Position numbers and translations under genes: made by a program
Source: a virus
Length of the DNA: 64,000 nucleotides
Direction: 5' to 3' (one strand)
IMG/VR virus record: IMGVR_UViG_3300043640_000353
Location: 1-64,000 of that record
Notes under the pieces: generated by a model
Databases searched by the model: none
The model's input: only the letters and a program-made list of their open reading frames with translations
Told to the model about the DNA's origin: nothing
Shown: piece after piece, positions 1-64,000 of the stretch
Position numbering within the stretch: position 1 is the first letter of the stretch
How the letters are laid out: each line of letters starts with the position of its first letter

Positions 1-866
1 TAGGGCATTCTTTTAACATGTACCTCACCGCCTAATCTTTGATATTTTCTGAATTGTTTTAAGATTTTTTTATCATGTTCTCCGCTAGCTATGGATTCTA
101 ATGGCATATTCATTATCGATTGTTCTAATCTTAATGCCAAGGCATCTTCGCCATTTTCAAAATCTATATATAATATTTTTTTTCTTCTTTTCAAATAAGC
201 CCTAGTTATGTTTACCAACATTCCGGTTTTAAATTCCTTTTGAGGACCTATTAATACAATAACTGTACCCCTGGGATATCCCCCGCCATTTGCTAATCTA
301 TTAATACCATGAAAAGGGGTAGGGATTATACTGTCACTAAATTTACGGGTAAATTGCCTATCCCTTATCCCCCTAATTAAAAATACCCCAGCCTTCTCGG
401 TAAATTCATTACCTATGGATATAGCTTTTCTAACCTCAACTGAAAAGGGATCATACTGAGTAAAATCAGTTAGGTTTACATTTTCAATGGTATTTTTTAA
501 TTTAATATACTGGGCAAATTTTATGGTATTTAATAAAATCTCATCACCATCCTTTACGGGGGATGAATAAATTTTATTTACAATCCTAATTACTGAAGAT
601 TTATCCTCTGCCGATAATGAATTAATAAAATCCTTACCCATGAACAATTGGCGTAATTGTTCCTTTAATAAAACCTTCGATTGAGGAATTCGTTTCTTTT
701 TCTTAAAAAAAGATTTTAATGCCCGAGCAATTATTTGATGTTCGAGTAATAAAAAATATGTATCCTCATATAAGCTTAATGCCCTATAACCATTTTTATC
801 TGTAACTGTATATTGAAGTAAACTCTGTTGGAAATCTGTGCCAAATTGAAACTTATCCTCTTCCAT
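1..866 (-). CDS. DnaB-like replicative DNA helicase, N-terminal part (cut by left edge)
   Basis: Open on the minus strand from ATG at 866 to the window edge (288 codons, no stop). Around residue 206 lies a P-loop-like GPQKEFKT, followed by a strand and acidic segment, ILYIDFENGEDALALRL. This is the layout of the RecA-fold ATPase core of DnaB/gp41-type helicases, preceded by a helical N-terminal domain. The P-loop is atypical: the second conserved Gly is Phe, but Lys-Thr is kept. The frame stays open about 57 codons upstream of the chosen ATG with no other ATG, so a non-ATG start is possible. It is divergent from the sigma-like gene at 1007. Helicase is the best call; another KaiC/RecA-type phage ATPase is the alternative. 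Confidence 0.72.
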   Translation of the reverse strand, partial: MEEDKFQFGTDFQQSLLQYTVTDKNGYRALSLYEDTYFLLLEHQIIARALKSFFKKKKRIPQSKVLLKEQLRQLFMGKDFINSLSAEDKSSVIRIVNKIYSSPVKDGDEILLNTIKFAQYIKLKNTIENVNLTDFTQYDPFSVEVRKAISIGNEFTEKAGVFLIRGIRDRQFTRKFSDSIIPTPFHGINRLANGGGYPRGTVIVLIGPQKEFKTGMLVNITRAYLKRRKKILYIDFENGEDALALRLEQSIMNMPLESIASGEHDKKILKQFRKYQRLGGEVHVKRMP

Positions 867-950
867 AGTAATAATATAGTAATGGGTATTTTTAGTAATT
901 AAAATAGCATCTTGGAAACCCTGTAAACACAGCAGCTTTAGATTTTTATT

Positions 951-980
951 TTTATTTTCAAATCCTTTTATATATATTTG
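951..980 (+). promoter_or_regulatory. Possible Bacteroidetes-type promoter for the sigma-like gene
   Basis: TATATTTG at 973-980 fits the -7 consensus TAnnTTTG and sits 26 nt before the ATG at 1007. The -33 position carries only a T-rich stretch rather than a clean TTTG, so this is a moderate call. Confidence 0.4.
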
Positions 981-1006
981 TAACGTTTAACCAATCAAAA
1001 AAATTT

Positions 1007-1666
1007 ATGGAAGACCACAGATTAAAACCCATGCAAGATGGGTATGATGAAAAATTGTTTAATGAACTTTACAAACAAACTGCCAAACTCCGAAGAAAAT
1101 TGGCATCTCAAATTGACTGCCGAAAATTTGGGGTTGATTACCAGGAAATTCTCTCCTGGTTTGATGTTAAATTTATCCATGCCTTTGCTAAATATGAAAA
1201 GAAAGAACCCGAGAGATTAATGGGTTATATTATTAATTCATTATCTACCTATAAATATAGGATAATGCGATCATCCTATCAAGCTAAATTCCATAAGCAT
1301 AGTTCACAAATAGATATTACCGAATTATATGATTATACCAATATAGTAGAAGAGATGGATAACCATGAAGAAAAGGAAGCCCTAGTAAATGAAATAATGG
1401 ATTATCTAAAACCCCGCTTATCTCGAGATGCCATATTAATATTGGAAATAGAATTACAACCACCCCCATTTATACTTGACCAGATGAGGGATATGGGTAA
1501 AAAAGAAAATGGCCAAATACCACATAAGCTTATTGCCGATTACCTTGGATATGATGATTCTCAAAACTTTCTTAACTACATAAAGGAATTAAGAACCGAA
1601 ATAAAACAAAATATCAATTTGGCTAAAAAATTCTTTGCCAATCATAATTTACCAATCACACAATAA
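1007..1666 (+). CDS. Putative phage sigma factor (gp55/ECF-like)
   Basis: 219 aa. An N-terminal helical part (about residues 40-95) resembles sigma region 2, with aromatic and basic residues around YEKKEPERLMGYI and KYRIMR. A linker follows, then a C-terminal region-4-like HTH (about 165-205) around KLIADYLGYDDSQNFLNYI. Size and two-part layout match T4 gp55-type late sigma factors and small ECF sigmas. It would direct host RNA polymerase to phage promoters. It is the only plus-strand gene in the left third, is transcribed away from the helicase, and ends at a strong terminator facing the structural genes. Family assignment is by layout only, with no diagnostic motif, so another HTH regulator is possible. 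Confidence 0.5.
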   Translation: MEDHRLKPMQDGYDEKLFNELYKQTAKLRRKLASQIDCRKFGVDYQEILSWFDVKFIHAFAKYEKKEPERLMGYIINSLSTYKYRIMRSSYQAKFHKHSSQIDITELYDYTNIVEEMDNHEEKEALVNEIMDYLKPRLSRDAILILEIELQPPPFILDQMRDMGKKENGQIPHKLIADYLGYDDSQNFLNYIKELRTEIKQNINLAKKFFANHNLPITQ

Positions 1667-1676
1667 TCACACAACA

Positions 1677-1710
1677 AAGCCCGGGAATAAGTCCGGGCTT
1701 TTCTGTTTTT
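1677..1710 (+). terminator. Rho-independent terminator between convergent genes
   Basis: AAGCCCGG (1677-1684) pairs with CCGGGCTT (1693-1700) around an 8-nt loop, followed by TTCTGTTTTT. It ends the sigma-like transcript and meets the last structural gene, whose stop codon is at 1711. Confidence 0.85.
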
Positions 1711-3243
1711 CTAGTTTATTTCATAGGTCAGATTGAATTGAATGACATATGATATGGTACCAGAACCATTTGTACTAAGCACATCTAATACTGGTGAGGC
1801 TATACCAGTAATTGAATAGGTATCCCCGAATGAAGCTTGTGATGATCTGGTAGCAATTCCATTATCACATATCATTTTAAGATAATTACCCTTGGCAATC
1901 ATTGGGAATATTCCAGATGGTATTTGAGATGCACTCCCATGTTCAAGTCTATATACAGAGAATGTGCTATCCTTTATAGAGCTTATATCCACCGGTATTA
2001 AAGGAGTAGTTGGCAAAAATAACCTTAAATTATCCACATCTCCGTATGTATAACTTATTTGTAATGCGCCCATTACCCGGGCAGTTTTGCCATTTAGTTT
2101 GTATTTAAAAAATGCTGAAGTTCCATTTAATTCTCCAACAGATATACTACCAGACATACTTATGGTGGATACATTTTCGGTATTACCCGCATAGCCTTTT
2201 AAAACTATATCACTAGGATTTACTGATATCCAGGGATCATTGAATAAACCAATAGCATTGGCATTAGCCGTTATATTACTTTCAGCAGTTACCAATCTTC
2301 TCATTACTTCCCCATTCATGGTTAATATCACCCATTTAGTTGAGGATTTTAATAGGGTTAGAGTATCATTTACTTTAAGGCTTATGGTATTATCACTTGG
2401 TGTTTCTTTTATATCAGCTATATTGGATAATGCAGTTAGGGCAACAGTCATATTACCTGCACCAGTTGTGGATTTAATTTTTATACCAATTACAGAACCA
2501 ATGGGAAATGCTAAGGTACCGGTAGCAATTTTAAAATCAGTGATCGAAGTATTCTCCTTCATGTTGATCTCAAAATTATTACCATCTGGGCATAATACTA
2601 TACCGGTAATATCATCAACTACTCCCGATAGTACTTCCCCTAATTTTAGGGTTTGTAATTTTGAAAATATGTTGGCTTCATTTGATCTTCGGGCAAAATC
2701 TAATGTTTCAGGGAAATTTCCCCCATCTAAAGTATGACCTCCCGGTAATGGGCATGGTATTGCTTGCCACGTAGAGGTATATAAATCAGATGCACTTGCC
2801 GGTATAGTTATAATACCAATGGGAGTTTGATAGGTTGGATTAGTGGGGTTCGGTGGAGTAGTTACCCCATTTGTTCCCCTTATTACTACATATACAGCGG
2901 CAGCTCCCCCAATGGTATTTACATCTTGATGTTCACATACAATTAAATCACGCCTAATAAAGGCATTAGCGGCATTGGTTTGAACCACTAATCCGGGTAT
3001 ATCCTCATCTTCCTGTATTACATAGCCCTGTTTGGTAAGAATAATACCAGTTTTATTGGAAGATGATAAATCTTCTTTTGTTTGTTCTATACCCGTTAAA
3101 TTGTGACTTAGGGTACATGTTAATCCCAAAGGTATCATAGTATCAAACCCCCTATATCTACCGGGCTCAAGTATCCCCAATAATACTGTGTTCATAGTAT
3201 TAGAATTCAGGTTTTCTTTAAAATTCCAATAAGCTTTTTGCAT
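1711..3243 (-). CDS. Putative distal tail/fibre structural protein
   Basis: 510 aa, the last gene of the structural operon. Rich in Ser, Thr, Asn, Gly and beta-prone repeats, with no signal peptide or membrane segment. Residues around 60-75 (LTKQGYVIQEDEDIPG) and a Pro/Thr/Asn stretch near 130 (TTPPNPTNPTYQTP) suggest short modules joined by a linker, as in fibre or baseplate-attached proteins. It follows two other fibre-like genes with a 1-nt gap. Position after gpI is where tail-fibre genes lie in P2- and T4-like phages. I do not recognise a specific domain, so receptor binding is inferred from location only. Confidence 0.5.
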   Translation of the reverse strand: MQKAYWNFKENLNSNTMNTVLLGILEPGRYRGFDTMIPLGLTCTLSHNLTGIEQTKEDLSSSNKTGIILTKQGYVIQEDEDIPGLVVQTNAANAFIRRDLIVCEHQDVNTIGGAAAVYVVIRGTNGVTTPPNPTNPTYQTPIGIITIPASASDLYTSTWQAIPCPLPGGHTLDGGNFPETLDFARRSNEANIFSKLQTLKLGEVLSGVVDDITGIVLCPDGNNFEINMKENTSITDFKIATGTLAFPIGSVIGIKIKSTTGAGNMTVALTALSNIADIKETPSDNTISLKVNDTLTLLKSSTKWVILTMNGEVMRRLVTAESNITANANAIGLFNDPWISVNPSDIVLKGYAGNTENVSTISMSGSISVGELNGTSAFFKYKLNGKTARVMGALQISYTYGDVDNLRLFLPTTPLIPVDISSIKDSTFSVYRLEHGSASQIPSGIFPMIAKGNYLKMICDNGIATRSSQASFGDTYSITGIASPVLDVLSTNGSGTISYVIQFNLTYEIN

Positions 3244-3244
3244 G

Positions 3245-3667
3245 TTATATATTATTAATTGTTAGAATCCATTCGATCTCCAATTGGATGGAGGATGATT
3301 TATATACAGATAATCCGGATAATTCAGAAAATATGCCACCCAAGCTAGATGCGAGTTTTAATTCATCCAGGGTATCATCAAATGATGCCTCATTAAAACG
3401 AGCATTAAATCGTACCTTATCATCTCCTGCGGGAAATGAAATTAACACTAAAGGAGAATCTGCTAATAATACCCCAGCTTTATAAACCGATATGGTATCA
3501 ATAGCATATCCGGATTGTCTTCCTAGTGTATAAGCAATAATCTTCCGAGCATTATTTACCAGGGCATTTTTTTTATCTACTAGCAAGTTTTTATTTCCAT
3601 CTATATCAATGGAAAAAATCCTTACCCAACCAGTAGCCTGGGGTATATTTTCTTTTATATTAGCCAT
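3245..3667 (-). CDS. Small virion-associated protein (tail fibre region)
   Basis: 140 aa, overlapping the end of the upstream 485-aa gene by 8 nt and followed after 1 nt by the 510-aa gene. The N-terminus (WVRIFSIDIDGNKNLLVDKKN) and C-terminus (SIQLEIEWILTIN) are beta-strand rich, typical of small baseplate or fibre connector proteins. Fibre connector or adaptor is inferred from position alone. Confidence 0.45.
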   Translation of the reverse strand: MANIKENIPQATGWVRIFSIDIDGNKNLLVDKKNALVNNARKIIAYTLGRQSGYAIDTISVYKAGVLLADSPLVLISFPAGDDKVRFNARFNEASFDDTLDELKLASSLGGIFSELSGLSVYKSSSIQLEIEWILTINNI

Positions 3668-5117
3668 GGTATCTTAATATTATTTCGGTATTATTTAATA
3701 GCCCATTTGCCAATGAGCCTGAGGTATCTCTAGTTTTAATGGGTATGGAAGATCCAATATTAGGTTTATCCACATAGAAAAAACCCTGAATAGAACCTAA
3801 TATTACTTGTAATAGGTTAGAATTTATACCCTGAGTATTAATAAGGTATTCCCCAATATTATCATATGTAATTGTTATCCCCAAAATGGTATCATTTAAA
3901 GGTACATGGGTAGTTAAATAATTAGAGCTTTCAATGGTAGGATCATCGGTACCAACTTGGGAAATATTTGCTTTATATTCTCTATAACCCGGGGCAAGTT
4001 GTAAATAATCAGATTCTTCAGGATTGGTTATAAAGGTATTTGATCCTAAGCTATAGATTCCCAATTGAGATTGGTAATTTGAATCATATTTGTCCATTTC
4101 AAAAAATCCCGAAATAAAGTGTGATCCGCTGATTTGACCTAAATGTCTCTGTTTAACCCCAAATTCAGCCGCCCTTTCTATAATATTATCAAAAATAGCA
4201 CCCCTCTGGTTTACGGTATTAGCAGTTCCTAAAACCGTATTATTAAAAACATTGGGATTTCCCCATTGCCAATTTTGAAGAGAAATTTGAAATACCCTAT
4301 TTCTTAATCGATCCCCCCTAACCTCTATAATATCTGTGGCCAAATCATAAATTACCTTATCTACTTCCTCAATATACCCAACTCTTAAATTTGTCTTACT
4401 TAATTGTACATAAGCTGGACTAATTGTTGGATCAGTGCCATCTACCAGGGTATGATCCGTTAACTGATAATGATAACCGTCCCATATAAATATATCCCCC
4501 GTATCATAGGTATCCAATTGTGCTGGATTTGTATCTATTACAATTTCTTCGCCAGTGAAATTATCAACCAAATCAGTAATTGCCCATAAATCTGGTCTAT
4601 CGGATAAAATCTTCATTGTTGAACCAGCAATGGAGATTACAACCCCAGTTGCAGAATTAGTAAGGTTTGTAACTGTATCACTTATTGAGAATGAGCCTAT
4701 TAGGTTAGTAAAATCAAATTCTATGCAATTCCTATGCCATACTCCCCGTAAAGTTCCCGCGGGAATTGTAGTTTCATTAGATACCCCAGAATAATCTCCT
4801 ATACCAGCAAAATCCGGATTTTTAAATATCCCCCAACCATGAGATGTTAAATTTAAAGAATTTACAGCTCTGAGTATAATACCCCAATCAGCTTTTGCTC
4901 CAGCTAATGCCCCATCATTTGCATCCTCTATGCGATATAAACCCGGTTCTAATTCGCCATTGGTTTTTAAGATTCTTAAATCATATAAAGAAATATCCCT
5001 CGGTTGTACATCATCTAAGATATTAATATAAGAATCAAAAAAATCCTCAAAATCAGATTGAGTTGGTTCATAATTAGTTACCCATAGGCTTTTTAAATAA
5101 TCTCTAGTTTGTTTCAT
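3660..5117 (-). CDS. Putative tail fibre/baseplate-attached protein
   Basis: 485 aa. The N-terminus (KQTRDYLKSLWVTNYEPTQ) resembles the short helical attachment segment seen at the start of many Bacteroidetes phage fibre proteins. The rest is Gly/Thr/Asn-rich and beta-strand rich, with a WDGYHYQL element near residue 210. It starts 3 nt after gpI. Its place between gpI and the distal tail genes suggests a baseplate-proximal fibre. No enzymatic motif is seen. Confidence 0.5.
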   Translation of the reverse strand: MKQTRDYLKSLWVTNYEPTQSDFEDFFDSYINILDDVQPRDISLYDLRILKTNGELEPGLYRIEDANDGALAGAKADWGIILRAVNSLNLTSHGWGIFKNPDFAGIGDYSGVSNETTIPAGTLRGVWHRNCIEFDFTNLIGSFSISDTVTNLTNSATGVVISIAGSTMKILSDRPDLWAITDLVDNFTGEEIVIDTNPAQLDTYDTGDIFIWDGYHYQLTDHTLVDGTDPTISPAYVQLSKTNLRVGYIEEVDKVIYDLATDIIEVRGDRLRNRVFQISLQNWQWGNPNVFNNTVLGTANTVNQRGAIFDNIIERAAEFGVKQRHLGQISGSHFISGFFEMDKYDSNYQSQLGIYSLGSNTFITNPEESDYLQLAPGYREYKANISQVGTDDPTIESSNYLTTHVPLNDTILGITITYDNIGEYLINTQGINSNLLQVILGSIQGFFYVDKPNIGSSIPIKTRDTSGSLANGLLNNTEIILRYHG

Positions 5118-5120
5118 GTT

Positions 5121-5960
5121 TTAACTTATTTTAAAGGTTGATGTTCCAATTGCCATAAATCCAATGCCTACTCCAAATAATCTGCCATGGCAGTCAAATC
5201 CTTCGGCACTACTTCCCAATTTTTCTTGGGTATCCAGAGTTTCTCCAGAATCCGCTTTTAAATTTGAATCCAAAATAGTGTATTTTAAAAGGTTAATATT
5301 AATAATGTTTTCTACACATAAATTTACTTCCTCACATGCCTTACCCCCATTTACTATACCAGCCAGATGGGCATTAATTGGCTGATTAAATTCTATAATT
5401 TTAATAAAAGTTGGTAATATCTCGTCTGGTACAAATGTATATATTGGATCTGAGCAAGTTAATGTTGCTGGAGTTAATAAGGGATTTATTACAACTTCAT
5501 ATTCAGAACATGGTGGACATCCATTATCCAATCTTGCTCCCATATCTAAAGTTGTACCATCATCTAAAGTATACCATTCATCTGGTGGTAATTCCGATAT
5601 GGTAATATTAAATCCAATTAGGGAGAATAATAATTCATAAGCCTTAGCCGTACCTTTTATTTTATAAACCTGAATGATATAGGCCAATATTTTAGCATAG
5701 GCATCTGGATCACCCAATAAATCTGGAGGACTCCCCATAGTATAACCCAAAGTTGTTAAATATTTTGGATCTGTTTCAAAGGGATTTATTATTTTTAAAT
5801 AATTTTCAACCAATGGAGTTACCTCTTCATTAATTTCCATGCCAAAAATTTCCAAAAATCTTTCTAATAATCCCCTATCATTGATATCCCTGTAAGTATC
5901 ATTTACCTTATAATATAAAGGTAATTGGCCAAAGAAAAAATTCTGAAAATTATAGGCCAT
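5121..5960 (-). CDS. Baseplate protein gpI-like (tail protein I)
   Basis: 279 aa. The N-terminal half matches the tail protein I pattern: a short lead (FFFGQLPLYY), a helix, then PFETDPKYLTTLGYTMG and YKIKGTAKAYELLFSLIGF, the last resembling the gpI segment that precedes a two-strand unit. In P2 gpI and its relatives this protein joins the baseplate wedge to the fibres. The start overlaps the stop of the J-like gene at 5960, so the two are probably co-translated, as in P2 J-I. A Cys-containing C-terminal part (CPPCSEYE near 145) is an extension. Confidence 0.75.
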   Translation of the reverse strand: MAYNFQNFFFGQLPLYYKVNDTYRDINDRGLLERFLEIFGMEINEEVTPLVENYLKIINPFETDPKYLTTLGYTMGSPPDLLGDPDAYAKILAYIIQVYKIKGTAKAYELLFSLIGFNITISELPPDEWYTLDDGTTLDMGARLDNGCPPCSEYEVVINPLLTPATLTCSDPIYTFVPDEILPTFIKIIEFNQPINAHLAGIVNGGKACEEVNLCVENIININLLKYTILDSNLKADSGETLDTQEKLGSSAEGFDCHGRLFGVGIGFMAIGTSTFKIS

Positions 5961-7633
5961 TATTCTATAGGTGGGATTAATTGTTCATTAATGGTAAGAG
6001 TAATATCATTGATATCAATGAATGGCATGGTAAAATCATCAACTTCAATATTTTTATTCCATGGGTAGGATGTAAAAGTCCAACTTTGCCCCGATATATA
6101 TGAGGATGATACAATGGTGAATAATAAGGAGCTATCTGGATCTATAAATGGCATACTAGTTGTAGCGGTACCCATAAACGTATTATTTTTTACCACATTA
6201 AATAATGTACCACCGGCAAATGTAATACGCCATAAACTTTTTGTGGTACTACCAACAAGCGATTGTCTAACCCAGAGTAATTGATTCATGTGATTAATGG
6301 GTCTAGCGTATGGCCTTGTTCCTAATCCGACTAAATCCACAAATTCCACTTTGGGTAAATTATCCACCAAAGCAATTATATCAGATACCCTAATTTTTTT
6401 ATTAATATTCTGGTTATCATAAGATCCAAATTTCACTAATGCCGCCTTAGTTTCGGAACTAACTAATATTGGATCTTCCCTAAATTTACAGGTTACTTCT
6501 AAATTTAATATTAGGTTTGTTTGACCAGCAGCCATAACATCAATAAAGGTAGTTATCATTTTCCTATTGGTAACAAATCCAAATACAGATGTTAATAGGG
6601 GTGTAGAAGCAATACCCCCAAGTGTAGGAATAATATAAATTTTTACCTTTTTACCACAATTAAAATAAACCTCTGATCTACCAACACCCGGAGCCATTCT
6701 AGTTATATCCCTATAATCCTGATCTGTAACTGCCCTATCCAATGTTCTTATCGATAATGGAGCATTTATTCTTATTCTTTCCAGATCCTCATAGGGTGAA
6801 CCACCAGTTGAGGGATTTGGATTTGTTACCGTGACTGATGATACACCCGGTAATATAATTGAGGATACCAAAGTTGTAATTGAATTAGCCTCTACATTAC
6901 CCAAAGTGGCAGTGGTTATATCATAATCGGCCATTACCGCAAATGGCGTTGGGGGTATTTCCCCATTCGTACCATTGCCAAATACTACATAAGCTAACCC
7001 ATCAACATCTATTTCGATGATATAATGTTTATCAGTGGGTGTTGATAATCCCAGAGATGATACCGGGGTCCATATTGTACCATCTATATTTATTAATGAA
7101 GTACCATCAACATATGAACTGCCCAAGACGAAAGCCTGATTTATTGCCCCCGTGGTGGTTCCTAAATTAACAGATGTTTGCCTAACAATTTGTTTTGCCC
7201 CCATTGTTGCGGATGTAACTCCAGATGGTACAGATAAATTTTGTATGGTTACAAATGGTACATTATTACCAGTTTTTACCATAGTTCCAACTGGAATAAC
7301 ACCCGGACCAGTAGTTGCTGGGCTAAAGGTAAATGTAAGATCTGCGGTAGATGGGTAAGCAGCTTTAATCCTATAATCCAGTAGTTTTACTAATTTAACT
7401 ATTGAGGTAAATCTTCTTGCGGTAGCAATAAAAGATTCCCTAGCCATATTATCTATATAATATCCAAACATTTCAGCCACACCAGCAAACATACTGACTA
7501 TGACCACCAGTATATTAGATTCACTATGATCTGTTATTTCAGGATTATTTATGGTTAATCTACCCAATAAAGAATCCTTTATTTGTTGGTAGCTTCTATC
7601 AACATAACCTACCCAAGTATTTTTAATTGCCAT
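5960..7633 (-). CDS. Baseplate wedge protein, gp6/gpJ family
   Basis: 557 aa. The central diagnostic stretch of Baseplate_J proteins is visible: GGSPYEDLERIRINAP, followed by TLDRAVTDQDYRDI and a glycine-rich PGVGR (about residues 275-320). This protein forms the wedge ring around the hub in contractile tails. An N-terminal segment (NIMARES-type helix near 65-75) and an AYPST turn near 95 also fit. The last about 130 residues are an extension of unknown role. It lies between gp25-like and gpI-like genes, the canonical W-J-I order. Confidence 0.87.
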   Translation of the reverse strand: MAIKNTWVGYVDRSYQQIKDSLLGRLTINNPEITDHSESNILVVIVSMFAGVAEMFGYYIDNMARESFIATARRFTSIVKLVKLLDYRIKAAYPSTADLTFTFSPATTGPGVIPVGTMVKTGNNVPFVTIQNLSVPSGVTSATMGAKQIVRQTSVNLGTTTGAINQAFVLGSSYVDGTSLINIDGTIWTPVSSLGLSTPTDKHYIIEIDVDGLAYVVFGNGTNGEIPPTPFAVMADYDITTATLGNVEANSITTLVSSIILPGVSSVTVTNPNPSTGGSPYEDLERIRINAPLSIRTLDRAVTDQDYRDITRMAPGVGRSEVYFNCGKKVKIYIIPTLGGIASTPLLTSVFGFVTNRKMITTFIDVMAAGQTNLILNLEVTCKFREDPILVSSETKAALVKFGSYDNQNINKKIRVSDIIALVDNLPKVEFVDLVGLGTRPYARPINHMNQLLWVRQSLVGSTTKSLWRITFAGGTLFNVVKNNTFMGTATTSMPFIDPDSSLLFTIVSSSYISGQSWTFTSYPWNKNIEVDDFTMPFIDINDITLTINEQLIPPIE

Positions 7634-7636
7634 GAT

Positions 7637-8032
7637 TTAGTATTGGGTTTGACTGTAGTAAGGATAAATAAATGAATTTTGTTGTTTTGTACTTACCACC
7701 TCATATTTAATGATGATATTTAAGATATACTCATCTCGGTTGATTATGTCAACTTCTAGAATTTTTAATCTCTTTTCCCATTTAGATATTACTTCGGCAG
7801 TAAAATATTCTACTAGCGATTGAGTTATTAAATCATTTGGCTCCTGTAATAAATCTTCCAATCTACTGCCAAATTCACCCAGAAAAAATCTTGTACCAAT
7901 ATACCATGACATAATGGTTCTTATGCTGGATTCCAATAATTCCATACCCCCGACTAATGGGGGTTTACCAGTAGAATCCAGTTGTATTGGAAATACTAAT
8001 CCTTTGCCTATGAATTTATCTTGATTTGACAT
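7637..8032 (-). CDS. Baseplate wedge protein, gp25/gpW family
   Basis: 131 aa, the usual length for gp25-like proteins. Hallmarks: GKGLVFPIQL near the start, then ESSIRTIMSWYIGTRFFLGEFGS (about 34-56), which matches the family signature of a helix followed by a G-x-R-x-x-x-P/G-x-F/YGS turn. gp25 seeds the sheath-like polymerisation collar on the baseplate. It ends 3 nt before the J-like gene. Confidence 0.85.
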   Translation of the reverse strand: MSNQDKFIGKGLVFPIQLDSTGKPPLVGGMELLESSIRTIMSWYIGTRFFLGEFGSRLEDLLQEPNDLITQSLVEYFTAEVISKWEKRLKILEVDIINRDEYILNIIIKYEVVSTKQQNSFIYPYYSQTQY

Positions 8033-8051
8033 CAGTTAAAAAATTTTAGTC

Positions 8052-9272
8052 TTAATTCCAATTTGATGGGGCTCCGGTAGAATTTTTAACAGCCGTACCA
8101 GTTCTAAACCAAGCATATATTAAATTTGCCAGTAATTCAACACATTGTTGGGAAGAAGCTCCCCCAGCTCCTAATACCCCAACTGGAATTAAATTTATCC
8201 TAGTGGGTGGTGGTACTGCGGTATATTCTGGAGCCATTCCTTGAGCAAGGCTTAGGGCATATATCTGAAGGGAGTTTTGAAGGATTTGGATAGGGTCTTT
8301 AGATGAACTAGGTAGAGCATCAAAATTCCTTTTCCGAGTTTTCATAAATGTATTAAGGGTAGTAATATTGAATATACCATTCCTTCTCCAAAAAGGATCA
8401 TGTGTAAAGTGATTCCTTTCAAATTCGGATTTATAAAATGAAAAGGGTTTTGAATTACTCACCCCCTGTAATTTTAGATAATCAGTATTTGGTGGATCTG
8501 ACTGAGTTTTACTTACTGGGGTGTTTAAATAATCTGGTGCCAATCCGGATTTTACATAATTGTTATAATAGGTGGATTTACTTAAAGATCCACCTATACC
8601 ATTTACGTATAGGTACATTCCTATATCACCAGATGTTGCTGATTGGGCAACTGTCTTATTACCATATTCTGCAATAAATGAGTTATATATGGGTCCCCCC
8701 CCCGTTAATCTTTGGAATTCATTATATATAACGGTTGGTTTATACAGGATAGTATCATCCCCAATAATACCATCTACTTGTAAGGGTTCAACAGTTCCAT
8801 TGGCTATTTCTGGGGCATAGATTTCATTGTGTCTTGCCTGATTATAAAATATGGCATCATCAGTTAAAGCTTTTGATGGATTTTGTTTGTTATAAGCTAA
8901 TCGGATATTTTTAATGATAGTAAAATTTTCTGTTTGATCTAATGCGGGGTTTGACCTATATCCTATTTGATTAAGGTATGTATTAAAAAGGTACATACAA
9001 TTTTCATCACTTCTGTAGCCTAGAGTAAAAGGTTCATAATAGGGTTGATCAGGTAAAGGTGGATTTAAACCTTTCATGGATTCAATAAAAAGATTTTTAG
9101 CCTTTTGCATATTAGAAGATGTAGGATGAATAGCTAAGGCAAAGAAATCCAGGGCATCACCCCACTTATTAGCCATATCATTAATATCAACTGGGGCTCC
9201 TGTAAATCCCGGGTATAATAAATCCAAAAATTTCCTTAATTCTATGGTTAATGTTGGTTTATGTAATGCCAT
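8052..9272 (-). CDS. Baseplate-region structural protein, unknown
   Basis: 406 aa, start overlapping the stop of the spike gene. Residues around 168-178 read VDGIIGDDT, resembling the DGxxGxxT turn of peptidoglycan-binding (PG_binding_1) domains, followed at about 190 by IYNEFQRL, which mimics the family's closing A-x-x-x-FQ helix. If real, it could be a cell-wall contact module in the baseplate; I treat this as weak. Position between gp5 spike and gp25 suggests a hub or wedge component. Confidence 0.45.
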   Translation of the reverse strand: MALHKPTLTIELRKFLDLLYPGFTGAPVDINDMANKWGDALDFFALAIHPTSSNMQKAKNLFIESMKGLNPPLPDQPYYEPFTLGYRSDENCMYLFNTYLNQIGYRSNPALDQTENFTIIKNIRLAYNKQNPSKALTDDAIFYNQARHNEIYAPEIANGTVEPLQVDGIIGDDTILYKPTVIYNEFQRLTGGGPIYNSFIAEYGNKTVAQSATSGDIGMYLYVNGIGGSLSKSTYYNNYVKSGLAPDYLNTPVSKTQSDPPNTDYLKLQGVSNSKPFSFYKSEFERNHFTHDPFWRRNGIFNITTLNTFMKTRKRNFDALPSSSKDPIQILQNSLQIYALSLAQGMAPEYTAVPPPTRINLIPVGVLGAGGASSQQCVELLANLIYAWFRTGTAVKNSTGAPSNWN

Positions 9273-10012
9273 TAATCTGTGGTTGAAATTTTAGATAGAA
9301 AATTTTCAAACTCAGATTTTACCTGATCTAATTCCTGGGTTAATAATGTAAAATCTGATGCATTCAATGGTGGCCCACTTGGACCCCAGGCAGTAGTTAC
9401 TTGTATCCTACCGGAAGCATCCGATAATTTACCTGTGGCATCTATAAGTCTTTCTAATAATCCCTTAAGTGTATTACCTAAAGGAATGGGTTCTGCTGAA
9501 CCACCAGATTTACCCAATGATATGACATCTGAAACAAAACTTATTCCATTATCAGTTATTTCAAGGTATTTACCATTGGTATTGGTTAATCTAACTACCT
9601 TATTTGTATCATCTAATTCAACCAGATGTCCTCCTGGAGTTTTAAACCAGAAATTGTTTATATTTTCTAATTCCTGGGGTTTTTCATTTTGTCCATTTGT
9701 ATTTTTACCAAAATGTCCATAAGACCAGATTGGTTTCTTTGGATCCCCAAACTCAAATTCAACATAAACCATACTACCAAGGGGTGGGATACATTGCATA
9801 CCGTAACCTTCACCGGAAAAACAATTTTTTTGCCAAGCCCAATATTCAAAAGTTTGACTCCCATAGATTTGGGGTACTTTTAATTGCAATCTACCATATC
9901 CGCTCGGATCATCATTTCTAACAACAAAACCCCTATAAGAGGAGTAATACCTTCCGAACTTTTCAAATCCCGAAACTATTAGTTGGTTGAATAATTGGGC
10001 TAACGCCGACAT
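9272..10012 (-). CDS. Baseplate spike/puncturing protein, gp5/VgrG-like
   Basis: 246 aa. An OB-fold N-terminal part is recognisable: YRGFVVRNDDPSGYGRLQLKVP, then PPLGSMVYVEFEFGDPKKPIW (about 25-105), the typical Gp5/VgrG N-terminal pattern. A beta-rich segment follows (HLVELDDTNKVVRL, NGKYLEITDNGI) that looks like the start of a spike helix. No lysozyme domain is present, unlike T4 gp5. It lies next to the gp27-like hub with a 1-nt gap, as expected for a hub-spike pair. Confidence 0.82.
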   Translation of the reverse strand: MSALAQLFNQLIVSGFEKFGRYYSSYRGFVVRNDDPSGYGRLQLKVPQIYGSQTFEYWAWQKNCFSGEGYGMQCIPPLGSMVYVEFEFGDPKKPIWSYGHFGKNTNGQNEKPQELENINNFWFKTPGGHLVELDDTNKVVRLTNTNGKYLEITDNGISFVSDVISLGKSGGSAEPIPLGNTLKGLLERLIDATGKLSDASGRIQVTTAWGPSGPPLNASDFTLLTQELDQVKSEFENFLSKISTTD

Positions 10013-10013
10013 C

Positions 10014-11756
10014 TTATTTTACTATGGGTTTTTCTGGTCCTATAATCTTTAACTGTTCCATTAGAGATTTACCTTTTAATTCTTCTGGGTTAATTTGCTT
10101 ATTTATTATAATCTTTTTATTTGTTTTTGGTATGGTTAAACTATTAACCGCAACCTTGCTTGGTGTATCAGCCGATGTACTTCCCAGGGCATTCTTGGAA
10201 AGTTTCATTGTAGTTTTATATGGTCCCCTATTGGGTATGGAATGGGTACATTCCTCAATATAATAATTTCCCGAGTATTTTTTAGAAACATTTAAAACAG
10301 CTACAATCTTACCCGATTCCAATAAAGGATCACCCACAACTTCTAACTCAGCGGGATTCTTTTTTAATGAGGCATCTGCCTGGGCATTTGAACCTTTACC
10401 ATAAGCTTCTTCCAAACTATGTTCTGGTGAAGGTATATTTTTATTATTATCTACTGCCCTATTATAGGTAAATGTAGTCCCATGTGGAATAACAACTGCC
10501 GTAGCATCAATGGCTTCGGTATAAATACCATCCTTATTAAAAAATCCCGGTGCCGCGGTATTATATGTTACAAAATGTACTATCCCATATTCGGCATTTA
10601 AAACAAAATTACCATCTAATACATCAGCTTTGGGTTTTTTAAATTTAGGATCTTTCTTTACCTCGGTATTAGCCGGATGATCTAGTTGATATCTTAAAGA
10701 TTTTTTATCAACCTTAATATCAGTTTGGGGTTTATCCGCATTAATCTTTACTGCCCCCGGTTTACCTTCTAAAGGATAAACATAAACCTGGGACATTTGA
10801 TTGGGACCTGTATTTACTTTCTTTTGAATTACTTCTGCATCTGTGGAATCTGGTAAACCAGAATTTTCAAATCTAGCTGGTACATCGGTGGTATCCCCCA
10901 ATTTAGCCATCCCATTAGTAAAATCATTGGTATTAATATTATAGGCAGTTTTATCTTCAGGATTGAAAGCATCTATATTGATATTGGATGCAGATTGCTT
11001 TCTACTCAGATTTTTGGTTTCTGGGAAAAAACTAAGTAATAATCCTGAACCATCTGCATAAGTATAGGTTTTTAGTGGTTTTTGATTTAAATTTTTTGGT
11101 CTAACAATTAGGGCATCATCCCTACCATATACTTCTAGGGGTCCATTTGGATCCCCATCTGCGGCATCTTTAAGAGCATGAAAATCACTCCTATTAGCTT
11201 GGGGTAAAACATCATATAATCTAAAATTTATTTGTTTGGGTACTGCTGTATTATCTACTGCAATGGTATAATTGCCATTATTATCAAAAAATCCCGGTTT
11301 GGCAATTCCAATTATTTCTGAAACATCTAATGATTTCCCATCTTCAGAAATCCCTTCATATCTTAATCCATTTTTTTCTGCAATATCCTTAGCTATGGAA
11401 ACCACATTGCCTTTATGAACTGTTTTAGATGAGGTTGCTTTTATTCTACTGGCCTTATCTGTGCAAAGTAAGTCTAAAGCTATTGTAGTTTCTGTATAAC
11501 TTACTTTGATGTTGGTTATAACAACTTTTCTTGCTGCCTTTTCATCTTCCCCAATATATCCCCAAATAACAGATAGTATTGCACCTTCTTGAAATTCGGG
11601 CCTATCGGGTAAATCAGTATCTAATTCCTCAATCCTTAATTGACATGTATCGTCTGCCTCCTGGGAATACTTATAATTAAAATCAGTTATCCTAGAAGTT
11701 ATTTCTCCCAAAGAAGAATATACCTTTACATAGGGTGATCCAAAACCGTCTTTCAT
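10014..11756 (-). CDS. Baseplate hub protein, gp27/gpD-like
   Basis: 580 aa. The N-terminal about 130 residues fit a tail-hub beta-barrel of the late-control-D/gp27 class: VKVYSSLGEITSRITDFNYKY, then a DTCQLRIEE strand and WGYIGEDEKAARKVVITNI. A second barrel-like segment follows near 195-250. The C-terminal half contains repeats of FFNKDG/FFDNNG-type turns (about residues 155 and 410), suggesting an internal duplication. It forms the trimeric ring on which the spike sits. Start overlaps the LysM gene's stop. Confidence 0.75.
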   Translation of the reverse strand: MKDGFGSPYVKVYSSLGEITSRITDFNYKYSQEADDTCQLRIEELDTDLPDRPEFQEGAILSVIWGYIGEDEKAARKVVITNIKVSYTETTIALDLLCTDKASRIKATSSKTVHKGNVVSIAKDIAEKNGLRYEGISEDGKSLDVSEIIGIAKPGFFDNNGNYTIAVDNTAVPKQINFRLYDVLPQANRSDFHALKDAADGDPNGPLEVYGRDDALIVRPKNLNQKPLKTYTYADGSGLLLSFFPETKNLSRKQSASNINIDAFNPEDKTAYNINTNDFTNGMAKLGDTTDVPARFENSGLPDSTDAEVIQKKVNTGPNQMSQVYVYPLEGKPGAVKINADKPQTDIKVDKKSLRYQLDHPANTEVKKDPKFKKPKADVLDGNFVLNAEYGIVHFVTYNTAAPGFFNKDGIYTEAIDATAVVIPHGTTFTYNRAVDNNKNIPSPEHSLEEAYGKGSNAQADASLKKNPAELEVVGDPLLESGKIVAVLNVSKKYSGNYYIEECTHSIPNRGPYKTTMKLSKNALGSTSADTPSKVAVNSLTIPKTNKKIIINKQINPEELKGKSLMEQLKIIGPEKPIVK

Positions 11757-12061
11757 TACAGGATGGTTGATTTTATGCTATTAAAATCCGGAATTATTAT
11801 TTGGGAATTTAATTCCAAAATAAAAGGATCCTCAATAATATTATCATTGACATCTGCTATAATCCACCAATATTTGGAATTACCATAATTATCGTAGGCC
11901 AAATTCCAAAGTGTATCTGAATCTGTTACTATATGGAGTTTATCGCCAGCAGAAGGTTTATAGGTTATTTTAAATCTTTCTAGTGACCTATCTCCTTCAT
12001 AGTAATCAATTATATAACCAGTTACATAGGGATTATCTGAACGTGTTGAAATGTTGCTCAT
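11756..12061 (-). CDS. LysM/gp53-like baseplate protein
   Basis: 101 aa. From about residue 38, GDKLHIVTDSDTLWNLAY followed by YGNSKYWWIIADVN and LNSQIIIPD has the arrangement of LysM-type domains in phage gpX and T4 gp53-like wedge proteins. It would clamp the hub to the wedges. Tight packing with hub (1-nt overlap) and tube-initiator (3-nt gap) supports the role. LysM versus gp53 cannot be settled by eye. Confidence 0.7.
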   Translation of the reverse strand: MSNISTRSDNPYVTGYIIDYYEGDRSLERFKITYKPSAGDKLHIVTDSDTLWNLAYDNYGNSKYWWIIADVNDNIIEDPFILELNSQIIIPDFNSIKSTIL

Positions 12062-12064
12062 TTG

Positions 12065-12799
12065 CTAAGAATTTATATCCCTTATTTGATTAAGGGAAGA
12101 ATTGAATTCTGTTAACCTCTTAAGGGTAATTTCCTGGTATGCTTGTTGTGGTAACATATTCCTATGAGCTTGGAATAAACTTAATTTATAGGGTGCAGAT
12201 ACCACAAGCCATGTTGACTTACTAAAAAGTTTATCATTCCATATAAGTTTTATGGGGTGTGGGGGTTTATCAAATGAATCATTTTTGGTTAAGGCTTCCA
12301 ACTTTTTACAATTGGTAATAACATCTTCCCTACTCTCAATATTTGCATACCAATCAAGGGTAAATTTTAGGGTGTCCTCAGAACCGGTATAATGATATAA
12401 AGGATTATTCCTACCCATGGATGCAATGGGTATAAAATTAGAATCTGGAGTATAATCTAATTCCTGAGGAACAAATTGAATGGAAATCTGTTCCAAAGTA
12501 ACTAAATCCTTTATAATTAACCCTCTATCTATTCTTTGGTTTGGTTTGATTTTTTCTGGTTTACCAGGACCACCTATTCTCCAATTGCTATCTGATTCTA
12601 AAGGAAATGCAGTTTCACCCAATCCTTTTAACATGGCTCTCTCTTTATTTCTTAATTGTTCATAAGTTGGTGTTTTTCTGGGAATACCAAAAAAACTCTG
12701 ACCAGTTCTTTTATTGATAGATCTTCTTACTCCAGAAACAGTTAGGCTTAGTAAATCTGCTCCCAATGGAATTGGTGGTGGAACTATAGGTAAAGGCAT
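12065..12799 (-). CDS. Tail tube initiator / CIS tube-like protein
   Basis: 244 aa. A core around residues 100-150 (EQISIQFVPQELDYTPDSN, then GSEDTLKFTLDWYA) matches the tube-cap pattern of contractile injection systems, in which a short strand pair and a Y-x-x-S loop precede the L-x-F-x-L-x-W/F-x strand. Such proteins (T4 gp48/gp54-type) start tube polymerisation on the hub. The proline-rich N-terminus (PLPIVPPPIPLG) is unusual. It lies between tape measure and LysM protein. Confidence 0.6.
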   Translation of the reverse strand: MPLPIVPPPIPLGADLLSLTVSGVRRSINKRTGQSFFGIPRKTPTYEQLRNKERAMLKGLGETAFPLESDSNWRIGGPGKPEKIKPNQRIDRGLIIKDLVTLEQISIQFVPQELDYTPDSNFIPIASMGRNNPLYHYTGSEDTLKFTLDWYANIESREDVITNCKKLEALTKNDSFDKPPHPIKLIWNDKLFSKSTWLVVSAPYKLSLFQAHRNMLPQQAYQEITLKRLTEFNSSLNQIRDINS

Positions 12800-12801
12800 A
12801 T

Positions 12802-14868
12802 CTATTGATTTAAACCATATTGAGTTGATAATTCATTTTCCTGACCTTCATTGATTTTTTTCTCTAATACTTTTTGACCATCTATATATACATGTACATG
12901 AGTATTTTTTGGGGTAGATAGGGAATTAAAATTTCCTGAGCCATTAGCTTTATAGGGATTGGCACTATTGGGGTAAAATGGGGTATCTAAGCTGTTTCTA
13001 AGATCATTTTTACCATAGGAATGCTCATAAATCCTGTTTTGCCTTTGCGAAAAGGTTAAACTATCAGGTCTATCAACCCCGGGAATCCACCCTATTATTG
13101 ACATAATTACATTACCTATGGATGCCACCAGCCATTTTAGTGACGCTATAACTACCCCAATTTGTTGTTTAAAACTAAATCCCGAAATTGCTAGAAATCC
13201 CGATATTAAACCTATTGGAGTTAGAAATCTACCTATGATTCCTAATACTGGTAAAATACCACTTAAAGCACTACCAAATCTTGATAATAGGGGGGTTATC
13301 CTCCCCAATATCCCTAATGACCCAGAAGCTGCGGCGGAAGCTGCCCCCCCTGCCATTTTATAGGCTGGTGTTATAATTCTACCGGTAGCGGCATTTATTA
13401 AGCTTCCGGCGGCATTTATCCTTTGCCCCTTTCCTATTCCATTAATAATTCCCAGGTATGTTAATGCCCGGGCAATAAGTGTATTCCATACCCATAGGCC
13501 AGTTGATCTGAATGTAGCTAGGCCAGATGTTAAACCCATCATACCTCTCCCTATTAATCCTATGGTCATTAACATAACTCCCATTGGTATAAGAATTAAT
13601 CCAAATAAGGCAATTCCTCTTATTAACCATTTACCTAAACCAGTTTGAGCAAAAGCAGTTAATTTTTCTAACATCCTATTTAAGATGGGTAAAATCCTGG
13701 TTATTAGTGGTAATAAGGCATTACCAACGGCTATTTTAAAATTATTCCAATTAGCAGATAATCTCTCGGATTGGAAAGCTATACCTTTACTTTTCTCCTC
13801 AATGATTTTCATATTAGCTCCGGTACTTCCGTGAGTTAATGTTTCTATCATATCAGCAAATGATTTACCCATCCATTTATCATTCTCACCTTTGGCTAAG
13901 AAATCTAAAAGCGGATTTATACCACGTTTACCTCTTACTCCAAATAAATCATTTAAAACATTCTGCCTTTGAACATCCCCCATCCCTTTTACTCCCCGTT
14001 TAATTTTATCAAGGATTTCAAGTGGTCTTTTTAAATTACCGTAAGCATCCATTAAATCCCCCCGAGATAATCCCAATGAAGCCAATGCCTTATTTTTCTT
14101 TTCACTACCTCCACCCAGGGCAATAGCGATTTCCCTCCACGCATTACCCAGGGCAGTTCCAGACATTGAAGCTTTAATACCCGCATTACCTAATACCCCC
14201 ATCATGGCAATAGATTCTTCAAAGGTCATGTGTAAACCTTTTAAAATATCCTGGGAATATTTCATGGATTCAGCTAAATCACCAAATGATACGGTAGATT
14301 CAATTGAAGCCTTTGCCATAATATCCCCCGCTCTAGCAGCTTGATTGGAATTCATTCCCCAAGCCATCATTATATCCGTCATTCTGGCAGCTACCCCACC
14401 TTCACCTTCAAGGGCATCACCCGCAGCGGTAGCAGTTTGAAGGATAGCTTCCATAACCTTTGGTATGTCATTAGCTTTTAAACCAGCTTTAACCAAATCC
14501 TCCATACCCTTAGCTACCACTATAGCATTTCTACCATATCTAGGTCCCAGAGATTGGGCATTTCTACCAAGCATTGTCATCTCGCCATTGGTCATTTCTC
14601 CTAATGCTTTGACATTTAATAATACTTGTTGGAATTTTATTGATTCCTCAACTGAGGCTTTCATACCCCGAGTAATACCATAACCAACTACAGCCATACC
14701 AGTTCCCACGGTAGTCATGAGATTAAGGCTATTTCTTATTGCCTTATTCGCATTACCATGTAAACTGTTCATGGTATTGGATATTTTATTGGCATTTTGG
14801 GTAAATCTATCCCTTAATTCAATAATCAATCCAATACCTAATGTACTTGTGCCTCCTAAGCCTATCAT
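12802..14868 (-). CDS. Tail tape measure protein
   Basis: 688 aa. The N-terminal region has the long helices with Gly/Ala-rich pattern of the TIGR01760 type (DIMMAWGMNSNQAARAGD, FGDLAESMKYSQ, EESIAMMGVLGNAGIKASMSG). Hydrophobic segments near residues 420-445, 520-570 and 575-595 are expected for membrane insertion at ejection. At about 0.15 nm per residue it would imply a tail near 100 nm (estimate). It follows the chaperone gene as in most myophages. Confidence 0.87.
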   Translation of the reverse strand: MIGLGGTSTLGIGLIIELRDRFTQNANKISNTMNSLHGNANKAIRNSLNLMTTVGTGMAVVGYGITRGMKASVEESIKFQQVLLNVKALGEMTNGEMTMLGRNAQSLGPRYGRNAIVVAKGMEDLVKAGLKANDIPKVMEAILQTATAAGDALEGEGGVAARMTDIMMAWGMNSNQAARAGDIMAKASIESTVSFGDLAESMKYSQDILKGLHMTFEESIAMMGVLGNAGIKASMSGTALGNAWREIAIALGGGSEKKNKALASLGLSRGDLMDAYGNLKRPLEILDKIKRGVKGMGDVQRQNVLNDLFGVRGKRGINPLLDFLAKGENDKWMGKSFADMIETLTHGSTGANMKIIEEKSKGIAFQSERLSANWNNFKIAVGNALLPLITRILPILNRMLEKLTAFAQTGLGKWLIRGIALFGLILIPMGVMLMTIGLIGRGMMGLTSGLATFRSTGLWVWNTLIARALTYLGIINGIGKGQRINAAGSLINAATGRIITPAYKMAGGAASAAASGSLGILGRITPLLSRFGSALSGILPVLGIIGRFLTPIGLISGFLAISGFSFKQQIGVVIASLKWLVASIGNVIMSIIGWIPGVDRPDSLTFSQRQNRIYEHSYGKNDLRNSLDTPFYPNSANPYKANGSGNFNSLSTPKNTHVHVYIDGQKVLEKKINEGQENELSTQYGLNQ

Positions 14869-14874
14869 ATATTG

Positions 14875-15027
14875 TCAGATTTTTCTTAGTTGTTCATGGT
14901 ATTCATCGCAATTTTGTAAAATTTCTTTTCGAAGTGAAATAGGTAAACTACGGAATTCCTGAAAGGACATAGTTACCTTACTACGGGAAACGTAACACCA
15001 ATCGGATATTAAGCCTCCTGAGGAAAG
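14875..15027 (-). CDS. C-terminal extension of tail-assembly chaperone, reached by -1 frameshift
   Basis: 50 codons in the -1 frame, from the base after the slip site to TGA at 14875. Joined to the 240 residues before the slip, it gives a 290-aa fusion. The segment contains SFQEFRSLPISLRKEIL, a helix-rich stretch typical of chaperone long forms. An internal ATG at 14970 would give only 31 aa and has no good leader, so frameshifting is the better explanation. Confidence 0.65.
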   Translation of the reverse strand, partial: LSSGGLISDWCYVSRSKVTMSFQEFRSLPISLRKEILQNCDEYHEQLRKI

Positions 15028-15746
15028 AAAAAACCGGTTTGTGCCATTAAAGATATATTTTGAATATGTCCACAGAATGGGCATTCACATTCGCTAATGG
15101 CATCAAATGGTAAATCATTCTCGGTAATATCTGCCCTGATTTCTTTCATATCTTTGGCAGATAATACTCCGAATGTTTGTAGGGGTTGCCAGCGATCTTC
15201 AAAATGCCATTGTATATTTCTTACTAGGAATTCTGTATTCCTGTCCATATCATCTTCCTTTATCTCTAGTAATTTCTTTTCGGAGTGACCATTAAGATAT
15301 GTATATTTTATTTTTTTACCACTAGAAAGAATTATTTCTCTATCCTTTTCATCCCCATATCTGTAAGGTTGGATCTTATATTTAAAACTATTTTCCTTCT
15401 TACCATCAAATTCATCTATGTAGGGTAATAAACTTTCCTCATATTCATTTTCCTTCTTACAAGCATCATTTTTACACCGTAATTTAAAGGTGATTAAATC
15501 CCCCAATGAAAAAATCCTGGAGCGGAATGTGGTATAATATTTATCCTTATTCTTCCAGTTCATAACCTCATTGGCTGTTGGACCAGGACCATCCATCATT
15601 GCTATAACTATGCCAGAAACAAACTTGGTAATTGCGGTACCATCTTTAGAATTTTTCATCTTAGATAAAACACCATCATCATCACCATTCTGTTCTCTGA
15701 TTGTTACCAAGTTCCCTGAAGGATTTTTAAATGTTAGGCTTTCCAT
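15009..15746 (-). CDS. Tail assembly chaperone / gp26-like baseplate assembly protein, short form
   Basis: 245 aa, placed between tube and tape measure, where tail-assembly chaperones lie. Two Cys clusters (CKNDACKK near 110, and CECPFCGH near 225) look like one zinc site. The segment FRSRIFSLGDLITFKLRC has the layout of T4 gp26-type proteins. Just before the stop, the minus strand carries T_TTT_TTC in the correct phase (15033-15027), a perfect X_XXY_YYZ slip heptamer, with the stop 16 nt further on. This parallels lambda G/GT and P2 E/E', the latter slipping on T6G. Confidence 0.7.
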   Translation of the reverse strand: MESLTFKNPSGNLVTIREQNGDDDGVLSKMKNSKDGTAITKFVSGIVIAMMDGPGPTANEVMNWKNKDKYYTTFRSRIFSLGDLITFKLRCKNDACKKENEYEESLLPYIDEFDGKKENSFKYKIQPYRYGDEKDREIILSSGKKIKYTYLNGHSEKKLLEIKEDDMDRNTEFLVRNIQWHFEDRWQPLQTFGVLSAKDMKEIRADITENDLPFDAISECECPFCGHIQNISLMAQTGFFFPQEA

Positions 15747-15794
15747 GTTTTTATATTTTGGGTTTTTATATTTAAAATAGTCCCTTTAAACAAG

Positions 15795-15822
15795 TAAAGG
15801 GGCAAATAACTCTGCCCCTTTA
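15795..15822 (-). terminator. Hairpin after the tail tube gene
   Basis: TAAAGGGGCA (15795-15804) pairs with TGCCCCTTTA (15813-15822), an 8-nt loop. On the minus strand it follows the tube stop at 15840 and precedes the chaperone start at 15746. It may lower readthrough from the abundant tube/sheath mRNA into low-abundance tail genes. Confidence 0.7.
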
Positions 15823-15839
15823 TATTTGGTATTTAATTA

Positions 15840-16295
15840 TTAAGCTTTGGCATTTTGATCTACCTCAAGTTCAATACTTTCCATGGTATTATCTGAACCT
15901 TTTCTATCCAGATCTATCCCATTTCTTTTTGAAGGCCAGCATCCATAAAATGTCCAGGTATTAATAATGGTAATTCCATCATTACTGTATTGGTCAACAG
16001 TTAATGTCCTTTTGTAGATGGAAGGTAAAAAACCACCACCCAAAAATTCATTTTGTACTTCAGACATCCAGTTCTCTACCCAATTATCTGGGGCTAATGC
16101 GGATGATATTTTCTCCATAAGCAATTTACCAATCTTTTTTATACCTCCGGTTTTTACCAGATAATTAGTATCCCCATGTTCTGTAATATCAATAGACCAT
16201 TCAGGTAATGTTATCTTTTGACATAAGAATGGGTTTAACCCGGGGGCATAAACTGAAAATTGGAATTGTTTTCTGGGGTTTGCTATGTTTGCCAT
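15840..16295 (-). CDS. Major tail tube protein (gp19-like)
   Basis: 151 aa, in the size range of T4 gp19. Features fitting the family: NPRKQFQFSVYAPGLNPF at the start, a TLPEW element, the loop segment HGDTNYLVKTGGIKKIGKL, and a late beta-strand TIINTWTFYGCWP followed by ESIELEVDQ. It polymerises inside the sheath. It follows the sheath gene and precedes a terminator, consistent with high expression. Confidence 0.85.
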   Translation of the reverse strand: MANIANPRKQFQFSVYAPGLNPFLCQKITLPEWSIDITEHGDTNYLVKTGGIKKIGKLLMEKISSALAPDNWVENWMSEVQNEFLGGGFLPSIYKRTLTVDQYSNDGITIINTWTFYGCWPSKRNGIDLDRKGSDNTMESIELEVDQNAKA

Positions 16296-16315
16296 GTTAT
16301 TTAATGTTTAAAGAA

Positions 16316-18157
16316 TTATTCGAAACTTACACTGGTTGATGTAACTACCAGGTCTATTGCAATTTCCTGCATACTTGGTACAAGTTTCATATACAGCTTA
16401 ACCTTATATTTTCCATTATCAATATCGGTAAGATTATTTACCTGCACATCTTCAATTTTCTTAACATCCTGATCGCCATCCCAACGATACGAATACCAAG
16501 CCCTAGCCGTTACTAAGCTATCCAGGAAAGGTTCTACTTCCAAGAACATTGCCTTCATTGTTGGTAAATCCAATGGTTCTTGTAAATACCGTGTTAATGT
16601 AGGTGATAATGATTTTTGTAAGTAAATCAAAAACCTAACTGCGGATAGGAATGATAATTTGGAATTACTTAGTACGGCAGAGTAATTACCGTTTAAAAAT
16701 ATATTACCATCCTTTTTAATCACCATATTAATTTGACGATTTGAAAGGATATTAAGGTCATTGAATTTGGCAGTGGTTCCAAAATTATTAATTACTCCCA
16801 GGGAATTTATTACTAAACCCCTTGTTGTACCTGCTGGTGAGAACCATTCCCCAAATTCATCATTAACTGCCATAATACCTAATATATCCCCAAGTTCAGA
16901 GATATTCTTGGGGGCAGATGTTACGGGGTCTGTAATAATTAATCCACCCGCAAAGAAAGCGGTATAATAGGAATTGGTACCAATTGTTTGTCGGTCATTT
17001 ACAAGTAATGCTTGTGTATTATTGGCATTATTAAGATGTGCAAAATAAACCAAATCTTTTCTTGTTTCGGAATAAGCAGAACCAGCTATATGTAGTGTAG
17101 TACTGTGCATTTCTGGGGCAGCAATTTGAAGCATATCATCTACGGCATCAAAGGCATAAAAACCCGTTGATGATGCCGAGTCACCAGAATAATCCGTTAT
17201 ATTTGGGGTTGTTCCATCTGAACCCCCATTAAAGTAATATAACCCATTTGAGGGTCTGATATTAACAGCTGTACCTGAAAGATCAATATAATTAAAATCC
17301 AATAATGCTGAAGCCGTTTTTACATCATCTAAGAAATGGGAATTAGCAATTGTTGGATTACCGGGAACCGTAAGATTTGCATAAGTTTCCTGTAATGATG
17401 GTTCTTCCGTATGGCTTACCACCATATTAAAATATTGAGCATCACCATTTGAGGCATTTAAAATTTGAATGAATACCTTATTATAATCTAATCCCTCATA
17501 TTTCATGGAAGTCTCAAATACCTCTATGCCCGTTGGTGTAGATATGGTGCCCAGATCAGATATAGTGGTAGTTGCCTGAGATACACCCAGCGTTACCAAT
17601 GAACCGGTTAATACTAAGCTTATATTTGTAGCCGGGTATATTAATATGTCCCGATCATTGGTTACTCCCCCCGCTATTTGAACCACTTCAGCTGATTGTA
17701 CAAAAGGAGAGGTTTCAATGGCAGTGGCAATTGCTGCCATAGTGGTATCGGAATCTGTAGTGAATACCACTGGTGTTATGGCAACTCCATTTATGGTAAT
17801 AACATAACTGTTGGATGTAACCAATGCTGCGGAAAAAGCTAATTTTTTTGGTTTATTAAATGATGCCTTAATGGCATCCAATGTAGAGGCATCAGTAATA
17901 TCTGTATAATGTCCAATACGATTAATCCTTAATTGGGCTCCCCTATCAAAAGCCCTTTTACATAAAAGAGGAAAATCCGAATTTGGAATATATCCCCCAT
18001 ATACTCTTAAGAATTGAGCCCATGAAGTCATTAATAAATTGGGATTACTAAATGGGCCTCTTAATGTTATACCTTCTACTCCACTAATACCTTTAAGTAT
18101 GGCGGCAATTGAAAAGGATTGGTTTACGACATTAAATTTTACTACGGGAGCATTCAT
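16316..18157 (-). CDS. Tail sheath protein (gp18-like) with inserted domain
   Basis: 613 aa. The C-terminal domain carries sheath hallmarks: VRFLIYLQKSL, EPLDLPTMKAM, ARAWYSYRWDGDQDV and the closing LYMKLVPSMQEIAIDLVV. The N-terminus (GITLRGPFSNPNLLMTSWAQFLRVYGGY) also fits. Between about residues 105 and 210 lies an extra beta domain, FSAALVTSNSYVITINGV through DSDTTMAAIATAI, that recurs in the head decoration gene at 22921. Contraction of the sheath drives tube penetration. Confidence 0.87.
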   Translation of the reverse strand: MNAPVVKFNVVNQSFSIAAILKGISGVEGITLRGPFSNPNLLMTSWAQFLRVYGGYIPNSDFPLLCKRAFDRGAQLRINRIGHYTDITDASTLDAIKASFNKPKKLAFSAALVTSNSYVITINGVAITPVVFTTDSDTTMAAIATAIETSPFVQSAEVVQIAGGVTNDRDILIYPATNISLVLTGSLVTLGVSQATTTISDLGTISTPTGIEVFETSMKYEGLDYNKVFIQILNASNGDAQYFNMVVSHTEEPSLQETYANLTVPGNPTIANSHFLDDVKTASALLDFNYIDLSGTAVNIRPSNGLYYFNGGSDGTTPNITDYSGDSASSTGFYAFDAVDDMLQIAAPEMHSTTLHIAGSAYSETRKDLVYFAHLNNANNTQALLVNDRQTIGTNSYYTAFFAGGLIITDPVTSAPKNISELGDILGIMAVNDEFGEWFSPAGTTRGLVINSLGVINNFGTTAKFNDLNILSNRQINMVIKKDGNIFLNGNYSAVLSNSKLSFLSAVRFLIYLQKSLSPTLTRYLQEPLDLPTMKAMFLEVEPFLDSLVTARAWYSYRWDGDQDVKKIEDVQVNNLTDIDNGKYKVKLYMKLVPSMQEIAIDLVVTSTSVSFE

Positions 18158-18177
18158 ATATATAGGTATTAGATTTA

Positions 18178-18462
18178 TTAATCTATTTCAGTTTCGGTTT
18201 CTAGGCTAATCCTTTTTGGCTTATTTGCAGGGGAATTTTGGGAATTGGTTATTTTGAAATCCAGTAAATCCAATCTTTTGGTAATTGCCAAAAATTTATC
18301 TGCCGAAAATTCCTTCTCATATTTTGATTCAACGATTGCATCATGGATCTCAATTTTTAAAGAATACCATTGGGCTAAAAATCCCGACAAGAAAGTTAAA
18401 AGAAATACAATATCTTTTGGGGTTAAATTAAATTTAAAATTATCTGGAACTTCCTTAGCCAT
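18178..18462 (-). CDS. Small single-span membrane protein
   Basis: 94 aa. One hydrophobic segment at about residues 17-34 (IVFLLTFLSGFLAQWYSL), then a charged helix (about 45-72) and a Pro/Lys/Glu tail. It lies between sheath and a tail-completion gene, an odd place for a membrane protein. Possible roles: i-spanin-like or holin-like lysis protein, or a virion-associated membrane protein. I cannot choose by sequence. Confidence 0.5.
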   Translation of the reverse strand: MAKEVPDNFKFNLTPKDIVFLLTFLSGFLAQWYSLKIEIHDAIVESKYEKEFSADKFLAITKRLDLLDFKITNSQNSPANKPKRISLETETEID

Positions 18463-18517
18463 AACAAATTCACTTTTTACAATTAAACCATATATGGTTT
18501 AATTTAATTAGTATTGT

Positions 18518-19453
18518 TTAAGGTATAATCATATCCTCCATATATTCTGAATCCCCAGGTTCCCCATCTTGGAAATCCACTGTTATTTGGTTAATAGGTG
18601 CAACTACTACCCCAGTTACAATATTTTCGGTTTCAAAGATATCTTCGGCTTTATACATATAAATATCTTCATTAATTCCCTCAGTGGTATTTGTTATACT
18701 TCTGTAACTGTATTGGTTAACAAATATTTTTTGATTGGTATCAACATAGGATTCTATATAACCCCTTTTGGGTGTTGCCAATCCAATTATGCCATGTAAT
18801 ATTCTTGATTGAACTGCTGAATTACTTACCAAATGAATATCGAAAGTTAATTCTACTGTTTGTGGTGGTTGTATACTTACACTAAAACTTCCGGGGTTTA
18901 ATGGGTCATCATTAAAGGGCGTGTAAATTCTATCTGGGGCACCCCCCAATGCTCCGGGTAATGATTGGTTGGTTATTATCACAATTCTTGGAATTTTCTT
19001 AAGGTATTTAGCTTGAGAATTTGATGAGCCAAAAACCTCTATGGCAAATCCCTGGGTATTTTTAATATTGGTAATTGCATTAGATAGTAGGGCAACTCCA
19101 ATGGGATCATCATAATAAAAATAAATACTAATACTACCATCCACAATAGCCGATGGTATAGCTTCCGCAACTGTTATTGTGGTAACAGTTGTAAATACCG
19201 ATGTTGTTATGGTATAATTGGCATTATTACCAGTACTTAATATCACTTGAAAAATCCTTCCCGGAGAAAAGAAGGAGGTAACATTGGTTGCTACTTGAAA
19301 AGTTTGTGACCCGATATTTACTGTGGTAATGGGTCTTATAACTTTAGCCTCAACATCTGGTAGATAACCTTTATCCACAAGTTCTTTTCGGATAGAGTGG
19401 AATATACTCCTTTCAACTAATTCTCGGGAATCACTTAATGGTGTTAATGACAT
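18518..19453 (-). CDS. Neck/tail-terminator region structural protein
   Basis: 311 aa, beta-rich. The N-terminus (LVERSIFHSIRKELVDKGYLPD) is a long amphipathic helix, followed by Thr/Ile/Val strands and an acidic C-terminus (QDGEPGDSEYMEDM). The start overlaps the stop of the 171-aa tail-completion gene, and the gene is upstream of the sheath, a place usually taken by neck or tail-terminator proteins. Not recognised at family level. Confidence 0.5.
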   Translation of the reverse strand: MSLTPLSDSRELVERSIFHSIRKELVDKGYLPDVEAKVIRPITTVNIGSQTFQVATNVTSFFSPGRIFQVILSTGNNANYTITTSVFTTVTTITVAEAIPSAIVDGSISIYFYYDDPIGVALLSNAITNIKNTQGFAIEVFGSSNSQAKYLKKIPRIVIITNQSLPGALGGAPDRIYTPFNDDPLNPGSFSVSIQPPQTVELTFDIHLVSNSAVQSRILHGIIGLATPKRGYIESYVDTNQKIFVNQYSYRSITNTTEGINEDIYMYKAEDIFETENIVTGVVVAPINQITVDFQDGEPGDSEYMEDMIIP

Positions 19454-19968
19454 TATAATAGGGGTTTAACTGGGTATCCTCTTTCTCTTAATTTATCTCT
19501 TATTATTTTATTAACAGTATTTCTCATACCTTTTAATCCCCCCATGTCATTATTTAAGGTATAAGTCCATAAAGGTCTATGCGGTCTACCCGCCATATAT
19601 GACCAAGCTTCATGTATCTGGGCAATTTTGGCAATTTCTTTACCATTGGGGTATATTAAACCAGCTGGTACTCCGGCACTATAGACCTTATTGGTTCTCC
19701 AAGCTTTAATGGCATTGTAATAATCCCAACTGGCAATTAAGAGATCTTCTTCCCCATACTTAGCCATCTTCTTATCAGCATATTTACTACTCAGGGGAGT
19801 CCACCCTTTTATATCCTGATTTTTTAAATGGGCTTTTACTTTTCTCGCATACCTTTCAGCAACTGATCTTTGTGCGGAGATTGAGATAAGCTGTAGGTTT
19901 CTGGGCAAACTATTCATAAGTCTTTTAACCCTATCCCAATCCCCAAATAAAGAGAAGTTTATATTCAT
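19453..19968 (-). CDS. Phage virion morphogenesis/tail completion protein (gpS/HK97 gp10-like)
   Basis: 171 aa. Family-like features: GWTPLSSKYADKK, then LIASWDYYNAIKAW, a VYSAGVPAG strand, and AKIAQIHEAWSYMAGRPHRPLW, which closely follows the A-x-IHexG..RPxRPxW pattern of Mu gpG/P2 gpS-type proteins. It helps complete the tail at the head-tail join. Confidence 0.68.
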   Translation of the reverse strand: MNINFSLFGDWDRVKRLMNSLPRNLQLISISAQRSVAERYARKVKAHLKNQDIKGWTPLSSKYADKKMAKYGEEDLLIASWDYYNAIKAWRTNKVYSAGVPAGLIYPNGKEIAKIAQIHEAWSYMAGRPHRPLWTYTLNNDMGGLKGMRNTVNKIIRDKLRERGYPVKPLL

Positions 19969-19971
19969 TAC

Positions 19972-20442
19972 TTATAGGTTACCCATATAATCCCCAGTTA
20001 ATATCTCTTCCCTGGATAATATAATCATTATGAGTAATGGTTCATCCTTTGCTTGGGATATTGGAGTTTGACCAGTGGATTTATATTTAATGCCCTTATG
20101 TATAAACCTATCTGCATCTTGTTGGAAATTGAAATTACCCGCCGGAGTTAAATATCCTGAATCCCTTAGATATTTAATGTTTAATAAAATTACCTCAGTT
20201 TGCCTATCTAATTCCCCAGTATCTGTGGTTTGATTAATTGGCCATTTCCTAAAAGCATTATAATCAAATAATCCAAGAAGGGTAACCACGGCAAATTGTT
20301 CTGTTAAATTATCCTCACCATTCCTATCTATACCACCCCGGGATTTTAACCAAATGATTTGATCCTGATTAAAGGTATCATGTCCATCGTTTATTATGGA
20401 TTTATATTGAGCCCATACTGAATTACCTACTAAATCTGCCAT
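19972..20442 (-). CDS. Head-tail connector/neck protein, unassigned
   Basis: 156 aa, between the PKD-adaptor and the tail-completion gene, sharing a 1-nt junction with the former. Helical first third and a beta-rich last third (RFIHKGIKYKSTGQTP, LLIMIILSREEILTG). Position fits a head-closure (gp16-like) or neck protein; sequence alone does not prove it. Confidence 0.45.
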   Translation of the reverse strand: MADLVGNSVWAQYKSIINDGHDTFNQDQIIWLKSRGGIDRNGEDNLTEQFAVVTLLGLFDYNAFRKWPINQTTDTGELDRQTEVILLNIKYLRDSGYLTPAGNFNFQQDADRFIHKGIKYKSTGQTPISQAKDEPLLIMIILSREEILTGDYMGNL

Positions 20443-21215
20443 TACAATGAAAGTTTAATATATGAAGGCCAATCAGTCCATAATTTATGAGTATTTCTAC
20501 CAGCTTTAAGTTCAATAAATTTGGGATCAGGTAATGGTGGGCACATAGGTAATGAAATCATTAATCTGTAAGCTAAGCTACAAAGTTCTTGACTCAATGC
20601 ACTTATTACTCCATTATCCCGAGCAAATACGGCTTTTTGTATATTGCTAATATCCTGAAACTCAGCTTCAGATGGTCCGGTAACAATTTTCTTAACCACA
20701 GCGGAATTCCCATTTGCCCCGCCTGCTGCCCCAGATATTGCTCCCTGGGAAGCTAAGTCAATGGATATAGAATAGGCAGCTAAGTAAGCAATTAGGGCAT
20801 TTGCTAGAGGTGGGTAGGCAGTTTCGTTAAAAACATTATTAAAAGAAACTTCTGGAGAAACTAGTGGTTGTATATATAATTGCCATGTAGCAATATAGGC
20901 CTGTTTAGCTTCTTCATTTATGGATATACCCCCAGGTAATTTGATGGAAATAAGTTGGGATATGGTTATGGGTAATACCGGGGATGTAGAGATTATGAAA
21001 GATCTCTGTAATGAGGATGACCCATCGGTATTGGTAGCTATAAGCTTTACAATATAAGTTCCAGAAGTAGAATATGTATGGGAAGGATTTTGTAGAATAC
21101 TTGTGGTAGAATCACCAAAATCCCATGACCAGGAAGTTGGGGTACCTGTTGATGAATCCTGAAAATTTAATGTTAAAAAATTAGGACTTACCAAAAAGTT
21201 AGCAACTGGGATCAT
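20442..21215 (-). CDS. Head-tail adaptor with N-terminal PKD domain
   Basis: 257 aa. Residues about 3-77 form a clear PKD domain: LNFQDSSTGTPTSWSWDFGD, then PSHTYSTSGTYIVKLIATN. The rest (about 85-257) is helical with a LANALIAYLAAYSISIDLASQG segment, matching a small connector/adaptor placed downstream of the capsid genes. Such Ig-like modules often decorate virions and may bind carbohydrates. No signal peptide is present. The PKD domain is confident; the connector role is inferred from position. Confidence 0.7.
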   Translation of the reverse strand: MIPVANFLVSPNFLTLNFQDSSTGTPTSWSWDFGDSTTSILQNPSHTYSTSGTYIVKLIATNTDGSSSLQRSFIISTSPVLPITISQLISIKLPGGISINEEAKQAYIATWQLYIQPLVSPEVSFNNVFNETAYPPLANALIAYLAAYSISIDLASQGAISGAAGGANGNSAVVKKIVTGPSEAEFQDISNIQKAVFARDNGVISALSQELCSLAYRLMISLPMCPPLPDPKFIELKAGRNTHKLWTDWPSYIKLSL

Positions 21216-21233
21216 GGGATTTATTTAATGGTT

Positions 21234-21650
21234 TTATTCGTTATCTAAAAGATATGATTCTAAATCATCATCCGATAATTTAGATATCTTTTTGAATTCT
21301 TTGGATTTAAGTTTTAGGGCTTGTAATCTTTTTATTAAAACCTTTCTTTCTTCAGAAAGATCTTCATCGCCATCTTCATCATCTTCAGGATTCTCTACTT
21401 TGGGTTTTGGTTTTTCTTTTGGAAAATCCAAATCAATTTGAGTTCTGGTTTCTTCGGGTAATTTTGAAAGCATTCTTTCGAATTCTGGTTCCTCTATTCT
21501 GATGATATGGCCAGAGGCAGAAGCTTTCTTTATTTGTTTGGTAATTTCTAAGGTTACACCTGGAATACCATTTGTAACCTTAAGCTTGGATTTTGGATCA
21601 TAAAAAACTGATGATTTTTCTCCCAGTTTATAGTAATGTTTTTGTGCCAT
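21234..21650 (-). CDS. Small charged head-region protein
   Basis: 138 aa, strongly charged, with an acidic central tract (ENPEDDEDGDEDLSEE near 90-105) and a lysine-rich C-terminal helix ending in LSDDDLESYLLDNE. It lies between the major capsid and adaptor genes and is preceded on its own strand by a hairpin (21697-21723). Function unknown. Confidence 0.5.
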   Translation of the reverse strand: MAQKHYYKLGEKSSVFYDPKSKLKVTNGIPGVTLEITKQIKKASASGHIIRIEEPEFERMLSKLPEETRTQIDLDFPKEKPKPKVENPEDDEDGDEDLSEERKVLIKRLQALKLKSKEFKKISKLSDDDLESYLLDNE

Positions 21651-21696
21651 GAGATTAGGTTTTTAGTTATAATAAAAAATAGTATGTATAAACCAA

Positions 21697-21723
21697 AAAG
21701 GTGAAGTTTTTAGCTTCACCTTT
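21697..21723 (-). terminator. Hairpin after the major capsid gene
   Basis: AAAGGTGAAG (21697-21706) pairs perfectly with CTTCACCTTT (21714-21723) around a 7-nt loop. It lies directly 3' of the capsid stop at 21744, as is common for the most abundant virion transcript. Confidence 0.8.
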
Positions 21724-21743
21724 AAGTTATGGGGTTTTAAATA

Positions 21744-22871
21744 TTAATCCTCAATTGTTACTGATTCAAGGGCATCCACATCCATGTAAGTTGGGAAACC
21801 ATTGGTTGTATCAAAATCTGTAGAAGTATCCAATAATACCCTTCCATCTCTGAATACAATACCGAAACCAGTGGTTAAGGTAGCATAAGTTGCCTCAGTT
21901 TGATTAGATACAATCTTCTCTGATTCAACCAATAATGGTTGAGCATTATATTTAATAACCGTCGAAGTTCGATCAATAATCAACTGTTGATTAACCGGCA
22001 TGCTTCCATGGATATAATAATCCGTTGAAGCAGGGATTGGAGTTTTTAATTTGATATTGTTATTTGCCATAACACCGGCAGCAGCAATACCCCCATTTTG
22101 GTTGGTTTTGAACTCGGGTAAGTTAAGGGTATTTAGGGCAGCAGTTTCCCCCCCAATCATGATTGTTGGTAATCTACCAATCCTTGACATGCGAATCCAA
22201 ATCCTCAGGATATCTGCATAAGTTAATGTACCAGGGGTAGTAATACCAATTACCGGTGCTGATTCTGATCCATCTGCCTGTTCCCCGTTAATAAGGGTAT
22301 CAATCATTAAACCATCCATGGCATGTCCTAATTTAACCCCAAAATCCTGAAGAAAAATAGATACCACATTAATTGATACATAATTCCTTACCTCATAAGG
22401 GATTTTGACCCCTTTACCAATTTTACGGAGTTTTAGGGTTTTTTGCCCGAATGAAACACCACCCAAAGGAATTGTTTCAGCAACCCCAACGTAAGCTGGC
22501 GTGGCATCACTCATATTCCAATGTGGGATAGTAATACTTAGGCTTTTAACTGATTGTTCAGCCGCAACCACATTACTCCAAATAGGAGCCTTTCCCATTC
22601 CCAATCTTAGGGATTCCCGGAAAATTTCCGGAATTAGCCATCGTACAGAATCATCCGGTAAGTTTACCATATTTTCAATGGTATCCATACTGGGATCAAT
22701 TCCAATATCCTCAAATACTTGTCCCAGGGATACATTATGTTTCTTCTTTACAAAAGTCTCAAAGCTTACATCAATTGGATTATCCGGGTTTTTACGAAGG
22801 GAATCACATTGTTGTGACATTGCCTTGATATCTTTGGCATATTTGGATGTTTCAAATTTTTTCAGATCCAT
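21744..22871 (-). CDS. Major capsid protein, HK97 fold
   Basis: 375 aa. The order after terminase, portal, protease/scaffold and decoration gene is diagnostic. The N-terminal arm (about 1-70) is long and charged. A segment around 125-170 (TPAYVGVAETIPLGG, KIGKGVKIPYEVRN) looks like the E-loop and spine helix, and about 215-235 (YADILRIWIRMSRIG) like the A-domain. The isolated hairpin downstream supports high expression. Confidence 0.78.
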   Translation of the reverse strand: MDLKKFETSKYAKDIKAMSQQCDSLRKNPDNPIDVSFETFVKKKHNVSLGQVFEDIGIDPSMDTIENMVNLPDDSVRWLIPEIFRESLRLGMGKAPIWSNVVAAEQSVKSLSITIPHWNMSDATPAYVGVAETIPLGGVSFGQKTLKLRKIGKGVKIPYEVRNYVSINVVSIFLQDFGVKLGHAMDGLMIDTLINGEQADGSESAPVIGITTPGTLTYADILRIWIRMSRIGRLPTIMIGGETAALNTLNLPEFKTNQNGGIAAAGVMANNNIKLKTPIPASTDYYIHGSMPVNQQLIIDRTSTVIKYNAQPLLVESEKIVSNQTEATYATLTTGFGIVFRDGRVLLDTSTDFDTTNGFPTYMDVDALESVTIED

Positions 22872-22920
22872 AATCTTGGTTTTATTTTAAGTTTATATTG
22901 CGTTCGAATGTTTTTTAGAA

Positions 22921-23646
22921 TTATTTCATAATTACCCTTACAGTTTCATCTGCACCGGTGGTTGAATCAATTACCCAACCAATGATATTTGTGGCAGTTA
23001 CTGAAGTATCCGTTACCTTAACATAACCGGCAACGGCATCATAAGAACTATATGCAACAGGACCATGAGCAAGGGCATCTGCAGATTTGCAATAGGTTAT
23101 ACAATATCCCATAAGAGCAACCGTACAATATTGACCATATACAGCATCCATTACGGCATAACCAATTTTGGTTGTACTTGCCGTGGCTGCTGTTAAAGGT
23201 TGGATTCTACCGGTTGTTGGATTAATTTCCACTGGCATCCCCTCAAAAATCTTTTTATTTACATCAGCCGCAACCACTGTTGCTTGTGACCCACCAGCCG
23301 TTACAACAAACCCAGTTAAAGGAATACCCGTTGTTTGATTATCTGGGACTACCATAATTACCCTGTCACTTGTACCGGCATCCACTACATAAGCATCCCT
23401 TACCCCGGCCATACCTGCGATGGCAGTGGCAATTGCTGCCATAGTGGTATCGGAATCTGTGGCAAAAGTTATAGCGGGAATTGCCACACCAGCAACATTA
23501 CCATTAATAACATTGGCTGTAACCAATGCTGCTGAAAAAGTTAATGAATGGGATAACCCTTCCACTTCAAATTCTTCATGTAACTTATGAGCTTCGGGGC
23601 CCTTAAGAAAAATTGTTTTTGATGGTGTACCGAATGTTGTTGGCAT
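22921..23646 (-). CDS. Head decoration/cement protein with inserted beta domain
   Basis: 241 aa. The last about 100 residues (EGMPVEINPTTGRIQPL, IGYAVMDAV, CTVALMGY) have the layout of DUF2190-type capsid cement proteins. Inserted near residues 33-128 is a domain, FSAALVTANVINGNVAGV through DSDTTMAAIATAI, shared with the sheath. One DNA tract is identical over 41 bp (23420-23460 and 17718-17758). It sits between protease and capsid genes. Decoration is inferred from order and C-terminal layout. Confidence 0.65.
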   Translation of the reverse strand: MPTTFGTPSKTIFLKGPEAHKLHEEFEVEGLSHSLTFSAALVTANVINGNVAGVAIPAITFATDSDTTMAAIATAIAGMAGVRDAYVVDAGTSDRVIMVVPDNQTTGIPLTGFVVTAGGSQATVVAADVNKKIFEGMPVEINPTTGRIQPLTAATASTTKIGYAVMDAVYGQYCTVALMGYCITYCKSADALAHGPVAYSSYDAVAGYVKVTDTSVTATNIIGWVIDSTTGADETVRVIMK

Positions 23647-23700
23647 GTTATATGTGTATAAGGTTAATATGTATGGTAATTTTGGTCTTTAGTTTGGGTA

Positions 23701-25155
23701 TTAGGATTTTGAATCGAAAATCCAACCCGATTTATTCTCATTACGAATATCATCCAAAACATCTGCTACGGGTTTTGAAGTTGGATTTTCGGGAGCTGCC
23801 TTTGCGGTATTACGGGAAATTTCTGTACCACCGCAACCTTTACATGAAGCCGGAAAATCTTTTTCCAATTCCTCATTATATTCCCTTAATGATACTTGTA
23901 GTTCGGATAATGTGTATTTATCGATCAATGCTAATTTAGCGGCATCGACTTTTTCACCCTTTATTAAGCCATAAAGTCTTTTTACTTCAGAACGGGTATT
24001 GGAAACCAAATCATCTACCACCGGTTTTAATTCGGTAATTTTACCTTCCTTTTCTGTAACCTTAGCTTTCTCTGCAACCAACTCAGTGGTTAATTGGGTG
24101 GTTTTGGTTTTCTCTGTTTCCAGTTCAGTTTTTGCCGAAACTAATTCTGTTTTGGTTGTGGTTAATTCGGCAACTGTTGTATCGGCAGAACCTAGGGTAT
24201 TTAAAATAAAATCCTCGGTAATTTCTGATTCAGGCTTTTTAAGTTTAATAGCCAATTTTTGGATTAATTCTTTCATATCATTTTCTGAGTTTATATTATC
24301 TAAATCATTTGATCTTGATAGAGAAGTAATGTCTTCGGGGTTTTTGTAGGAGAAAAAATAATGTTTGGGTTTTTCTTTACCCATTTGGGATAAACTGTAA
24401 ACCCCTTCGGCATATTCCGGGTTTGTGATTTCCCCATTTGTACCAACCTTCATTGCAAAAGGATCAGCACCATGGGCAACTAATGAGGTTTCATGGTAAT
24501 TAGGGATATCCGTAACTATTCTCCTAATTAAATTACCATCCGCACCATAAGTTCCCAATTTACTCCAAAATTCATTTATATCTAAAGATGGGTGGGATGT
24601 TTCCCAGGCAAATTGAACCGTTACGGAGTTTGAATGAATAGCTGGGGGGTCCATTAAAATTTTACGGGCAAGATTGGGATGTGATTTAGCATCTATTTTA
24701 AATTCAGCATTGATACCCGCCGGTATTAATATACCTGAATCGGTGGTATATGATTTTTGCCAGGATACTGCTGATACAGAACCTACCTCATTACCCACTG
24801 AAGATTCATGATTGGCATATACAGTTTGCCCTAAAAGCTTATTTATTGAAGCCTTTAAAACCCCATTCATTGAAAAATCAATGGGGTTATGTTTTTTATG
24901 AACAATGACCTCAGATAAAGCTCTGAATAATGGTTTTATAAAATCACTATCCTTGGGAACTAAATCTTCTGCCTTAACATCTGGGTAATAAGTATGAAAG
25001 TTGGGCGTAGCTACTTCAAACAACCCAAATTTTTCAATTTCTAAATCCTTGGAAACCTTATTATCCCCAACTTGAGCTATTGTTAGATTTTCGGGTCTAT
25101 GGCCTATCATTAGACTTTGCGAAAAGCCTAGGGTAATCTTATCATGAAATTTCAT
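23701..25155 (-). CDS. Prohead protease fused to scaffold
   Basis: 484 aa. The N-terminal about 240 residues fit a prohead protease: YANHESSVGNEVGSV with a candidate His, HSNSVTVQFAWE, and the characteristic HETSLVAHGADPFAMK ending. The C-terminal part (about 295-420) is a coiled coil rich in Thr, Glu, Lys and Leu, as in scaffolding domains. A CKGCGG motif lies near 440. Start overlaps the portal stop (TAATG). Such protease-scaffold fusions mature the prohead. Confidence 0.75.
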   Translation of the reverse strand: MKFHDKITLGFSQSLMIGHRPENLTIAQVGDNKVSKDLEIEKFGLFEVATPNFHTYYPDVKAEDLVPKDSDFIKPLFRALSEVIVHKKHNPIDFSMNGVLKASINKLLGQTVYANHESSVGNEVGSVSAVSWQKSYTTDSGILIPAGINAEFKIDAKSHPNLARKILMDPPAIHSNSVTVQFAWETSHPSLDINEFWSKLGTYGADGNLIRRIVTDIPNYHETSLVAHGADPFAMKVGTNGEITNPEYAEGVYSLSQMGKEKPKHYFFSYKNPEDITSLSRSNDLDNINSENDMKELIQKLAIKLKKPESEITEDFILNTLGSADTTVAELTTTKTELVSAKTELETEKTKTTQLTTELVAEKAKVTEKEGKITELKPVVDDLVSNTRSEVKRLYGLIKGEKVDAAKLALIDKYTLSELQVSLREYNEELEKDFPASCKGCGGTEISRNTAKAAPENPTSKPVADVLDDIRNENKSGWIFDSKS

Positions 25156-26627
25156 TATCTACGGGGTTTTTCTCTGGGTTTATTTTTCTCCCTAACCTTT
25201 TTGTCGGAAGCATCCTTTTTCTTTTCGGTTTGTTGTTTTGCCTCAGCTTCCGTTTGAACAGAAGCTCTTATGAATCGGGGTTTCTTTTGATTGGGTTTTT
25301 CAAAACCCATGGCATGGGCATATTGTTCTTGTCCCTGGATGCCATCTAAATAAAGGGCATTCTCATTACGAATTTTAATTTCTCTTGCCTGTTCAGCTTT
25401 TAATTCATCCAATGCCGTTGGGGCATTGAATATGACCGTTAGGGTGTTAAATACAAATCCAGCTAACCGTAATTCCAGAGCATATCCGTATTCTAAACAT
25501 CTGGCAATTGGATTTTGTATATTTTTTAATTGGGCAAGAAGCTTAGTAAAAATTACATTAATCTGAGTTTCGGATGTTCCATAGTTTCTACCCAACATTG
25601 AGGCATCCATTTTTAAACCCGATGACAATAGGAGTTCATTTAATTGGAATAACTCACCAACACCAGCAAAATCCCGGGTTGCGGATTTAAAATCAAAGTC
25701 AGTATCATCTTTATACCCAACGGTAATACCATCCCTATAACCCATCTGAACCCTCTTACGTGTATCTTCCAGGAATTTTTCTAATCTAGATACATATGCA
25801 TCATAACTCTCACCCCCATTTTGTGAGGGTTTCTCCATGGTAACATGTAAAAATCCAAGAACCCCAATTTGTTCAACAATGAATTTTATATTATCCATCA
25901 TTACTTTTTGTGTTCTTACAGATTCAAGAGAAGCCAGGTAAGGTGGTATTCCATAGGGAATATCAGTATCCCCATTTAGGGCATAATATCTATAGGTATT
26001 GGGATTTAATTTAACTAAATTATCCTCTGAGTTGGGTAATAGTCTATTTTTAAGATATTGATAGGGCTCATATTTTAATTTACCCCTGTGGTATTTCCAG
26101 CGTATATCTTCGGGATTAACCATTACCATGGATTGTATGCCAGTTAAGGATATATTTGGTACCCATTCAACTGATAATGCCCCAGATATAGCCATTTGGC
26201 TAATCATTTTATTTACCAAACCATTCATACCAGCTGATGATTCGGACCAAGATTTATCTTTAGCTCCCAGATGAGCTTTCATTTTATTGATAGCTTCCTC
26301 AGTAACTGCGGCATCAAATTTTATGGTATGACCAGTATTCCCAAGTTCAACCAAATTATTCATTGCCTGAGAAACATCTGGGTTTGAATATGCTAGCCAG
26401 CGTATATGGGGTATAATGGAAAGATTAAATAGGGGTTTTATTACAGAATCTAGAGTATCTGCTATAAACAGATCCTGTTCAGATGAGGGTATGCTGGTTC
26501 TACCGGGGGGTAAAATAACGGGTATTTGTTGTTTAGATTTTGAAGCTTGGGATTCAATCCCAATATGAGATTTTTCAGATTTACCCCATTCAATAAGCTT
26601 TTTACCAAATATTTTAATTTCTCTCAT
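25155..26627 (-). CDS. Portal protein
   Basis: 490 aa. Position immediately after the terminase (ATGA overlap) is diagnostic. Residues about 55-140 contain the clip/wing pattern (SIIPHIRWLAYSNPDVSQAMNNLVELGN), and GALSVEWVPN with VNPEDIRWKY near 165-195 match portal signatures. The last about 40 residues are a Lys/Arg/Glu tail. It forms the dodecameric entry channel for DNA. Confidence 0.83.
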   Translation of the reverse strand: MREIKIFGKKLIEWGKSEKSHIGIESQASKSKQQIPVILPPGRTSIPSSEQDLFIADTLDSVIKPLFNLSIIPHIRWLAYSNPDVSQAMNNLVELGNTGHTIKFDAAVTEEAINKMKAHLGAKDKSWSESSAGMNGLVNKMISQMAISGALSVEWVPNISLTGIQSMVMVNPEDIRWKYHRGKLKYEPYQYLKNRLLPNSEDNLVKLNPNTYRYYALNGDTDIPYGIPPYLASLESVRTQKVMMDNIKFIVEQIGVLGFLHVTMEKPSQNGGESYDAYVSRLEKFLEDTRKRVQMGYRDGITVGYKDDTDFDFKSATRDFAGVGELFQLNELLLSSGLKMDASMLGRNYGTSETQINVIFTKLLAQLKNIQNPIARCLEYGYALELRLAGFVFNTLTVIFNAPTALDELKAEQAREIKIRNENALYLDGIQGQEQYAHAMGFEKPNQKKPRFIRASVQTEAEAKQQTEKKKDASDKKVREKNKPREKPRR

Positions 26628-28132
26628 CGTGGCATAATTATTGGTCCTCCTACTTTTCCTTTTCTTATATAATTGGTAATAGCCTTACCTAAGATGGCAT
26701 CATCACTAAATCCCTCATTACCTAAATTATCATCATCTGAATTACTCTTCCTTCCTTTACCCATAGCAACTGGTCTATTTTCCTCATTATAAATAAAGGT
26801 ATAGGCTTCTTGAACAAAGAAGGGATCATAGGTGGTAATATTGTTTAACCGTATATCTTCCTCTAATTGGGCAATAATTACTGGGCGGTTTTTGCTTGTG
26901 GTAATCCAACCGGGTATTGCTTCTTCCTTAGGTTTAGATTTATTTCTTTCCCTCAGGAATTTTTTGGAATAATAAAGTTTGGAATAACCCGCTTCCTGTA
27001 TTTTTTCGGTTACTGCTAACCCCACGTCATTTGATTCGGGAGCTATTGTTGCCATATTGTATTCTTTGCCTATTTTCATAAGTAAATCGGCAAAATGGCC
27101 AACTGAAATCTTTTGCTTATAAGAAGCATATTCCATTCCGTATCGGTCTAATATAGTAAAGGTAGAATAATCTCGTGATCTACCCGTGGAAATATCGGCG
27201 GCAATAAAATACTGCTCTCCCTTAACTGGTCTATGGTTAATGTATAAACTCCCATTTCTTTCAACTGAGGCATATACAAATTCTGATATTTCATCCTCAA
27301 TTGCCCTTATATCTGACAGGTTAAATACCGAGTTACCAGATGTTAGGAAATCCCCATCTATTTCCTGGGCTGTTCTCCTAGACCCAAGGATTTGAGCCAT
27401 TTGATTATACCAAGCCATATCCCTTTCTGGATGCATTTGCCATCTCAAACGTATGGGATTAAATCCATTACCCCCGGAAAAAGCTCCTACCCACATTTGA
27501 TGAAACCAATTACCTACTCCATAAGGTGTGGAATTAACAATTGCTGCACCACCCGTTGATAGTGTTGGGAAGGCTGCTGCCCAAATTTGATTTGCCCACC
27601 TAACTATTGCCGCCTCATCAATTACCAATAATGAAACTGCCTCACCCCTACCAGCTTCTTCAGTTGTTGGGATTGAGGTAATCATTGAACCATTAACAAA
27701 CTCCAGTTCAGTTGATGTACCTAAATCCTCCCCCCTGCCATTTGCAATTTCTACCTTTAAATGATCGGGTAGATTTTTGTACATGTATTTAATTTTCCGA
27801 AGGATTTTCTTAGCTACCCTTTCCTTAATCGAAACCATTACAATGTTTTTGTTTGGGTGATACATTGCCAACCATAAACAATACATTGAAATTAATTCCG
27901 TAATCCCAGCTTGGCGGAATTTGAGTACAATATTCATCCTATGGGTTAGAAATTCCCAAAGAACGGATTTTTGAAAAGGGAAAAGATCAAATGGTACCTT
28001 TCCTCTTATTGGATGTATAAGGTAAATGAATTGAGCAAAGAAGAATACATCAATAGCAGCCTTGGTTAATTCCTTGAATTCCTGGGTTGTGAGTACCGTT
28101 TTATGTATTTTCTTAGGATTCTTTTGTCCCAT
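26624..28132 (-). CDS. terL: Terminase large subunit
   Basis: 502 aa. Adenine and Walker A region KFRQAGITEL at 71-80 (the usual P-loop Lys is Ile here), Walker B LLVIDEAA at 167-174, a coupling motif (IVNSTPYG at 197-204), and an RNase H-like nuclease with IAADISTGRSRDYSTF (about 309-324) and APESND (E365) as metal ligands. It packages DNA with ATP. The start is the first ATG, after a 113-nt gap. Confidence 0.88.
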   Translation of the reverse strand: MGQKNPKKIHKTVLTTQEFKELTKAAIDVFFFAQFIYLIHPIRGKVPFDLFPFQKSVLWEFLTHRMNIVLKFRQAGITELISMYCLWLAMYHPNKNIVMVSIKERVAKKILRKIKYMYKNLPDHLKVEIANGRGEDLGTSTELEFVNGSMITSIPTTEEAGRGEAVSLLVIDEAAIVRWANQIWAAAFPTLSTGGAAIVNSTPYGVGNWFHQMWVGAFSGGNGFNPIRLRWQMHPERDMAWYNQMAQILGSRRTAQEIDGDFLTSGNSVFNLSDIRAIEDEISEFVYASVERNGSLYINHRPVKGEQYFIAADISTGRSRDYSTFTILDRYGMEYASYKQKISVGHFADLLMKIGKEYNMATIAPESNDVGLAVTEKIQEAGYSKLYYSKKFLRERNKSKPKEEAIPGWITTSKNRPVIIAQLEEDIRLNNITTYDPFFVQEAYTFIYNEENRPVAMGKGRKSNSDDDNLGNEGFSDDAILGKAITNYIRKGKVGGPIIMPR

Positions 28133-28176
28133 AATTTAGTTACCTTTTCCCATTTGTGATTAAGGGATATAAAAAA

Positions 28177-28221
28177 GAGGGTTAATTATAATATACTTAT
28201 AGTATATATTATAATACCCTC
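28177..28221 (-). terminator. Large imperfect hairpin between endolysin and terminase genes
   Basis: GAGGGTTAATTATAATATACT (arms described by ends: GAGGGT at 28177 and ACCCTC ending 28221) forms a long, AT-rich imperfect hairpin. It lies between the endolysin start (28938, downstream in transcription) and terminase stop; on the minus strand it follows the endolysin gene and may end its transcript before the terminase operon. Confidence 0.55.
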
Positions 28222-28245
28222 CTAATATTCTTATCCCAAAGGATC

Positions 28246-28938
28246 CTATTTATTCTTTTTACTTTCAGATTTAGGTTTTGTATTATCCTTACCAATACCC
28301 TTAAAAACCCTATTAATAAAGGATTCATAAGGTACAATATCATTCTTATCCATTCTCACTGTGGAATGAGAATGGATACCTGGAACAATTGATTTTATTA
28401 CTTTCTCATCAAATTCCCAAAATTCTGATTCTTCCCAAGTTGGTGGTAAAGGTATATTGAAATCGGCCATTAATTTATTGGTTAATTCAATGAGTGATTG
28501 GATTTGTTTATCAGTATAGGAATGGTAATATCTTTTACCTCTCCAACCTTTAATATCCATATCCCATACCTCATCTTTGGGAATTTCTTTTCCTGCTATT
28601 TTATTTGGGAAAAGAGGGTAAAACATAAATTTACCTGCTTCCAATTGAAGATTTCCGGCCGATACAATTTCTATGCCTATAGATTGTTTTTCAATATGAT
28701 CATCATCACCTTTAACACCAGCATGGTATGCCCAATTATTTGGATCAAATGTTTGGTAAATTGTACCATCCCTATCAATGACAAAGGCAGTACCCACGTG
28801 TTCGGGTGTTTGATTCCACCAATCAATGGCTCCAGTAGCAGTTGTACCAGCCGTATGATGCCAGAAGATCATAGTTTTTTTATCCGCTTTGGGATAAAAT
28901 TGGGTATTTTTTAGTTGTTTGGTTTTTACAATATTCAT
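28246..28938 (-). CDS. N-acetylmuramoyl-L-alanine amidase (endolysin)
   Basis: 230 aa, Amidase_2 type. Zinc ligands visible: WHHTAG (His27, His28), NWAYHAGVKG (His near 72), and GIHSHSTVRMDKND near 188-201 with a closing His and Asp. No signal peptide or wall-binding domain, so a holin is expected to release it. It cleaves the stem-peptide amide. It overlaps the methyltransferase stop by four bases and is followed by a hairpin. Confidence 0.87.
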   Translation of the reverse strand: MNIVKTKQLKNTQFYPKADKKTMIFWHHTAGTTATGAIDWWNQTPEHVGTAFVIDRDGTIYQTFDPNNWAYHAGVKGDDDHIEKQSIGIEIVSAGNLQLEAGKFMFYPLFPNKIAGKEIPKDEVWDMDIKGWRGKRYYHSYTDKQIQSLIELTNKLMADFNIPLPPTWEESEFWEFDEKVIKSIVPGIHSHSTVRMDKNDIVPYESFINRVFKGIGKDNTKPKSESKKNK

Positions 28939-29966
28939 TTTGATTTTGATTTAAGTTTAACCTTCATTAAACAATCTGCAAACCATTGACCTATTTCATA
29001 AGGAGGGCATTTTGTTGCAGTTACCCTTGCTTTATTAATGCAATATTGGTCTTTGGCTTTATCATACCATAATTTAAAATCATCTGGAATCCCCTGTATG
29101 CGGGCTAATTCCCTCGGGGACATAATATCACCCTTCGAATTGAATTGCCTGTTCTGTTTTCGGGCAGTTAATGGGTAAGAATTAGCCAAATTTCTATAAA
29201 CCCCGGGTAAATTTTTCATATTACCTTTACCCGTGGTTGTGGCATCCCATTTTTTTCTATCTTCATATTCCTTACTGTTCCAAATTTCCTTGATTTTAGT
29301 CAAGCTTAGTTTTTTAAAATCCTTTTCCATACAAACAATGGTACTGGATTTTTCCCTTACATGACATAAATGAGGATTAGGATAAATAAGATTTGATTCT
29401 AGTTCCAAACATTTCTTTAATCTTCCATTTTGTTGGTTTAATTTAAAATCTTTAAGTTTAAATACATTCTTACCCTTCCTTATTCCAACTATTATTAACC
29501 TTTGCCTAGAAATTTGAGAATTACCAAATGCACTAACCGAAACATGGTATTTAATCAGATTATATTTTGGGAATTGTTTATCAAATTCATTCTCGGGAAA
29601 GCTTTTAAATAGGGTTGTTAGATTTTCAAATAGGAAAATCTTGGGTTTAAATCTTTTAACAGACCTTAGAAATAATTTCATAGTGGCATCCTTTTTAGCA
29701 TTACCCAATTTTTTACCTCGGGAATAAGCAAGAGAAGATGAATGACCACATGTGGGATGGGATATGATTATATTGGGCTTTTTATTAAATTCCATAACTA
29801 AACCATCAGAATTATATAATTTTTTTTCACCAAAATTTAATTTCCATTGTACATCTCCGGGTGTTTTATAATCTGACCTTGTTTCAATTGCCCCCATAAC
29901 ATACTTTTTCAGGGGATGAATCATAACCCCATTACCCGTAGATATACCCAATATTTTTAGCTTCAT
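28935..29966 (-). CDS. DNA cytosine-C5 methyltransferase
   Basis: 343 aa from the preferred ATG at 29966; a longer frame to 30026 overlaps the divergent gene and is less likely. Motif I-like GISTGNGV near 7-14, a catalytic-loop-like SHPTCGHSS with Cys73 in P-T-C (instead of P-P/S-C-Q), FENL at 113-116 (motif VI), SRQRLIIVG (about 153-161, motif VIII), and RELARIQGIPDDF with IGQWFADCL near the end (motifs IX/X). It probably protects phage DNA from host restriction. Confidence 0.78.
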   Translation of the reverse strand: MKLKILGISTGNGVMIHPLKKYVMGAIETRSDYKTPGDVQWKLNFGEKKLYNSDGLVMEFNKKPNIIISHPTCGHSSSLAYSRGKKLGNAKKDATMKLFLRSVKRFKPKIFLFENLTTLFKSFPENEFDKQFPKYNLIKYHVSVSAFGNSQISRQRLIIVGIRKGKNVFKLKDFKLNQQNGRLKKCLELESNLIYPNPHLCHVREKSSTIVCMEKDFKKLSLTKIKEIWNSKEYEDRKKWDATTTGKGNMKNLPGVYRNLANSYPLTARKQNRQFNSKGDIMSPRELARIQGIPDDFKLWYDKAKDQYCINKARVTATKCPPYEIGQWFADCLMKVKLKSKSK

Positions 29967-30019
29967 ATTTTCTTGTTTAAGATTATATAAAATGGTATTG
30001 CTAATTACTATTACTATAA

Positions 30020-30355
30020 ATGCCAAAGATAATCATCCTGGGACATAAAAAAATATCTGGATACGCTGTTATAAGTGATAAATTTGGTGAAATCTATTTT
30101 AGCAAGGAAGAACTAAATGCACTTTATTTTAAACTTTACCTTGAAAATAATATAGGCATAGAATATTTATCCTGGAGTGAATTACAAAAACTAAAATTGA
30201 TAAGGTACCAATTAAAAAAAAGAATTAAATCCCAATATGGAACTACCAACCTGGGTAGTAAGTTTACTATTGAAAAAATAATGACCTATTATAAATATTA
30301 TGAAACAAAACGAAAGAAAGGATCTTGGAGTAGGGATTTTGGTTACAAAGAATAA
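30020..30355 (+). CDS. Hypothetical protein
   Basis: 111 aa, the first gene of the plus-strand block, divergent from the methyltransferase. Basic C-terminus (YYKYYETKRKKGSWSRDFG). A short strand at the start (KIIILGHKKISGYAVI) precedes two helices. Not recognised. The following gene starts inside it (56-nt overlap). Confidence 0.5.
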   Translation: MPKIIILGHKKISGYAVISDKFGEIYFSKEELNALYFKLYLENNIGIEYLSWSELQKLKLIRYQLKKRIKSQYGTTNLGSKFTIEKIMTYYKYYETKRKKGSWSRDFGYKE

Positions 30356-30551
30356 CAGTTGTTTAATAGGTAAAATTATAGATATCGAAAAACATTATAT
30401 TTCTGGTAAACCAACAGTTGCTACTGTTGCCTGGAAAGTAAGGTTTAAAAATAAAACCTTTATAAAAACCCAAACTTTAAAAATTTCTCTCCTTTTGGAA
30501 TATATACCAAAAGCCAAAAAATGGTTTTCTTGGCTTAAGATTTTTAAATAA
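30300..30551 (+). CDS. Hypothetical small basic protein
   Basis: 83 aa, overlapping the previous gene by 56 nt. A beta-rich segment (NSCLIGKIIDIEKHYIS, VATVAWKVRFKNKT) has some SH3/KOW-like character and a basic tail follows. The long overlap lowers confidence, but the sequence is not low-complexity and the codon choice matches the neighbours. Confidence 0.45.
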   Translation: MKQNERKDLGVGILVTKNNSCLIGKIIDIEKHYISGKPTVATVAWKVRFKNKTFIKTQTLKISLLLEYIPKAKKWFSWLKIFK

Positions 30552-30602
30552 ACTTCTGCTACAAGGTTTTCTATTTCTATGTGAATCAAAAAACAAACCA
30601 AT

Positions 30603-31283
30603 ATGAACGTATCCTTAGTGAGCTTAACCCAATCGCTCATAAAAAATGAAAGGGGAGAACAATTAAATCCTGAAGAGTTAATTGTTTATATTGCCCGGGT
30701 ATCCAATCCGGGCAATCAAATGAATACCGAAACATCCAATAAGCTTATTGCTTACCTTATGAAAAACAAACACTGGAGTCCCCTAGAAATGGTGGATTTT
30801 ACAATGGAAATTGTTACTTCTCGGGCCATTGCTGCGCAAATCCTAAGGCATTGGTCATTTAGTTTCCAGGAATTCTCTCAACGGTATGCCAAAGTAACTG
30901 AAATGGAACCCATCCAATTAAGATTACAGGCACAATCAAACCGGCAATCTTCCCTAGAAGAATGTAATCCAATCCTTAAAAACAATTCATCCGCCATGGA
31001 TGCCATTAATGATTATTTACAAGCTGGCCAATCTTTATACAATCAATTATTGGATGCCGATGTTGCTAAGGAATGTGCTCGTATGATTTTACCATTAACT
31101 ATTGGAACCAAAATTTATATGAAGGGTAGTGTAAGGGAGTGGGTTCATTATCTAACAACCCGTTGTGATTCTCATACCCAATTAGAACACAGGGAAATTG
31201 CCTTAGCTATTCAACAACATTTTATAACCTTATTCCCAAATATTTCTTCGGGGTTAAATTGGATATCAGATGCTAACGGATAA
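30603..31283 (+). CDS. thyX: Flavin-dependent thymidylate synthase ThyX
   Basis: 226 aa. The ThyX signature is seen at 82-95 as RHWSFSFQEFSQRY, with Trp in place of the second Arg of RHRxxSxxxxSxRY. Further matches: RVSNPGNQ, the KNKHWSPLEMV stretch (55-64), LPLTIGTKIY and REWVHYLTTRCDSHTQLEHREIA. It makes dTMP from dUMP with methylene-THF and FAD, supplying phage DNA synthesis. The following DUF3820-like gene overlaps its last 14 nt. Confidence 0.9.
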   Translation: MNVSLVSLTQSLIKNERGEQLNPEELIVYIARVSNPGNQMNTETSNKLIAYLMKNKHWSPLEMVDFTMEIVTSRAIAAQILRHWSFSFQEFSQRYAKVTEMEPIQLRLQAQSNRQSSLEECNPILKNNSSAMDAINDYLQAGQSLYNQLLDADVAKECARMILPLTIGTKIYMKGSVREWVHYLTTRCDSHTQLEHREIALAIQQHFITLFPNISSGLNWISDANG

Positions 31284-31458
31284 TGATAAAATATTATTGG
31301 GCAAATACCATGGTAATAAATTAGTAGATGTGCCAGCTTCTTATCTACTATGGCTTTGGGATCAAGAATGGTTTCAAAAATCCAAATTTACCCATGAATC
31401 TCAAATCCGAGAATATATCCAGGATAATTTACAAGTTCTAAGAAAAGAAATTAACTAA
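31270..31458 (+). CDS. DUF3820-family small protein
   Basis: 62 aa. The pattern LLGKYHGNKLVDVPASYLLWLWDQ matches the short DUF3820 signature G-K-x-x-G-K/x-L-x-D-V-P-x-x-Y-L-x-W. It overlaps thyX by 14 nt and is presumably co-translated. Function of the family is not established to my knowledge. Confidence 0.75.
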   Translation: MLTDNDKILLGKYHGNKLVDVPASYLLWLWDQEWFQKSKFTHESQIREYIQDNLQVLRKEIN

Positions 31459-31546
31459 TAATTGGGTGTTATCATAGTAAACGTAGTACTACAGCGCTAG
31501 TGATTGCTTATACTGCTTTAGGAATATCATTAATTAATCTAATACA

Positions 31547-31972
31547 ATGGATGTTAAAAATTACCTGGTAGATACGGAAAAATCACAACCTTTTAAATAT
31601 ACCCCCTCACCACATATATGGGGTATGCTGGTTGATTGGGATAATCATTACAGGGAAGCCCAACAAAAATTTAACATCACAAAACATAAAAGGCCCCATG
31701 ACAATATAGATACCCTGTTTAATTTAAGGGAAAATATTGATATTGAGGGTAATTTAAAAATAAAGGATACATTTATAAAAGCTTATGGCCATTGGTATTT
31801 TAAAATAAATTTACTAATTTTATCCAATAATTGGGATTATAGATTTGAAATATACCTTGAAGTAAAGAAAATGATCAATGATTTAAGACCTTTAACATTT
31901 GCTTTTAATCTCCAATGCCAAAAGATAGAGAATGGCAAATTTACCGAAATATTTAAACCCTTTAATATTTAA
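31547..31972 (+). CDS. Hypothetical protein
   Basis: 141 aa. Aromatic-rich (HIWGMLVDWDNHYREA, YGHWYFKINLLILSNNWDYRF). It ends 3 nt before the next gene. Alternating strands and helices without a motif I know. The 88 bases before it contain no repeat or clear promoter. Confidence 0.5.
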   Translation: MDVKNYLVDTEKSQPFKYTPSPHIWGMLVDWDNHYREAQQKFNITKHKRPHDNIDTLFNLRENIDIEGNLKIKDTFIKAYGHWYFKINLLILSNNWDYRFEIYLEVKKMINDLRPLTFAFNLQCQKIENGKFTEIFKPFNI

Positions 31973-31975
31973 GCT

Positions 31976-32605
31976 ATGTATGTACAAGAATATGAATTAC
32001 CTAATCCAATTACACATCCCCATCTAGCCTTGGTAACCCAATCATATATTGTTGACCATAGGTATTTGGTGTATTTATCCAGACCATCAATAAAGAGAAA
32101 TGATGTGGTTGTAATATGTACCCATTTAAGAATAAGGTATAGGGATAGGAAATTAAAAGATATACCCTATTCTGAATTATTTGCCATTAAAAATTCCTTA
32201 TTTGGTAAGGAGATAGAAGCTATAATGGTTTTTCCAAAAGAATCTGACCATATTGATAATTCCCATACTTATCATTTATTCTGTTGGGATGGAATGAATG
32301 TACCTAATCTAAAGAAAATGTATACATATCAATCTGCCGGGGTAGATAAAGGCACAGTTAATATTATTGATGATACAAATTTAAAATTAAGGCATCCTGG
32401 ATTATTAGTTGAAAATAGGCTAAGAGAAGCTATATCAAAGATGAAGGAAACTAAATCCACATTGGATTTTTGGATTGGGGACTGTAAAGAATGTAATAAC
32501 CAAATACATTTAAGTGATAATTTACCCCAATGCCAATATTGCTTTCAAACCATTAAAGAGGGGGAATCCTGTACCAGTGATTTATGTACCGGTAAAATTA
32601 GATAG
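31976..32605 (+). CDS. DUF7694-like protein with C-terminal zinc ribbon
   Basis: 209 aa. Central part (VVICTHLRIRYRDRKLKDIPYSELFAIKN, IEAIMVFPKE, HTYHLF) resembles short phage proteins of the RDR-type (DUF7694-like). The C-terminus has four Cys pairs in CKECNN, CQYC and SDLC (about 170-205), consistent with a zinc ribbon. Role unknown; nucleic-acid binding is possible. Confidence 0.55.
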   Translation: MYVQEYELPNPITHPHLALVTQSYIVDHRYLVYLSRPSIKRNDVVVICTHLRIRYRDRKLKDIPYSELFAIKNSLFGKEIEAIMVFPKESDHIDNSHTYHLFCWDGMNVPNLKKMYTYQSAGVDKGTVNIIDDTNLKLRHPGLLVENRLREAISKMKETKSTLDFWIGDCKECNNQIHLSDNLPQCQYCFQTIKEGESCTSDLCTGKIR

Positions 32606-32609
32606 CTGT

Positions 32610-32640
32610 TTTGGTATTTGATTAAATTGTATTAATTTTA
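32610..32640 (+). promoter_or_regulatory. Bacteroidetes-type promoter
   Basis: TTTG (32610-32613), 19-nt spacer, TAATTTTA (32633-32640), a near match to the TTTG/TAnnTTTG promoter. It lies 42 nt before the start of the 146-aa gene and follows the previous stop, so it gives that gene its own transcription start. Confidence 0.6.
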
Positions 32641-32682
32641 TCTATCTGAAAAAGAAATTAATTAGTGATAATGTAATATAAC

Positions 32683-33123
32683 ATGAACCCGAGATTACAA
32701 TCAAAAATAGAAACCCTATTGGATCTTCCATCGGATAAATTAACGGAACAATTCATAAGAAGGATTATTATTAAGGAATTACAATTTCAGTTGTTTAATA
32801 AGGTGGGGAGAAATTTACCTGCTAATTTTGTAACGTCAATAAAATTTGATATCATTGGTAACATCATAATACCCTTAAATTTGTATACCGGGATAATGCT
32901 CTATACAGAAGATTTTGAATTACCCACCGTTGTATCCGAAGAATTAATGGAATACGAAAATCAACATGCTAGGTTTATATTTTGCCCTGGAGTAAAGGAT
33001 GGGGAAAGATGGCTTGAAGAGCCAAAGCTTATGGTAATATTAAGATGTATGGTATGTAAAATATATAGTCCATATGATCCATCATGCCTAATAAAAATAA
33101 TCCCTAATAAATCTATAAACTAA
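32683..33123 (+). CDS. Hypothetical protein
   Basis: 146 aa. Helical N-terminus (KIETLLDLPSDKLTEQFIRRIIIKEL), then a beta-rich part with CPGVKDGERWLEEPK and a C-terminal CMVC pair and CLI. Not recognised. It lies directly after a good promoter and 6 nt before the next gene. Confidence 0.5.
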   Translation: MNPRLQSKIETLLDLPSDKLTEQFIRRIIIKELQFQLFNKVGRNLPANFVTSIKFDIIGNIIIPLNLYTGIMLYTEDFELPTVVSEELMEYENQHARFIFCPGVKDGERWLEEPKLMVILRCMVCKIYSPYDPSCLIKIIPNKSIN

Positions 33124-33129
33124 AAGATT

Positions 33130-33330
33130 ATGAAGATAACAAATAAAGTGGTATTGGAATTAGAGGATAAAGATTTCTTTAATCCGGAAAGATCAACAAA
33201 TGTTAGAGGTAGAAGGATTAATATAATTCTTATCAATAAAGCCGATGCCCCCAAATGGGATAAGGATATGGAATTAAAGAGTATGGTGTTGCCAAACCTA
33301 AATAGGGGTGGTATGATATTATTCTTATAG
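33130..33330 (+). CDS. Hypothetical small protein
   Basis: 66 aa, 6 nt after the previous gene and last in the plus-strand block. Contains KDFFNPERSTNVRGRRINIILINKADAP and a hydrophobic C-terminus. Followed by a terminator at 33390. Confidence 0.45.
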   Translation: MKITNKVVLELEDKDFFNPERSTNVRGRRINIILINKADAPKWDKDMELKSMVLPNLNRGGMILFL

Positions 33331-33389
33331 TTTGATGATCAGCGATTGAAGTGATTTGATTTGTTTTCATTTCAAGGTAGCTGTTCACT

Positions 33390-33415
33390 GGGGATCTCAT
33401 TAAGTTGGGATCCCC
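33390..33415 (+). terminator. Terminator of the plus-strand block
   Basis: GGGGATC (33390-33396) pairs with GATCCCC (33409-33415). The run after it, TTATTGTG, is a weak T-tract, so it may work with the stronger hairpin at 33659. Confidence 0.55.
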
Positions 33416-33658
33416 TTATTGTGTGATATAAAATTCCTGGTAGAAAATTTTTTGTTTGTGATTTGGGAAAGATTTTAAGGTGTATTAGGGCCCAGTTGTG
33501 ATTTGTGATTTGTGGGATTAAGGATGTGACCTATACCATTTTTCGGGTAGGGAATTGTCCTGTAAGTAGGTTTAAAGATTAAGATAGCGAAATTTTCCTG
33601 TAAGGTAAAGTAGGGGTTCCGGAAGTGGAAATGGCCTTCGGTGGATCATATACGGGAA
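33416..33658. other. Noncoding, less AT-rich stretch between convergent blocks
   Basis: About 240 bases with no credible ORF. It has a short GTGATTT repeat cluster (33503-33525) and two TTCCTGTAAG copies (around 33555 and 33595). GC content is locally higher than the surroundings. It lies at the convergence of two transcription units. Confidence 0.45.
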
Positions 33659-33690
33659 AAATAAATATCCCGAATAGGGGATATTTATTT
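33659..33690. terminator. Strong bidirectional terminator
   Basis: AAATAAATATCCC (33659-33671) pairs perfectly with GGGATATTTATTT (33678-33690), a 6-nt loop. Flanking A and T runs allow function on both strands. On the minus strand it ends the lysine-rich gene stopping at 33712. Confidence 0.8.
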
Positions 33691-33711
33691 ATAAATTAAT
33701 AATTTTATTTT

Positions 33712-34158
33712 TTATTTTGTTAAAGATTCTTTTGCGATCTTTAAAACCCGTTCATAGTCTTGGATAGCTAGTTCATCAGTAACGTTTGTTAAACTTTTTA
33801 AAGAAAAATCATTTAAAATGTATTCTTTTTTGTAAAAAGAAATAAATTCTCTAGATAACTTTTTTATTTCTTCTTTATTTTTTTCAACAAAAAATTTGTT
33901 AGCAAAAAGTTTTAAATCCCTACGAATTTTGTTTCTTTTTTTCTTTTCGTCTTTTGCAGAAAGCTTATTTTTTTTATCAGCGATTGAATTTTCGAGTTGA
34001 AAACGATATAAGTAGTTTTTTTCTTTTACTGCGGTTGAACGATCTTTTTCAGCTGCTTTTTTTACTACTGCTGCTGCATTAGCACTATCAATAGCTTTTT
34101 CATTTTTTGAAACTTTTGCGCTTTGCGCTTTTTTTTCATTTTTTACTTTGTTTTCCAT
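33712..34158 (-). CDS. Lysine-rich protein of the YPxDC-related family
   Basis: 148 aa, 20-25% Lys/Arg. Residues 30-145 align in outline with the 124-aa protein at 40920: VVKKAAEKD, NYLYRF, KKRNKIRRDLKLFANKF and the FISFYKKEYI end correspond to ALVKKITDKK, LVYKYP, KRKAFRTKARKTLTK and FKKANYL. The Y-P-x-D-C core itself is altered here. Its 5' leader is one of two identical 85-bp copies. Confidence 0.6.
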   Translation of the reverse strand: MENKVKNEKKAQSAKVSKNEKAIDSANAAAVVKKAAEKDRSTAVKEKNYLYRFQLENSIADKKNKLSAKDEKKKRNKIRRDLKLFANKFFVEKNKEEIKKLSREFISFYKKEYILNDFSLKSLTNVTDELAIQDYERVLKIAKESLTK

Positions 34159-34240
34159 TTTTTTTAGAGTTTTAAAAAGTTTAACTTATTATTTATTTAT
34201 ATATATATAACGTAAAGATAAAAAAAAGATACAGAAAAAA
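34156..34240 (-). repeat. 85-bp direct repeat, copy 1 (5' leader of 33712 gene)
   Basis: From the CAT of the ATG at 34158 rightwards, 85 bp are identical to 34418-34502. It includes the AAAACTCTAAAA leader, a TATATATATA tract and TCTTTTTTTTATC. It is upstream of the lysine-rich gene on its own strand and overlaps the 3' end of nothing else. Confidence 0.9.
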
Positions 34241-34420
34241 TTAAAATAAATTTATTATTTCGAATTTTGTTAACACTGCTGCTATTGCAGCAGATACAGC
34301 AATAAAAATAAATAAATAAAAATTAGTTTTGTTATTATTTTTTTTAAGCTGGTAAGTTTTTTTTTGCGTAAATGAAATTTCGAGAATTTCGTTTTTTACG
34401 GACTTGGGAAGTGTTTTCAT
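34241..34420 (-). CDS. Small single-span membrane protein (59 aa)
   Basis: ATG at 34420, TAA at 34241, 59 codons. N-terminal charged half, then a hydrophobic segment NFYLFIFIAVSAAIAAVLTKF (about 33-53), one predicted membrane span. Its start sits in the second copy of the 85-bp duplicated leader, the same leader used by the downstream lysine-rich gene. Not recognised; a host-interference membrane peptide is a possibility. Confidence 0.65.
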   Translation of the reverse strand: MKTLPKSVKNEILEISFTQKKTYQLKKNNNKTNFYLFIFIAVSAAIAAVLTKFEIINLF

Positions 34421-34502
34421 TTTTTTTAGAGTTTTAAAAAGTTTAACTTATTATTTATTTATATATATATAACGTAAAGATAAAAAAAAGATACAGAAAA
34501 AA
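34418..34502 (-). repeat. 85-bp direct repeat, copy 2 (5' leader of the 59-aa gene)
   Basis: Identical to 34156-34240 base for base. It holds the same leader and AT-rich stretch just upstream of the ATG at 34420. The two copies probably give matched transcription or translation of the two genes. Confidence 0.9.
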
Positions 34503-34956
34503 AAATTATTTTTATAAAAATGGTGGGTTGGGTACCCTGCCATAATCTCCGGGCCATAAATAGGATTTGGCATAAAAGGTTTTAAGGAAGTTATGAACGG
34601 GCCTTTATTAATGGGGTAGGGGCCTAACTTGGCGGCTAAAGTAATTTTTGGCCTAATTATTTTCCCACCCAAATCTCTCTTTGTAGCGCATATAGGCCAT
34701 ACCTTATTATCTGAACCAATAATATGGCTGTATATGGTATATATCCTTATTATCCACACATGTTCTCGCCCGCATAAACTATAACGCGTTCATTCGCGTT
34801 GCTATTAGGATTAATGGGTTATGGGTAGGGATGGGGGGTTAGGCCTATATTAGCTCTAATCCTTTTATATATACCATAATGCCTTATACCTATATGGAAA
34901 GGTTGCGTTATGACTTAGGATAAGGCTAATATAGGCCATACCAAATATCCCACAAC
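34503..34956. other. Noncoding region with inverted and direct repeats
   Basis: About 450 bases without a credible gene. TAGGCCTATATTAGC (34841-34855) and GGCTAATATAGGCC (34924-34937) are inverted repeats, and ATATAGGCCATACC occurs at 34690-34703 and again at 34930-34943. A TAACGCGTT palindrome lies near 34782. ORFs in this stretch have poor composition. It may be an origin or regulatory RNA region. Confidence 0.5.
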
Positions 34957-34980
34957 AAAGCCCTAAGTGAATAGGGCTAA
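34957..34980 (-). terminator. Terminator after the 93-aa gene
   Basis: AGCCCTA (34959-34965) pairs with TAGGGCT (34972-34978), a short loop of 6. It lies 3' of the stop at 34992 on the minus strand. Confidence 0.65.
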
Positions 34981-34991
34981 GGAAGGTTATT

Positions 34992-35273
34992 TTAAACATT
35001 ATATTTATAGGATTTGAAATATTCGGGTTCATTGCCTTGGATTGAATATATCCTTGGAAAATCCAAATCATTAATAAACCTTGTTTCATCTTGAATAGAA
35101 CCAATATCATTATTAGTGGAGTTATATTCGGAAGCTAATACCTTAAACATATAAGCTTCATCATCCTCAGCTATATATTGAACTTCCCTGTTATAACCTT
35201 CATGGTCGGTAAGTAGATAGTTTTTACCTATCTCAAGATTCTTAAATCGGATTGGGTTATTAGGCTTTTTCAT
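34992..35273 (-). CDS. Hypothetical protein
   Basis: 93 aa, acidic. Residues 10-30 (FKNLEIGKNYLLTDHEGYNRE) start a small beta-rich fold. Not recognised. It is a stand-alone unit with promoter at 35309-35338 and terminator at 34957. The start follows the AAAACCTAGAAATCATG leader type. Confidence 0.55.
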   Translation of the reverse strand: MKKPNNPIRFKNLEIGKNYLLTDHEGYNREVQYIAEDDEAYMFKVLASEYNSTNNDIGSIQDETRFINDLDFPRIYSIQGNEPEYFKSYKYNV

Positions 35274-35308
35274 GATTTCTAGGTTTTAATCATTAATATT
35301 TTATAATA

Positions 35309-35338
35309 CAAATATAGGAATAAAAGGTACCATACAAA
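35309..35338 (-). promoter_or_regulatory. Consensus Bacteroidetes promoter
   Basis: On the minus strand TTTG (35338-35335), 18-nt spacer, TATATTTG (35316-35309). Both boxes are exact. ATG of the 93-aa gene follows at 35273. Confidence 0.8.
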
Positions 35339-35340
35339 GA

Positions 35341-35368
35341 AGGCCTTAGAAAATTAAATCTAAGGCCT
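35341..35368 (-). terminator. Terminator after the 285-aa gene
   Basis: AGGCCTTAGA (35341-35350) pairs perfectly with TCTAAGGCCT (35359-35368). It separates the 285-aa gene from the promoter of the next. Confidence 0.75.
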
Positions 35369-35439
35369 ATTACCTAATCCGATTTGGCCTATCCTGGCGA
35401 TATTAAGGTACCCAACAAGCCGACTGAAAATATATAATC

Positions 35440-36297
35440 CTATTCAGGTAAAAAGGTTTCTTCATCAATATTTTCTTCTATGGATCTACGACTTTCATGG
35501 TGATTGGATTTGGTTTTAGGTCCTTCTAATAAGGTCATTCCATCTGTATTAGACATTGCCTGTTTGGTTGCTAGGACTTCGGGTTGTGAATCCAAATCAT
35601 GTGCCTTTCTGAGATGAAGGTAATCATTAGGATTATAGGATATGGTACCTAATCCTTGTTCATGGATTATGTTTAAGGCCTCATTAATCCCTATTGCCTT
35701 CATTGCGGGATTTGTTTGGGATAGGTTAGGATTAAGGTAATTGTTTTGTTGGAAATTAAGGCCATTTTGGTAAGGATTATGGCCTGATAAAGCCTTACTA
35801 ATATCTACCATTCCCTTAATGCCATCTAAGTTTAATTTGAGTGCTTCATTAACACTGGATGAAATATATGGTTTATAGGAAGAGCCCTGGGAGGCCTGTA
35901 AAAGCTGCAATTGTTGGCTTACTAAGGCCTGATGTTCCAAGATTTTTTCTAAACCCAAAAAATCTAAAGCCCCTTTTATCCTATCCCCTGTTCCTAACAT
36001 TACCTTACTCATCTTTGAATTATATTCCAAATATGCTTTCATTATCTTGGTATTTGATACGTTTAAATAATCTGCCAATGTAGATATAGTTAACTTCTTT
36101 CCTTTTACTTGTATATTAGTTGATAACATGTATTGGATAATACGTTCGAGAAGATCTGGGTTAATATTCTGTTTTAGATGGTTAGCTTGTTGGGCTAGTA
36201 AGGTAATACCGAATGGTCTAGGTACCCTTTTTAGCTTATTATCTTTTACTTTCTTTTGTCTTATTTTATTTCTTTTCGGATTATCTTGCTTTCTCAT
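35440..36297 (-). CDS. Putative HTH DNA-binding protein
   Basis: 285 aa. The basic N-terminus (KRNKIRQKKVKDNKLKR) leads into an HTH-like ISTLADYLNVSNTKIMKAYLEYNSKM (about residues 71-97). Central helices (EKILEHQALVSQQLQLLQASQG) look like an oligomerisation domain, and the C-terminus is disordered. The layout (HTH, oligomerising helix, tail) is that of terminase small subunits, but terL is 8 kb away, so a transcription regulator is as likely. Confidence 0.45.
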   Translation of the reverse strand: MRKQDNPKRNKIRQKKVKDNKLKRVPRPFGITLLAQQANHLKQNINPDLLERIIQYMLSTNIQVKGKKLTISTLADYLNVSNTKIMKAYLEYNSKMSKVMLGTGDRIKGALDFLGLEKILEHQALVSQQLQLLQASQGSSYKPYISSSVNEALKLNLDGIKGMVDISKALSGHNPYQNGLNFQQNNYLNPNLSQTNPAMKAIGINEALNIIHEQGLGTISYNPNDYLHLRKAHDLDSQPEVLATKQAMSNTDGMTLLEGPKTKSNHHESRRSIEENIDEETFLPE

Positions 36298-36360
36298 GAG
36301 ATTAGGTATTACATTAGTAATACCTAAATAGTTGATAGCCTGAATTGGTGGGAGTTAATG

Positions 36361-36579
36361 CTAGTTTGGGAGGGTTATATGTATTCTAATATAGATAAAG
36401 ATTTTGGTTACGCTGGTAATGGTTACATAGTTAATTGTAATATCCCTATCTGTCTTATTCTTTTGTTTTAGATGGTTAATTATTTCCTGTGTTAAGGTAC
36501 CTTTATTAAAAAGGTCTTTATAAACCTTTGGATGGATCCTTAATTTTTGGAATGGGGTTATTGGTTTGGAATTTAACAT
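36361..36579 (-). CDS. Hypothetical small protein
   Basis: 72 aa, ending in TAG. Basic N-terminus followed by TQEIINHLKQKNKTDRDITINYV. Four nt after the 97-aa gene's stop. Not recognised. Confidence 0.45.
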   Translation of the reverse strand: MLNSKPITPFQKLRIHPKVYKDLFNKGTLTQEIINHLKQKNKTDRDITINYVTITSVTKIFIYIRIHITLPN

Positions 36580-36583
36580 GGGG

Positions 36584-36877
36584 TTAGTTATATTTAAAGG
36601 TTAGGTTTCTATTAATAACCCTTATAGTTTGAGAGAACATCTGTTTAGTTTCATTAAGCATTTGTAGATCGCTTTTAGATAGTTCTAGCGAGAGTTTTAA
36701 TGTTGTTATTAATTGTTCGTCAATTTCTTTCACTTTTGTATCTAGAAACTGTATGTTTAGTAACCTACGGAACAATTGGACTTCGGGGTCATTGAGATTA
36801 AAGTCAATATAATGTTGCCCAATTTCTTTATAGAAGGCATTTATTTTGGTTATATTGAAATGAGGATTTGGTTTCAT
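36584..36877 (-). CDS. Hypothetical protein
   Basis: 97 aa from ATG at 36877, chosen because it follows an AAAACTCTAAAATC leader; the first ATG (36898) lies within that leader. All-helical, with coiled-coil character near residues 50-85. Confidence 0.5.
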   Translation of the reverse strand: MKPNPHFNITKINAFYKEIGQHYIDFNLNDPEVQLFRRLLNIQFLDTKVKEIDEQLITTLKLSLELSKSDLQMLNETKQMFSQTIRVINRNLTFKYN

Positions 36878-37015
36878 GATTTTAGAGTTTTTAGGCATTG
36901 GTTAAATAGATTTAATAAGGTATATCCATAAACGTCATTAGTTTAGTTTTTATAATGGAATATTTACCCCCCTATTCTTCGGTTGATTTGATTACTGGTT
37001 TTTAGGATTTAAAGG

Positions 37016-37384
37016 CTATTGATTATCTATAAATTGTATCCAATCATTAAAAGGGAACATAACTGAATCACCCGGGATATTTACCCATAACTTGCCTTTA
37101 TCCAAATAAAAATCTACATCTACCTCTTTTTTGCCATTATCATAAAAACCATAATCAAAGAATACTTCAAAGGCACATTGTTTTTTAAGAAATCTTAGGA
37201 TTCCCTTGGGACCTGAATAAAATATCTTTTCTTCAGCGGTATATACCGGTAATTCGATTATTTCACCTTTACCAATGATCGAAAGATGTTTGGATAGTTT
37301 ATTCCAAGCGGCCATTGATAGTTTATCCTTCAAATAATCAGTAAGCATTATGTGGATTAATTTTTTAGTATCTGGGGCTTCCAT
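37016..37384 (-). CDS. Hypothetical protein
   Basis: 122 aa. Mixed alpha/beta, with a CAFEVFFDYGFYDNGKKEVDVDF stretch near 70-90. No known motif. The leader CTAAAATCATGG precedes the start. 11 nt downstream of the 71-aa gene's stop. Confidence 0.5.
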   Translation of the reverse strand: MEAPDTKKLIHIMLTDYLKDKLSMAAWNKLSKHLSIIGKGEIIELPVYTAEEKIFYSGPKGILRFLKKQCAFEVFFDYGFYDNGKKEVDVDFYLDKGKLWVNIPGDSVMFPFNDWIQFIDNQ

Positions 37385-37394
37385 GATTTTAGAT

Positions 37395-37610
37395 TTAAAG
37401 ATTATTATCTGATTTTATTTGGTTTCTAAGTTGGGTAAAACCCCTTTTATGTTTTAATTCCCCACCATCTCTTATCCAATCTTCTTCATAATAATCATCT
37501 ATTGCCGGCATATTATTGGTGTGGGTAAAATAATATTTATTTCGAAAGGTAATACCAATTAGGTACCTCCCATACCCCGCTGGGCTACAAGTGTCAAGTA
37601 TATATTTCAT
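37395..37610 (-). CDS. Hypothetical small protein
   Basis: 71 aa. Starts MKYILDTCSPAGYGRYLIG, with a tandem of charged residues (DDYYEEDWIRDGGELKHKRG). Not recognised; its leader AAAACCCTAAATAACATG supports the start. Confidence 0.48.
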   Translation of the reverse strand: MKYILDTCSPAGYGRYLIGITFRNKYYFTHTNNMPAIDDYYEEDWIRDGGELKHKRGFTQLRNQIKSDNNL

Positions 37611-37623
37611 GTTATTTAGGGTT

Positions 37624-37875
37624 TTATTTGTAATTATTGTAATCCTTAGTCCATTGGATAACCTGATCTATATTACTCAATAATTGTAAAGGATGTCCTT
37701 TATCCAATTTGATTAATAATTCTATTCCATAACCTTTGGTAAATTTCCTGATAACAACCTGAGTAGGGGACATTCCTGCTATAATGGAATTTTTAAACCC
37801 TCCTCTATATATTCCCTGATCCTTATCATTACCGGTAATGGCTTCTAATTTAGATTTTAATTGATTTTCTGTCAT
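37624..37875 (-). CDS. Hypothetical small protein
   Basis: 83 aa with its own promoter at 37911-37943. N-terminal helix (ENQLKSKLEAITGNDKDQG), basic middle (VVIRKFTKGYGIELLIKLDKG). Not recognised. Confidence 0.5.
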   Translation of the reverse strand: MTENQLKSKLEAITGNDKDQGIYRGGFKNSIIAGMSPTQVVIRKFTKGYGIELLIKLDKGHPLQLLSNIDQVIQWTKDYNNYK

Positions 37876-37910
37876 AATTTCTAGGTTTTAATTATTAATA
37901 TTTTATAATA

Positions 37911-37943
37911 CAAATATAGGAATAATATTAACTGATAGGCAAA
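37911..37943 (-). promoter_or_regulatory. Bacteroidetes promoter (longer spacer)
   Basis: On the minus strand TTTG (37943-37940), 21-nt spacer, TATATTTG (37918-37911). The -7 box is exact; the spacer is 2-3 nt longer than in the other copies. It drives the 83-aa gene at 37875 and overlaps the end of the 84-aa gene. Confidence 0.6.
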
Positions 37944-38182
37944 GAGCCTTGTGAATTTCTTATAGGCGGTAGGAATGTGGATATAATGGTTTTGGCAATC
38001 TTATATGGAATAAGATATAAAGGATAGGATTGAGGTTGCTTTAATTGAATCCTTTTACCATCCGGAAAACTAGTGGATTGAATATTTCCCATTTTAATGG
38101 GTTTATAATCATATTCTGGGCATGAAAGCCTTATTTCTCTGATATCCTCAATTAGGGTTCGATTGATACGTGTAGTGGTCAT
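37928..38182 (-). CDS. Hypothetical small protein
   Basis: 84 aa from ATG at 38182 (MTTTRINRTLIEDIREIR), chosen because it starts just after the stop of the 120-aa gene; an upstream ATG at 38215 would overlap that gene. Contains a hydrophobic C-terminal segment (LYLIPYKIAKTIISTFLPP). Confidence 0.5.
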   Translation of the reverse strand: MTTTRINRTLIEDIREIRLSCPEYDYKPIKMGNIQSTSFPDGKRIQLKQPQSYPLYLIPYKIAKTIISTFLPPIRNSQGSLPIS

Positions 38183-38183
38183 A

Positions 38184-38546
38184 TTAGTTGGTTTTAGGTT
38201 TATATTCAAGTTCAAATTTGGAGGCTACCAATTTAAATTGATATTCCCAATGATCAATTTTATGGGAATCATGAACTGATTGAAGATTCGATATAAGTTC
38301 CCAATGTGCATCTGGTACTTCTCGATTATCTTTTAGAATAAACCATGTACGATGCTTAGAGTTTAAATCCCGATATTCCTCATCCGACATTAAGCAACCG
38401 GCAGCACATGATAATAGATTATTGCTTGTCCTATAAACACATTTTGTTTTTTCCATAGCTGCTATACCTTGATGTCTTAGATGGTTTACCACCTGGTCAA
38501 ATACCTGTTGAGGTGTAGCTTCGTGTAATGTGGCTAATATTATCAT
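38184..38546 (-). CDS. Conserved phage-type hypothetical protein
   Basis: 120 aa. The pattern CVYRTSNNLLSCAAGCLMSDEEYRD near 36-60, then a PDAHWELISNLQSVHDSH stretch (about 78-95), matches a recurrent phage and bacterial hypothetical family in which CAAGCLIxDDEY and LIxxLQxxHD are conserved. Function is not known. Four Cys near the N-terminus could bind metal. Confidence 0.65.
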   Translation of the reverse strand: MIILATLHEATPQQVFDQVVNHLRHQGIAAMEKTKCVYRTSNNLLSCAAGCLMSDEEYRDLNSKHRTWFILKDNREVPDAHWELISNLQSVHDSHKIDHWEYQFKLVASKFELEYKPKTN

Positions 38547-38731
38547 GATATGTGGTAATTTAAAATATTTATAGCTTTAATTATAATAGGATAATTATTT
38601 ATTAAACCCATTACCTTATTCGGATCTAAACCAAGTTTTCTCATTTTAATGGCAATAATGTAATTTTGACATTGGGTTATCTCCTCGGGAGTTAGGTTAT
38701 ATTGTTGACATATTTCTCCAAAGTTTCTCAT
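38543..38731 (-). CDS. Hypothetical small protein
   Basis: 62 aa, start overlapping the previous stop (TAATG) and end overlapping the next by 4 nt. All helical, NFGEICQQYNLTPEEITQCQN. Translational coupling suggests a real gene. Confidence 0.5.
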   Translation of the reverse strand: MRNFGEICQQYNLTPEEITQCQNYIIAIKMRKLGLDPNKVMGLINNYPIIIKAINILNYHIS

Positions 38732-38943
38732 TATTTCTGGATTTTATTAGTTAAATCCCTTATTTCATTCCTTAATAATTCGGTATGAAGGATTATAAGG
38801 TTTAATTGGCTAAGGTGAGGATCATCATCATTTTGTTCATATAAGCCATATAATTCTTCTTTATCGGCTTGTAAATGCTTTAACAAATTTTCGGCTTTTT
38901 CTAATTTTTCTGCCATTAAGGCCTTGAATAGTTCTGATACCAT
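38731..38943 (-). CDS. Hypothetical small coiled-coil protein
   Basis: 70 aa, helical and rich in Leu/Glu/Lys (KALMAEKLEKAENLLKHLQADKEEL). Coiled coil is likely; partner unknown. Confidence 0.5.
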   Translation of the reverse strand: MVSELFKALMAEKLEKAENLLKHLQADKEELYGLYEQNDDDPHLSQLNLIILHTELLRNEIRDLTNKIQK

Positions 38944-38947
38944 AATA

Positions 38948-39529
38948 TTAGGATTTAAGAAATAGTTTTACAAAGGCTATAATTGTATTTTTGAAATGGT
39001 CCTTACCCCGTCCTGAACTAGGAGCATCATAAGCAGCAGCATAAGCAGCAGCATCAGCAGCATAAGCAGCATCAGCAGCAGCAGCATCAGCAGCAGCAGC
39101 AGCATAAGCATAAGCAGCAGCATCAGCAGCATAAGCAGCAGCATCAGCAGCATAAGCAGCAGCATCAGCAGCAGCAGCAGCATAAGCAAGTTGGCGCTTA
39201 TCTCTCAATTCATTAATCCCTATTGTACCCTTCAAATAGGCCTTTGCTGCCTCTATAGCCTGCCTTGGTGCCTTATTACCAGGGTATTTATTCTCGTATA
39301 TTACCAGGGTTATTTCTGCTATTCCAATACAAAGCCATTTCTTTTGCCCCGAGTCTAACTCACATTGGTTTCTTACAAACCATAGTTTATCTTTTAATGG
39401 TATTTCACTATCCAAGATGGTATCTATGTTAATTTCTGGTTGTCCTATAAAGGACAATTTTTGAACTTGTTCCCGATTATAGCATCCCCTGTTGGTTAGG
39501 ATATCGATTGGGGTAAAATTTGTTTTCAT
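38948..39529 (-). CDS. Protein with Ala/Asp/Tyr-rich repeat C-terminus
   Basis: 193 aa. Residues 1-115 are an ordinary helical domain (KLWFVRNQCELDSGQKKWLCIGIAEI, APRQAIEAAKAYLKG). From about 118 to 170 the protein is a low-complexity run of A-A-A-D/Y units. A GRGKDHFKNTIIAFVKLFLKS tail closes it. Similar Ala-rich tails occur in a known class of phage hypothetical proteins; function unknown. Confidence 0.6.
   Translation of the reverse strand: MKTNFTPIDILTNRGCYNREQVQKLSFIGQPEINIDTILDSEIPLKDKLWFVRNQCELDSGQKKWLCIGIAEITLVIYENKYPGNKAPRQAIEAAKAYLKGTIGINELRDKRQLAYAAAAADAAAYAADAAAYAADAAAYAYAAAAADAAAADAAYAADAAAYAAAYDAPSSGRGKDHFKNTIIAFVKLFLKS
39022..39189 (-). repeat. GCA/GCT trinucleotide-type microsatellite
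   Basis: Runs of AGCAGC, CATAAG and CATCAG units within the 193-aa gene. Period is 3 with a 9-15 nt supra-pattern, so length change by replication slippage would keep the reading frame. Confidence 0.85.
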
Positions 39530-39531
39530 GA

Positions 39532-39894
39532 TTATATTAGGATTTTATCGGTTTGATTATTAACTTCTATAAGCTTGTCATTTACCAATCCCATATATAG
39601 CTCATTACAGGGTCGGTGTATATAATTATGAATATTAGTCTCAGATATATCCATATTGAAGATTTCCATTAAATCCTTGGTATCTTCCGAGTCGTGTAGC
39701 ATATTCAATTGTAGAAAGTCTTTGAATATCTTCTGTAAGAGTTTTAGTTTCTCTGTTGGAGTGTTTGCCCATTTCTGGTTCTTATCAATTCCCAATCTTC
39801 TTTGGGTTTTATATTCAGCTTTTTCAGATGTGGTAAGGTTTTTGTAATTAATCCTTATCTCACCTATACTGGGTCTTTTGGATTTCTTAGCCAT
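39532..39894 (-). CDS. Hypothetical protein
   Basis: 120 aa, basic N-terminus (AKKSKRPSIGEIRINYKNL), then two or three long helices (TPTEKLKLLQKIFKDFLQL). A -7-like TATATTTG lies upstream at 39941-39934. Not recognised. Confidence 0.5.
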   Translation of the reverse strand: MAKKSKRPSIGEIRINYKNLTTSEKAEYKTQRRLGIDKNQKWANTPTEKLKLLQKIFKDFLQLNMLHDSEDTKDLMEIFNMDISETNIHNYIHRPCNELYMGLVNDKLIEVNNQTDKILI

Positions 39895-39949
39895 AATTTT
39901 AGAGTTTTTAATTAATACTAATTATTTATAATGCAAATATAATGGGTAT

Positions 39950-40258
39950 TTAACCTTTTATACCTATAGCCCGAAAAGAATTTAAAACCCTATATTCACA
40001 GCCTTTATAATGTACCTTAACAAATTCCCTTACCCTAGACCTACCCTTTTGTGGTATAACTGTCTTGGTATATGGTAAAGATATAATAATCAATAAAATA
40101 GGATCATCACCTTTTCTTACGGTTAATAATTCCCAACCATTATTAGTGGTTAAATTCAATAGGTATGAATTATCAGCTAGATAGGCATTTTTACCTATAT
40201 CTTCAGCTGTTGCCCTTAGATTACGTTTTCCACCTTCTATATTTTTTCTTACGGCCAT
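39950..40258 (-). CDS. Hypothetical protein
   Basis: 102 aa, overlapping the upstream gene by 10 nt. Beta-rich, basic; NGWELLTVRKGDDPILLIIISLP and SRVREFVKVHYKG. Not recognised. Confidence 0.48.
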   Translation of the reverse strand: MAVRKNIEGGKRNLRATAEDIGKNAYLADNSYLLNLTTNNGWELLTVRKGDDPILLIIISLPYTKTVIPQKGRSRVREFVKVHYKGCEYRVLNSFRAIGIKG

Positions 40259-40473
40259 TTTTTATATGATTTATCCTGGTTAGTATATTTTTCAATTAAT
40301 TGGGTATCCATAAATCCACCTGATTTTGGTAATTTAACCTTAAACCACCTACCTTGCCTATTGGGTGTTTGTTCATATAAAAATTGAACTTTGCATTTAA
40401 AGTTTATATGCCAAACTATTTCGTCGGGAGTAAAAATTTCTTTGGGTATGGATTTCTTTTTCATCATAATCAT
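40249..40473 (-). CDS. Hypothetical small protein
   Basis: 74 aa. EIFTPDEIVWHINFKCKVQF, then KVKLPKSGGF. Basic. Start in a leader, TCTAGAAATGATTATGAT. Not recognised. Confidence 0.48.
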   Translation of the reverse strand: MIMMKKKSIPKEIFTPDEIVWHINFKCKVQFLYEQTPNRQGRWFKVKLPKSGGFMDTQLIEKYTNQDKSYKKWP

Positions 40474-40475
40474 TT

Positions 40476-40751
40476 CTAGGGATGTGTTAAGGTTATGACT
40501 TTATAGGGGGTTAATGAACCAGGTAAGCCTTCCAATTCTTTGCTAACCTTTTTGGCTAGGCTAATTGCCATGGGACAAATCTTTTTTAAATCTTCTTCCC
40601 TATAGCAAGTTCCACGATGACCGGTTGGTAAGCTAAATATATAATATGGTGAACCCTTACCTGAAGCAACTAGGGTAATTCCCAATTTTGGTATAGATAA
40701 ATCTAAAGATTTAATTATTGCTTTGACTAATATTGTTTCCATAAATTTCAT
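40476..40751 (-). CDS. Hypothetical protein
   Basis: 91 aa. PKLGITLVASGKGSPYYIFSLPTGHRG near 20-46 looks like a small alpha/beta domain. It has its own promoter cassette at 40770-40812. A second in-frame ATG at 40742 could also be used. Confidence 0.52.
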   Translation of the reverse strand: MKFMETILVKAIIKSLDLSIPKLGITLVASGKGSPYYIFSLPTGHRGTCYREEDLKKICPMAISLAKKVSKELEGLPGSLTPYKVITLTHP

Positions 40752-40769
40752 ATTTTATATTTTATAGGG

Positions 40770-40812
40770 TAAAATTAATTGATAATTAACCTATATGAAA
40801 GGAGCTTAGGAA
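40770..40812 (-). promoter_or_regulatory. Promoter cassette with conserved upstream block
   Basis: Minus strand: TAATTTTA (40777-40770), 19-nt spacer, TTTC (40800-40797). Adjacent upstream is the 15-bp block whose plus-strand form is AAAGGAGCTTAGGAA (40798-40812). The same block recurs at 41365 and 41716 and, with changes, at 45207. Confidence 0.6.
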
Positions 40813-40828
40813 ATAAAATCACAAAAGG

Positions 40829-40865
40829 AATCCCGGTAGGAAACTCTAATAACCTTGCCGGGATT
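40829..40865 (-). terminator. Terminator after the YPEDC protein gene
   Basis: AATCCCGG (40829-40836) pairs with CCGGGATT (40858-40865). On the minus strand it is followed by CCTTTTGTGATTTT. It ends the gene stopping at 40920 and precedes the promoter cassette of the next gene. Confidence 0.75.
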
Positions 40866-40919
40866 CTGTTCAAGTAATGAACCCAATGTTTAACCATGGC
40901 ATTAGACCCTTTACTATCT

Positions 40920-41294
40920 TTAGTAGTCCTTAGCGGACAGGTAATTTGCTTTCTTGAAGGTGGTTAATTCTTTTTCCACTTTGGCTTCAGTAATACCTTC
41001 AAGCTTTCCTTTCTTTGCCAAATTCAGATTCTTTTCAAGCTTTGTCAACGTTTTCCGGGCTTTGGTTCTGAAAGCTTTACGTTTTTCGATTGTATCGCAA
41101 TCTTCAGGGTATTTATATACCAGATTCTTTTTATCCGTAATCTTTTTAACAAGGGCTGTGGTATTTGCCTTATCAACCTTGTTTTCCTGTTGTTTTTTGG
41201 TTTTAAGTTTTGCAATTTTTTCTTTTGAAGCTTTCATTACTTTGGTATCTGCTACAATTGCTAATAGGGTGATACCCGGGATTAAATTTTTCAT
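40920..41294 (-). CDS. Lysine-rich YPEDC-motif protein
   Basis: 124 aa. The N-terminus (LIPGITLLAIVADTKV) is hydrophobic for about 15 residues; the rest is Lys-rich and helical. Core motif LVYKYPEDCDTIEKRKAF at about 58-75. Related motifs are seen in proteins starting at 48445 and 52589 and, altered, at 34158. It stands between a promoter cassette and a terminator, so it is a separate transcription unit. Function unknown. Confidence 0.6.
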   Translation of the reverse strand: MKNLIPGITLLAIVADTKVMKASKEKIAKLKTKKQQENKVDKANTTALVKKITDKKNLVYKYPEDCDTIEKRKAFRTKARKTLTKLEKNLNLAKKGKLEGITEAKVEKELTTFKKANYLSAKDY

Positions 41295-41336
41295 GGCTTG
41301 TTTTTTTAAGGTTATTATTAATATTTAATTATACTG

Positions 41337-41379
41337 CAAATTTATAATGTATTAAACCCATACAAAAGGAGCTTAGGAA
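41337..41379 (-). promoter_or_regulatory. Promoter cassette with conserved upstream block
   Basis: Minus strand: TTTG (41366-41363), 18-nt spacer, TAAATTTG (41344-41337). Both boxes match TTTG/TAnnTTTG exactly. The 15-bp block occupies 41365-41379 and abuts the stop codon of the upstream 93-aa gene. Confidence 0.75.
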
Positions 41380-41661
41380 TTATTTTCCTGTAAAAACTAA
41401 GGCCAAAATTGGTTCCTCTTCATCAGCTTCTTCCTCGGTTGAGGGAGAGATGGTTAATTCCCCAACATAGCCAGAATATGATATTGCCATATCCAATATA
41501 TTATCCCCACTTACTGGAATTACCACTTGGGTATTACTTCTATCCCCATGGTTATATTTAAAGGTAACAGGAAGGTCATCATCGAAGGAATCAAGTAATT
41601 CTTTTAATTCCCTAACCGTTATCGCTTTGGATAACTTTTGTTTAATTTGTTCTTTTGTCAT
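41380..41661 (-). CDS. Hypothetical acidic protein
   Basis: 93 aa. TVRELKELLDSFDDDLPVTFKYNHGD (about 16-41) and acidic PSTEEEADEEEP near 74-85. The opening follows a common phage pattern, but I cannot assign a function. Promoter at 41688-41717. Confidence 0.55.
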   Translation of the reverse strand: MTKEQIKQKLSKAITVRELKELLDSFDDDLPVTFKYNHGDRSNTQVVIPVSGDNILDMAISYSGYVGELTISPSTEEEADEEEPILALVFTGK

Positions 41662-41687
41662 GGTTTTAAGATTTTATATTTATAGGA

Positions 41688-41730
41688 TAAAATTAATATA
41701 AATATGTACCATACAAAAGGAGCTTAGGAA
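41688..41730 (-). promoter_or_regulatory. Promoter cassette with conserved upstream block
   Basis: Minus strand: TTTG (41717-41714), 18-nt spacer, TAATTTTA (41695-41688), then the 15-bp block at 41716-41730. It drives the 93-aa gene at 41661. Confidence 0.7.
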
Positions 41731-41734
41731 ATAT

Positions 41735-42184
41735 TTATTTTCGGCCTTCGGGATTTAAATCATGAATGAGGTAATTGTTAATTTTAAGGCTTATCTCCCA
41801 GGCCAACAAAACGAATTGCTCATAATGATCAGCTTTTGCCTCATGTTTGTGAAAGAATTTTTTATGGTAGGGTGGATTTGTTTTATATCCACCTATTATT
41901 AGATGGCCTAATTCATGGGATACATAAGATAGGATTAATTTTAAATCAGCCCGATAATGAAATAGAAGAACTATCTCATTGACATCTTTATCCAAAAAAG
42001 CATAGGCATCAGCAAAATTTTTGGTGAATCTTTTTCTTAAATATTCTTGGATAATATTTTCTTTTCTTTTGGAAAATGCTAAAGCTGATTTTGGATAATT
42101 ATGATAATAGGCTTTCCTATCAGTATAAATGATAATAGAATGTCCCTTGTGTTTAAATTCATGGGGGGTATTATTTTTAGGCAT
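41735..42184 (-). CDS. Putative zinc metallopeptidase (HExxH)
   Basis: 149 aa. SHELGHLIIGG gives an H-E-x-x-H motif at 90-94, and HKHEAKADHYEQF near 112-123 supplies a possible third ligand (E-A-x-A-D pattern, as in DUF955/ImmA-like and related small peptidases). This could cleave a host repressor or be an immunity peptidase. Basic and short; no signal peptide. The assignment rests on the motif only. Confidence 0.6.
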   Translation of the reverse strand: MPKNNTPHEFKHKGHSIIIYTDRKAYYHNYPKSALAFSKRKENIIQEYLRKRFTKNFADAYAFLDKDVNEIVLLFHYRADLKLILSYVSHELGHLIIGGYKTNPPYHKKFFHKHEAKADHYEQFVLLAWEISLKINNYLIHDLNPEGRK

Positions 42185-42268
42185 TTCCTTCAGAATTATG
42201 GTATTTATATGTGTTACCCTTATTTTTCCTTCTGATTTGAAATTTGGATAACTTATTTAATCGGCAAT

Positions 42269-42652
42269 TTATTTTTCGTGTTCTTTGATTAAATTGGGAT
42301 TTAATTTATATGCCCAGGTTGAAATATTACCTTTCTTTATATTATGAAAGTATATATTCCTTTTAGGCTTTCTTATTAAAAGATTTGTTGAATGATACAG
42401 TTTACTAAGGATACTGGATAATTTAGATATTTCTGTTCTGGTATAATTACCATCTTTGTATAGGTTTTTAGCTAGGGATATTGAAGTAAACCATAAGCCA
42501 GTTCCCATAAATGGTTGAATCATTTCCCAATCTCTTAATCTGGCTGGTGTTAAAGGTTTTGATAATCTATCCTGGGATATTAATCTGTATGGATTTATCC
42601 ATACAGATTGGGCATTTATTGCCTGAATAGGTGAGTTAATACTTTTTTTCAT
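42269..42652 (-). CDS. Hypothetical protein
   Basis: 127 aa, its ATG at 42652 overlapping the TGA of the 58-aa membrane gene (ATGA). Aromatic and basic with GLWFTSISLAKNLYKDGNYTRTEISKLSSILSKLYH (about 52-85) suggesting a winged-helix-like segment. Not recognised. Confidence 0.5.
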   Translation of the reverse strand: MKKSINSPIQAINAQSVWINPYRLISQDRLSKPLTPARLRDWEMIQPFMGTGLWFTSISLAKNLYKDGNYTRTEISKLSSILSKLYHSTNLLIRKPKRNIYFHNIKKGNISTWAYKLNPNLIKEHEK

Positions 42653-42825
42653 TTAATGGTTTGTTCTATATGAGTTAATCCCTGAATTATGATAAGACAG
42701 GCTGTTACAATTAGGGTAATTAATTTCCAAATTTGTATATCCAATAAAAATACCTGAATTCCCAATAAAGAGGATATTCCAAATATAAGTAGAAATAAAC
42801 CCCATATAAATTTTCTATTTTCCAT
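42649..42825 (-). CDS. Small double-span membrane protein (58 aa)
   Basis: ATG at 42825, TGA at 42649, 58 codons. Two hydrophobic stretches (FIWGLFLLIFGISSLLGIQVF and LITLIVTACLIIIQGL) separated by a short loop; a hairpin-type membrane protein. It overlaps the 30-aa gene upstream (11 nt) and the 127-aa gene downstream (ATGA), so translation is probably coupled. Holin-like size, function unproven. Confidence 0.6.
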   Translation of the reverse strand: MENRKFIWGLFLLIFGISSLLGIQVFLLDIQIWKLITLIVTACLIIIQGLTHIEQTIK

Positions 42826-42907
42826 ATTTTTTCTTAGGCAAAAGGCTCGTTATCACTTGGGGGTTTATTAAAAATATTATAGCCACAAAAATTATTATTA
42901 AAATCAT
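42815..42907 (-). CDS. Membrane micropeptide (30 aa)
   Basis: ATG at 42907, TAG at 42815. The ATG overlaps the TGA of the 318-aa gene (ATGA, 42907-42904), and its end overlaps the start of the 58-aa gene. One hydrophobic stretch (ILIIIFVAIIFLI) and a basic C-terminus (LLPKKKYGK). Coupled junctions on both sides are the main support. Confidence 0.5.
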   Translation of the reverse strand: MILIIIFVAIIFLINPQVITSLLPKKKYGK

Positions 42908-43860
42908 GTTAAAAGGTTTTGGTTTAAGTTATTTGTATTTAACCCTTTATTAATATCCATGCTATATCCAGCTCTAAAACCCTTTTGTTTCCCATCTTCA
43001 GATTTAGAATTTCCCCTGCTACTACCTTTACCCTTTGTAAGTTGAATATTCTGATCTATATATTTCTGTATAGCATCAGATTTGATATGGATTAGGTCTG
43101 TTATGGGATTATTTCCCTGGCTTAACTTTGGTATAGCCTCTATTTCCATTAGATCTCTTTGTTCTTTAAGTTTTTTATAAATCCCAGTTACGGCTCCCGA
43201 TAAGAATCCCCGGATAAAAGTATTTTTCTTTTCCCTTTCCTGTATCGAATTAAATAATGAATCATCTTTGTACCTATGGGCAGCAACCTTCATCATTTCT
43301 GTTTTCTGCTCATATTCTTTCCAAGCTTGTTTAGCTAGGGGTCTTATTCTTGAAATAAGCTGATCAATAATATATTGAGCCATTTCTATATTGATTTTCT
43401 CCCCAATAATTTTTATCCCCAGTATTTCTTTAGGTTTTCCGTTTCCTGTAAAATGCCTATCTCGCCAAGCCCACCAAGTATTTGAATCATAATTGGGATC
43501 ATTTACATTGCTTATGGGTCTTGGATCAATTTCGGAATAAACATTAGATGACCATTGGGATAAGTTAATTGCTCTACAGAAATTGTATCTGCAGATACCA
43601 TGATATAATAACCTTATCCAATCTCCTTCATTCTTTACTAATATCTTATCTGCCCCAACCTCATTATCATCCACCTTTGGCTTATCTTCCAAATCTATAT
43701 CTGACATGGAAAGGTTGTATTTCATCATGAGCTCTGCTACTCTTTGTGTGGCATTTTCCAATTCCGCCAATGAATCTCTTTTCTTTGCATCAGCCTGAAA
43801 AGCCAATAGGATTTTTATCCTTTTTAGGATATCTTCTGGAATTTCTTTATTTTCTGCCAT
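42904..43860 (-). CDS. DUF2786-domain protein
   Basis: 318 aa. The N-terminus (ILKRIKILLAFQADAKKRDSLAELENATQRVAELMMKYNLS, about 10-50) matches DUF2786. A middle helical part and a C-terminal Ser/Lys/Gly-rich tail (KGKGSSRGNSKSEDGKQKG) follow. Overlaps the previous gene by 14 nt. DUF2786 is common in phages; its function is not established to my knowledge. Confidence 0.7.
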   Translation of the reverse strand: MAENKEIPEDILKRIKILLAFQADAKKRDSLAELENATQRVAELMMKYNLSMSDIDLEDKPKVDDNEVGADKILVKNEGDWIRLLYHGICRYNFCRAINLSQWSSNVYSEIDPRPISNVNDPNYDSNTWWAWRDRHFTGNGKPKEILGIKIIGEKINIEMAQYIIDQLISRIRPLAKQAWKEYEQKTEMMKVAAHRYKDDSLFNSIQEREKKNTFIRGFLSGAVTGIYKKLKEQRDLMEIEAIPKLSQGNNPITDLIHIKSDAIQKYIDQNIQLTKGKGSSRGNSKSEDGKQKGFRAGYSMDINKGLNTNNLNQNLLT

Positions 43861-44107
43861 TTTTTAGGATTTTAATTTCAATTGGATGTAATAATCCGGG
43901 GATTTTAAATGAATATCCATTTTTAAGGATAACCCATTTAGCCGGGCTAGCCATAGCAGGATACTTTTTACCTATATATGTATGAATCTCATCCCAAGTT
44001 AGTTTATCCGCTAGCTTAATGGATTTAAAACCCATACCTTTCTTTTTTGAGTACCTGGCAAGTTTTGCAGATATATTATATAATCTTTCATTTACACCTA
44101 ACCCCAT
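43847..44107 (-). CDS. Hypothetical small basic protein
   Basis: 86 aa, overlapping the DUF2786 gene by 14 nt. KKKGMGFKSIKLADKLTWDEIHTYIGKKY then beta-rich KWVILKNGYSFKIPG. Not recognised. Confidence 0.5.
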   Translation of the reverse strand: MGLGVNERLYNISAKLARYSKKKGMGFKSIKLADKLTWDEIHTYIGKKYPAMASPAKWVILKNGYSFKIPGLLHPIEIKILKNGRK

Positions 44108-44145
44108 GATTGTTTCTTTATAAATTGTTTTGGTAAAATTAAGTA

Positions 44146-44499
44146 TTAAAATAGGTTTTCCCTATTAGCCCTTGTTTTTCTGGGATATAAAACATTGGAG
44201 TTAATGTGCGGTTTTATTTTAATACTTGTAACATTACCTTTTAATTTAGCTGCCCATTTAGCCTTTACTTCTTCAATCTTATTTGGATCTTCCACAAAAA
44301 CTTTAGTACGATCATTTATCTGAACCCATACTCCTTTGGATTTTACCTCTTCTTTAATTTTAGCTTGTGCCCATCTTTTATGACATACCTGGCCACAAAA
44401 GTTAGAATTATCCAACCCTAATTTCCTTTTACATTGTAGGCATCTGTTTTCCATTAACTTTCTTTGATATGGGGCCTTTTTGTTATTTGATGTTTTCAT
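44146..44499 (-). CDS. Zinc-finger-like basic protein
   Basis: 117 aa. CLQCKRKLGLDNSNFCGQVCHKRWAQA (residues 20-46) is a C-x2-C ... C-x3-C cluster as in small zinc-binding nucleic-acid proteins. The rest is Lys/Arg-rich. Probably DNA or RNA binding. Confidence 0.55.
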   Translation of the reverse strand: MKTSNNKKAPYQRKLMENRCLQCKRKLGLDNSNFCGQVCHKRWAQAKIKEEVKSKGVWVQINDRTKVFVEDPNKIEEVKAKWAAKLKGNVTSIKIKPHINSNVLYPRKTRANRENLF

Positions 44500-44504
44500 T
44501 ATTG

Positions 44505-44750
44505 CTAGTGATTTTCTGTAAAAAACTTTTGTGATTTATATACTTCATAAATAGAATCTGCTAGAATGCTTAATTCCTTGCGGCATTCAACTTGTTTAAA
44601 GTTCTTACTTAGATTATACATTATCCTATATTGTCGGTAATATTTTACCTTACGATGTAGGTAATCCAATGATAAGCCAAAAAGGAAAATTAAAATTAAG
44701 GATAGAAATAAGCCTATAATAAATAGGAAAATTTTGAGATCATTTGACAT
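44505..44750 (-). CDS. Membrane-anchored small protein
   Basis: 81 aa. One strong N-terminal span (FLFIIGLFLSLILIFLFGLSL, about 7-27), then a basic helix. Type II-like topology with a cytoplasmic or periplasmic 50-residue domain. Candidate i-spanin or host-interaction protein; no further motif. Confidence 0.5.
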   Translation of the reverse strand: MSNDLKIFLFIIGLFLSLILIFLFGLSLDYLHRKVKYYRQYRIMYNLSKNFKQVECRKELSILADSIYEVYKSQKFFTENH

Positions 44751-44765
44751 AGTTAGAGTTTAAAT

Positions 44766-45164
44766 TTATTGGTCATATTCTGTTCTTATTATCTCCCTTA
44801 CATCATCTTCAGTAAGTGGGGTTTCTTGTTCCTGTTGTTGAATCCACATTTGTTCTGTGGCTTTGTTATCTCTTAATTTGAAATCTTTACCGGCAGGTCG
44901 GATCCATTTTATTTTCTGGGGCTTTTCTGGGGGTTGTGTTGTTGAAGGAGGGTTATTTATAGGGTACCAATGTCCCCCGGTAAAAATCATATCCTTAACT
45001 GAATCCGGAGTTATAAATTTATTATTTTCCCAATCATAGGTATTGGGATTATAATTATTGGATTTAGGTTTATCTGGTTTTATTGGGGTATTCCGGGTTA
45101 ATAGATATCCACCTATTACTATAGTAAATAGGATAATGTAATTAAATTTGAGCATAAATTTCAT
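44766..45164 (-). CDS. N-anchored, proline-rich periplasmic protein
   Basis: 132 aa. A signal-anchor (FNYIILFTIVIGGYLLT, about 6-22) leads into a Pro/Asn-rich outer part and ends in TPLTEDDVREIIRTEYD. That last segment is encoded by a 41-bp tract repeated exactly at 49041-49081. It has its own promoter cassette. Possible i-spanin partner of the lipoprotein at 45309. Confidence 0.5.
   Translation of the reverse strand: MKFMLKFNYIILFTIVIGGYLLTRNTPIKPDKPKSNNYNPNTYDWENNKFITPDSVKDMIFTGGHWYPINNPPSTTQPPEKPQKIKWIRPAGKDFKLRDNKATEQMWIQQQEQETPLTEDDVREIIRTEYDQ
44782..44822. repeat. 41-bp perfect repeat, copy A
   Basis: Identical to 49041-49081. It covers the codons for PLTEDDVREIIRT at the 3' end of the 132-aa gene. 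Confidence 0.9.
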
Positions 45165-45178
45165 ATTTTGATTTAAGG

Positions 45179-45221
45179 TAAAATTAATTGATAATTAACC
45201 TATATGAAAGGAGCTTGAGAA
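45179..45221 (-). promoter_or_regulatory. Promoter cassette with upstream block
   Basis: Minus strand: TAATTTTA (45186-45179), 19-nt spacer, TTTC (45209-45206), and a diverged copy of the 15-bp block (45207-45221: AAAGGAGCTTGAGAA). It drives the 132-aa gene at 45164. Confidence 0.6.
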
Positions 45222-45308
45222 ATAAAAATCACTTTAATTGGATTATACCCGCCTGATGATTAATAAAGAATTCCATCCCATTTACTTCTATTATCTGTAA
45301 TTGGTATC

Positions 45309-45464
45309 TTATTTGATTGTATCACAATTAATGGTGTGTTCGATATAAATAAACCCTTCCTCATCCGTATAGGATATAACAGATTCGATATGTTGACTAC
45401 CGATAGTTTTACAAGAGCCCATCAGGAATAATGTGATCAGGGTTAGGATGAAGAAGGGTTTCAT
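45309..45464 (-). CDS. Small lipoprotein (51 aa), candidate o-spanin
   Basis: ATG at 45464, TAA at 45309. Signal peptide MKPFFILTLITLFLMGSC with lipobox L-M-G-S-C, then about 33 residues (CKTIGSQHIESVISYTDEEG). A mature protein of this size is typical of o-spanins, which act with an inner-membrane partner to breach the outer membrane. Neighbouring anchored proteins at 44505, 44766 and 45509 could be that partner. Confidence 0.65.
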   Translation of the reverse strand: MKPFFILTLITLFLMGSCKTIGSQHIESVISYTDEEGFIYIEHTINCDTIK

Positions 45465-45508
45465 ATCTCTAAGTTTATTTTCCCAAATTAAAAATAACTT
45501 GAACTATC

Positions 45509-45676
45509 TTACATATACCAAAAATATGTGATAGGCAGTATATTGGTTTGATTAATACTAGCATTATTTGGAAATGTTTTACCCTGATCTAAGCTATGAG
45601 AGTAAAATAATGTAAGGAGATTACCAATCCCCATTATATATACCATAACCAATAATGTAATTAAAGCTTCATACAT
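45509..45676 (-). CDS. Small membrane protein (55 aa)
   Basis: ATG at 45676 overlapping the TAA of the KTSC gene (TAATG), TAA at 45509. N-terminal span (EALITLLVMVYIMGIGNLLTLF, about 3-24) and a short polar tail. Coupled start supports reality. Possible i-spanin-like or signalling role. Confidence 0.6.
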   Translation of the reverse strand: MYEALITLLVMVYIMGIGNLLTLFYSHSLDQGKTFPNNASINQTNILPITYFWYM

Positions 45677-45972
45677 TATCCTCTTGTTAGTTTAATTGTT
45701 TTTACCTTTTGGCTCTCTGTCAAGGGTTTAATGTGTTGTTCAAAGAATTTACCATGAGATTTAGCAGCCTTGAATGTAAACCATAATTCTGAAGGAAATG
45801 GGCTATATTCATAGCAACCGCCTTTATGGAAATCAATTCTACAAGTTTTACTATCCTTTTCATATCCGATTTGTTTAATCCGAGTAGAATCTACGGGGAT
45901 CATTTCCGTTACAACCGAGGGGATATATTTCTCGGTTGATTTAGGTTTTTTAACTCTCTTTGTCTTTGTCAT
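45676..45972 (-). CDS. KTSC domain protein
   Basis: 98 aa. Residues about 26-88: VDSTRIKQIGYEKDSKTC, then FHKGGCYEYSPFP, AAKSHGKFFEQHIKPL. This is the KTSC fold signature, named after a Lys-Thr-Ser-Cys-type pattern in Lys-tRNA synthetase neighbours; here it is a small stand-alone protein. Role not known. Basic N-terminus (KTKRVKKPKS) suggests nucleic-acid contact. Confidence 0.72.
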   Translation of the reverse strand: MTKTKRVKKPKSTEKYIPSVVTEMIPVDSTRIKQIGYEKDSKTCRIDFHKGGCYEYSPFPSELWFTFKAAKSHGKFFEQHIKPLTESQKVKTIKLTRG

Positions 45973-46012
45973 GTTTTTTTTGTTTTTAGGAAATATTCAG
46001 TTAATAAACCCA

Positions 46013-46264
46013 TCATGATCCCTTTACAATGGATTGGCAATTAATAAGTATTGCCTTATTGGGATCAGTCCACCGTTGTTTTAAAAGGATTTGATACCCC
46101 ATTGGATATACAAATATAACATTATCCGCCTTAAGCCAAAGATCATGTACGTTTTGTCTAAACATTTCTATGCCCTGAACCCTAAAATCCAAATTTGGGT
46201 CATTTACCTTTTGTTGGTAGTTATTGGTTAGATCATCCTCAGTAAGTTGGAGAATAGTAGTCAT
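46013..46264 (-). CDS. Hypothetical small protein
   Basis: 83 aa from ATG at 46264 (MTTILQLTEDDL), chosen because it follows the stop of the 120-aa gene at 46266; the longer frame to 46363 overlaps that gene. TTILQLTEDDLTNNYQQKV start and NVIFVYPMGYQILLKQ near the end. Not recognised. Confidence 0.5.
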   Translation of the reverse strand: MTTILQLTEDDLTNNYQQKVNDPNLDFRVQGIEMFRQNVHDLWLKADNVIFVYPMGYQILLKQRWTDPNKAILINCQSIVKGS

Positions 46265-46265
46265 A

Positions 46266-46628
46266 TTAATTGGGTAGTAGGTTAAAATTTTCGGATATTG
46301 ATATTTTCTTCCAAAGATTGGTTTTGGCATCTTTATGACCCTTGTTTGAATATCGATGGTCAAAGTTGAGTAATATATGCTTAATGGATGCTAAATGGCG
46401 TGACCCTAGTGATACAATAGAATCGGGTTTAGATTTTAGTTTATCAAACACCCTTAGCATTTCTGAGATATCTGAATTAACCTTTAGGTTATCTATTTCT
46501 ATACCAATTTTATCTGCATATTTTTTACATCCGTTTTGGGAGGAGATTCTGAGGAGAGATTTTATTTGGATTTCACAAATATCCTCAATAATTTGTTCTT
46601 GTTCTAAAGTTAAAATGGCTTTCAGCAT
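46266..46628 (-). CDS. Hypothetical protein
   Basis: 120 aa, helical; contains KSLLRISSQNGCKKYADKIGIEIDNL and a C-terminal LGSRHLASIKHILLNFDHR. Not recognised. Directly downstream of the structured element at 46657-46718. Confidence 0.48.
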   Translation of the reverse strand: MLKAILTLEQEQIIEDICEIQIKSLLRISSQNGCKKYADKIGIEIDNLKVNSDISEMLRVFDKLKSKPDSIVSLGSRHLASIKHILLNFDHRYSNKGHKDAKTNLWKKISISENFNLLPN

Positions 46629-46656
46629 AGGAAGAATTTTTTTTTAAATAAGGGTA

Positions 46657-46718
46657 TGGGAGAATTACTGACCAAATGGGTGCGGCTCTAAACCATCGGG
46701 TACTTGCATATTCTCCCA
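46657..46718 (-). ncRNA. Structured leader RNA candidate
   Basis: TGGGAGAAT (46657-46665) and ATTCTCCCA (46710-46718) form a 9-bp stem enclosing 44 nt. On the minus strand it lies in the 5' leader of the 120-aa gene and after the stop at 46752. It looks superficially tRNA-like (7-9 bp acceptor-like stem, a CTCTAAA loop on the plus strand) but has no T-arm signature. No poly-U follows immediately. Confidence 0.35.
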
Positions 46719-46751
46719 CCCCTTTCATACGCCCTTGGCAGGCGATAATCC

Positions 46752-47033
46752 CTAATGTGTTCTTTTTAAAATCTCTTTACGAATGGGTTTATATTGAGCC
46801 ATTGCCTTAATAAATGAGGATACCGAACCATCGAAATGAATACCATGTTTTCTGAAAAGATTAATCTGGGTTTTAGATGGTCCCTTTCTATCCACCATTG
46901 CTTTGGGTTTTTCATCTTTTACTTTGGGTACTTTGATTTCTGATTTTTTAACTTTTGCTTTTCCCCGGGTTATTTTTTTATTGTCTTTTTTGGGACTAAC
47001 ATTTTGGGGTTTTTGTGATTCAGTTTTTGCCAT
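46752..47033 (-). CDS. Small lysine-rich protein
   Basis: 93 aa. N-terminal 55 residues are Lys/Pro/Ser-rich and likely disordered (KKDNKKITRGKAKVKKSEIKV), and the last 40 form a small helical domain (PSKTQINLFRKHGIHFDGSV). A -7-like TAATTTTG lies upstream near 47062. DNA binding is plausible. Confidence 0.52.
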   Translation of the reverse strand: MAKTESQKPQNVSPKKDNKKITRGKAKVKKSEIKVPKVKDEKPKAMVDRKGPSKTQINLFRKHGIHFDGSVSSFIKAMAQYKPIRKEILKRTH

Positions 47034-47108
47034 GATATTTATATATTTGATTTAAGCAAAATTACTAATTTTATTTTAATAGAAATCCCAGCTACAGAAA
47101 TAAATATC

Positions 47109-47879
47109 TTAGGTAGAGGTTACCTTATTTTCTTTATCAACGGCTGGTTTCCACCTTTCAAAGAATTTGGTTGGTTTTAATTCTGGATTTAATTTCATCT
47201 TTCTTATCTCCAGGGAATATCTATCCCTCTCATCTTGAACCATAAAATGGGGGAATCTTAGGTGGGCAATTTTCTTAAAATTTATACTGGATTTCTTAGC
47301 CCATGGTAAGGTAATCTTTTCTGAAAATTTTCCATAGGTATAGATTTTAAATACCCCTGGTTTACCAATAAAGTCCAGGGCAATTACAAGTTGAGGATCA
47401 TATTTATCGGCCTTTGGATCTTTACCTTCTTTAAGAAGTCTGATCATGTATTGGAATTTATCCTCATGAGCTGATTGCTCAGTTCCTTTAGCACAAGGTA
47501 TTTCTGTACCAATCTCCCTGTCAAGTATAAATTGTGCTGTTACGAATTTAAACCCTCTTTCACGAAGATATTTGATTACCTCATCTTGGATTTTAAATTC
47601 CTTTACTTCTTTGATGACCTGAACAATAGGCTCAATATCCACTTCCGGAGTTTTGGATTTCTTTATTTTTTCAGGGATGGGTAAATCTCCCAGGAATTTA
47701 TCCAGATAAGATTTGAAAGAATTAATATCAGTCTGATCTCTTAGGGTAATTTCCATGCTTATGGGTCCTTTATGCTTTTCAGATGGGCCATTATAGAATT
47801 CTGTATCCTGATCAACCAGCCTATCCTTTAAGACTATGAGATTTGAATCAAGGGATTTTATACGCATCTTTGCTTTCAT
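47109..47879 (-). CDS. Hypothetical protein
   Basis: 256 aa. Beta-rich N-terminal part, then helical KIQDEVIKYLRERGFKFVTAQFILD, and a basic alpha/beta C-terminal half with RFPHFMVQDERDRYSLEIRK. Not recognised. It is preceded by a terminator (47909). Confidence 0.5.
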   Translation of the reverse strand: MKAKMRIKSLDSNLIVLKDRLVDQDTEFYNGPSEKHKGPISMEITLRDQTDINSFKSYLDKFLGDLPIPEKIKKSKTPEVDIEPIVQVIKEVKEFKIQDEVIKYLRERGFKFVTAQFILDREIGTEIPCAKGTEQSAHEDKFQYMIRLLKEGKDPKADKYDPQLVIALDFIGKPGVFKIYTYGKFSEKITLPWAKKSSINFKKIAHLRFPHFMVQDERDRYSLEIRKMKLNPELKPTKFFERWKPAVDKENKVTST

Positions 47880-47908
47880 TGGCTTTGAATTTATAAGTTA
47901 AAACTAAG

Positions 47909-47941
47909 AAAGGGCACCGTGCTAAATACGGATACCCTTTC
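47909..47941 (-). terminator. Terminator after the 158-aa YPEDC protein
   Basis: AAAGGG (47909-47914) with inner CCGT pairs ACGG and outer CCCTTT (47935-47940). On the minus strand TTTCTTAGTTTT follows. It ends the gene stopping at 47969. Confidence 0.7.
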
Positions 47942-47968
47942 TATTGGAAGAATAAATTAGTGGAGCGT

Positions 47969-48445
47969 CTAATCTTCTTCTTCCTCTTCTTCTGTTTCTT
48001 TTTCCGCTTTTTTGGATTTACCGGCTTTTTTATCCGATTTTGCATCCTTATCTTTGGATTTCTTTTTATCCTTTCCTTCACCTTTTTCGGCTTTAAGGGC
48101 TGCCTTTGCTTCAGCTTTTACCCGAGCTCTTTCGGTTGTACGGAACTTCTTTTTATCCTCCGCTGTTACGCAATCTTCGGGATACTCATATTTGGATACT
48201 CTTTCAACTTTTTCCTTTTTTTCTTTTGGTGGCTTGGCAGCTTTCTCTGCTTTAGCAACTTTCTTTTCCCAATTGGATTTTTTTGTTGCCAATGCCTCAT
48301 CTGAAGGAACTTCTTCCTCTTTCAGGTTGTTGGTTTTAAGGAATTTTTTGTAATTCTTTTTTACTTCAGCCAATACCTCCTTGGGAGTTTGAGCTTCTGT
48401 AGTTTCGGCTGTTGCCTCTGCTTTTTTGGATTTTTCTTTTGACAT
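47969..48445 (-). CDS. Lysine/glutamate-rich YPEDC-motif protein
   Basis: 158 aa. Motif VSKYEYPEDCVTAEDKKKFRTT near 83-104, closely following the sequence of the 124-aa protein at 41294. Both flanks are charged, with (KD)n and an acidic EEEEEED tail. Preceded and followed by non-coding. Function unknown; probably a family-specific nucleic-acid or scaffold binder. Confidence 0.6.
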   Translation of the reverse strand: MSKEKSKKAEATAETTEAQTPKEVLAEVKKNYKKFLKTNNLKEEEVPSDEALATKKSNWEKKVAKAEKAAKPPKEKKEKVERVSKYEYPEDCVTAEDKKKFRTTERARVKAEAKAALKAEKGEGKDKKKSKDKDAKSDKKAGKSKKAEKETEEEEEED

Positions 48446-48516
48446 TTGGATTTTTGTTTTTAAGTTAATAATCGGTATTTATGATGTGTTAGGATAAATT
48501 AATAGTTGAACTCCTC

Positions 48517-48897
48517 CTAATCCCTATTTTTCTGAACATTTACTAGATTTAAAATTCCCGGCTGAACTTCCTTTACCTTTATATTGAAGGGGGAATGACC
48601 ATATTTATACCTTATAAGCACTCTAGCCTCTTGCATAGTTATGGAAGTAAAATAAGTTTGGTATTCCATAATTTTCTCCTCTTGCTCCACTTTCCAAGCT
48701 ATTACCACTATATTATTTGATATGCCCAAATTTAAAAGCTTATTTTTGTAATGCCCCAATTTATCCGATAATTGGGTAAATCTTTTATGGTAAATCCCCG
48801 CTCTATGTTTCCCGGGTGGATATTGAGCCTCTAAAGCTATTAAACTCTTTTGAGTTTCATTTATAATGTTTCCCCAATCTATAATCTTGTTTTCCAT
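48517..48897 (-). CDS. Hypothetical protein
   Basis: 126 aa from ATG at 48897 (MENKIIDWGNIINE), chosen because it overlaps the TAA of the 42-aa membrane gene (TAATG); a longer frame to 48933 is less likely. KYKNKLLNLGISNNIVVIAWKVEQEEK and EARVLIRYKYGHS. Not recognised. Confidence 0.52.
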   Translation of the reverse strand: MENKIIDWGNIINETQKSLIALEAQYPPGKHRAGIYHKRFTQLSDKLGHYKNKLLNLGISNNIVVIAWKVEQEEKIMEYQTYFTSITMQEARVLIRYKYGHSPFNIKVKEVQPGILNLVNVQKNRD

Positions 48898-49025
48898 TAC
48901 AAAGCTGTGTATAGGATTATTAAAAATAGCCAACTCATGATACCAGTGATTATGGCAAATAAATTACCCTGAAAGAATAGGCAATCAAGGATAAATGATT
49001 CTATAATTTTAAATAAATGATCCAT
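48897..49025 (-). CDS. Membrane micropeptide (42 aa)
   Basis: ATG at 49025, TAA at 48897. Mostly hydrophobic (FQGNLFAIITGIMSWLFLIIL). The stop overlaps the start of the next gene (TAATG). Size and membrane character match other coupled micro-genes here. Confidence 0.5.
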   Translation of the reverse strand: MDHLFKIIESFILDCLFFQGNLFAIITGIMSWLFLIILYTAL

Positions 49026-49040
49026 GGTTATAAATTTAAG

Positions 49041-49081
49041 GTTCTTATTATCTCCCTTACATCATCTTCAGTAAGTGGGGT
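49041..49081. repeat. 41-bp perfect repeat, copy B
   Basis: Identical to 44782-44822. In the minus frame it reads as an 18-codon remnant starting ATG at 49082, ending at 49029, overlapping the stop of the 64-aa gene. It looks like a fragment of the 132-aa gene's end transplanted here. Confidence 0.85.
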
Positions 49082-49262
49082 CATCGTGTTTGTAAAAGGT
49101 ATAAATAATATCACCCCTTATGATAGAATTAATCCCAGAAGATAGGGGTAATGGGGTTGACGAGCTAATTTGCCAACCATTATAAAGGATTTTTTCTAAC
49201 TCTTTAATAGAATTGTTAATACAATCATCATGACCTCTAAATTGGTATACCAAATGTTTCAT
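49068..49262 (-). CDS. Hypothetical small protein
   Basis: 64 aa. CINNSIKELEKILYNGWQISSSTPLPLSSG resembles a common small phage protein class with the GWxIxSxT pattern. Its last 14 codons overlap the repeat copy B in another frame. Confidence 0.5.
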   Translation of the reverse strand: MKHLVYQFRGHDDCINNSIKELEKILYNGWQISSSTPLPLSSGINSIIRGDIIYTFYKHDDPTY

Positions 49263-49274
49263 TATCTTATGGAT

Positions 49275-49541
49275 TTACAAAATTGTTTCAATTGGGTTTT
49301 CTTCTCGAAAGTTTAAGTTATCAGCCAAAATTGCCCGGGCTATAAATTCACTAGCAATAATATGGGATCCAAACCAGTCAGAAGAATGCCTGGCATTGGG
49401 GTTAATGCAATAATTCCAATTAGGTATTCTCCACCATCCTAACCTCATCCTTTCAACCTTAAATCTTTTTTCAAAAGGCCCAATAAATTCGAATCTTATT
49501 ATCCTATACTGATGGGTTTTGGATTTATAAATTGTTGACAT
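49275..49541 (-). CDS. Hypothetical small protein
   Basis: 88 aa. Aromatic and basic (RMRLGWWRIPNWNYCINPNARHSSDWFGSH). Beta-rich. Promoter-like TAATTTTA sits at 49573-49566. Not recognised. Confidence 0.48.
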   Translation of the reverse strand: MSTIYKSKTHQYRIIRFEFIGPFEKRFKVERMRLGWWRIPNWNYCINPNARHSSDWFGSHIIASEFIARAILADNLNFREENPIETIL

Positions 49542-49611
49542 ATTATTTGTATTTATTTGATAGGGTAAAATTAATACAATTTTCCTGATTAAAAAAGGAA
49601 AATATATTCGG

Positions 49612-49932
49612 CTATGATTTTTTGAAATTGGGGGGTAAAATAATGGTGGGAGTATTTTCTTTTATTGGCTCTAATTCAATGATAATCTCCGAGATAGCTT
49701 TCTGGAATTGTACGGCTTCTTTAGTTATGGTTTTATTAAGGTTTATTGTACCCTGTAAAGTTTCCCCATCCATTAAATCCTTTGGTCTTTGATCGGGTGG
49801 TAAGGATTGGATTTCCTTAAGAATCTCGGCTTTGTAATTAAAGGTATCTATAGCTGTATCAATGATTAGGTATAATGATACAGCTTCTTTTTGATTAAGA
49901 TCAAGTTCTAGGGATGGAGATTCTTCACTCAT
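49612..49932 (-). CDS. Hypothetical small helical protein
   Basis: 106 aa from ATG at 49932 (MSEESPSLELDLNQKE), chosen because it overlaps the TGA of the 53-aa gene (ATGA); a frame to 49968 exists but lies within that gene. All helical, acidic N-terminus. Not recognised. Confidence 0.5.
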   Translation of the reverse strand: MSEESPSLELDLNQKEAVSLYLIIDTAIDTFNYKAEILKEIQSLPPDQRPKDLMDGETLQGTINLNKTITKEAVQFQKAISEIIIELEPIKENTPTIILPPNFKKS

Positions 49933-50090
49933 GAAATTCTTCTTATCATGTTCCATAACATATAACAATTATCCCTTTCCTGTTTTGAGTAGGTAGGATC
50001 TATATGTTTTTCTAAGTATTTACATCTTAATTTCCAATATTCCTGGGAATTAAATTTAAGTTCTTTTATTTCTTTGATTAGTTCTTCCAT
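49929..50090 (-). CDS. Small helical protein (53 aa)
   Basis: ATG at 50090, TGA at 49929. Charged helix (EELIKEIKELKFNSQEYWK) and CNCYMLWNMI-type C-terminus. ATGA overlap with the next gene supports it. Confidence 0.55.
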   Translation of the reverse strand: MEELIKEIKELKFNSQEYWKLRCKYLEKHIDPTYSKQERDNCYMLWNMIRRIS

Positions 50091-50113
50091 GATATTTATC
50101 CGAGTTATGAAGT

Positions 50114-50446
50114 TTATTTTCCGTTAATAAAGTTTTGTAAAGTTTTTTTGTTTGTGAAATATACAGAGGGGGGCATTGTCATAGTAATTACCCTTTTATC
50201 ATCTCTTTTGGTAATCAGTTTTTTGGTTGGTACCAAATCTGATTTTTCCAGGGTAACTAATTCCAATGCCTCTTTTGATTGGTAATATTCTATGGTTACC
50301 CAACCTTTTTTCTCTAATACCTGAGTTACACCCTTTACCACTAATTCCTTGATTTCCCCCGGTTTATTAGGGTCAAGGTAATAGATGAAATCATATTCTT
50401 CTAATTCACCAAATGTTTTTTCGGCATTATTTAATTCTTTAACCAT
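50114..50446 (-). CDS. Hypothetical protein
   Basis: 110 aa, overlapping the upstream gene by 8 nt. FGELEEYDFIYYLDPNKPGEIKELVVKGVTQVLE, beta-rich with ALELVTLEKSDLVPTKKL. An SH3-like small fold is possible. Not recognised. Confidence 0.48.
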   Translation of the reverse strand: MVKELNNAEKTFGELEEYDFIYYLDPNKPGEIKELVVKGVTQVLEKKGWVTIEYYQSKEALELVTLEKSDLVPTKKLITKRDDKRVITMTMPPSVYFTNKKTLQNFINGK

Positions 50447-50681
50447 TTATAAGGTCGGATTTAATGGTTGACATTGAAATTGGTTGCATTGAATTATTAC
50501 CGGTTAATTGCTTAAAATAAATGATCCCAGTTTTAACTATCTCATCCATTTCCTCTTTGTTTAATTTAAAGGCAAATGTTACTGAACCTTCTGTTAGATT
50601 GTGATAAGCTGGTAAGGTTTCATATTCCTCCTGGAATTCAGCTATCCCTATATTTACTTCCGGAAATTCAATTGCTATCAT
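50439..50681 (-). CDS. Hypothetical small protein
   Basis: 80 aa. IAIEFPEVNIGIAEFQEEYETLP then GSVTFAFKLNKEEMDEIVKTG. Start overlaps the TGA of the 55-aa gene (ATGA). Not recognised. Confidence 0.5.
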   Translation of the reverse strand: MIAIEFPEVNIGIAEFQEEYETLPAYHNLTEGSVTFAFKLNKEEMDEIVKTGIIYFKQLTGNNSMQPISMSTIKSDLING

Positions 50682-50845
50682 GTTGTGGTGGTATCTATAT
50701 TGGTTTGTATTTTGTCCTCACTGGGTAATGGTATTATAATGATATGGATATCTCTCTGAAAATCTTTGACAATATTATACCCCCCTATAAGTTTCTTATC
50801 ATAAAGGTCTTCTACATAATCTTTTAATAAGGTATATACATCCAT
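50678..50845 (-). CDS. Small protein (55 aa)
   Basis: ATG at 50845, TGA at 50678 overlapping the next ATG. DVYTLLKDYVEDLYDKKLIGG start and a beta segment (DIHIIIIPLPSE). Coupling supports reality. Confidence 0.55.
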   Translation of the reverse strand: MDVYTLLKDYVEDLYDKKLIGGYNIVKDFQRDIHIIIIPLPSEDKIQTNIDTTTT

Positions 50846-50913
50846 GAGTTTTTATATTAAGCGAAAAAGGGCATAGCTGGTAGTAGCTATGCCCCCCATT
50901 TGGAAGATTGAAA

Positions 50914-51306
50914 TTATTTTTTCTTTTTCTTGGCAGACTTAGCAGCCGGCTTTTTCTTTTTAGATTTTTTGTCATCCTCATCCTCATCCTCATCCTCATC
51001 CTCATCTTCATCCTCATCTTCATCCTCATCCTCATCCTCATCTTCATCCTCATCTTCATCCTCATCCTCATCTTCATCTTCATCTTCATCTTCATCTTCA
51101 TCTTCATCTTCATCTTCATCTTCATCTTCATCTTCATCTTTTTTCTTACCTTTTGCCTCTTTGGAAGGAGTTGCTGAAATAGGGGCGATTAATGCAAAGA
51201 TAAATGTACCATCTTCAAAGGTAATTTTTGAAAAGGGACTGTTCTCAACAGTCTCAATTGATTTGATTTTCTTACCCACTAATGGGTTTTTTGTTGTTTT
51301 TGCCAT
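50914..51306 (-). CDS. Protein with poly(Asp-Glu) tract
   Basis: 130 aa. Residues 1-55 form a small beta-rich domain (IKSIETVENSPFSKITFEDGTF), then GKKK, then about 56 residues of alternating Asp-Glu, and a lysine-rich tail (KKSKKKKPAAKSAKKKKK). The acidic run mimics DNA phosphate charge, as in DNA-mimic or histone-chaperone-like tails (inference). It is close to a period-6 DNA repeat. Confidence 0.6.
   Translation of the reverse strand: MAKTTKNPLVGKKIKSIETVENSPFSKITFEDGTFIFALIAPISATPSKEAKGKKKDEDEDEDEDEDEDEDEDEDEDEDEDEDEDEDEDEDEDEDEDEDEDEDEDEDEDEDDKKSKKKKPAAKSAKKKKK
50972..51139 (-). repeat. Period-6 (TCATCC/TCATCT) microsatellite
   Basis: A run of TCATCCTCATCT-type hexamers about 168 bp long. 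It codes for alternating Asp-Glu on the minus strand. The 5' half mixes GAG and GAA; the 3' half is uniform GAAGAT. Any frame stays open, which explains the long shadow ORFs here. Confidence 0.9.
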
Positions 51307-51351
51307 GTGATTGGTTTTTTGTTGTTTTTAAGTTAATAATCAATAGTTTTC

Positions 51352-51582
51352 CTACTCAGTAATAATTTTATGTTCCACTGTGTAATCCCCATCTCCCAGA
51401 GATTTTACAATCTCTAATTCGGCATGGTTAAATGATGCTACCTTTTGGGCATTTAGGGCCAAACTTGTTTCATCAAATTCACCTTCTGAGGAACTTTCGG
51501 GTATTTCAACCTTTTCCCCATGTTTTAAGGTTGCTATGCCATTTTTTACAGTTACCGGAATATTGAATAATTTGATTTTCAT
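51352..51582 (-). CDS. Hypothetical small protein
   Basis: 76 aa. KIKLFNIPVTVKNGIATLKHGEKVEIPESSSEGEFDE and a C-terminal SLGDGDYTVEHKI. Beta-rich. Not recognised. Confidence 0.5.
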   Translation of the reverse strand: MKIKLFNIPVTVKNGIATLKHGEKVEIPESSSEGEFDETSLALNAQKVASFNHAELEIVKSLGDGDYTVEHKIITE

Positions 51583-51616
51583 GGTTTTTGTTTTATTTAA
51601 GAGTTTATAGTATCAC

Positions 51617-52024
51617 TTATCTTTGGTTTCTTTGTTTCTTTGTTTCTAAAAAGGAAAAGCCCCAATAGGCATAATCTCTTATGAGGTATATGTCTGGCCT
51701 TTCTTGTTTAAATATCTGTACTAATTTTGCCATAACCATATCACAAAATTGTGATATGGTTAATTCAATGATTTCAGCATCTTTATAAATGGTAATGATT
51801 AATTCTTGTAGATCACCGTTAACCCTATTAAACATTAGACATCTAACCTTTGATCTTATAGGGGAATTAATATCCTTTTCAAATTTAGGATCATCCAGCC
51901 TAAAATAATAATGATTTGGGTTTCTTCCTTTCAATTGAAAGGAGTGTGCTTTCGAATTTGGCCATAGTTCCGATGCTTGAAGGATACTTAAGTTTTGGAT
52001 GTTTTTTTCCGAAATGTCTTTCAT
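51617..52024 (-). CDS. Hypothetical protein overlapping the next gene
   Basis: 135 aa, with its first 41 codons overlapping the end of the 229-aa gene (125 nt, +1 frame). NPNHYYFRLDDPKFEKDI and IRSKVRCLMFNRVNGDLQELIITIY suggest a beta-rich fold. The only later ATG would cut 65 residues. Not recognised. Confidence 0.45.
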   Translation of the reverse strand: MKDISEKNIQNLSILQASELWPNSKAHSFQLKGRNPNHYYFRLDDPKFEKDINSPIRSKVRCLMFNRVNGDLQELIITIYKDAEIIELTISQFCDMVMAKLVQIFKQERPDIYLIRDYAYWGFSFLETKKQRNQR

Positions 52025-52589
52025 AGAATTGATTTATCATGGGAATATTAATCCCCGGGTTTCTTATATATAATGTTTCTTTGGGTATTTGTTGGGGTTT
52101 ACTATCCACATTTTTTATAAAATGTTTCCAGGTCATCCCAGATGATTCGGTTAATAAGTTAAAGGCTTTTAATGTTGTATAGGCAAATAGGCCATATTGC
52201 TTACTTCTATAAGATATGGTAAATTGTTTTAGGCAATTAGCAGAGTTTAATGATTTTCTAAGAAAGGCTCTAAAATTATTTCGATACCTTTTCTTTTTAC
52301 GCCATGTATTACATTCTTTAGGATAAGCATATTTCTCGGGAAACATATCTTGGGTTATTTTTTTCTTAGATAATGGTATACCCCTTTCTAAAGCTTCTTC
52401 ACCTTTAATAACCTCATAAAATATGGCCCCAGTCTTTAGAATTATATACCTATTTGCCAATTCTCTGGTTTTACATGAAAACCTTAATAAATATGGCTTT
52501 CTAAGATTAACCAATGAAAGAACATAGAATTTATCCATTTCTATGTTCTCACCATTTACTTTAAAATATCCCTGGGCATGCTTATACAT
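51900..52589 (-). CDS. Basic protein with YPKEC motif
   Basis: 229 aa. The motif KYAYPKECNTWRKKKRYRNNF at about 96-117 continues the YPxDC series. N-terminal HAQGYFKVNGENIEMDKFYVLSL and FFYEVIKGEEALERGIPLSKKK are alpha/beta. The C-terminal 41 residues overlap the next gene. Start overlaps the TAA of the 190-aa gene (TAATG). Confidence 0.55.
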   Translation of the reverse strand: MYKHAQGYFKVNGENIEMDKFYVLSLVNLRKPYLLRFSCKTRELANRYIILKTGAIFYEVIKGEEALERGIPLSKKKITQDMFPEKYAYPKECNTWRKKKRYRNNFRAFLRKSLNSANCLKQFTISYRSKQYGLFAYTTLKAFNLLTESSGMTWKHFIKNVDSKPQQIPKETLYIRNPGINIPMINQFYERHFGKKHPKLKYPSSIGTMAKFESTLLSIERKKPKSLLF

Positions 52590-53161
52590 TATTCTAAGGC
52601 TTCAATTGCTTTCTTTGCTCTTTTCATCCAGATTTTTATGGATTTATCTTTGGCATCTGCAAATATGGATTTTACTTTTGTGGTTGTTTCTTCTATGCTT
52701 AATCCCTCTTTTACGCATTGATATGTTAAGGCTTTTTTAGTACCTTTAAATATACCCATGGTTTCATCCTTCTCCCTCTTATCAGATGCCTTCTTAATTT
52801 TTTTGGGTCTTTTGATCTCTACATCCCCAGTTTCTTCATTTTCCTCTCCCACATATCCCATCTTTACAAATGGCTCACCCTCTTTGCCTAAAATCTTTAA
52901 TTTGGCTAACCTCCATTCATCAAAGGCATCTAATCTTTTTGAATCTGTTATGGTTTCCCAATTTTTAATTAGCCAGGTTTGTAATTTCCCAATATCTGAT
53001 TCTACCAGTATATCGGGATCCATTCCCCTTATAATACATGACTTCTGAAGATCAAGATAACGCATAGTTAATAACTCGGCATTAATCTTATCCAATTTCT
53101 TGTAGTAATCTAACCTTGTTTCCTCTGAGGAGAAGGGTTGTTTTGTTTTGGTTTTTGCCAT
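52589..53161 (-). CDS. Hypothetical charged protein
   Basis: 190 aa. Lys/Glu-rich throughout, all helical (KLDKINAELLTMRYLDLQKSC; KLKILGKEGEPFVKMGYVGEENEETG). A TAATTTTA -7-like box lies upstream (53193-53186). Might belong to replication or transcription, given the genes nearby. Confidence 0.5.
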   Translation of the reverse strand: MAKTKTKQPFSSEETRLDYYKKLDKINAELLTMRYLDLQKSCIIRGMDPDILVESDIGKLQTWLIKNWETITDSKRLDAFDEWRLAKLKILGKEGEPFVKMGYVGEENEETGDVEIKRPKKIKKASDKREKDETMGIFKGTKKALTYQCVKEGLSIEETTTKVKSIFADAKDKSIKIWMKRAKKAIEALE

Positions 53162-53237
53162 GGTATATTGTTTTTATATTTAAGGTAAAATTAATAAATA
53201 GTTTTATATATGAATCGTGGCCTTAAATATAAAAATA

Positions 53238-54182
53238 TTAGGTATTCTTATTTGACATGAACCATTGGAAATCATGATCTATACCGGCATTATCCAATAC
53301 ATATTTCCTTGTGGGGCTTATATTTTGGATAATATCATAATTTATGGCTTTTTTAGTTAATATCCTAAATTCTGGCCAAAATTTCTGGCCATCCCTACAA
53401 TGCTTATAGTCCTTCTCAATATATAGGGTTATTATTTCCAAAAATCTTTTGGCATCACCGGCATCTCTAAAAATATAAAGAATAAGATTATTCATTACCC
53501 TTAAATTTTTGGTATTATTGGGTACAGCTATAATTTGGGTTAAGCTTAGGTCATTAACCGTTATTAATGGTAGGAAAAAACAATTCTTGGCCATACCCTT
53601 CCTCTTTACTTCATAGATCTGTTTTATCTTTAAAATTGATAACGGGTGTAAAGATGTAAATAAGTTTACTAGTTTCCTTAGTTTATGCTTATTTCGGCGT
53701 TTAAAAGCAGATGGTTCTTGAATTGATAAGGGTAGTATCCTAAAATTATTCCACCTATCAAAATCCATTATTAAATGGTATAGATTGTTATCTTGAACAA
53801 ATTTAGAGCCTTTTAAACTTTGAACTTCCCTTAATATTTCTATCTCACGGGATTTAATCTTCCCATAGATATCTGATCCCATTTCTAATGTTGCTCTTTT
53901 AATTGGCAACCTGTTTTCCAGGGTAAATCTAATATATTGTTTAAAGTCCTTATCTAAGATTGATCCGACTGGGATTAGGTAATCGTATATTTCAAAATAA
54001 TCGGTAAATAGTTTAAGGAATTTTTCGGCTCTTTGCCTTATTTCCAAATACTTATAATGGGCTTTACCCATTATTTCTCCGGCTTCCCAGGTAGATTTAC
54101 CATGGGATAAAGATAATGATAAAGCCATCTTCTCCTCATCGGTTAGAATCTTCCAAGCTTTTTGTTGGGCTTTAGTCATCAT
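53238..54182 (-). CDS. Putative HTH transcription-related protein
   Basis: 314 aa. An N-terminal HTH-like element, ILTDEEKMALSLSLSHGKSTWEAGEIMGKAHYKYLEIRQRAEKFL (about 12-55), resembles sigma region 4. The rest is helical with no motif I know. Overlaps the NusG-like gene's end by 11 nt. Confidence 0.45.
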   Translation of the reverse strand: MMTKAQQKAWKILTDEEKMALSLSLSHGKSTWEAGEIMGKAHYKYLEIRQRAEKFLKLFTDYFEIYDYLIPVGSILDKDFKQYIRFTLENRLPIKRATLEMGSDIYGKIKSREIEILREVQSLKGSKFVQDNNLYHLIMDFDRWNNFRILPLSIQEPSAFKRRNKHKLRKLVNLFTSLHPLSILKIKQIYEVKRKGMAKNCFFLPLITVNDLSLTQIIAVPNNTKNLRVMNNLILYIFRDAGDAKRFLEIITLYIEKDYKHCRDGQKFWPEFRILTKKAINYDIIQNISPTRKYVLDNAGIDHDFQWFMSNKNT

Positions 54183-54897
54183 ACCTTAGGTAATTTTGGG
54201 CAGAGTTTTTACCCTTTATTTTTATATCCTCTAAACTCTTTTCCTTAAAATCTTTTTCATCAAATGTTCCCATATAGATGGTATAAAATACATTGTCAAA
54301 TGATACGGCAATCTTTTTTAGAATACCCTCCAATTGTAATTCAACCTCTACCTCTTGTTTTCTGGAATTTACTTTTATAACATCGGCTGTCATACCCTCA
54401 AAAGGATAACCTTTTAGAATAATCATCATCCCAGGTTGTAGGTTATCAATATCATCCTTGGAATAAAGGTTATATTCCTTTTGGGCATCAACCAATCTCC
54501 TTATTTCTCCCGATGTTGCCAATGCTACTGGGATCATATCCTTCCTTATTAATGGCTCATTACCTTCTATTAATGAAGGCCTTGAGGTTATAATACTCTT
54601 GGTATCTTTTACCCAGGCATAAATAGCTGGAATATCTTTTTTCATTTCCTGAAGGAATTCAGATTCCAATTTCCTATTTGGGAGTTGAAAAAATCCATAG
54701 TTAAATAACAAAGGTACCTCTTCAAATATATCTTTTCCTTTAAATTGTTTTTTAAGGATTTTAACTGTTGGTATATAGGCCTTTACTTCCCGGTATTTAT
54801 CAGGAAATTTAGATAAGTCCTTTTCTACCCTATCCATGAAATCCCTGTTTATATAGGCTATTGCCCAACTACAGTTTGGTTTTAATTTTAAGCCCAT
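54172..54897 (-). CDS. NusG/RfaH-like transcription factor
   Basis: 241 aa. The N-terminal NGN pattern is visible: CSWAIAYINRDFMDRVEKDL, KAYIPTVKILKKQF, then LLFNYGFFQLPN (about 9-80). The C-terminal KOW unit is DNLQPGMMIILKGYPFEGMTADVIKV (about 151-175), followed by a small beta-barrel. It should bind host RNA polymerase and suppress pausing or termination. It overlaps the PDDEXK gene by 10 nt and the HTH gene by 11 nt, an operon of expression factors. Confidence 0.72.
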   Translation of the reverse strand: MGLKLKPNCSWAIAYINRDFMDRVEKDLSKFPDKYREVKAYIPTVKILKKQFKGKDIFEEVPLLFNYGFFQLPNRKLESEFLQEMKKDIPAIYAWVKDTKSIITSRPSLIEGNEPLIRKDMIPVALATSGEIRRLVDAQKEYNLYSKDDIDNLQPGMMIILKGYPFEGMTADVIKVNSRKQEVEVELQLEGILKKIAVSFDNVFYTIYMGTFDEKDFKEKSLEDIKIKGKNSAQNYLRYDD

Positions 54898-55418
54898 AGT
54901 TGTTTAATTATTTTGGAGGTTATTTTTTTAATCTGTTGATAATCCGTTTTAAATAAAAGGTTTGAATCCATGAATATGAGTTTGCCGAGTTTAAAATAGG
55001 GGTGTTTAGCTATGGGCATTAAACTTTTGATTTTTTTGAACTCGGAATACCTTATCACTATAATAAAAAATTCCTTTTTCATCCCATCATACCGCATCAT
55101 TAGAAGAGGTAATTTTTTAGCTCTAATGGAATCTTCTACGCATTGTGGCCAAAATTCATGGGTTATTTTAGATTTAACCTGGGGCATTAGTAGATGTTCA
55201 AAATTGATATCAGAATAATTCTTTACCTCTATGGAGAAATCAAATCTATGGAGAGCATCTGTACAAACTATATCCCCGGATATATTTTCTGCTTTTTTCC
55301 ATCTAAGACCCCCAGATGCCGGTACCCCAGCGAATTCAAGGTTTGTCCAAGATTTTAAAGCAATACGTGCAATCTTTTCTCCACGTTTACCTTTCTTCCT
55401 TGAGTTTATTTTGGCCAT
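54888..55418 (-). CDS. PDDEXK nuclease, Holliday-junction-resolvase-like
   Basis: 176 aa. A helix with KRGEKIARIALKSW, a SGGLRWKKAENISGDIVC strand giving the Asp, and FDFSIEVKNYSD with E-x-K form an archaeal Hjc/RecU-like core (residues about 10-70). Later, basic strands follow. Expected to resolve recombination intermediates with SbcCD and UvsX nearby. Confidence 0.65.
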   Translation of the reverse strand: MAKINSRKKGKRGEKIARIALKSWTNLEFAGVPASGGLRWKKAENISGDIVCTDALHRFDFSIEVKNYSDINFEHLLMPQVKSKITHEFWPQCVEDSIRAKKLPLLMMRYDGMKKEFFIIVIRYSEFKKIKSLMPIAKHPYFKLGKLIFMDSNLLFKTDYQQIKKITSKIIKQLWA

Positions 55419-55460
55419 TGATATTGATTTAATAAATATAGTACCAATGGGTCAATACTG

Positions 55461-57302
55461 CTAGACTGCTAGATGGGTATTTCCATTTTTCTTTTTCAAA
55501 TGGATTATATTGGAATGGGTGGGATTGAAATCCCTATGGTGGGTTATTATATGTACGGATTTACCCTGGGATTTTTGGGCTATAAGATTTGAAACAATTT
55601 CTATATTCTCGGGGTCAAGATTTTCAAAAACTTCATCCATTACCAATAAATTCATATCTTTATCTTGGCAGATAGTATCATGAACAGCAAAAGCAATACA
55701 AATATTTATAAGTTGCTGCTCCCCCCCCGAGAGATCATCATACATGCGGATATTATTTTTTTGTTCTAATGATATATAAAAATCCTTATTCGAAGATTCA
55801 AGGTCAACTCCGAAATTAATTTTGAAACCCAATACAGAAGCATATTGCTTTAAATTCCCATTTACAGATAAAAGCATCTGATCAAATATAAAGGCTTTTA
55901 TACCAGAATTTGATAGGGGATCTTTTATAAGCCAATTTAAAATCTCTATATCCTTTCTTAATCTGGTTATTTCTTCTTTAGATTTTACTATAGAGATTTT
56001 AAGTTTTTTCTTCTTACCATAAAACCAGCTCATATCATTGGGTAATTTTTCTTCCCTAATTTTTAATATTCCCGAGTCTATATCTCTTATTTTATTTTGG
56101 GTATGGCTCAGCTTTTGAAAATAATTCTCATGTTCAGCTTTCTTATCCGATAATTTATTGGTAATATTACAAATCCTATCTTTTATGGCCACCTTCTTTT
56201 TATCTATATTGCCAAAGGAATCCAATTCGGATTGTATTTCTATATGTTTCTTATTCAAAAGAATAATTCTCTGTTTTGAAAATCCTATTTCCTTTTTAAT
56301 ATTTACCTTTTCTTTTTTTATTAGGTCTTTAGATAATTTAGCCCCACAAGTTTTACAGGTGATAATTATACTTTTAAATTTATTGGTAAGTTTAATCTTA
56401 TGGGCTTTCTCATTATCTATATCCCCAAGAGTATTTTGTATTTCCATATCCTTTTTAAAGGCCATTAAGGATTTAGCTTCAACCTCTTCTTTTAAGGTAT
56501 TCAGAAAATTTAGCTTGGAATTCAATTTTCCTATTTTGTTATTATCCATGGGATTTTGAACCAGGGCATTAAGAGTTTTTACATATTTCTTTTTTTCGGA
56601 TAATTCAGAGCTAATTCTCTGTTCCTTCATTTTCTCAAAATTCCTAAGAATTTTTTTATTATCCTTAATACTTCTCTTAAGTGTTTTATACTCCTGTAAT
56701 TTGGAATTCAGGTTATCTGTTATTTTGGATAAATTCCTATTTAATTCATCCCTTCTTACTTCCGAATCTTTTTTAGCCCTTTGTATATATTCTATATCAA
56801 ATGCCTCATCAAATACCTTTTTCTTTGTAGGTCCATCCTCTTCAATTATCCTTTTCATCTTTTGGCCAAATATAGCTGAGTTTCTGAATAGGTCAAAACT
56901 ATAACCCAGTACAAATATTATTTCCTTTTGTATTTCAACTTTACCTTTATTGGTGTAAAGTTTACCATCCTTATAAAATTGTAAATCAGATATAGCTTTC
57001 TTATCCTCTTTATACTTCTCTAACCTAATTATCTGATATTCTGAGTTATCCTTATGGAATATTACACCACCCCTAGTCCCCCTAAAATTTTTACCCCTTT
57101 TATCTGGCCAAGTTTGTATATTAGCCTTTTTGGATTTTAAGGTTCTTCCATAAATTACCCATGATAAACCAGAAAATATGGTTGTCTTACCAATACCATT
57201 CCTTGCTTGTAATACATTTATACCCGGGATATTTAAGTTATATGTAAAAGAATTTATTATACTACCAAATCCTTCTAATGTTAGGGTTTGAAAATTTATC
57301 AT
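55461..57302 (-). CDS. SbcC/Rad50-like ATPase (gp46-like)
   Basis: 613 aa. Walker A NGIGKTTI at 35-42, a Q-loop region, a long coiled coil with CKTCG zinc hook near residue 313, ABC signature LSGGEQQL near 524 and Walker B LLVMDEVFENLDPE near 554. It works with the adjacent SbcD to open and trim double-strand ends for recombination-dependent replication. The coiled coil is short (about 330 residues) as in T4 gp46. Confidence 0.88.
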   Translation of the reverse strand: MINFQTLTLEGFGSIINSFTYNLNIPGINVLQARNGIGKTTIFSGLSWVIYGRTLKSKKANIQTWPDKRGKNFRGTRGGVIFHKDNSEYQIIRLEKYKEDKKAISDLQFYKDGKLYTNKGKVEIQKEIIFVLGYSFDLFRNSAIFGQKMKRIIEEDGPTKKKVFDEAFDIEYIQRAKKDSEVRRDELNRNLSKITDNLNSKLQEYKTLKRSIKDNKKILRNFEKMKEQRISSELSEKKKYVKTLNALVQNPMDNNKIGKLNSKLNFLNTLKEEVEAKSLMAFKKDMEIQNTLGDIDNEKAHKIKLTNKFKSIIITCKTCGAKLSKDLIKKEKVNIKKEIGFSKQRIILLNKKHIEIQSELDSFGNIDKKKVAIKDRICNITNKLSDKKAEHENYFQKLSHTQNKIRDIDSGILKIREEKLPNDMSWFYGKKKKLKISIVKSKEEITRLRKDIEILNWLIKDPLSNSGIKAFIFDQMLLSVNGNLKQYASVLGFKINFGVDLESSNKDFYISLEQKNNIRMYDDLSGGEQQLINICIAFAVHDTICQDKDMNLLVMDEVFENLDPENIEIVSNLIAQKSQGKSVHIITHHRDFNPTHSNIIHLKKKNGNTHLAV

Positions 57303-58297
57303 GATGTTTTCAATGTTTTTATTAAGGCTATTCTTTTATCTTTATCCTTTATACCCTTTTTCTTTAGGTAATTCTTGGCTATTTTTGTTTTGCTTTTGGT
57401 ATTATCAAATCCCTTATCTACTATACCCATTTCCTTTTCCTTTTTGGGTTTTGGTATGTAAATATGAAAATTATCGGGGATTTCTTTTTTGGAATTATAA
57501 TATTTGAATTCAGGTAAATTCAGGTTTACAAATTTGGGTTTATCTTTTTCATATATTTCCCAATAACCCATATCTATTCCCCTATCCCCAGCATTTTGTT
57601 GGTGGGTGGCACCTAACATATAAATGTTATTCCCCAATTGTTGTGGTTTGTGAATATGGCCACTTAATACCAGGTTAAAATCATTAAAATAGGTATTTAT
57701 ATCCTTAGGGATTTTCTTTACCTCCCCTATTTCAAATCCATAGCCATTTCTTGCCCCGGGTAAATCTGTATGTATTAGTAAAATTTTAAAGGCATCTTTA
57801 TTATCCCGTATATCGGCAATAAATTTTTCCATATATACTTCGAAACTTAGATTATGTGTTAGGTATGGGATGCCATAAACAAGAATTCTCTTGCCCATTG
57901 TTGGAATAATTTCTTTTTTCACTCCATCAATGCAATGGAAATGATTAAATATATTTGAGAAGGATTTTATATAACTAGGTGATTTATGGTAATAGGTATT
58001 TTGCCTTGACATATCATGATCACCAGATATACCTATAAAATCCACACCCAAATTTTCAAAGAATTCTTTGAAATATCCTATAAATTCCATAAGAATTTGA
58101 TTATTTAGGCTTTTCCAATTATGAAATAAATCACCTGGGAATAATACAGGTACCTTTAATTCTTTTGCCCTTAAGCCTATTATCTCTAGGGGTTTTAAAG
58201 AATTAAAAAGCCTATCCCCTTTATAGGAATAGGCATTCTCCCATTGATGAATATGGGCATCTGCAAATGCCAAAGCTATTGGTTTATTTTTGTTCAT
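57299..58297 (-). CDS. SbcD/Mre11-like nuclease (gp47-like)
   Basis: 332 aa. Metallophosphoesterase motifs: FADAHIHQWEN (10-20), FPGDLFHNW, GISGDHDM, LIHTDLPG and LSGHIHKPQ. The His and Asp ligands are all present. Ends overlap the SbcC start by four bases. The C-terminal 60 residues are charged. Confidence 0.87.
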   Translation of the reverse strand: MNKNKPIALAFADAHIHQWENAYSYKGDRLFNSLKPLEIIGLRAKELKVPVLFPGDLFHNWKSLNNQILMEFIGYFKEFFENLGVDFIGISGDHDMSRQNTYYHKSPSYIKSFSNIFNHFHCIDGVKKEIIPTMGKRILVYGIPYLTHNLSFEVYMEKFIADIRDNKDAFKILLIHTDLPGARNGYGFEIGEVKKIPKDINTYFNDFNLVLSGHIHKPQQLGNNIYMLGATHQQNAGDRGIDMGYWEIYEKDKPKFVNLNLPEFKYYNSKKEIPDNFHIYIPKPKKEKEMGIVDKGFDNTKSKTKIAKNYLKKKGIKDKDKRIALIKTLKTS

Positions 58298-58886
58298 ATT
58301 CTTTGGAGATTGTTAATTTTACTAATTGCTTCCTTGTTTCCCAATCCCATTTTTGTAACGTGTTACCTCTTAATTTCTTAAGCTCATTTACCATAAGGGT
58401 ACATGAAAGATCAAATGCTTGGTTTGATAACATTTGATAGTACCTATTGTTTATTCTTTTACCATCATCTTCAAGAGGTATTTCTTTTGTAAAAGGTAAT
58501 ACAAATAAATAATTAAATTTACTTAAAGCCTTTTCACAATAGTGAATATACCTTGTGGTATCATTTTCAGGAAGTGAATGGGTATTTTGTAAAAGGAAAT
58601 ATGATAAGTTATCAACTGGTGACCTATCGGTTACAAAATTAACATGACCCTTCAAGGCGTTTTCCCTAAATTCCAAAACCTCATGTTGAAATTGTAAACC
58701 CCAAACTGGGTCATGGGAAGCCCTTTCTAATAACATTAAATGAGATTTTATCTTGTGTTTATCCCACAAAGGTTTTGTTGATGTAGTTATAAATGGTATT
58801 TTATACTCCTCGGAGATCCATTTCGCTAATGTGCTTTTACCGGTACCACTTGGTCCAGCTAGGGCAATTCTTAAACTTAAATCCAT
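58284..58886 (-). CDS. P-loop nucleotide kinase-like ATPase
   Basis: 200 aa. Walker A GPSGTGKSTLAKWI at about 10-23, then FITTSTKPLW and a DRSPVDNLSYFLLQ stretch (about 91-104) resembling deoxynucleoside/nucleotide kinase lids. Supplies nucleotide precursors or phosphorylates DNA ends. Overlaps the SbcD gene by 14 nt. Confidence 0.65.
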   Translation of the reverse strand: MDLSLRIALAGPSGTGKSTLAKWISEEYKIPFITTSTKPLWDKHKIKSHLMLLERASHDPVWGLQFQHEVLEFRENALKGHVNFVTDRSPVDNLSYFLLQNTHSLPENDTTRYIHYCEKALSKFNYLFVLPFTKEIPLEDDGKRINNRYYQMLSNQAFDLSCTLMVNELKKLRGNTLQKWDWETRKQLVKLTISKEYEQK

Positions 58887-58890
58887 GATT

Positions 58891-59778
58891 TTATTTTTTG
58901 GGTTGGTAATTCTTTAAAAATTTACTTTCCTTAAATCCTTTAACATTATAAATCTTACACATTCTGAATAAGCTTTCCTGGTTAAACTTAGGGGTTTTAT
59001 CGCCATTATAAAATTCAATTTTTTGGTTTCCTTTCAAATGTTTTTTATAAAAAAGCTTTAGATCAATTAGCTGCCTATTTAGCTTGTAAATGCTTCTTAG
59101 TTGATCTTTATCAATTTTTGCAAATGGTTTATCACTTTTTAAGAATTTTTTTATACTAGAGAATTCCTGGATTATGCCACCCGCCTTAGCTGGACCAATA
59201 CCCCTTAAACCTTTTATATTATCTGAACCATCCCCTATTAGGCATAAATAATCTACACAATTTTTAGGTTCATAGCCATATTTTACTTTAAGATTATTTT
59301 TGTGAATTAAGTTCCTGGATGCGGTATTATAAACCTTAACATTGGATCTGATTAATTGATGAAAATCTTTATCTGTTGAGATAATTGTTATTTTGTTTTC
59401 CTTTTCCTTTTGGTATTTCCTTACCAACATATATATAAAATCATCTGCCTCCATCTTGGGAGCAAAGAGTTGTTTTAATCCCAAAGAATAAAATATTTTC
59501 ATAACCTCATCCCTTTGGTTATAGAATGCCTTTGCCTCTTCCTCAGTTTTAGTTTTTCTACCCGCTTTATATCCGGGATATAATCTTAATCTTATTGGTG
59601 ATCTGTCTTTATCCCAGCAAATAAAAATCTTATCGGGTTTGAATTGATTTATAAGGGTATTAACCAATACTGGCATACCATAGATTATTGATACCGGCTT
59701 ACCTAGATTTTGTAATCTGGAATAGGCATGATATGCTCTATACATGGTATTATTACCGTCAATGATTAAAATTTTCAT
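58891..59778 (-). CDS. 5'-3' exonuclease (FEN/Pol I N-terminal type)
   Basis: 295 aa. Metal sites in LIIDGNNTMYRAYHA, MEADDFIYM, STDKDFHQL and LIGDGSDNIKGLRGIGPAKAGGI with the helix-3-turn-helix segment. Similar to T4 RNase H and the Pol I 5' nuclease. Removes flaps or RNA primers, needed because the family-A polymerase at the right edge is separate. ATG overlaps the HNH stop. Confidence 0.85.
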   Translation of the reverse strand: MKILIIDGNNTMYRAYHAYSRLQNLGKPVSIIYGMPVLVNTLINQFKPDKIFICWDKDRSPIRLRLYPGYKAGRKTKTEEEAKAFYNQRDEVMKIFYSLGLKQLFAPKMEADDFIYMLVRKYQKEKENKITIISTDKDFHQLIRSNVKVYNTASRNLIHKNNLKVKYGYEPKNCVDYLCLIGDGSDNIKGLRGIGPAKAGGIIQEFSSIKKFLKSDKPFAKIDKDQLRSIYKLNRQLIDLKLFYKKHLKGNQKIEFYNGDKTPKFNQESLFRMCKIYNVKGFKESKFLKNYQPKK

Positions 59779-60287
59779 GTTGAATATTTAAAGGTATAAT
59801 TTCCTATCTTTAATTTTTTCCTGGCTGATTTACGGATTTTAGAAGCCGATATACCTAAAGCTAGGGATGCTGCTTTGGGTGACTCATAAATATTTTCTTT
59901 ATTATTATGGATGTCAAATACTACCAAACCTTTTGTAGATGTTTTCAAACTTGCTTTCTCCTGCCATCTTTGTAAATATCCCCGGTAAAAAGTTAAAGCT
60001 TTTTTGGAAGACCATTTTAGGTTTGAGAAATGGTTATTGGTTTTATTACCATCCAGGTGAATGATACAGTTGTATCTTTTAGGATCCTTATTACCTATAA
60101 AATTGTAAGCAACTAATTTATCTACCCTTTTCTCAATGGGTTTTTTATCCCTAATAAGGGAGACAAACATATAACCCGTTTTACCCAACTTTAATGGTAA
60201 GGTCATACCTTGTCTATTGGTTATTATCCCAGAAGGGGTTATAGCATAATCATTACCATAACCCCTTAAATTTTTAATCACCATCAT
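59775..60287 (-). CDS. HNH homing-type endonuclease
   Basis: 170 aa. The HNH core is CIIHLDGNKTNNHFSNLKW near 75-93, preceded by a NUMOD4-like start (GYGNDYAITPSGIITNRQG) and followed by a NUMOD1-like C-terminus (KGLVVFDIHNNKE, SPKAASLALGISASKIRKS). It sits between UvsX and exonuclease and overlaps both (14 nt and ATGA), a free-standing mobile nuclease inserted at a gene junction. Confidence 0.8.
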   Translation of the reverse strand: MMVIKNLRGYGNDYAITPSGIITNRQGMTLPLKLGKTGYMFVSLIRDKKPIEKRVDKLVAYNFIGNKDPKRYNCIIHLDGNKTNNHFSNLKWSSKKALTFYRGYLQRWQEKASLKTSTKGLVVFDIHNNKENIYESPKAASLALGISASKIRKSARKKLKIGNYTFKYST

Positions 60288-61398
60288 TTTTAGCCAATTT
60301 TACCGGATAAAGATTTTTATTTAAAGCCTTTATTTGTTGTTTTGTTCTTGAAATAGTATTGATTTTGGATTTTTGTATTAACTTTTTCCTTAGCTCATTA
60401 TTTGTTTTTAATGCTTCAAGGAAACTCTCTTCCCCTCTCCCAACCATTTTATCCTCAAAATAAAATATGCTACTTCCTTTTTTCCTATTTACCACTCCCA
60501 ACGAAACAAGTAATTCGGGTAATCCTGTATATTTATCAAAACCTACATCATTAGTACTGGTTTTTCTAAAATATACCTGACCCGATGATGTTGATCTTGG
60601 TGGACCAGTTTTATCTTTTTTGGTTTTACAATAAACATTCTGACCAACTTTGATTTCAAATCCCTTTATCTTTTTCTTTATTTGCTTACCTCTTACCAAA
60701 CCCACTCTTTGGGCAGCATAGAATTTAGTGGCATCCCCCCCAACTGTTTTATCGGGATCTTCCCATTGGGTAGCACCAATCTTTTTACGTAATTGGTTAA
60801 TAAGAATTACACATACCCCCATTTTGGCAAACAGTTGATTTCTACTACCTAAAAAATCTGATATAGCTTTGGCCCTTAATCCATATTTGGCTTTTGCATC
60901 CAACATGGATTCACCTACCTCACCAATGGTTCTTATGGTTGCCAATGAATCAACGACCAGTAGGATTGGTTCATTATTGGTTAACCTTGACCTAGCGGCC
61001 ATAATCGTATCTTGGGACCAATCCGCAATTCTCTCCATGGCATTATCTTCCATGAGATATAAATTATCAAGGTCTATCCCATTTTTAATGAACCAAGATT
61101 TATTAAAGGCATTCTCGGCATCATCCCAAATAACTATACCCCCAAGAGCCTGGCATACGGAAGCAAAATCCATAGCGAGTAAACTCTTACCCGTGGATTC
61201 TTCCCCAAATAGTTCAAGAATTTTACCATAAGGTAATCCACCATTTAATTGATGATTTAGGGCTATAAATCTTGTTGGTAATCTTAATACCTGATCATCG
61301 GATAGAGCTATAATTGAAGCTCTTCCTGATGATGGGTATTTCTTAGCTAATTGGGCATCTGATAGAATCTTAACTGAAGCTGATTTCTTTTTAGCCAT
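60274..61398 (-). CDS. uvsX: UvsX/RecA-like recombinase
   Basis: 374 aa. Walker A GEESTGKS at 65-72, Walker B LLVVDSLAT, L1/L2-like loops around KYGLRAKAISDF and TVGGDATKFYAAQR, and a charged C-terminus. Strand exchange for recombination-dependent replication. Start overlaps the SSB gene's TAA (TAATG). Confidence 0.88.
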   Translation of the reverse strand: MAKKKSASVKILSDAQLAKKYPSSGRASIIALSDDQVLRLPTRFIALNHQLNGGLPYGKILELFGEESTGKSLLAMDFASVCQALGGIVIWDDAENAFNKSWFIKNGIDLDNLYLMEDNAMERIADWSQDTIMAARSRLTNNEPILLVVDSLATIRTIGEVGESMLDAKAKYGLRAKAISDFLGSRNQLFAKMGVCVILINQLRKKIGATQWEDPDKTVGGDATKFYAAQRVGLVRGKQIKKKIKGFEIKVGQNVYCKTKKDKTGPPRSTSSGQVYFRKTSTNDVGFDKYTGLPELLVSLGVVNRKKGSSIFYFEDKMVGRGEESFLEALKTNNELRKKLIQKSKINTISRTKQQIKALNKNLYPVKLAKNDGD

Positions 61399-62120
61399 TA
61401 TTTATTGGTTTTAATTTTCTTTTTAAGTTTGGTTTTATTATCCTCTTTAGATGATTTCTTTTTCTTACCCGATGTACCCAAAATCTTTTTAACCATTTCA
61501 AGGGTTTCTTCATAAGAGGGCATTACCTTTTTAACCATGGTAATAGGGTTATGAATTTTACCTTTAAACTCTTTGGCAATGGGAGTTGGATTACATCTTA
61601 ATGTGGTATACTCGGTATCATATTGTCCGGCACCAGTTCTCTTAAATTTAAGGTCGTAACCCTCTTTTGGATCGGTCATATCCCCAGCTTCATCATCCAG
61701 ATATAAATCAATAACATCGGTATATTGTTGGTTGGTTAGAATTGCCAATCTTACCCCAGATTCTTTATCAATCTTTTTACCCTTTTCATCCTTATATTTA
61801 TACATGGCAATAAAATACCTTTTACGTGGAGCAATATTCTTAGCCATCTCTTTATCCTCATCTTTTGGAGATTCTTTAAGTTTTAAATATGCTTTCATCA
61901 AAGCACAGGGTTCTCCAAATGTAGCCGGTGAAATAATACCGCCTATTTCCTTGTTTATAAAAAAATAGATTGCCTCTACAGCAAATTCTTCTTCGGGTGG
62001 TGCCGGTAAAATTCTCATACGATGAGTACCTTCCTTGAAAAAGAAGAATTGCCCATTACCACCTTTTTTTGCAAGTTCTTCTTTCCTTGCTCTTAATCTT
62101 TTTTCTAATGATTTTCCCAT
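61398..62120 (-). CDS. Single-stranded DNA-binding protein (gp32-like)
   Basis: 240 aa. Charged N-terminus (KSLEKRLRARKEELAKKGG), then HRMRILPAPPEEEF (typical of gp32-type cores), aromatic residues and a zinc-like Cys in GEPCAL, and an acid/lysine-rich C-terminal tail. Coats ssDNA and loads UvsX. Co-translated with UvsX (overlapping stop/start). Confidence 0.72.
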   Translation of the reverse strand: MGKSLEKRLRARKEELAKKGGNGQFFFFKEGTHRMRILPAPPEEEFAVEAIYFFINKEIGGIISPATFGEPCALMKAYLKLKESPKDEDKEMAKNIAPRKRYFIAMYKYKDEKGKKIDKESGVRLAILTNQQYTDVIDLYLDDEAGDMTDPKEGYDLKFKRTGAGQYDTEYTTLRCNPTPIAKEFKGKIHNPITMVKKVMPSYEETLEMVKKILGTSGKKKKSSKEDNKTKLKKKIKTNK

Positions 62121-62130
62121 GATCTGTTAT

Positions 62131-62295
62131 TTATTTATGTTTATTGATTTTAATTTTCTTTAGATTTATATTCCTGTTTTTAACAAATTTCTCTGTTGGT
62201 TCCATTGTATGATAAGGTTGTTCTTTGGTAATCTCATTTACTAATTTACCATCCTTATCATACTTCTTTATATAGGGTGTATTGTATGTTTTCAT
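62131..62295 (-). CDS. Small lysine-rich protein (54 aa)
   Basis: ATG at 62295, TAA at 62131. Charged and helical (YIKKYDKDGKLVNEITKEQ) with a basic C-terminal run (KNRNINLKKIKINK). It lies between the 154-aa gene (stop at 62297, 1 nt away) and SSB. Possible replication accessory. Confidence 0.55.
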   Translation of the reverse strand: MKTYNTPYIKKYDKDGKLVNEITKEQPYHTMEPTEKFVKNRNINLKKIKINKHK

Positions 62296-62296
62296 C

Positions 62297-62761
62297 TTAG
62301 TTTATTTCTTTACGTTTATTAGCTGAAAGTGTTTGGAGCATATCCTTTTTTTGTTCAAATGCCCTTACACAAGCTTCTATGCGGTTAACATCAAATTGAG
62401 CCTCATTGGTTTTTTTCTGAGCCATAAGATATTTAATGTCCAATTCCGATTTTTGTTTAGCAAGGTCATCAGAATTAGGTCTATTAGTTTCAGAATTTAT
62501 TTGGGATTTATTTTTTATATAAGCTGAGGCATAAGCTTTCTTTTCTGCCAACTTGGCATCTGCTAAACCTTTTAATAGCTGTTTGTGAAGCATGGTTAGA
62601 AATCCATAGGAAGAGGGTTGATTTAATATTTCATCCCCAACCCCCGATTCTTCAATTTTAGTTTCCCTAAAAAGGTTAAAACTAAATTTCTCTTTACCAA
62701 CTAAAATGGTAATTTGCATAAGAGATGATCTCCTTGCATATTTTAATAACCTACTTTTCAT
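62297..62761 (-). CDS. Hypothetical coiled-coil protein
   Basis: 154 aa. Short N-terminal beta segment (SLMQITILVGKEKFSFNLF), then long helices (LLKGLADAKLAEKKAYASA; FDVNRIEACVRAFEQKKD). In this operon a recombination accessory is plausible. Overlaps the 77-aa gene by 11 nt. Confidence 0.5.
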   Translation of the reverse strand: MKSRLLKYARRSSLMQITILVGKEKFSFNLFRETKIEESGVGDEILNQPSSYGFLTMLHKQLLKGLADAKLAEKKAYASAYIKNKSQINSETNRPNSDDLAKQKSELDIKYLMAQKKTNEAQFDVNRIEACVRAFEQKKDMLQTLSANKRKEIN

Positions 62762-62984
62762 CTTTGTCTGTATAATCGATTTCCCAGGATATTCCTAATT
62801 CATCGGTCTTAAATTTACCGCTATCGGCATTTATGATATGGTTCGTATATTCTTCCGGGGTAATATCTTTATAGATATATTTATCATCCGTGGTATAATT
62901 ACTTAGATCCCCCTTTTTAATATGCCTAGCACAAGTTCTAGTATACTTATCGTGTATTAAAGCACGTATTCTATGGTTTGCCAT
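62751..62984 (-). CDS. Hypothetical small protein
   Basis: 77 aa. HRIRALIHDKYTRTCARHIKKGDLSNYTTDDKYIYKD, acidic C-terminus. 6 nt after the polymerase stop. Not recognised. Confidence 0.48.
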   Translation of the reverse strand: MANHRIRALIHDKYTRTCARHIKKGDLSNYTTDDKYIYKDITPEEYTNHIINADSGKFKTDELGISWEIDYTDKDEK

Positions 62985-62990
62985 TATTTT

Positions 62991-64000
62991 TTACTTTGTG
63001 TAATCATTTTCCTTATTGTATTTCTTTAAGGATGCCCAATTATGCCCCACCTCAAAATCAACTGCCATCTTAACCTTTTTCATACTAAATCCAAACCATC
63101 TTTGGGTTTGGGGATTTTCACATATACCATTTATGATAGGAACAGCCTCATGTATAAATTTGGGTTTAATTAAAAAACCCAATGAATCATGAACTGTATA
63201 AATTTGCTCTAACCCCCATTTCTGTTTCTTATGCTTTGTGATATACTCATCTATAAGGATGGATGAAAAGAAAGCAAAATCTGAAGCTGTACCCTGTATT
63301 GGTGCATTAATACTTTGTCTTTCTGCCTCTGCCCTTTTTCCATTCTCAGATGAGTATATATTGGGTAACCTTCTTTTTCTACCAAAGAATGTTTTTACAA
63401 AACCATTCCTTTTTGCTTTAGCCCTTTGGGATTTCATAAATTTACCTATATTGGGAAAGTCATGATTAAAATCATCCAGAAATTCCTGGGCTTCTTCTTG
63501 GGATACAATTATGGCTGGTGTTATTATTTCACCTTGATTATTATATTTAGCCGATTCAGATAAACCCAATGCCAATTTTTTGGCAGTTTGGCAATATATA
63601 ATACCGAAGTTAATTGTTTTGGCTTGTTTCCTTCGTCTTTTCCAGATTTTATAATCCTTATGATTTTCATCATCTAGGATTTTCTTAGCCTTATGATAAT
63701 CATAAGAATATTTTTTACAAGCAGATGCCAAGTGGATATCTTTACCCGATGAAAACCATTCTAACATGGATTTTTCATTTGCGGCTTCTGCCATTACTCT
63801 AAGTTCAGCTTGGGAATAATCTATCTGTAATAATAAACATCCCCGGTCAGCTATAAACATTTTCTTTATCTTGGCAGCATCCTCATTATCTCCCCTAGGA
63901 ATATTTTGTAGGTTAGGATCGCCACATGATAATCTTCCGGTTACTGTGCCATGAATTTTAAAATTGGCATGTATCCTATTATCCTCTGTAACATGGGTTT
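62991..64000 (-). CDS. Family-A DNA polymerase, C-terminal part (cut by right edge)
   Basis: The frame is open past the first in-frame ATG (63860) to the edge; upstream residues read HGTVTGRLSCGDPNLQNIPRG, the classic Pol A T-G-R-L-S..NLQN-P signature, so the real start lies outside. Visible here: motif A LLLQIDYSQAELR, motif B KRRRKQAKTINFGIIY, and motif C YTVHDSLGF with the two catalytic Asp. It has the polymerase part; the 3'-5' exonuclease would lie beyond the edge. Confidence 0.92.
   Translation of the reverse strand, partial: THVTEDNRIHANFKIHGTVTGRLSCGDPNLQNIPRGDNEDAAKIKKMFIADRGCLLLQIDYSQAELRVMAEAANEKSMLEWFSSGKDIHLASACKKYSYDYHKAKKILDDENHKDYKIWKRRRKQAKTINFGIIYCQTAKKLALGLSESAKYNNQGEIITPAIIVSQEEAQEFLDDFNHDFPNIGKFMKSQRAKAKRNGFVKTFFGRKRRLPNIYSSENGKRAEAERQSINAPIQGTASDFAFFSSILIDEYITKHKKQKWGLEQIYTVHDSLGFLIKPKFIHEAVPIINGICENPQTQRWFGFSMKKVKMAVDFEVGHNWASLKKYNKENDYTK

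Follow-up and report, generated by a model that had tools for sequence, protein, structure and literature searches.

Gene organization of the locus

The DNA analyzed here, referred to as the window, is a stretch of 64,000 nucleotides (positions 1–64,000 of the IMG/VR virus record IMGVR_UViG_3300043640_000353), in which a small tail gene on the minus strand is followed closely, in another reading frame, by an open stretch leading up to the tape measure gene. The features concerned are as follows, in the direction of transcription.

15840..16295, minus strand: tail tube protein of the gp19 type, directly upstream of the chaperone gene (Pfam PF06841, E=1.4e-13)
15009..15746, minus strand: 0-frame gene for the 245-aa short form, a T4 gp26-type tail assembly chaperone (PF12322, phrog_150, AlphaFold2 model)
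15027..15033, minus strand: slippery heptamer T_TTT_TTC, in phase (sequence reading and 65 of 76 distinct homologous loci)
14985..15019, minus strand: candidate stimulatory hairpin, beginning 7 nt past the 3' end of the heptamer (family folding z-scores and pair counts)
15009..15011, minus strand: 0-frame stop codon TAA, 15 nt after the heptamer (64 of 76 distinct loci share this distance)
14875..15027, minus strand: −1 frame C-terminal extension of 50 codons plus TGA, giving a predicted 290-aa long form (frame conservation, selection, AlphaFold2)
12802..14868, minus strand: tape measure protein, starting 6 nt past the stop codon of the extension (Pfam PF10145, E=2.1e-35)

The 245-aa protein matches Pfam family PF12322 (T4_baseplate) over residues 3–119 with E=2.4e-5, its score of 24.6 bits being barely above the gathering cut-off of 24.5, and its relatives score near or below that cut-off; it also matches phrog_150 (baseplate hub) with E=0.0015. 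AlphaFold2, given 40 aligned sequences, modeled the protein with a pLDDT of 92.8. Among 656 chains compared with this model, the top structural match is the HK97 tail assembly chaperone 2ob9 (Z 6.6, thus below 8; 81 residues of the N-terminal domain, rmsd 3.4), followed by 3fgx (Z 6.0), the next unrelated chain being at Z 2.9. The model comparison supports, without proving, a chaperone fold for the N-terminal domain; with Foldseek alone, neither the chaperone model nor the extension model had a significant match in the PDB. A first interpretation, made from the letters alone (hereafter, the sequence-only reading), had named the gene a chaperone lying between tube and tape measure. The identity is borne out and can be refined to the T4 gp26 type (PF12322), and the placement is corroborated by the Pfam matches on both sides (PF06841 upstream, PF10145 downstream) and by the same order of tube, chaperone, and tape measure in four further loci. 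The gap from the end of the extension to the tape measure start is 2–14 nt in the six loci in which it was measured.

Two other features of this region are worth recording. Between the tube and chaperone genes, the window contains a strong terminator-like hairpin of 12 pairs (15795–15822, minus strand), which possibly lowers chaperone expression relative to that of the tube. Shortly upstream of the slip site, the window protein carries a zinc-ribbon-like CxC..C motif, CECPFCGH (15065–15090, minus strand); zinc-ribbon-like motifs are also present in T4 gp26 and in the chaperones of injection systems, and are absent from the gut-phage relatives L002–L005.

Slip site and −1 reading frame in the window

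The codons closing the 245-aa reading frame on the minus strand are GGT TTT TTC TTT CCT CAG GAG GCT TAA, in which T_TTT_TTC stands in the phase needed for tandem −1 slippage. Direct reading of the minus strand and recomputation confirm the heptamer in phase at 15033–15027, as had been claimed; its distance to the stop codon, given earlier as 16 nt, is corrected to 15 nt between heptamer and stop. After a slip, translation would yield LSSGGLISDWCYVSRSKVTMSFQEFRSLPISLRKEILQNCDEYHEQLRKI over 50 codons up to the TGA codon ending at 14875, and the long form is predicted to have 240 + 50 = 290 residues, so that both the extent of the open −1 frame and the size of about 290 aa put forward in the sequence-only reading hold. 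The −1 frame of the window also contains two in-frame ATG codons, one at 15084 opening a −1 ORF of 69 aa, the other at 14970 inside the extension.

Conservation of the slip site among relatives

A single-sequence search of viral contigs with the window protein retrieved no relatives, but alignment-based scans did. The first homologues were four distinct gut-phage records with about 30% identity to the window protein, and all four have T_TTT_TTC in phase, exactly 15 nt from the stop codon, followed by a similar −1 extension. In two of them, a stop codon of the −1 frame directly precedes the heptamer, so that the extension can be entered from upstream only via the slip. In the public record of one of the relatives, L005 (KX501134), a hypothetical protein annotated on the reverse strand covers the end of the chaperone gene (200–430), and both the chaperone and the extension are missed.

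Since the earlier alignment scan had used a pattern containing FF and hence was biased toward FF, the scan was repeated with the C-terminal part removed, the query for the survey being a profile of the window protein minus its last ~35 residues, which includes neither the slip site nor the extension. Applied to IMG/VR and to one genome per bacterial and archaeal species, this profile gave 80 viral loci and 2 loci on bacterial contigs, and the extension is kept in the −1 frame in 80 out of 80 loci reaching the gene end. Removal of duplicates and addition of the loci found earlier gave a set of 76 distinct loci. The heptamer is T_TTT_TTC in 65 of these, T_TTT_TTT in 3, and T_TTT_TTA in 1, the canonical T_TTT_TT[C/T/A] thus being present in 69 of 76, and the remaining 7 are degenerate. 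The spacing from heptamer to stop is 15 nt in 64 loci, 12 nt in 8, 18 nt in 3, and 24 nt in 1. The degenerate sites (in L064, L065, L066, L072, L073, L081, and L087) read T_TTT_TAC, T_TTT_TAT, T_TTC_TAC, or T_TTC_TTC, and the −1 extension is kept behind them.

The codon choice at the site is far from that used for the same amino acids elsewhere: T_TTT_TTC makes up 7 of 170 Phe-Phe codon pairs (4%) elsewhere in the related loci versus 65 of 69 at the slip site (binomial p about 7e-85, with related sequences counted as independent). Third codon positions vary freely upstream (entropy about 1.6–1.8 bits), but their entropy is at or close to zero in the heptamer. In 53 of the 76 distinct loci, the −1 frame has no ATG, GTG, or TTG between its opening and a point 20 codons beyond the slip; in several relatives, this frame opens exactly at the heptamer. 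The sequence-only reading had predicted that homologous phages would share the heptamer and the −1 extension, and had looked to homologues lacking the slip site, or giving the extension its own start codon, as the evidence against it; the shared heptamer and extension are indeed found, the few homologues with degenerate sites retain the extension, and most loci lack a nearby start codon.

The extension as a protein

Beyond the overlap with the 0 frame, substitutions are distributed over the three −1 frame codon positions as 159/98/242, and pN/pS of the extension is below 1 in all 11 comparable pairs (range 0.15–0.84). The extension is therefore under protein-level selection in the −1 frame. 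Its consensus is FFLSxGxLExxYFY...EFxxLPxxRRxKF...Y, and its conservation starts at the heptamer, ahead of any candidate ATG. AlphaFold2 predicts a three-helix domain (pLDDT 88.8), in keeping with the helical tail suggested from the sequence. In Pfam and PHROGs, no credible family was found for the extension, with only weak matches to phrog_12109.

Candidate stimulatory hairpin

For 55 representatives, the mean folding z-score of a 60-nt segment starting 5 nt past the heptamer is −1.55, versus −0.25 to −0.47 upstream. With a 12-pair hairpin set in one register across the family, 76.3% of the cells are paired versus 71.6% in shuffles, none of 500 shuffles reaching 76.3%, and both sides have changed in 25 cells versus 8.1 in shuffles; this register also beats the slid ones. 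There is thus moderate covariation support for a family hairpin. RNAalifold found no consensus structure in a 48-column alignment of the family, so that the hairpin rests on the z-scores and the explicit pair counts, and in the window sequence alone it is not significant (z −1.0). These two results limit our rating: the hairpin is likely real for part of the family and, for the window alone, a candidate.

Proposed mechanism and alternative explanations

It is highly probable (roughly 0.93) that a −1 frameshift of the lambda G/GT type operates on this T4-type chaperone gene to yield a short and a long form. The programmed frameshift proposed in the sequence-only reading is strongly supported by the conservation of the site, the selection in the −1 frame, and the missing start codons in most relatives, and its analogy with G/GT or E/E' is upheld by the position between tube and tape measure, the canonical site, and the conserved extension. 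From these comparisons we infer the slippage itself, its efficiency, the role of the hairpin, and the binding of tape measure and tube by the two forms. Most ribosomes would stay in frame 0 and produce the short chaperone of 245 aa, which corresponds to lambda gpG. A minority would pause at U_UUU_UUC, aided by the hairpin about 7 nt downstream, where the two Phe tRNAs would slip back by one base, and reading would go on in the −1 frame to give the 290-aa long form with its 50-aa three-helix tail, the counterpart of lambda gpGT. By analogy to lambda, many short copies may coat the tape measure protein and a few long copies may recruit tube subunits via the tail, the slip setting the ratio of short to long.

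The −1 ORF might instead be a separate small gene translated from its own start (ATG at 15084 or 14970) by coupling or internal initiation. The two ATG codons of the window, the former opening the 69-aa ORF, would allow this, and in several relatives the second helix likewise contains an ATG at about this position; however, 53 of the 76 loci offer no nearby start codon, a stop directly precedes the heptamer in L002, L003, L021, and L095, and the conservation of the extension begins before any such ATG, making separate initiation very improbable. We attach a similarly small probability to slippage of RNA polymerase on the T6 run, by which the long form would come from an edited mRNA. The six-T run is conserved and the same kind of fusion protein would result, but six T are short for bacterial transcriptional slippage, the seven loci with degenerate sites have only three to five T and yet keep the extension, the codon phase and the final C of the heptamer are conserved, and the spacing of the hairpin is typical of −1 ribosomal sites.

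In AT-rich DNA, T-rich heptamers occur frequently, and the coincidence of heptamer and open −1 frame could in principle have arisen by chance in an AT-rich genome. This explanation, by far the least probable of those considered, is refuted by the survey, given the conservation in 76 distinct loci, the codon selection in the −1 frame, and the confident three-helix model. Against ribosomal frameshifting stand the 7 of 76 loci with non-canonical slip sites, the hairpin's lack of significance in the window alone and of an RNAalifold consensus, the non-significant hhalign comparison of the extension with the T4 gp51 tail, and a structural match to HK97 below Z 8.

Comparison with known tail chaperone systems

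Frameshifted tail chaperones of the lambda G/GT type are a known kind (PMC5009743). The window gene resembles lambda G/GT and P2 E/E' in its place between tube and tape measure and in a slip close to the 3' end of the short gene (for lambda, PMC5009743), as well as in a C-terminal extension without a start of its own, the window itself nevertheless holding the two in-frame ATGs; it differs in belonging to the T4 gp26 type (PF12322) and in its site, U_UUU_UUC. G-T frameshifting is described in a review as conserved "except T4" (PMC5009743), and some of the phage findings may already be in Vladimirov et al. 2022, which PMC10885494 cites for the separate genes of T4. In T4, gp26 and gp51 both match PF12322 strongly (Pfam), the match of gp51 ending at residue 201 of 249 and leaving a 48-aa C-terminal tail. 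The T4 pair thus likewise comprises a short and a long form of the same Pfam family as the window protein, but is encoded by two genes, 26 and 51, instead of one frameshifting gene. Comparison by hhalign of the extension and chaperone profiles with T4 gp51 and gp26, the gp51 tail included, was not significant.

A −1 frameshift on poly-T has been proposed for the tail assembly chaperones of Vandenendeviridae and Andersonviridae, and according to the same paper, T4-like chaperone genes are already known to have poly-T sites (PMC12846349). By motif and layout, those contractile phages are similar to the present family, having a conserved GTTTTT motif and a −1 ORF reaching the tape measure gene (PMC12846349), whereas the site of the window family is T_TTT_TTC. 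Although the T4 gp26-type chaperone has been reported as the exception to frameshifting in tail genes, a large clade of contractile phages very probably uses a −1 slip to produce it in two lengths. The gp26/gp51 pair of T4 would then look like a two-gene replacement of one frameshifting gene, and many unannotated extensions would gain a reading frame.

DUF6760 in bacterial contractile injection loci

DUF6760 (PF20546) is a domain of unknown function that is widespread among bacterial contractile injection loci. A search for it in two phyla and plasmids gave 32 loci (L098–L129), the upstream gene being resolved in 30 distinct ones. In all 30, DUF6760 is encoded in the −1 frame relative to a small tail-assembly gene directly upstream, which follows the tube gene where checked. 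This bias is no proof by itself, since an ATGA overlap would likewise place the second gene in the −1 frame. In 22 of the 30 loci, G_GGG_GAR or GGGGGGA stands shortly before the stop codon of the 0 frame, the usual layout being NNG_GGG_GAR_NNN_stop. The G motif is absent from 7 others, which carry canonical heptamers of the T or A type, and in the remaining locus, from Haloferax, DUF6760 starts at an overlapping ATGA; the two in-phase heptamers of this locus may be due to chance. G_GGG_GAR occurs in the last six codons of none of 175 control ORF ends from the same loci. GGGGGAA has been reported as the slip motif, named "fivetwo", at about a thousand tail chaperone sites of actinophages (PMC10885494). 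Fourteen DUF6760 loci have no nearby start codon. The 0-frame stop is mostly TAA or TAG, so that the overlapping triplet reads ATA instead of the ATG that a TGA stop would create, and this speaks against selection for coupled initiation; a GTG or ATG is, however, present at this position in Streptomyces-type loci and in Rhizobium.

Both DUF6760 and the phage extension are short C-terminal domains, encoded in the −1 frame immediately behind a small tail-assembly gene that is itself preceded by the tube gene; they differ in slip motif, mostly G_GGG_GAR for DUF6760 versus T_TTT_TTC in the phage family. An hhalign comparison of the two gave a probability of 64% (E=6.5e-5), whereas by hmmscan none of 37 phage extensions matches PF20546 at E<=1; from these profiles, the phage extension and DUF6760 appear to be remotely related. 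The hhalign comparison of DUF6760 with the T4 gp51 tail (E 9.5e-4, probability 22%) is suggestive at most.

We consider it likely that DUF6760 usually forms no protein of its own and is instead the C-terminal half, made by −1 frameshifting at G_GGG_GAR or at canonical heptamers (e.g., T_TTT_TT[A/G] and A_AAT_TTT), of the injection machine's own tail assembly chaperone. Such domesticated machines would have kept the short-and-long device of phages, and some lineages, such as the archaeon Haloferax, would have replaced the slip with an overlapping ATGA start. Within the open-access literature, no paper on DUF6760 or on frameshifting in contractile injection systems was found, and to that extent the proposal seems new. 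It offers a concrete meaning for DUF6760 in contractile injection systems, whose assembly matters for engineered protein delivery. In sequence records, DUF6760 is either annotated as a separate protein or left out.

Elsewhere in the window, the head-tail connector region encodes a 257-aa protein (20442–21215, minus strand) with an N-terminal PKD domain (PF18911, E=1.6e-16), which is unusual there.

Follow-up and report, generated by a model that had tools for sequence, protein, structure and literature searches.

The additional domains of contractile tail sheaths lie away from the tail tube, and roles in adhesion or stability have been proposed for them (PMC9230969). The lateral sheath domain, described as a beta-sandwich of seven strands with a helix, is not directly involved in contraction, and one fold has been described for sheaths and nozzles, for auxiliary capsid proteins and for FliD and flagellin (PMC12846349). 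On the capsid, gp36 of crAss001 carries an FD domain (PMC10172136). Ig-like domains are presented, by Fraser et al. (2006) as cited in PMC9230969, as accessory modules on unrelated virion surface proteins of phages that are exchanged horizontally. The promiscuity of the fold is already published; what is new here is the sharing of one domain among virion proteins of the same phage, together with its apparent partial homogenisation and a putative exchange tract. In a search of largely open-access literature, we found no paper describing a domain that the sheath and the decoration protein of one phage have in common.

A domain shared by the tail sheath and the head decoration protein

We analyzed a window of 64,000 nucleotides from a virus record of IMG/VR (IMGVR_UViG_3300043640_000353). 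The two genes described in the earlier note are present as open reading frames on the minus strand. The tail sheath gene (16316–18157, minus strand; 613 aa) matches the PHROG 23 tail sheath profile (phrog_23; E = 1e-28) over residues 84–612, which is most of the protein, and falls slightly below the family cut-off of Pfam Phage_sheath_1C (E = 1.6e-5). Next in the direction of transcription comes a T4 gp19-like tail tube gene (15840–16295, minus strand; Pfam Phage_T4_gp19, E = 1.4e-13). The head decoration gene (22921–23646, minus strand; 241 aa) encodes an N-terminal arm, the inserted domain and a beta-tulip core, and is flanked by a 484-aa open reading frame and by the major capsid gene (21744–22871, minus strand; phrog_3922, E = 7.5e-32; Pfam Phage_capsid_4 above cut-off). 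The decoration protein presented no match at all in the Pfam search and so does not reach the cut-off of Phage_cement (PF22758), which several other proteins hosting the shared domain do reach. As whole proteins, the decoration protein had no match among named phage records and the sheath, used as a single query, retrieved zero viral contigs, while an alignment query did find some.

BLASTP aligned sheath residues 106–202 with decoration residues 35–129 as the sole significant stretch, with 50 of 98 positions identical (51%; E = 6e-11), which confirms that the two proteins contain homologous copies of the same domain. The domain is about 98 amino acids long and extends over 17552–17842 in the sheath gene and over 23254–23547 (residues about 34–131) in the decoration gene, both on the minus strand. 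Compositional bias does not account for this similarity: the identity of 51% holds across the domain, the insertion boundaries are clean and the family forms a coherent profile.

The comparison with related contigs showed that the domain is an insert in both virion proteins, since relatives of each gene lack it. One relative (L003) encodes a sheath (44% identical) without the domain and a decoration protein with it; another (L096) presents the reverse, with the domain in its sheath and a 150-aa decoration protein devoid of it. A third (L099) possesses a full-length sheath without the domain, and the decoration proteins of L009 and L110, like that of L096, lack it at the corresponding place. 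The domain is present in both proteins of G015, the closest relative carrying both copies. Judging from these sequences, neither the sheath nor the decoration scaffold is in need of the domain, as relatives do without it.

Predicted fold of the domain

We modelled the domain alone for the decoration copy (pLDDT 89.8; pTM 0.82). The model comprises strands at 2–7 and 16–21, a helix at 35–47, and strands at 52–58, 66–71, 80–86 and 94–99, a predicted beta-sandwich with one helix of the FD/lateral, flagellin D2-FliD-like accessory kind. The closest structures are outward sheath domains (A-1(L): Z 10.1, 90 aligned residues, 2.3 Å; Mu: Z 8.6; Milano), podovirus nozzle domains (P-SCSP1u: Z 10.7) and flagellin D2/FliD (flagellin: Z 8.1–8.8). 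Foldseek E values for the same model were modest (best 6.4e-3). The sheath copy would adopt the same fold, given the 51% identity and the gap-poor alignment. The suggestion of an Ig-like domain in the earlier note was not borne out, as the top matches were the sheath outer domains, nozzle domains and flagellin D2/FliD. We do not favor an Ig-like identity: no Ig domain stands out among the matches listed, although such an absence is not proof against an Ig fold, and the helix is atypical for Ig.

The lateral domains of contractile sheaths (A-1(L) 94–188, Mu 103–214, Milano 95–201 and PhiTE 86–181) resemble the domain of the window both in predicted fold (VIA Z 8–10) and in chain position. The position of the sheath domain is that of the additional domain in solved sheaths, and the sheath insert (106–202) would accordingly lie at the known outward-facing site (about 90–210 in A-1(L), Mu and Milano). 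From these homologous positions, the domains are probably exposed on the surface of the assembled virion. In contrast to the lateral domains, the family described here had no significant match when its profile was searched against the sequences of solved structures, and the phage of the window carries the same sequence family on its head protein too.

Like the decoration protein of the window, crAss001 gp36 and the minor capsid protein of phage Patience decorate the capsid and carry a FliD/flagellin-like domain, and capsid-decoration structures were among the fold matches (7qof_a, Z 8.0; 8giu_1, Z 6.2). The core of gp36 is PH-like, whereas that of the window's decoration protein is beta-tulip/SHP-like. 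To our knowledge, neither crAss001 nor Patience has a contractile sheath, and their FD domain hence has no sheath partner. In the full-length model of the decoration protein, which is of moderate confidence (pLDDT 80; pTM 0.62), the core matches the phage 21 SHP (1td0; Z 7.3, 59 aligned, 2.2 Å) and the base of phi29 gp8.5 (6qvk; Z 9.6, 54 aligned, 1.2 Å), and the matched ranges span the insert. On this model, the core is beta-tulip/SHP-like and the insert is predicted to sit in a loop near the N-terminus.

The flagellin hook IN motif (Flagellin_IN, PF07196) belongs to flagellin D2 and FliD, and flagellin and FliD are among the fold matches of the domain. The motif's match in the sheath copy (17717–17800, minus strand) is the sole one in the 73.8-kb record, but it remains below the cut-off (15.6 bits against 22.7) and covers just part of the 55-position model. 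A relative (L030) likewise scored below this cut-off (18.1 bits). Flagellin_IN is touched by 6 of 35 family members (best E = 2.3e-4) and is the only Pfam family touched by several of them; these matches all stay sub-threshold, and Pfam has no model for the domain family. Phage Ig-like domains are likewise accessory and placed on unrelated virion proteins, but the predicted fold of our domain differs, and here two or three proteins per phage carry related copies, with a putative recent exchange tract in the phage of the window.

An identical DNA tract within diverged copies

Nucleotides 17718–17758 of the sheath gene and 23420–23460 of the decoration gene (both minus strand) are identical, and we verified that this 41-bp identity is exact and maximal. 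The tract encodes TDSDTTMAAIATA plus two nucleotides. A shorter identical block of 15 bp (17816–17830 and 23518–23532, minus strand) encodes AALVT of the FSAALVT motif. Around the 41-bp tract synonymous divergence is saturated: outside it, identical residues share codons in 16 of 35 cases, which is the chance rate (14 expected).

The earlier note had proposed either a recent conversion or a strong constraint for this tract. Without any recent exchange, protein constraint would have to coincide with an accidental match in codon choice, unless a signal acts on the DNA itself. The tract does encode the most conserved motif of the family (TDxxTTMAAIA), and its amino-acid identity is partly expected for that reason. 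However, the probability that all 13 residues present matching codons (with two of three bases for the last) is 6e-6 under the codon usage of this phage, and codon-block shuffles of the pair produced no run longer than 32 nt in 20,000 trials. All other within-contig pairs of copies (n = 17 in total) present identical runs of 8–13 nt, though most retain the motif. Between contigs (n = 1,018 pairs), the 99.9th percentile is 26 nt and was exceeded solely by one pair from a near-identical phage. The copies of G015 share only 9 nt with each other and 8–11 nt with those of the window, which leads us to read the tract as recombination or gene conversion and not as constraint. A conserved DNA-level signal was rejected, since the codons of G015 differ in the tract and a degenerate pattern for its peptide (with serine as TCN only) had no match in IMG/VR. 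Overall, an origin without recent exchange appears very unlikely, and the conversion half of the earlier proposal is the one that fits.

An artefact of metagenome assembly at a short repeat is harder still to credit. The sequence is a virus contig obtained by assembly, and 41 bp is within the range of assembly k-mers, but misjoining at a repeat presupposes that the repeat exists, and both genes are collinear with their G015 orthologues across and beyond the domain. An identical tract beyond expectation within diverged copies is what gene conversion would leave, and we infer a recent recombination between the two genes, in one genome without close strain-level relatives. The domains of the window and G015 are 35–54% identical, too diverged to polarise the exchange.

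Similarity of copies within phages

Copies of the domain are more similar within phages than between phages (respectively, 0.385 and 0.324; permutation P = 2e-4), and the excess remains when the window and L056 are removed (P = 0.0019). Composition was rejected as a cause, as expected identities are virtually the same (9.4% vs 9.2%). No excess was observed in three of 11 within-phage pairs (G015, G010 and L112), indicating that homogenisation is not general. Between the orthologous sheaths of the window and G015, the domain is 35% identical and the remaining sheath 50%, and the window's sheath domain is closer to decoration domains (0.49–0.51). These values suggest that the sheath copy of the window was probably exchanged, although the tree places this domain with low support.

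Alternatively, the two copies may have entered the genome independently, from other phages in one habitat, a shared donor pool accounting for their likeness with no intragenomic copying. The window's sheath domain shares 46% identity with the sheath domains of L055 and L025 as well, and the several phages without within-phage excess agree with such a history. Separate acquisition leaves unexplained, however, both the overall excess and the 41-bp tract amid saturated synonymous divergence, and we consider it unlikely.

Distribution of the domain across virion proteins

A search for the domain in other phage surface proteins, as suggested in the earlier note, was productive: the family was found in about 37 contigs or records. 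Its hosts are cement proteins, two sheath families, baseplate J, neck terminator and DUF4054 proteins. In 12 contigs or records (this phage and at least 11 others), two or three distinct virion proteins carry it; the other phages sharing the domain among particle proteins are uncultured. Among named phage records, tblastn with two query copies identified five Rhizobium phages only. We confirmed no relative in cellular genomes or prophages in two scans of genome contigs, which required a short exact motif and hence provide weak evidence of absence.

The role of the domain can be considered in this light. Its most likely function, with a nearly even chance, would be to face outward and make multivalent contacts of low affinity with the host or the environment. 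Tandem arrays of two to three copies in L012, L025, L055 and L040 and the varying insertion points are easier to explain by a module that protrudes than by a single fixed contact in the lattice. As the main alternative, it is conceivable, if doubtful, that the domain chiefly adds stability to shell and sheath by clamping neighboring capsomers and providing contacts between sheath subunits, a good packing module being reused. Cementing roles have been proposed for sheath additional domains (PMC9230969), and the FD domain of crAss001 packs on the capsid, contacting capsid protein around each capsomer (PMC10172136), which favors stabilisation over surface contact. A stabiliser is difficult to reconcile with the absence of the domain from relatives of both proteins, with zero to three tandem copies at varying sites, and with its presence on neck and baseplate proteins.

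Conclusions

The reading that we favor, with a probability of roughly 0.7, is that of a promiscuous FD-like accessory domain that was spread and partly homogenised among virion genes. Both inserts would be copies of one flagellin-D2/FliD-like module, spreading within a phage lineage by in-frame copying or recombination among virion-protein genes, with copies partly homogenised within the lineage; a short recombination event would recently have transferred 41 bp or more from one to the other of the sheath and decoration genes. More speculatively, and rather improbably, one module on head, neck, sheath and baseplate kept alike by recombination might give each particle a single ligand-binding or antigenic surface.

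The scatter of this fold over virion proteins is usually seen as remote structural likeness, which hides its route of travel. The sequences analyzed here are close enough to catch the spread, through presence and absence, a putative recent exchange tract and up to three proteins per phage, and they yield a sequence profile for a family absent from Pfam. It becomes testable whether such modules serve the whole particle, in adhesion or shielding, or each protein separately. These viruses would employ a single outer module at several places on the particle.

A domain shared by the tail sheath and the decoration protein

The virus record comprises 73,789 bases, of which the window is a part, and the window has its head-to-tail gene block on the minus strand. 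In transcription order this block includes a protein of 484 aa, the decoration protein (22921-23646, minus strand; 241 aa), the major capsid protein, genes of the connector region, the tail sheath (16316-18157, minus strand; 613 aa) and the tube. The sheath and the decoration protein have a single segment in common (respectively, residues 106-202 and 35-129), which is 51% identical (E = 6e-11) and presents an overall nucleotide identity of 57% (300 aligned bases). The earlier note had described the same beta domain in both proteins; the observation is confirmed, with more support than its author could give. A family profile search of the whole record revealed no third copy.

Comparison with relatives on other contigs shows the domain to be inserted in each of the two genes. 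In three decoration relatives (L009, L096 and L110), the N-terminal arm (..HEEFEV) joins the core directly without the domain, and the junction is at the same place. A sheath 44% identical to that of the window (L003) carries a linker of about 20 residues instead, and the full-length sheath of L099 also lacks the domain. Both genes carry it in the window and in its nearest relative with both copies, G015 (L039/L092), whereas L096 has it only in the sheath and L003 only in the decoration protein. These mixed states on single contigs show that each gene gains or loses the domain independently.

Probable exchange between the two copies

The 41-bp identity also reported in the earlier note (17718-17758 and 23420-23460) is exact. 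Inside this tract all 13 codons agree except for one last base (probability 6e-6); outside it, identical residues share the same codon in 16 of 35 cases, against 14 expected by chance. Ahead of the tract in the coding direction is a second identical block, shorter at 15 bp. The two G015 copies have at most 9 nt in an identical run, and comparing them with the window copies gives longest runs of 8-11 nt.

The sheath domains of the window and G015 are 35% identical, relative to 50% for the remaining sheath. The window sheath domain is less close to its G015 orthologue than to either decoration domain (0.51 identity to that of G015 and 0.49 to its own). Tree analysis joins the decoration domains of the two phages as sisters (support 96) and puts the sheath domain of G015 in another group (support 79-87); the exact position of the window sheath domain is weakly supported. 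The simplest account of these sequences is that the sheath domain was replaced in an older event and that a short stretch recently recombined between the two window genes.

Distribution across phages

Copies were harvested by profile from IMG/VR and GenBank phages and near-duplicates were merged by hand, leaving about 37 contigs or records. Profile matches identify the proteins that bear it as cement/decoration proteins (PF22758, phrog_563 and the type present in the window), sheaths of two families (phrog_23 and DUF3383/phrog_205), baseplate J wedge proteins, one neck terminator and one head protein of the DUF4054 kind. Twelve phages carry the domain in at least two different virion proteins (the window, G015, L036, L038, L041, L043, L047, L054, L056, L057, L033/G010 and L112). 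In nine of them a sheath is paired with a decoration/cement-type protein or, in L112, with two further proteins; other pairings are sheath with baseplate J (L043 and L033/G010), cement with neck terminator (L038) and cement with DUF4054 (L057). On the L112 contig (12,952 bases), three virion proteins encoded near each other have the domain; by sequence reading they are putatively cement-like, neck-terminator-like and a DUF3383-like sheath, and their copies are only 29% identical to each other. A 257-aa domain-bearing protein of L047 has no Pfam match. Two to three tandem copies were found in the sheaths of L012 (Rhizobium phage RHph_I42; 2164-4491), L025 (5611-7848) and L055 (9059-11680) and in a baseplate J protein (L040; 5157-7193).

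Copies in different proteins are more similar within phages than between phages (identity, respectively, 0.385 and 0.324; P = 2e-4; permutation test on eleven phages), with P = 0.0019 when one member of a pair of related phages is left out along with the window. Three of the tested phages show no such excess. Amino-acid composition does not account for the overall excess.

Fold and known relatives

The isolated domain is modelled with high confidence (pLDDT 89.8; pTM 0.82; 35 sequences). Among its best structural matches are residues 94-188 of the A-1(L) sheath, which form the outer domain there (Z = 10.1), the nozzle domain of P-SCSP1u and T7, the sheaths of PhiTE, Mu, Milano and 7-7-1, the crAss001 and Patience auxiliary capsid proteins, and flagellin/FliD. 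In the full decoration model (pLDDT 80), the domain is inserted in a beta-tulip core resembling SHP of phage 21 and the base of the phi29 head fibre. Flagellin_IN is the only Pfam family touched by several members, all scores shown being under the cut-off. This fold has been reported in sheaths, nozzles, auxiliary capsid proteins, FliD and flagellin (PMC12846349), and the crAss001 version was named the FD domain (PMC10172136). Domain III of Mu, an outward and structurally variable sheath domain (PMC11915804), is the likely counterpart and presumably corresponds to residues 103-214 of the Mu sheath.

Other features of the window

A connector-region protein (20442-21215, minus strand) starts with a PKD domain (PKD_4; E = 1.6e-16) and its G015 orthologue (L092, about 3940-5000) has two in tandem; the lineage therefore varies a second surface-type module too. 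A perfect 24-bp palindrome, AATTAAACCATATATGGTTTAATT (18481-18504), lies between ORFs 18178-18462 and 18518-19453. Next to ORF 33712-34158, an AT-rich direct repeat of 89 bp occurs twice (34152-34240 and 34414-34502; 99% identical, 262 bp apart) and is possibly a regulatory or replication element. By sequence reading, ORFs 28935-30026 (minus strand) and 30603-31283 (plus strand) encode a putative DNA cytosine methyltransferase and a putative ThyX-type thymidylate synthase, respectively.

Role of the domain

Our comparisons show that virion proteins carry the domain as a mobile, in-frame module with a confidently predicted fold, and related sequences of both scaffolds, sheath and decoration, do without it. 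By analogy with its counterparts, the domain would face outward on head and sheath, where it may provide many weak contacts with the cell surface or the medium. A survey of additional sheath domains suggested adhesion or stability as their role (PMC9230969), and a stabiliser of the particle is a serious alternative here. Variable copy number, variable site and frequent absence suit a fixed structural clamp less well and fit the outward-contact role better. The promiscuity of the fold is already known, as is that of Ig-like domains (Fraser et al. 2006, as cited in PMC9230969). What is new is the sharing of closely related sequence by virion proteins of a single phage (head, neck, sheath and baseplate), the statistical homogenisation of copies within phages and the tract of recent exchange.

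Follow-up and report, generated by a model that had tools for sequence, protein, structure and literature searches.

A divergent phage-encoded NusG-like protein in a strictly conserved gene triplet with a PDDEXK nuclease

The DNA analysed here, called the window in the following, comprises 64,000 nt and is part of the virus record IMGVR_UViG_3300043640_000353, which has a length of 73,789 bases. Matches to a tail sheath (1e-28), a tape measure, a portal and a terminase show the virus to be a tailed phage whose tail is contractile. It carries T4-like recombination genes (UvsX, SbcCD) and a match to an A-family-type DNA polymerase. The features of the locus are compiled in Table 1. Both open reading frames named by the first-pass annotation, a PDDEXK nuclease and a NusG-like protein, are present on the minus strand at the expected positions and overlap by 10 nt; the NusG-like gene overlaps the gene of a 314-aa protein by 11 nt. 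The NusG-like gene occurs as a single copy in the genome and sits inside the recombination/replication cassette, away from the head of the structural operon.

Table 1. Features of the locus and of related regions, with positions in the window.
Feature	Position	Strand	Basis or context
NusG-like protein, 241 aa (NGN + KOW)	54172..54897	-	profiles, profile-profile comparison, fold
NGN domain, residues 8-141	54475..54876	-	VIA-align model range versus RfaH N-domain
P-L-LFNYGF strand, residues 62-69, putative RNAP β' clamp helices contact	54691..54714	-	conservation, RfaH alignment
KOW domain, residues 148-206, without FGR Rho-contact loop	54280..54456	-	fold, alignment
PDDEXK nuclease (PF24608), 176 aa, Holliday-junction-resolvase-like by PHROG 244	54888..55418	-	Pfam, PHROG
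Conserved 314-aa protein, HTH by eye only, core motif FDRWNNxRILP	53238..54182	-	conservation
Conserved 190-aa protein, after the triplet, usually directly	52589..53161	-	gene order of relatives
SbcC-like ATPase subunit (T4 gp46 type)	55461..57302	-	PHROG 77, 5.8e-53
SbcD-like nuclease subunit (T4 gp47 type)	57299..58297	-	PHROG 100, 6e-28
Deoxynucleotide/thymidylate kinase-like	58284..58886	-	PHROG 2107, 8.7e-13
5'-3' exonuclease	58891..59778	-	PF02739, 1e-34
UvsX-like recombinase	60274..61398	-	PHROG 97, 1.9e-55
Leader element cores	40791-40813, 41358-41380, 41709-41731, 45200-45222	-	50-75 nt upstream of four small genes
Conserved, weakly sigma-70-like protein	1007..1666	+	12/12 relatives; one homologue TIGR02937 7.4e-6

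The similarity of the 241-aa protein to NusG is remote, since a Pfam scan alone yields no NGN or KOW match. Scanning the single sequence against NCBIfam detected UpxY as the best match (NF033644; E-value 3.3e-9), followed by LoaP (NF033641; 2.2e-6), the Spt5 KOW profile (1.2e-3), RfaH (5.8e-3), and the housekeeping NusG (TIGR00922; 1.1e-2). The bit scores were 36.9 for UpxY, 27.9 for LoaP, 16.5 for RfaH, and 15.6 for NusG versus curated cut-offs of 100, 125, 124, and 135.7, respectively; the window protein and its homologues stayed below every curated NusG-subfamily cut-off of NCBIfam. UpxY was matched by 20 of the 28 phage homologues at E ≤ 0.01, and a profile-profile comparison with 24 bacterial NusGs by means of hhalign gave an E-value of 5.5e-6, the alignment spanning the end of NGN plus KOW. 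PHROG 6386 ("transcription antiterminator") matches in the KOW domain only (4.8e-4). When the window protein was used as a tblastn query, two phage records were found, both from its own family and 32-33% identical. A viral scan with the single sequence gave no matches; a three-sequence alignment of NusG-like proteins as the query led to 30 more viral contigs. UpxY-like relatives were sought among plasmids and none was found.

The fold was predicted with AF2. A single-sequence model (pLDDT 34) was discarded and replaced by one built on 27 aligned sequences, the row of L002 being left out. The latter reached a mean pLDDT of 74.9, with values above 90 across much of NGN; confidence is moderate overall, and the insert and the C-terminal tail are unreliable. 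In a Foldseek search against the PDB, the first 33 matches (E ≤ 0.001) were all NusG, RfaH or Spt5, the best E-value being 4e-9. The N-terminal domain adopts the NGN fold of the NusG/Spt5 superfamily: VIA-align superposed it on the RfaH N-domain (8pen_P) over 101 of 101 residues with an RMSD of 2.5 Å and a Z-score of 10.3. Within it, an insert near residues 99-125 is variable (entropy 2.44). The C-terminal domain was identified as a KOW domain of the same superfamily both by its fold and by the Spt5 KOW profile. Foldseek aligned it with the NusG KOW domains 1nz9 and 2mi6 at TM-target values of 0.78-0.79 and RMSD values of 1.4-1.7; with VIA-align, NusG KOW domains superposed at about 2 Å, and many unrelated Tudor domains matched the barrel as well. 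The orientation of the two domains in the model is untrustworthy, as indicated by a large RMSD over the whole chain; this is commonly seen when a linker joins two domains. AF2 proposed KOW as a barrel only, and such a model is compatible with an RfaH-type switch between α-hairpin and β-barrel. The comparison, made at the level of the fold, supports a NusG/RfaH-like protein and gave no sign of a structure incompatible with clamp binding. Profiles, hhalign, AF2 and Foldseek thus bear out the NGN and KOW patterns seen by the first-pass annotation, and the open reading frame encodes a real NusG-superfamily protein consisting of NGN plus KOW.

The most conserved part of the protein is a strand in NGN. 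Among the 28 homologues, eight alignment columns are invariant, and seven of these are P62, L64, F65, N66, Y67, G68, and F69; accordingly, seven of the eight residues 62-69 (P-x-LFNYGF) are fixed, and the conserved hydrophobic clamp-helices strand of the NusG/Spt5 superfamily is present in the whole set. Conservation peaks at this site, with a mean entropy of 0.64 over residues 59-71 versus 1.8 for the whole NGN. In the alignment with RfaH (sequence taken from NC_000913), VPLLFNYGF of the phage protein corresponds to EPLFPNYLF, such that residues 62-69 are equivalent to RfaH P49-F56. Tyr-54 and Phe-56 of RfaH form part of the patch that contacts the β' clamp helices. NusG and every paralogue keep Tyr-54; at position 56, Phe characterises RfaH-like proteins and Leu is found in most NusGs (PMC2871177). 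The KOW domain differs from that of housekeeping NusG: the FGR of the Rho-contact loop is present in 24/24 bacterial NusGs and in 0/28 phage proteins, where the informative number is 26 because two phage sequences end ahead of the loop. In NusG, residues I164, F165, and G166 of this loop contact Rho, and its loss has been proposed as an early step on the path from NusG to RfaH (PMC7593976). An invariant RNAP-binding strand combined with a lost FGR is the pattern expected, judging from sequence, of a specialised paralogue which would bind RNAP without recruiting Rho. Profile matches, fold and strand together support the assignment as a NusG/RfaH-like paralogue.

The gene upstream in the triplet encodes a PDDEXK nuclease, which matched PF24608 with an E-value of 6e-26 (91.7 bits versus a cut-off of 27). 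Its E-D-ExK active site is intact, residues E14, D49, E64, and K66 being invariant in 33 of 33 sequences; together with the match to PHROG 244, this confirms the resolvase-like nuclease proposed initially. The third member, the 314-aa protein, had been read as an HTH protein. The overlapping arrangement and the nuclease stood up to inspection; the HTH was not confirmed, as profile scans found no convincing HTH, sigma or other family match. The protein is well conserved nevertheless, with a core FDRWNNxRILP...Q.P...KRR that is invariant in 24 relatives.

The relatives found with the NusG profile have almost the same gene order throughout, namely UvsX, exonuclease, kinase, SbcD, SbcC, PDDEXK, NusG, 314-aa protein, 190-aa protein; some of them lack the kinase gene or have it elsewhere. 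Because this set had been selected for NusG, the search was repeated starting from the 314-aa protein. In 50 of 50 loci, the NusG-like gene was located directly upstream and preceded by PDDEXK (49 of 49 according to the preset room rule for the NusG-like gene); note that some of the 50 loci had already been part of the first set, so that fewer than 50 independent genomes are represented. The gaps within the triplet range from about -90 to +6 nt and are mostly overlaps, some of which reflect the choice of the start codon. A fusion of nuclease and NusG was not seen among the loci examined. The coupling of the NusG-like gene to the nuclease, which the first-pass annotation had deduced from one locus, therefore holds for the family as a conserved order of three genes.

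With respect to the host, a Shine-Dalgarno-like tetramer at positions -18 to -4 was found in 0 of 81 window genes as compared to 13% for the coding background, and 51% of the letters at these positions are A. The relatives are likewise depleted, to a varying extent. Such depletion is typical of Bacteroidota, and the absence of these sites suggests a host from this phylum. The UpxY match agrees with this signal because UpxY is the specialised NusG of Bacteroidota (PMC7593976). The host is thus probably a member of the Bacteroidota, as far as can be deduced from the DNA itself. The -33/-7 promoter pattern of this phylum is not enriched in the whole window (6 occurrences versus 3.4 in shuffles), so promoter support for the host is weak and comes from a few leaders only. 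A scan of genome contigs for hosts matched just two metagenome bins, one Spirochaetaceae and one Dysosmobacter MAG; these were set aside as host evidence, as the phage contig is possibly mis-binned in them.

A leader element of 54 nt is repeated in four copies, and its 23-nt core TTTCCTAAGCTCCTTTTGTATGG has an expected chance occurrence of 0.01; a fifth, looser copy precedes 35273. An ops-like sequence near the promoters of long operons, which the first-pass annotation had considered, was not found by the repeat search, which detected solely this promoter-like leader element. It was set aside as an ops-like site, since its conserved block overlaps a plausible TTTG / TAnnTTT promoter and extends upstream of it, and since the element precedes small genes rather than the long structural operon. 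An Rfam scan gave no match, and a literature search on the nearest named relative, MT121964, found no paper.

The gene at 1007 had been considered a second, sigma-like modifier of RNA polymerase. It was found in all 12 larger relatives at 31-46% identity. The window copy gave marginal sigma matches only (0.02 to 0.52), and the best member of the family reached 25.7 bits with sigma70-ECF (TIGR02937) versus a curated cut-off of 42.9. "Weakly sigma-like" is a fair statement for its product. The existence of two phage-coded modifiers is plausible, since the gene is conserved in the family and one homologue matches sigma70-ECF; membership in the sigma-70 superfamily at the curated level was not reached.

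NusG is the only family of transcription factors known to be conserved universally. Most textbook phages hijack the NusG of their host, as in the case of lambda N, and do without a copy of their own. Phage-encoded NusG as such is already known: a bacterial NusG query found Synechococcus phage S-CRM01, Microcystis phage MaAM05, Bacillus phage G gp582, and phages of 630-735 kb (PHROG 6386). Some of the other matches, to Listeria, Staphylococcus, Salmonella, and Acinetobacter records, possibly stem from bacterial DNA deposited as phage. These known phage NusGs belong to the same superfamily, but are far in sequence and share PHROG 6386 via KOW only. An evident member of the new family is A0A8S5LRJ5 of Myoviridae sp. 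ctfJc17, which has the same length, 33% identity, and a Foldseek E-value of 7e-20; its name in BFVD, "DNA-directed RNA polymerase subunit alpha", is probably a misannotation. For Helicobacter pylori prophages, a NusG-like regulator has been proposed to speed the elongation of late genes (PMC11321410). What is new here is the divergent subfamily and its strict triplet. We class the family as a new subfamily of specialised NusG proteins encoded by phages because its sequence is far from the known phage NusGs, it has a fixed neighbourhood of its own, and it meets no curated cut-off.

Among the specialised paralogues of bacteria, UpxY shares the NGN-KOW architecture and probably the host phylum and is the best curated match; however, its profile comprises 164 positions as compared to 241 aa of the phage protein with insert and C-terminal tail, and UpxY sits in capsular polysaccharide operons, whereas the phage gene belongs to a recombination cassette. 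With RfaH of E. coli, the protein has in common the strand PLFPNYLF (PLLFNYGF in the phage), including Y54 and F56, and the lack of the NusG-type Rho loop; it differs in that the AF2 model shows only the barrel form of KOW, without sign of a fold switch, and that the repeat search yielded no ops element. LoaP, likewise an antiterminator, has a different gene context.

In summarizing these likenesses, we consider it likely that the protein is an RfaH/UpxY-like phage NusG which acts through host RNAP as an antitermination or processivity factor for long phage operons. UpxY and LoaP, the best-matching families, are both antiterminators. In such a mechanism, NGN would dock on the β' clamp helices of host RNAP, as fold and invariant strand suggest, and the bound protein would suppress pausing, as reported for NusG-like proteins generally. 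Recruitment of Rho is not expected, since the KOW domain lacks the Rho-contact loop; by occupying the site of host NusG, the protein would moreover block Rho recruitment by the latter. The outcome would be processive, termination-resistant transcription of long phage operons. The 314-aa protein may aid recruitment, which is a guess from gene order. The sub-threshold profile scores, the lack of an ops-like element, the location in the cassette, and the moderate pLDDT speak against this role.

All NusG-like proteins share one site on RNAP, and the phage protein might instead compete there with host NusG or UpxY in order to shut down or rewire host operons, for example those for the capsule. Capsule operons determine phage susceptibility in Bacteroidales. 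In gut Bacteroidales, operons bearing UpxY, the closest curated family, shift their expression under phage exposure (PMC12118408), and the absent Shine-Dalgarno sites point to a host from Bacteroidota. Such a take-over is nevertheless unlikely: the gene is fixed in the replication/recombination cassette of every relative, environmental ones included, and for this reason a core phage role fits better than an effect on the host surface.

The same cassette brings to mind a coupling of transcription and recombination, in which the NusG-like protein would bring PDDEXK or SbcCD to RNAP, or link replication/recombination intermediates to late transcription. The near-constant order SbcD-SbcC-PDDEXK-NusG-314 aa, the mostly overlapping or nearly zero gaps of the triplet and the intact active site of the nuclease would fit, but the conserved order may signify co-expression only, and the fusion one might look for is absent from the loci examined; we therefore rate the coupling as rather improbable. 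The same low expectation applies to one complex of nuclease, NusG-like and 314-aa protein on host RNAP. If it existed, a NusG fold would take a resolvase-type nuclease, perhaps together with SbcCD, to transcribed DNA, and an RNAP complex would tie phage recombination, or late expression that depends on replication, to transcription. Even less probable is a reuse of the NGN-KOW fold for a task other than RNAP binding, for instance to bind DNA or RNA during recombination: KOW/Tudor barrels are versatile, as illustrated by the unrelated Tudor matches, and insert and tail are large compared with NusG, yet the RNAP-binding strand is the most conserved stretch of the protein. Chance similarity, to which the missing Pfam match and the weak single-sequence TIGR00922 score might point, can in practice be dismissed on account of the fold, with which the independent profile and profile-profile evidence agrees.

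Uncultured myoviruses that form a large group, with Bacteroidota as their probable hosts, thus have a divergent NusG as a core gene, and a gene missed (no Pfam match) or misnamed by databases receives a name. If the protein works as the favoured antitermination reading implies, it would amount to an antitermination strategy that is compact and self-contained, and would illustrate the specialisation of NusG paralogues in nature. The assignment also offers a functional handle on the neighbouring 314-aa gene.

Several further features were noticed. An 89-nt direct repeat (34152-34240 and 34414-34502; 99% identical, 262 nt apart) lies in an AT-rich stretch, and identical 41-nt stretches at 17718-17758 and 23420-23460 belong to two structural genes, one in the tail sheath region and one near 23.4 kb. 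The ORF at 50914-51306 (minus strand) has long repeats of 3-nt units (TCATCC/TCATCT on the plus strand), which read as an acidic run of Asp and Glu; L002 has an acidic ORF of similar kind at 11843-12313. Repeats of the AGCAGCATAAGC type at 39023-39188 (minus strand) within ORF 38948-39529 probably specify an alanine-rich tract. Finally, the start (IYALIDPNTNKIRYIGKT) of an ORF at 3408-4004 of L069 (minus strand; about 66.4-67.0 kb of the record) resembles by eye a GIY-YIG homing endonuclease.
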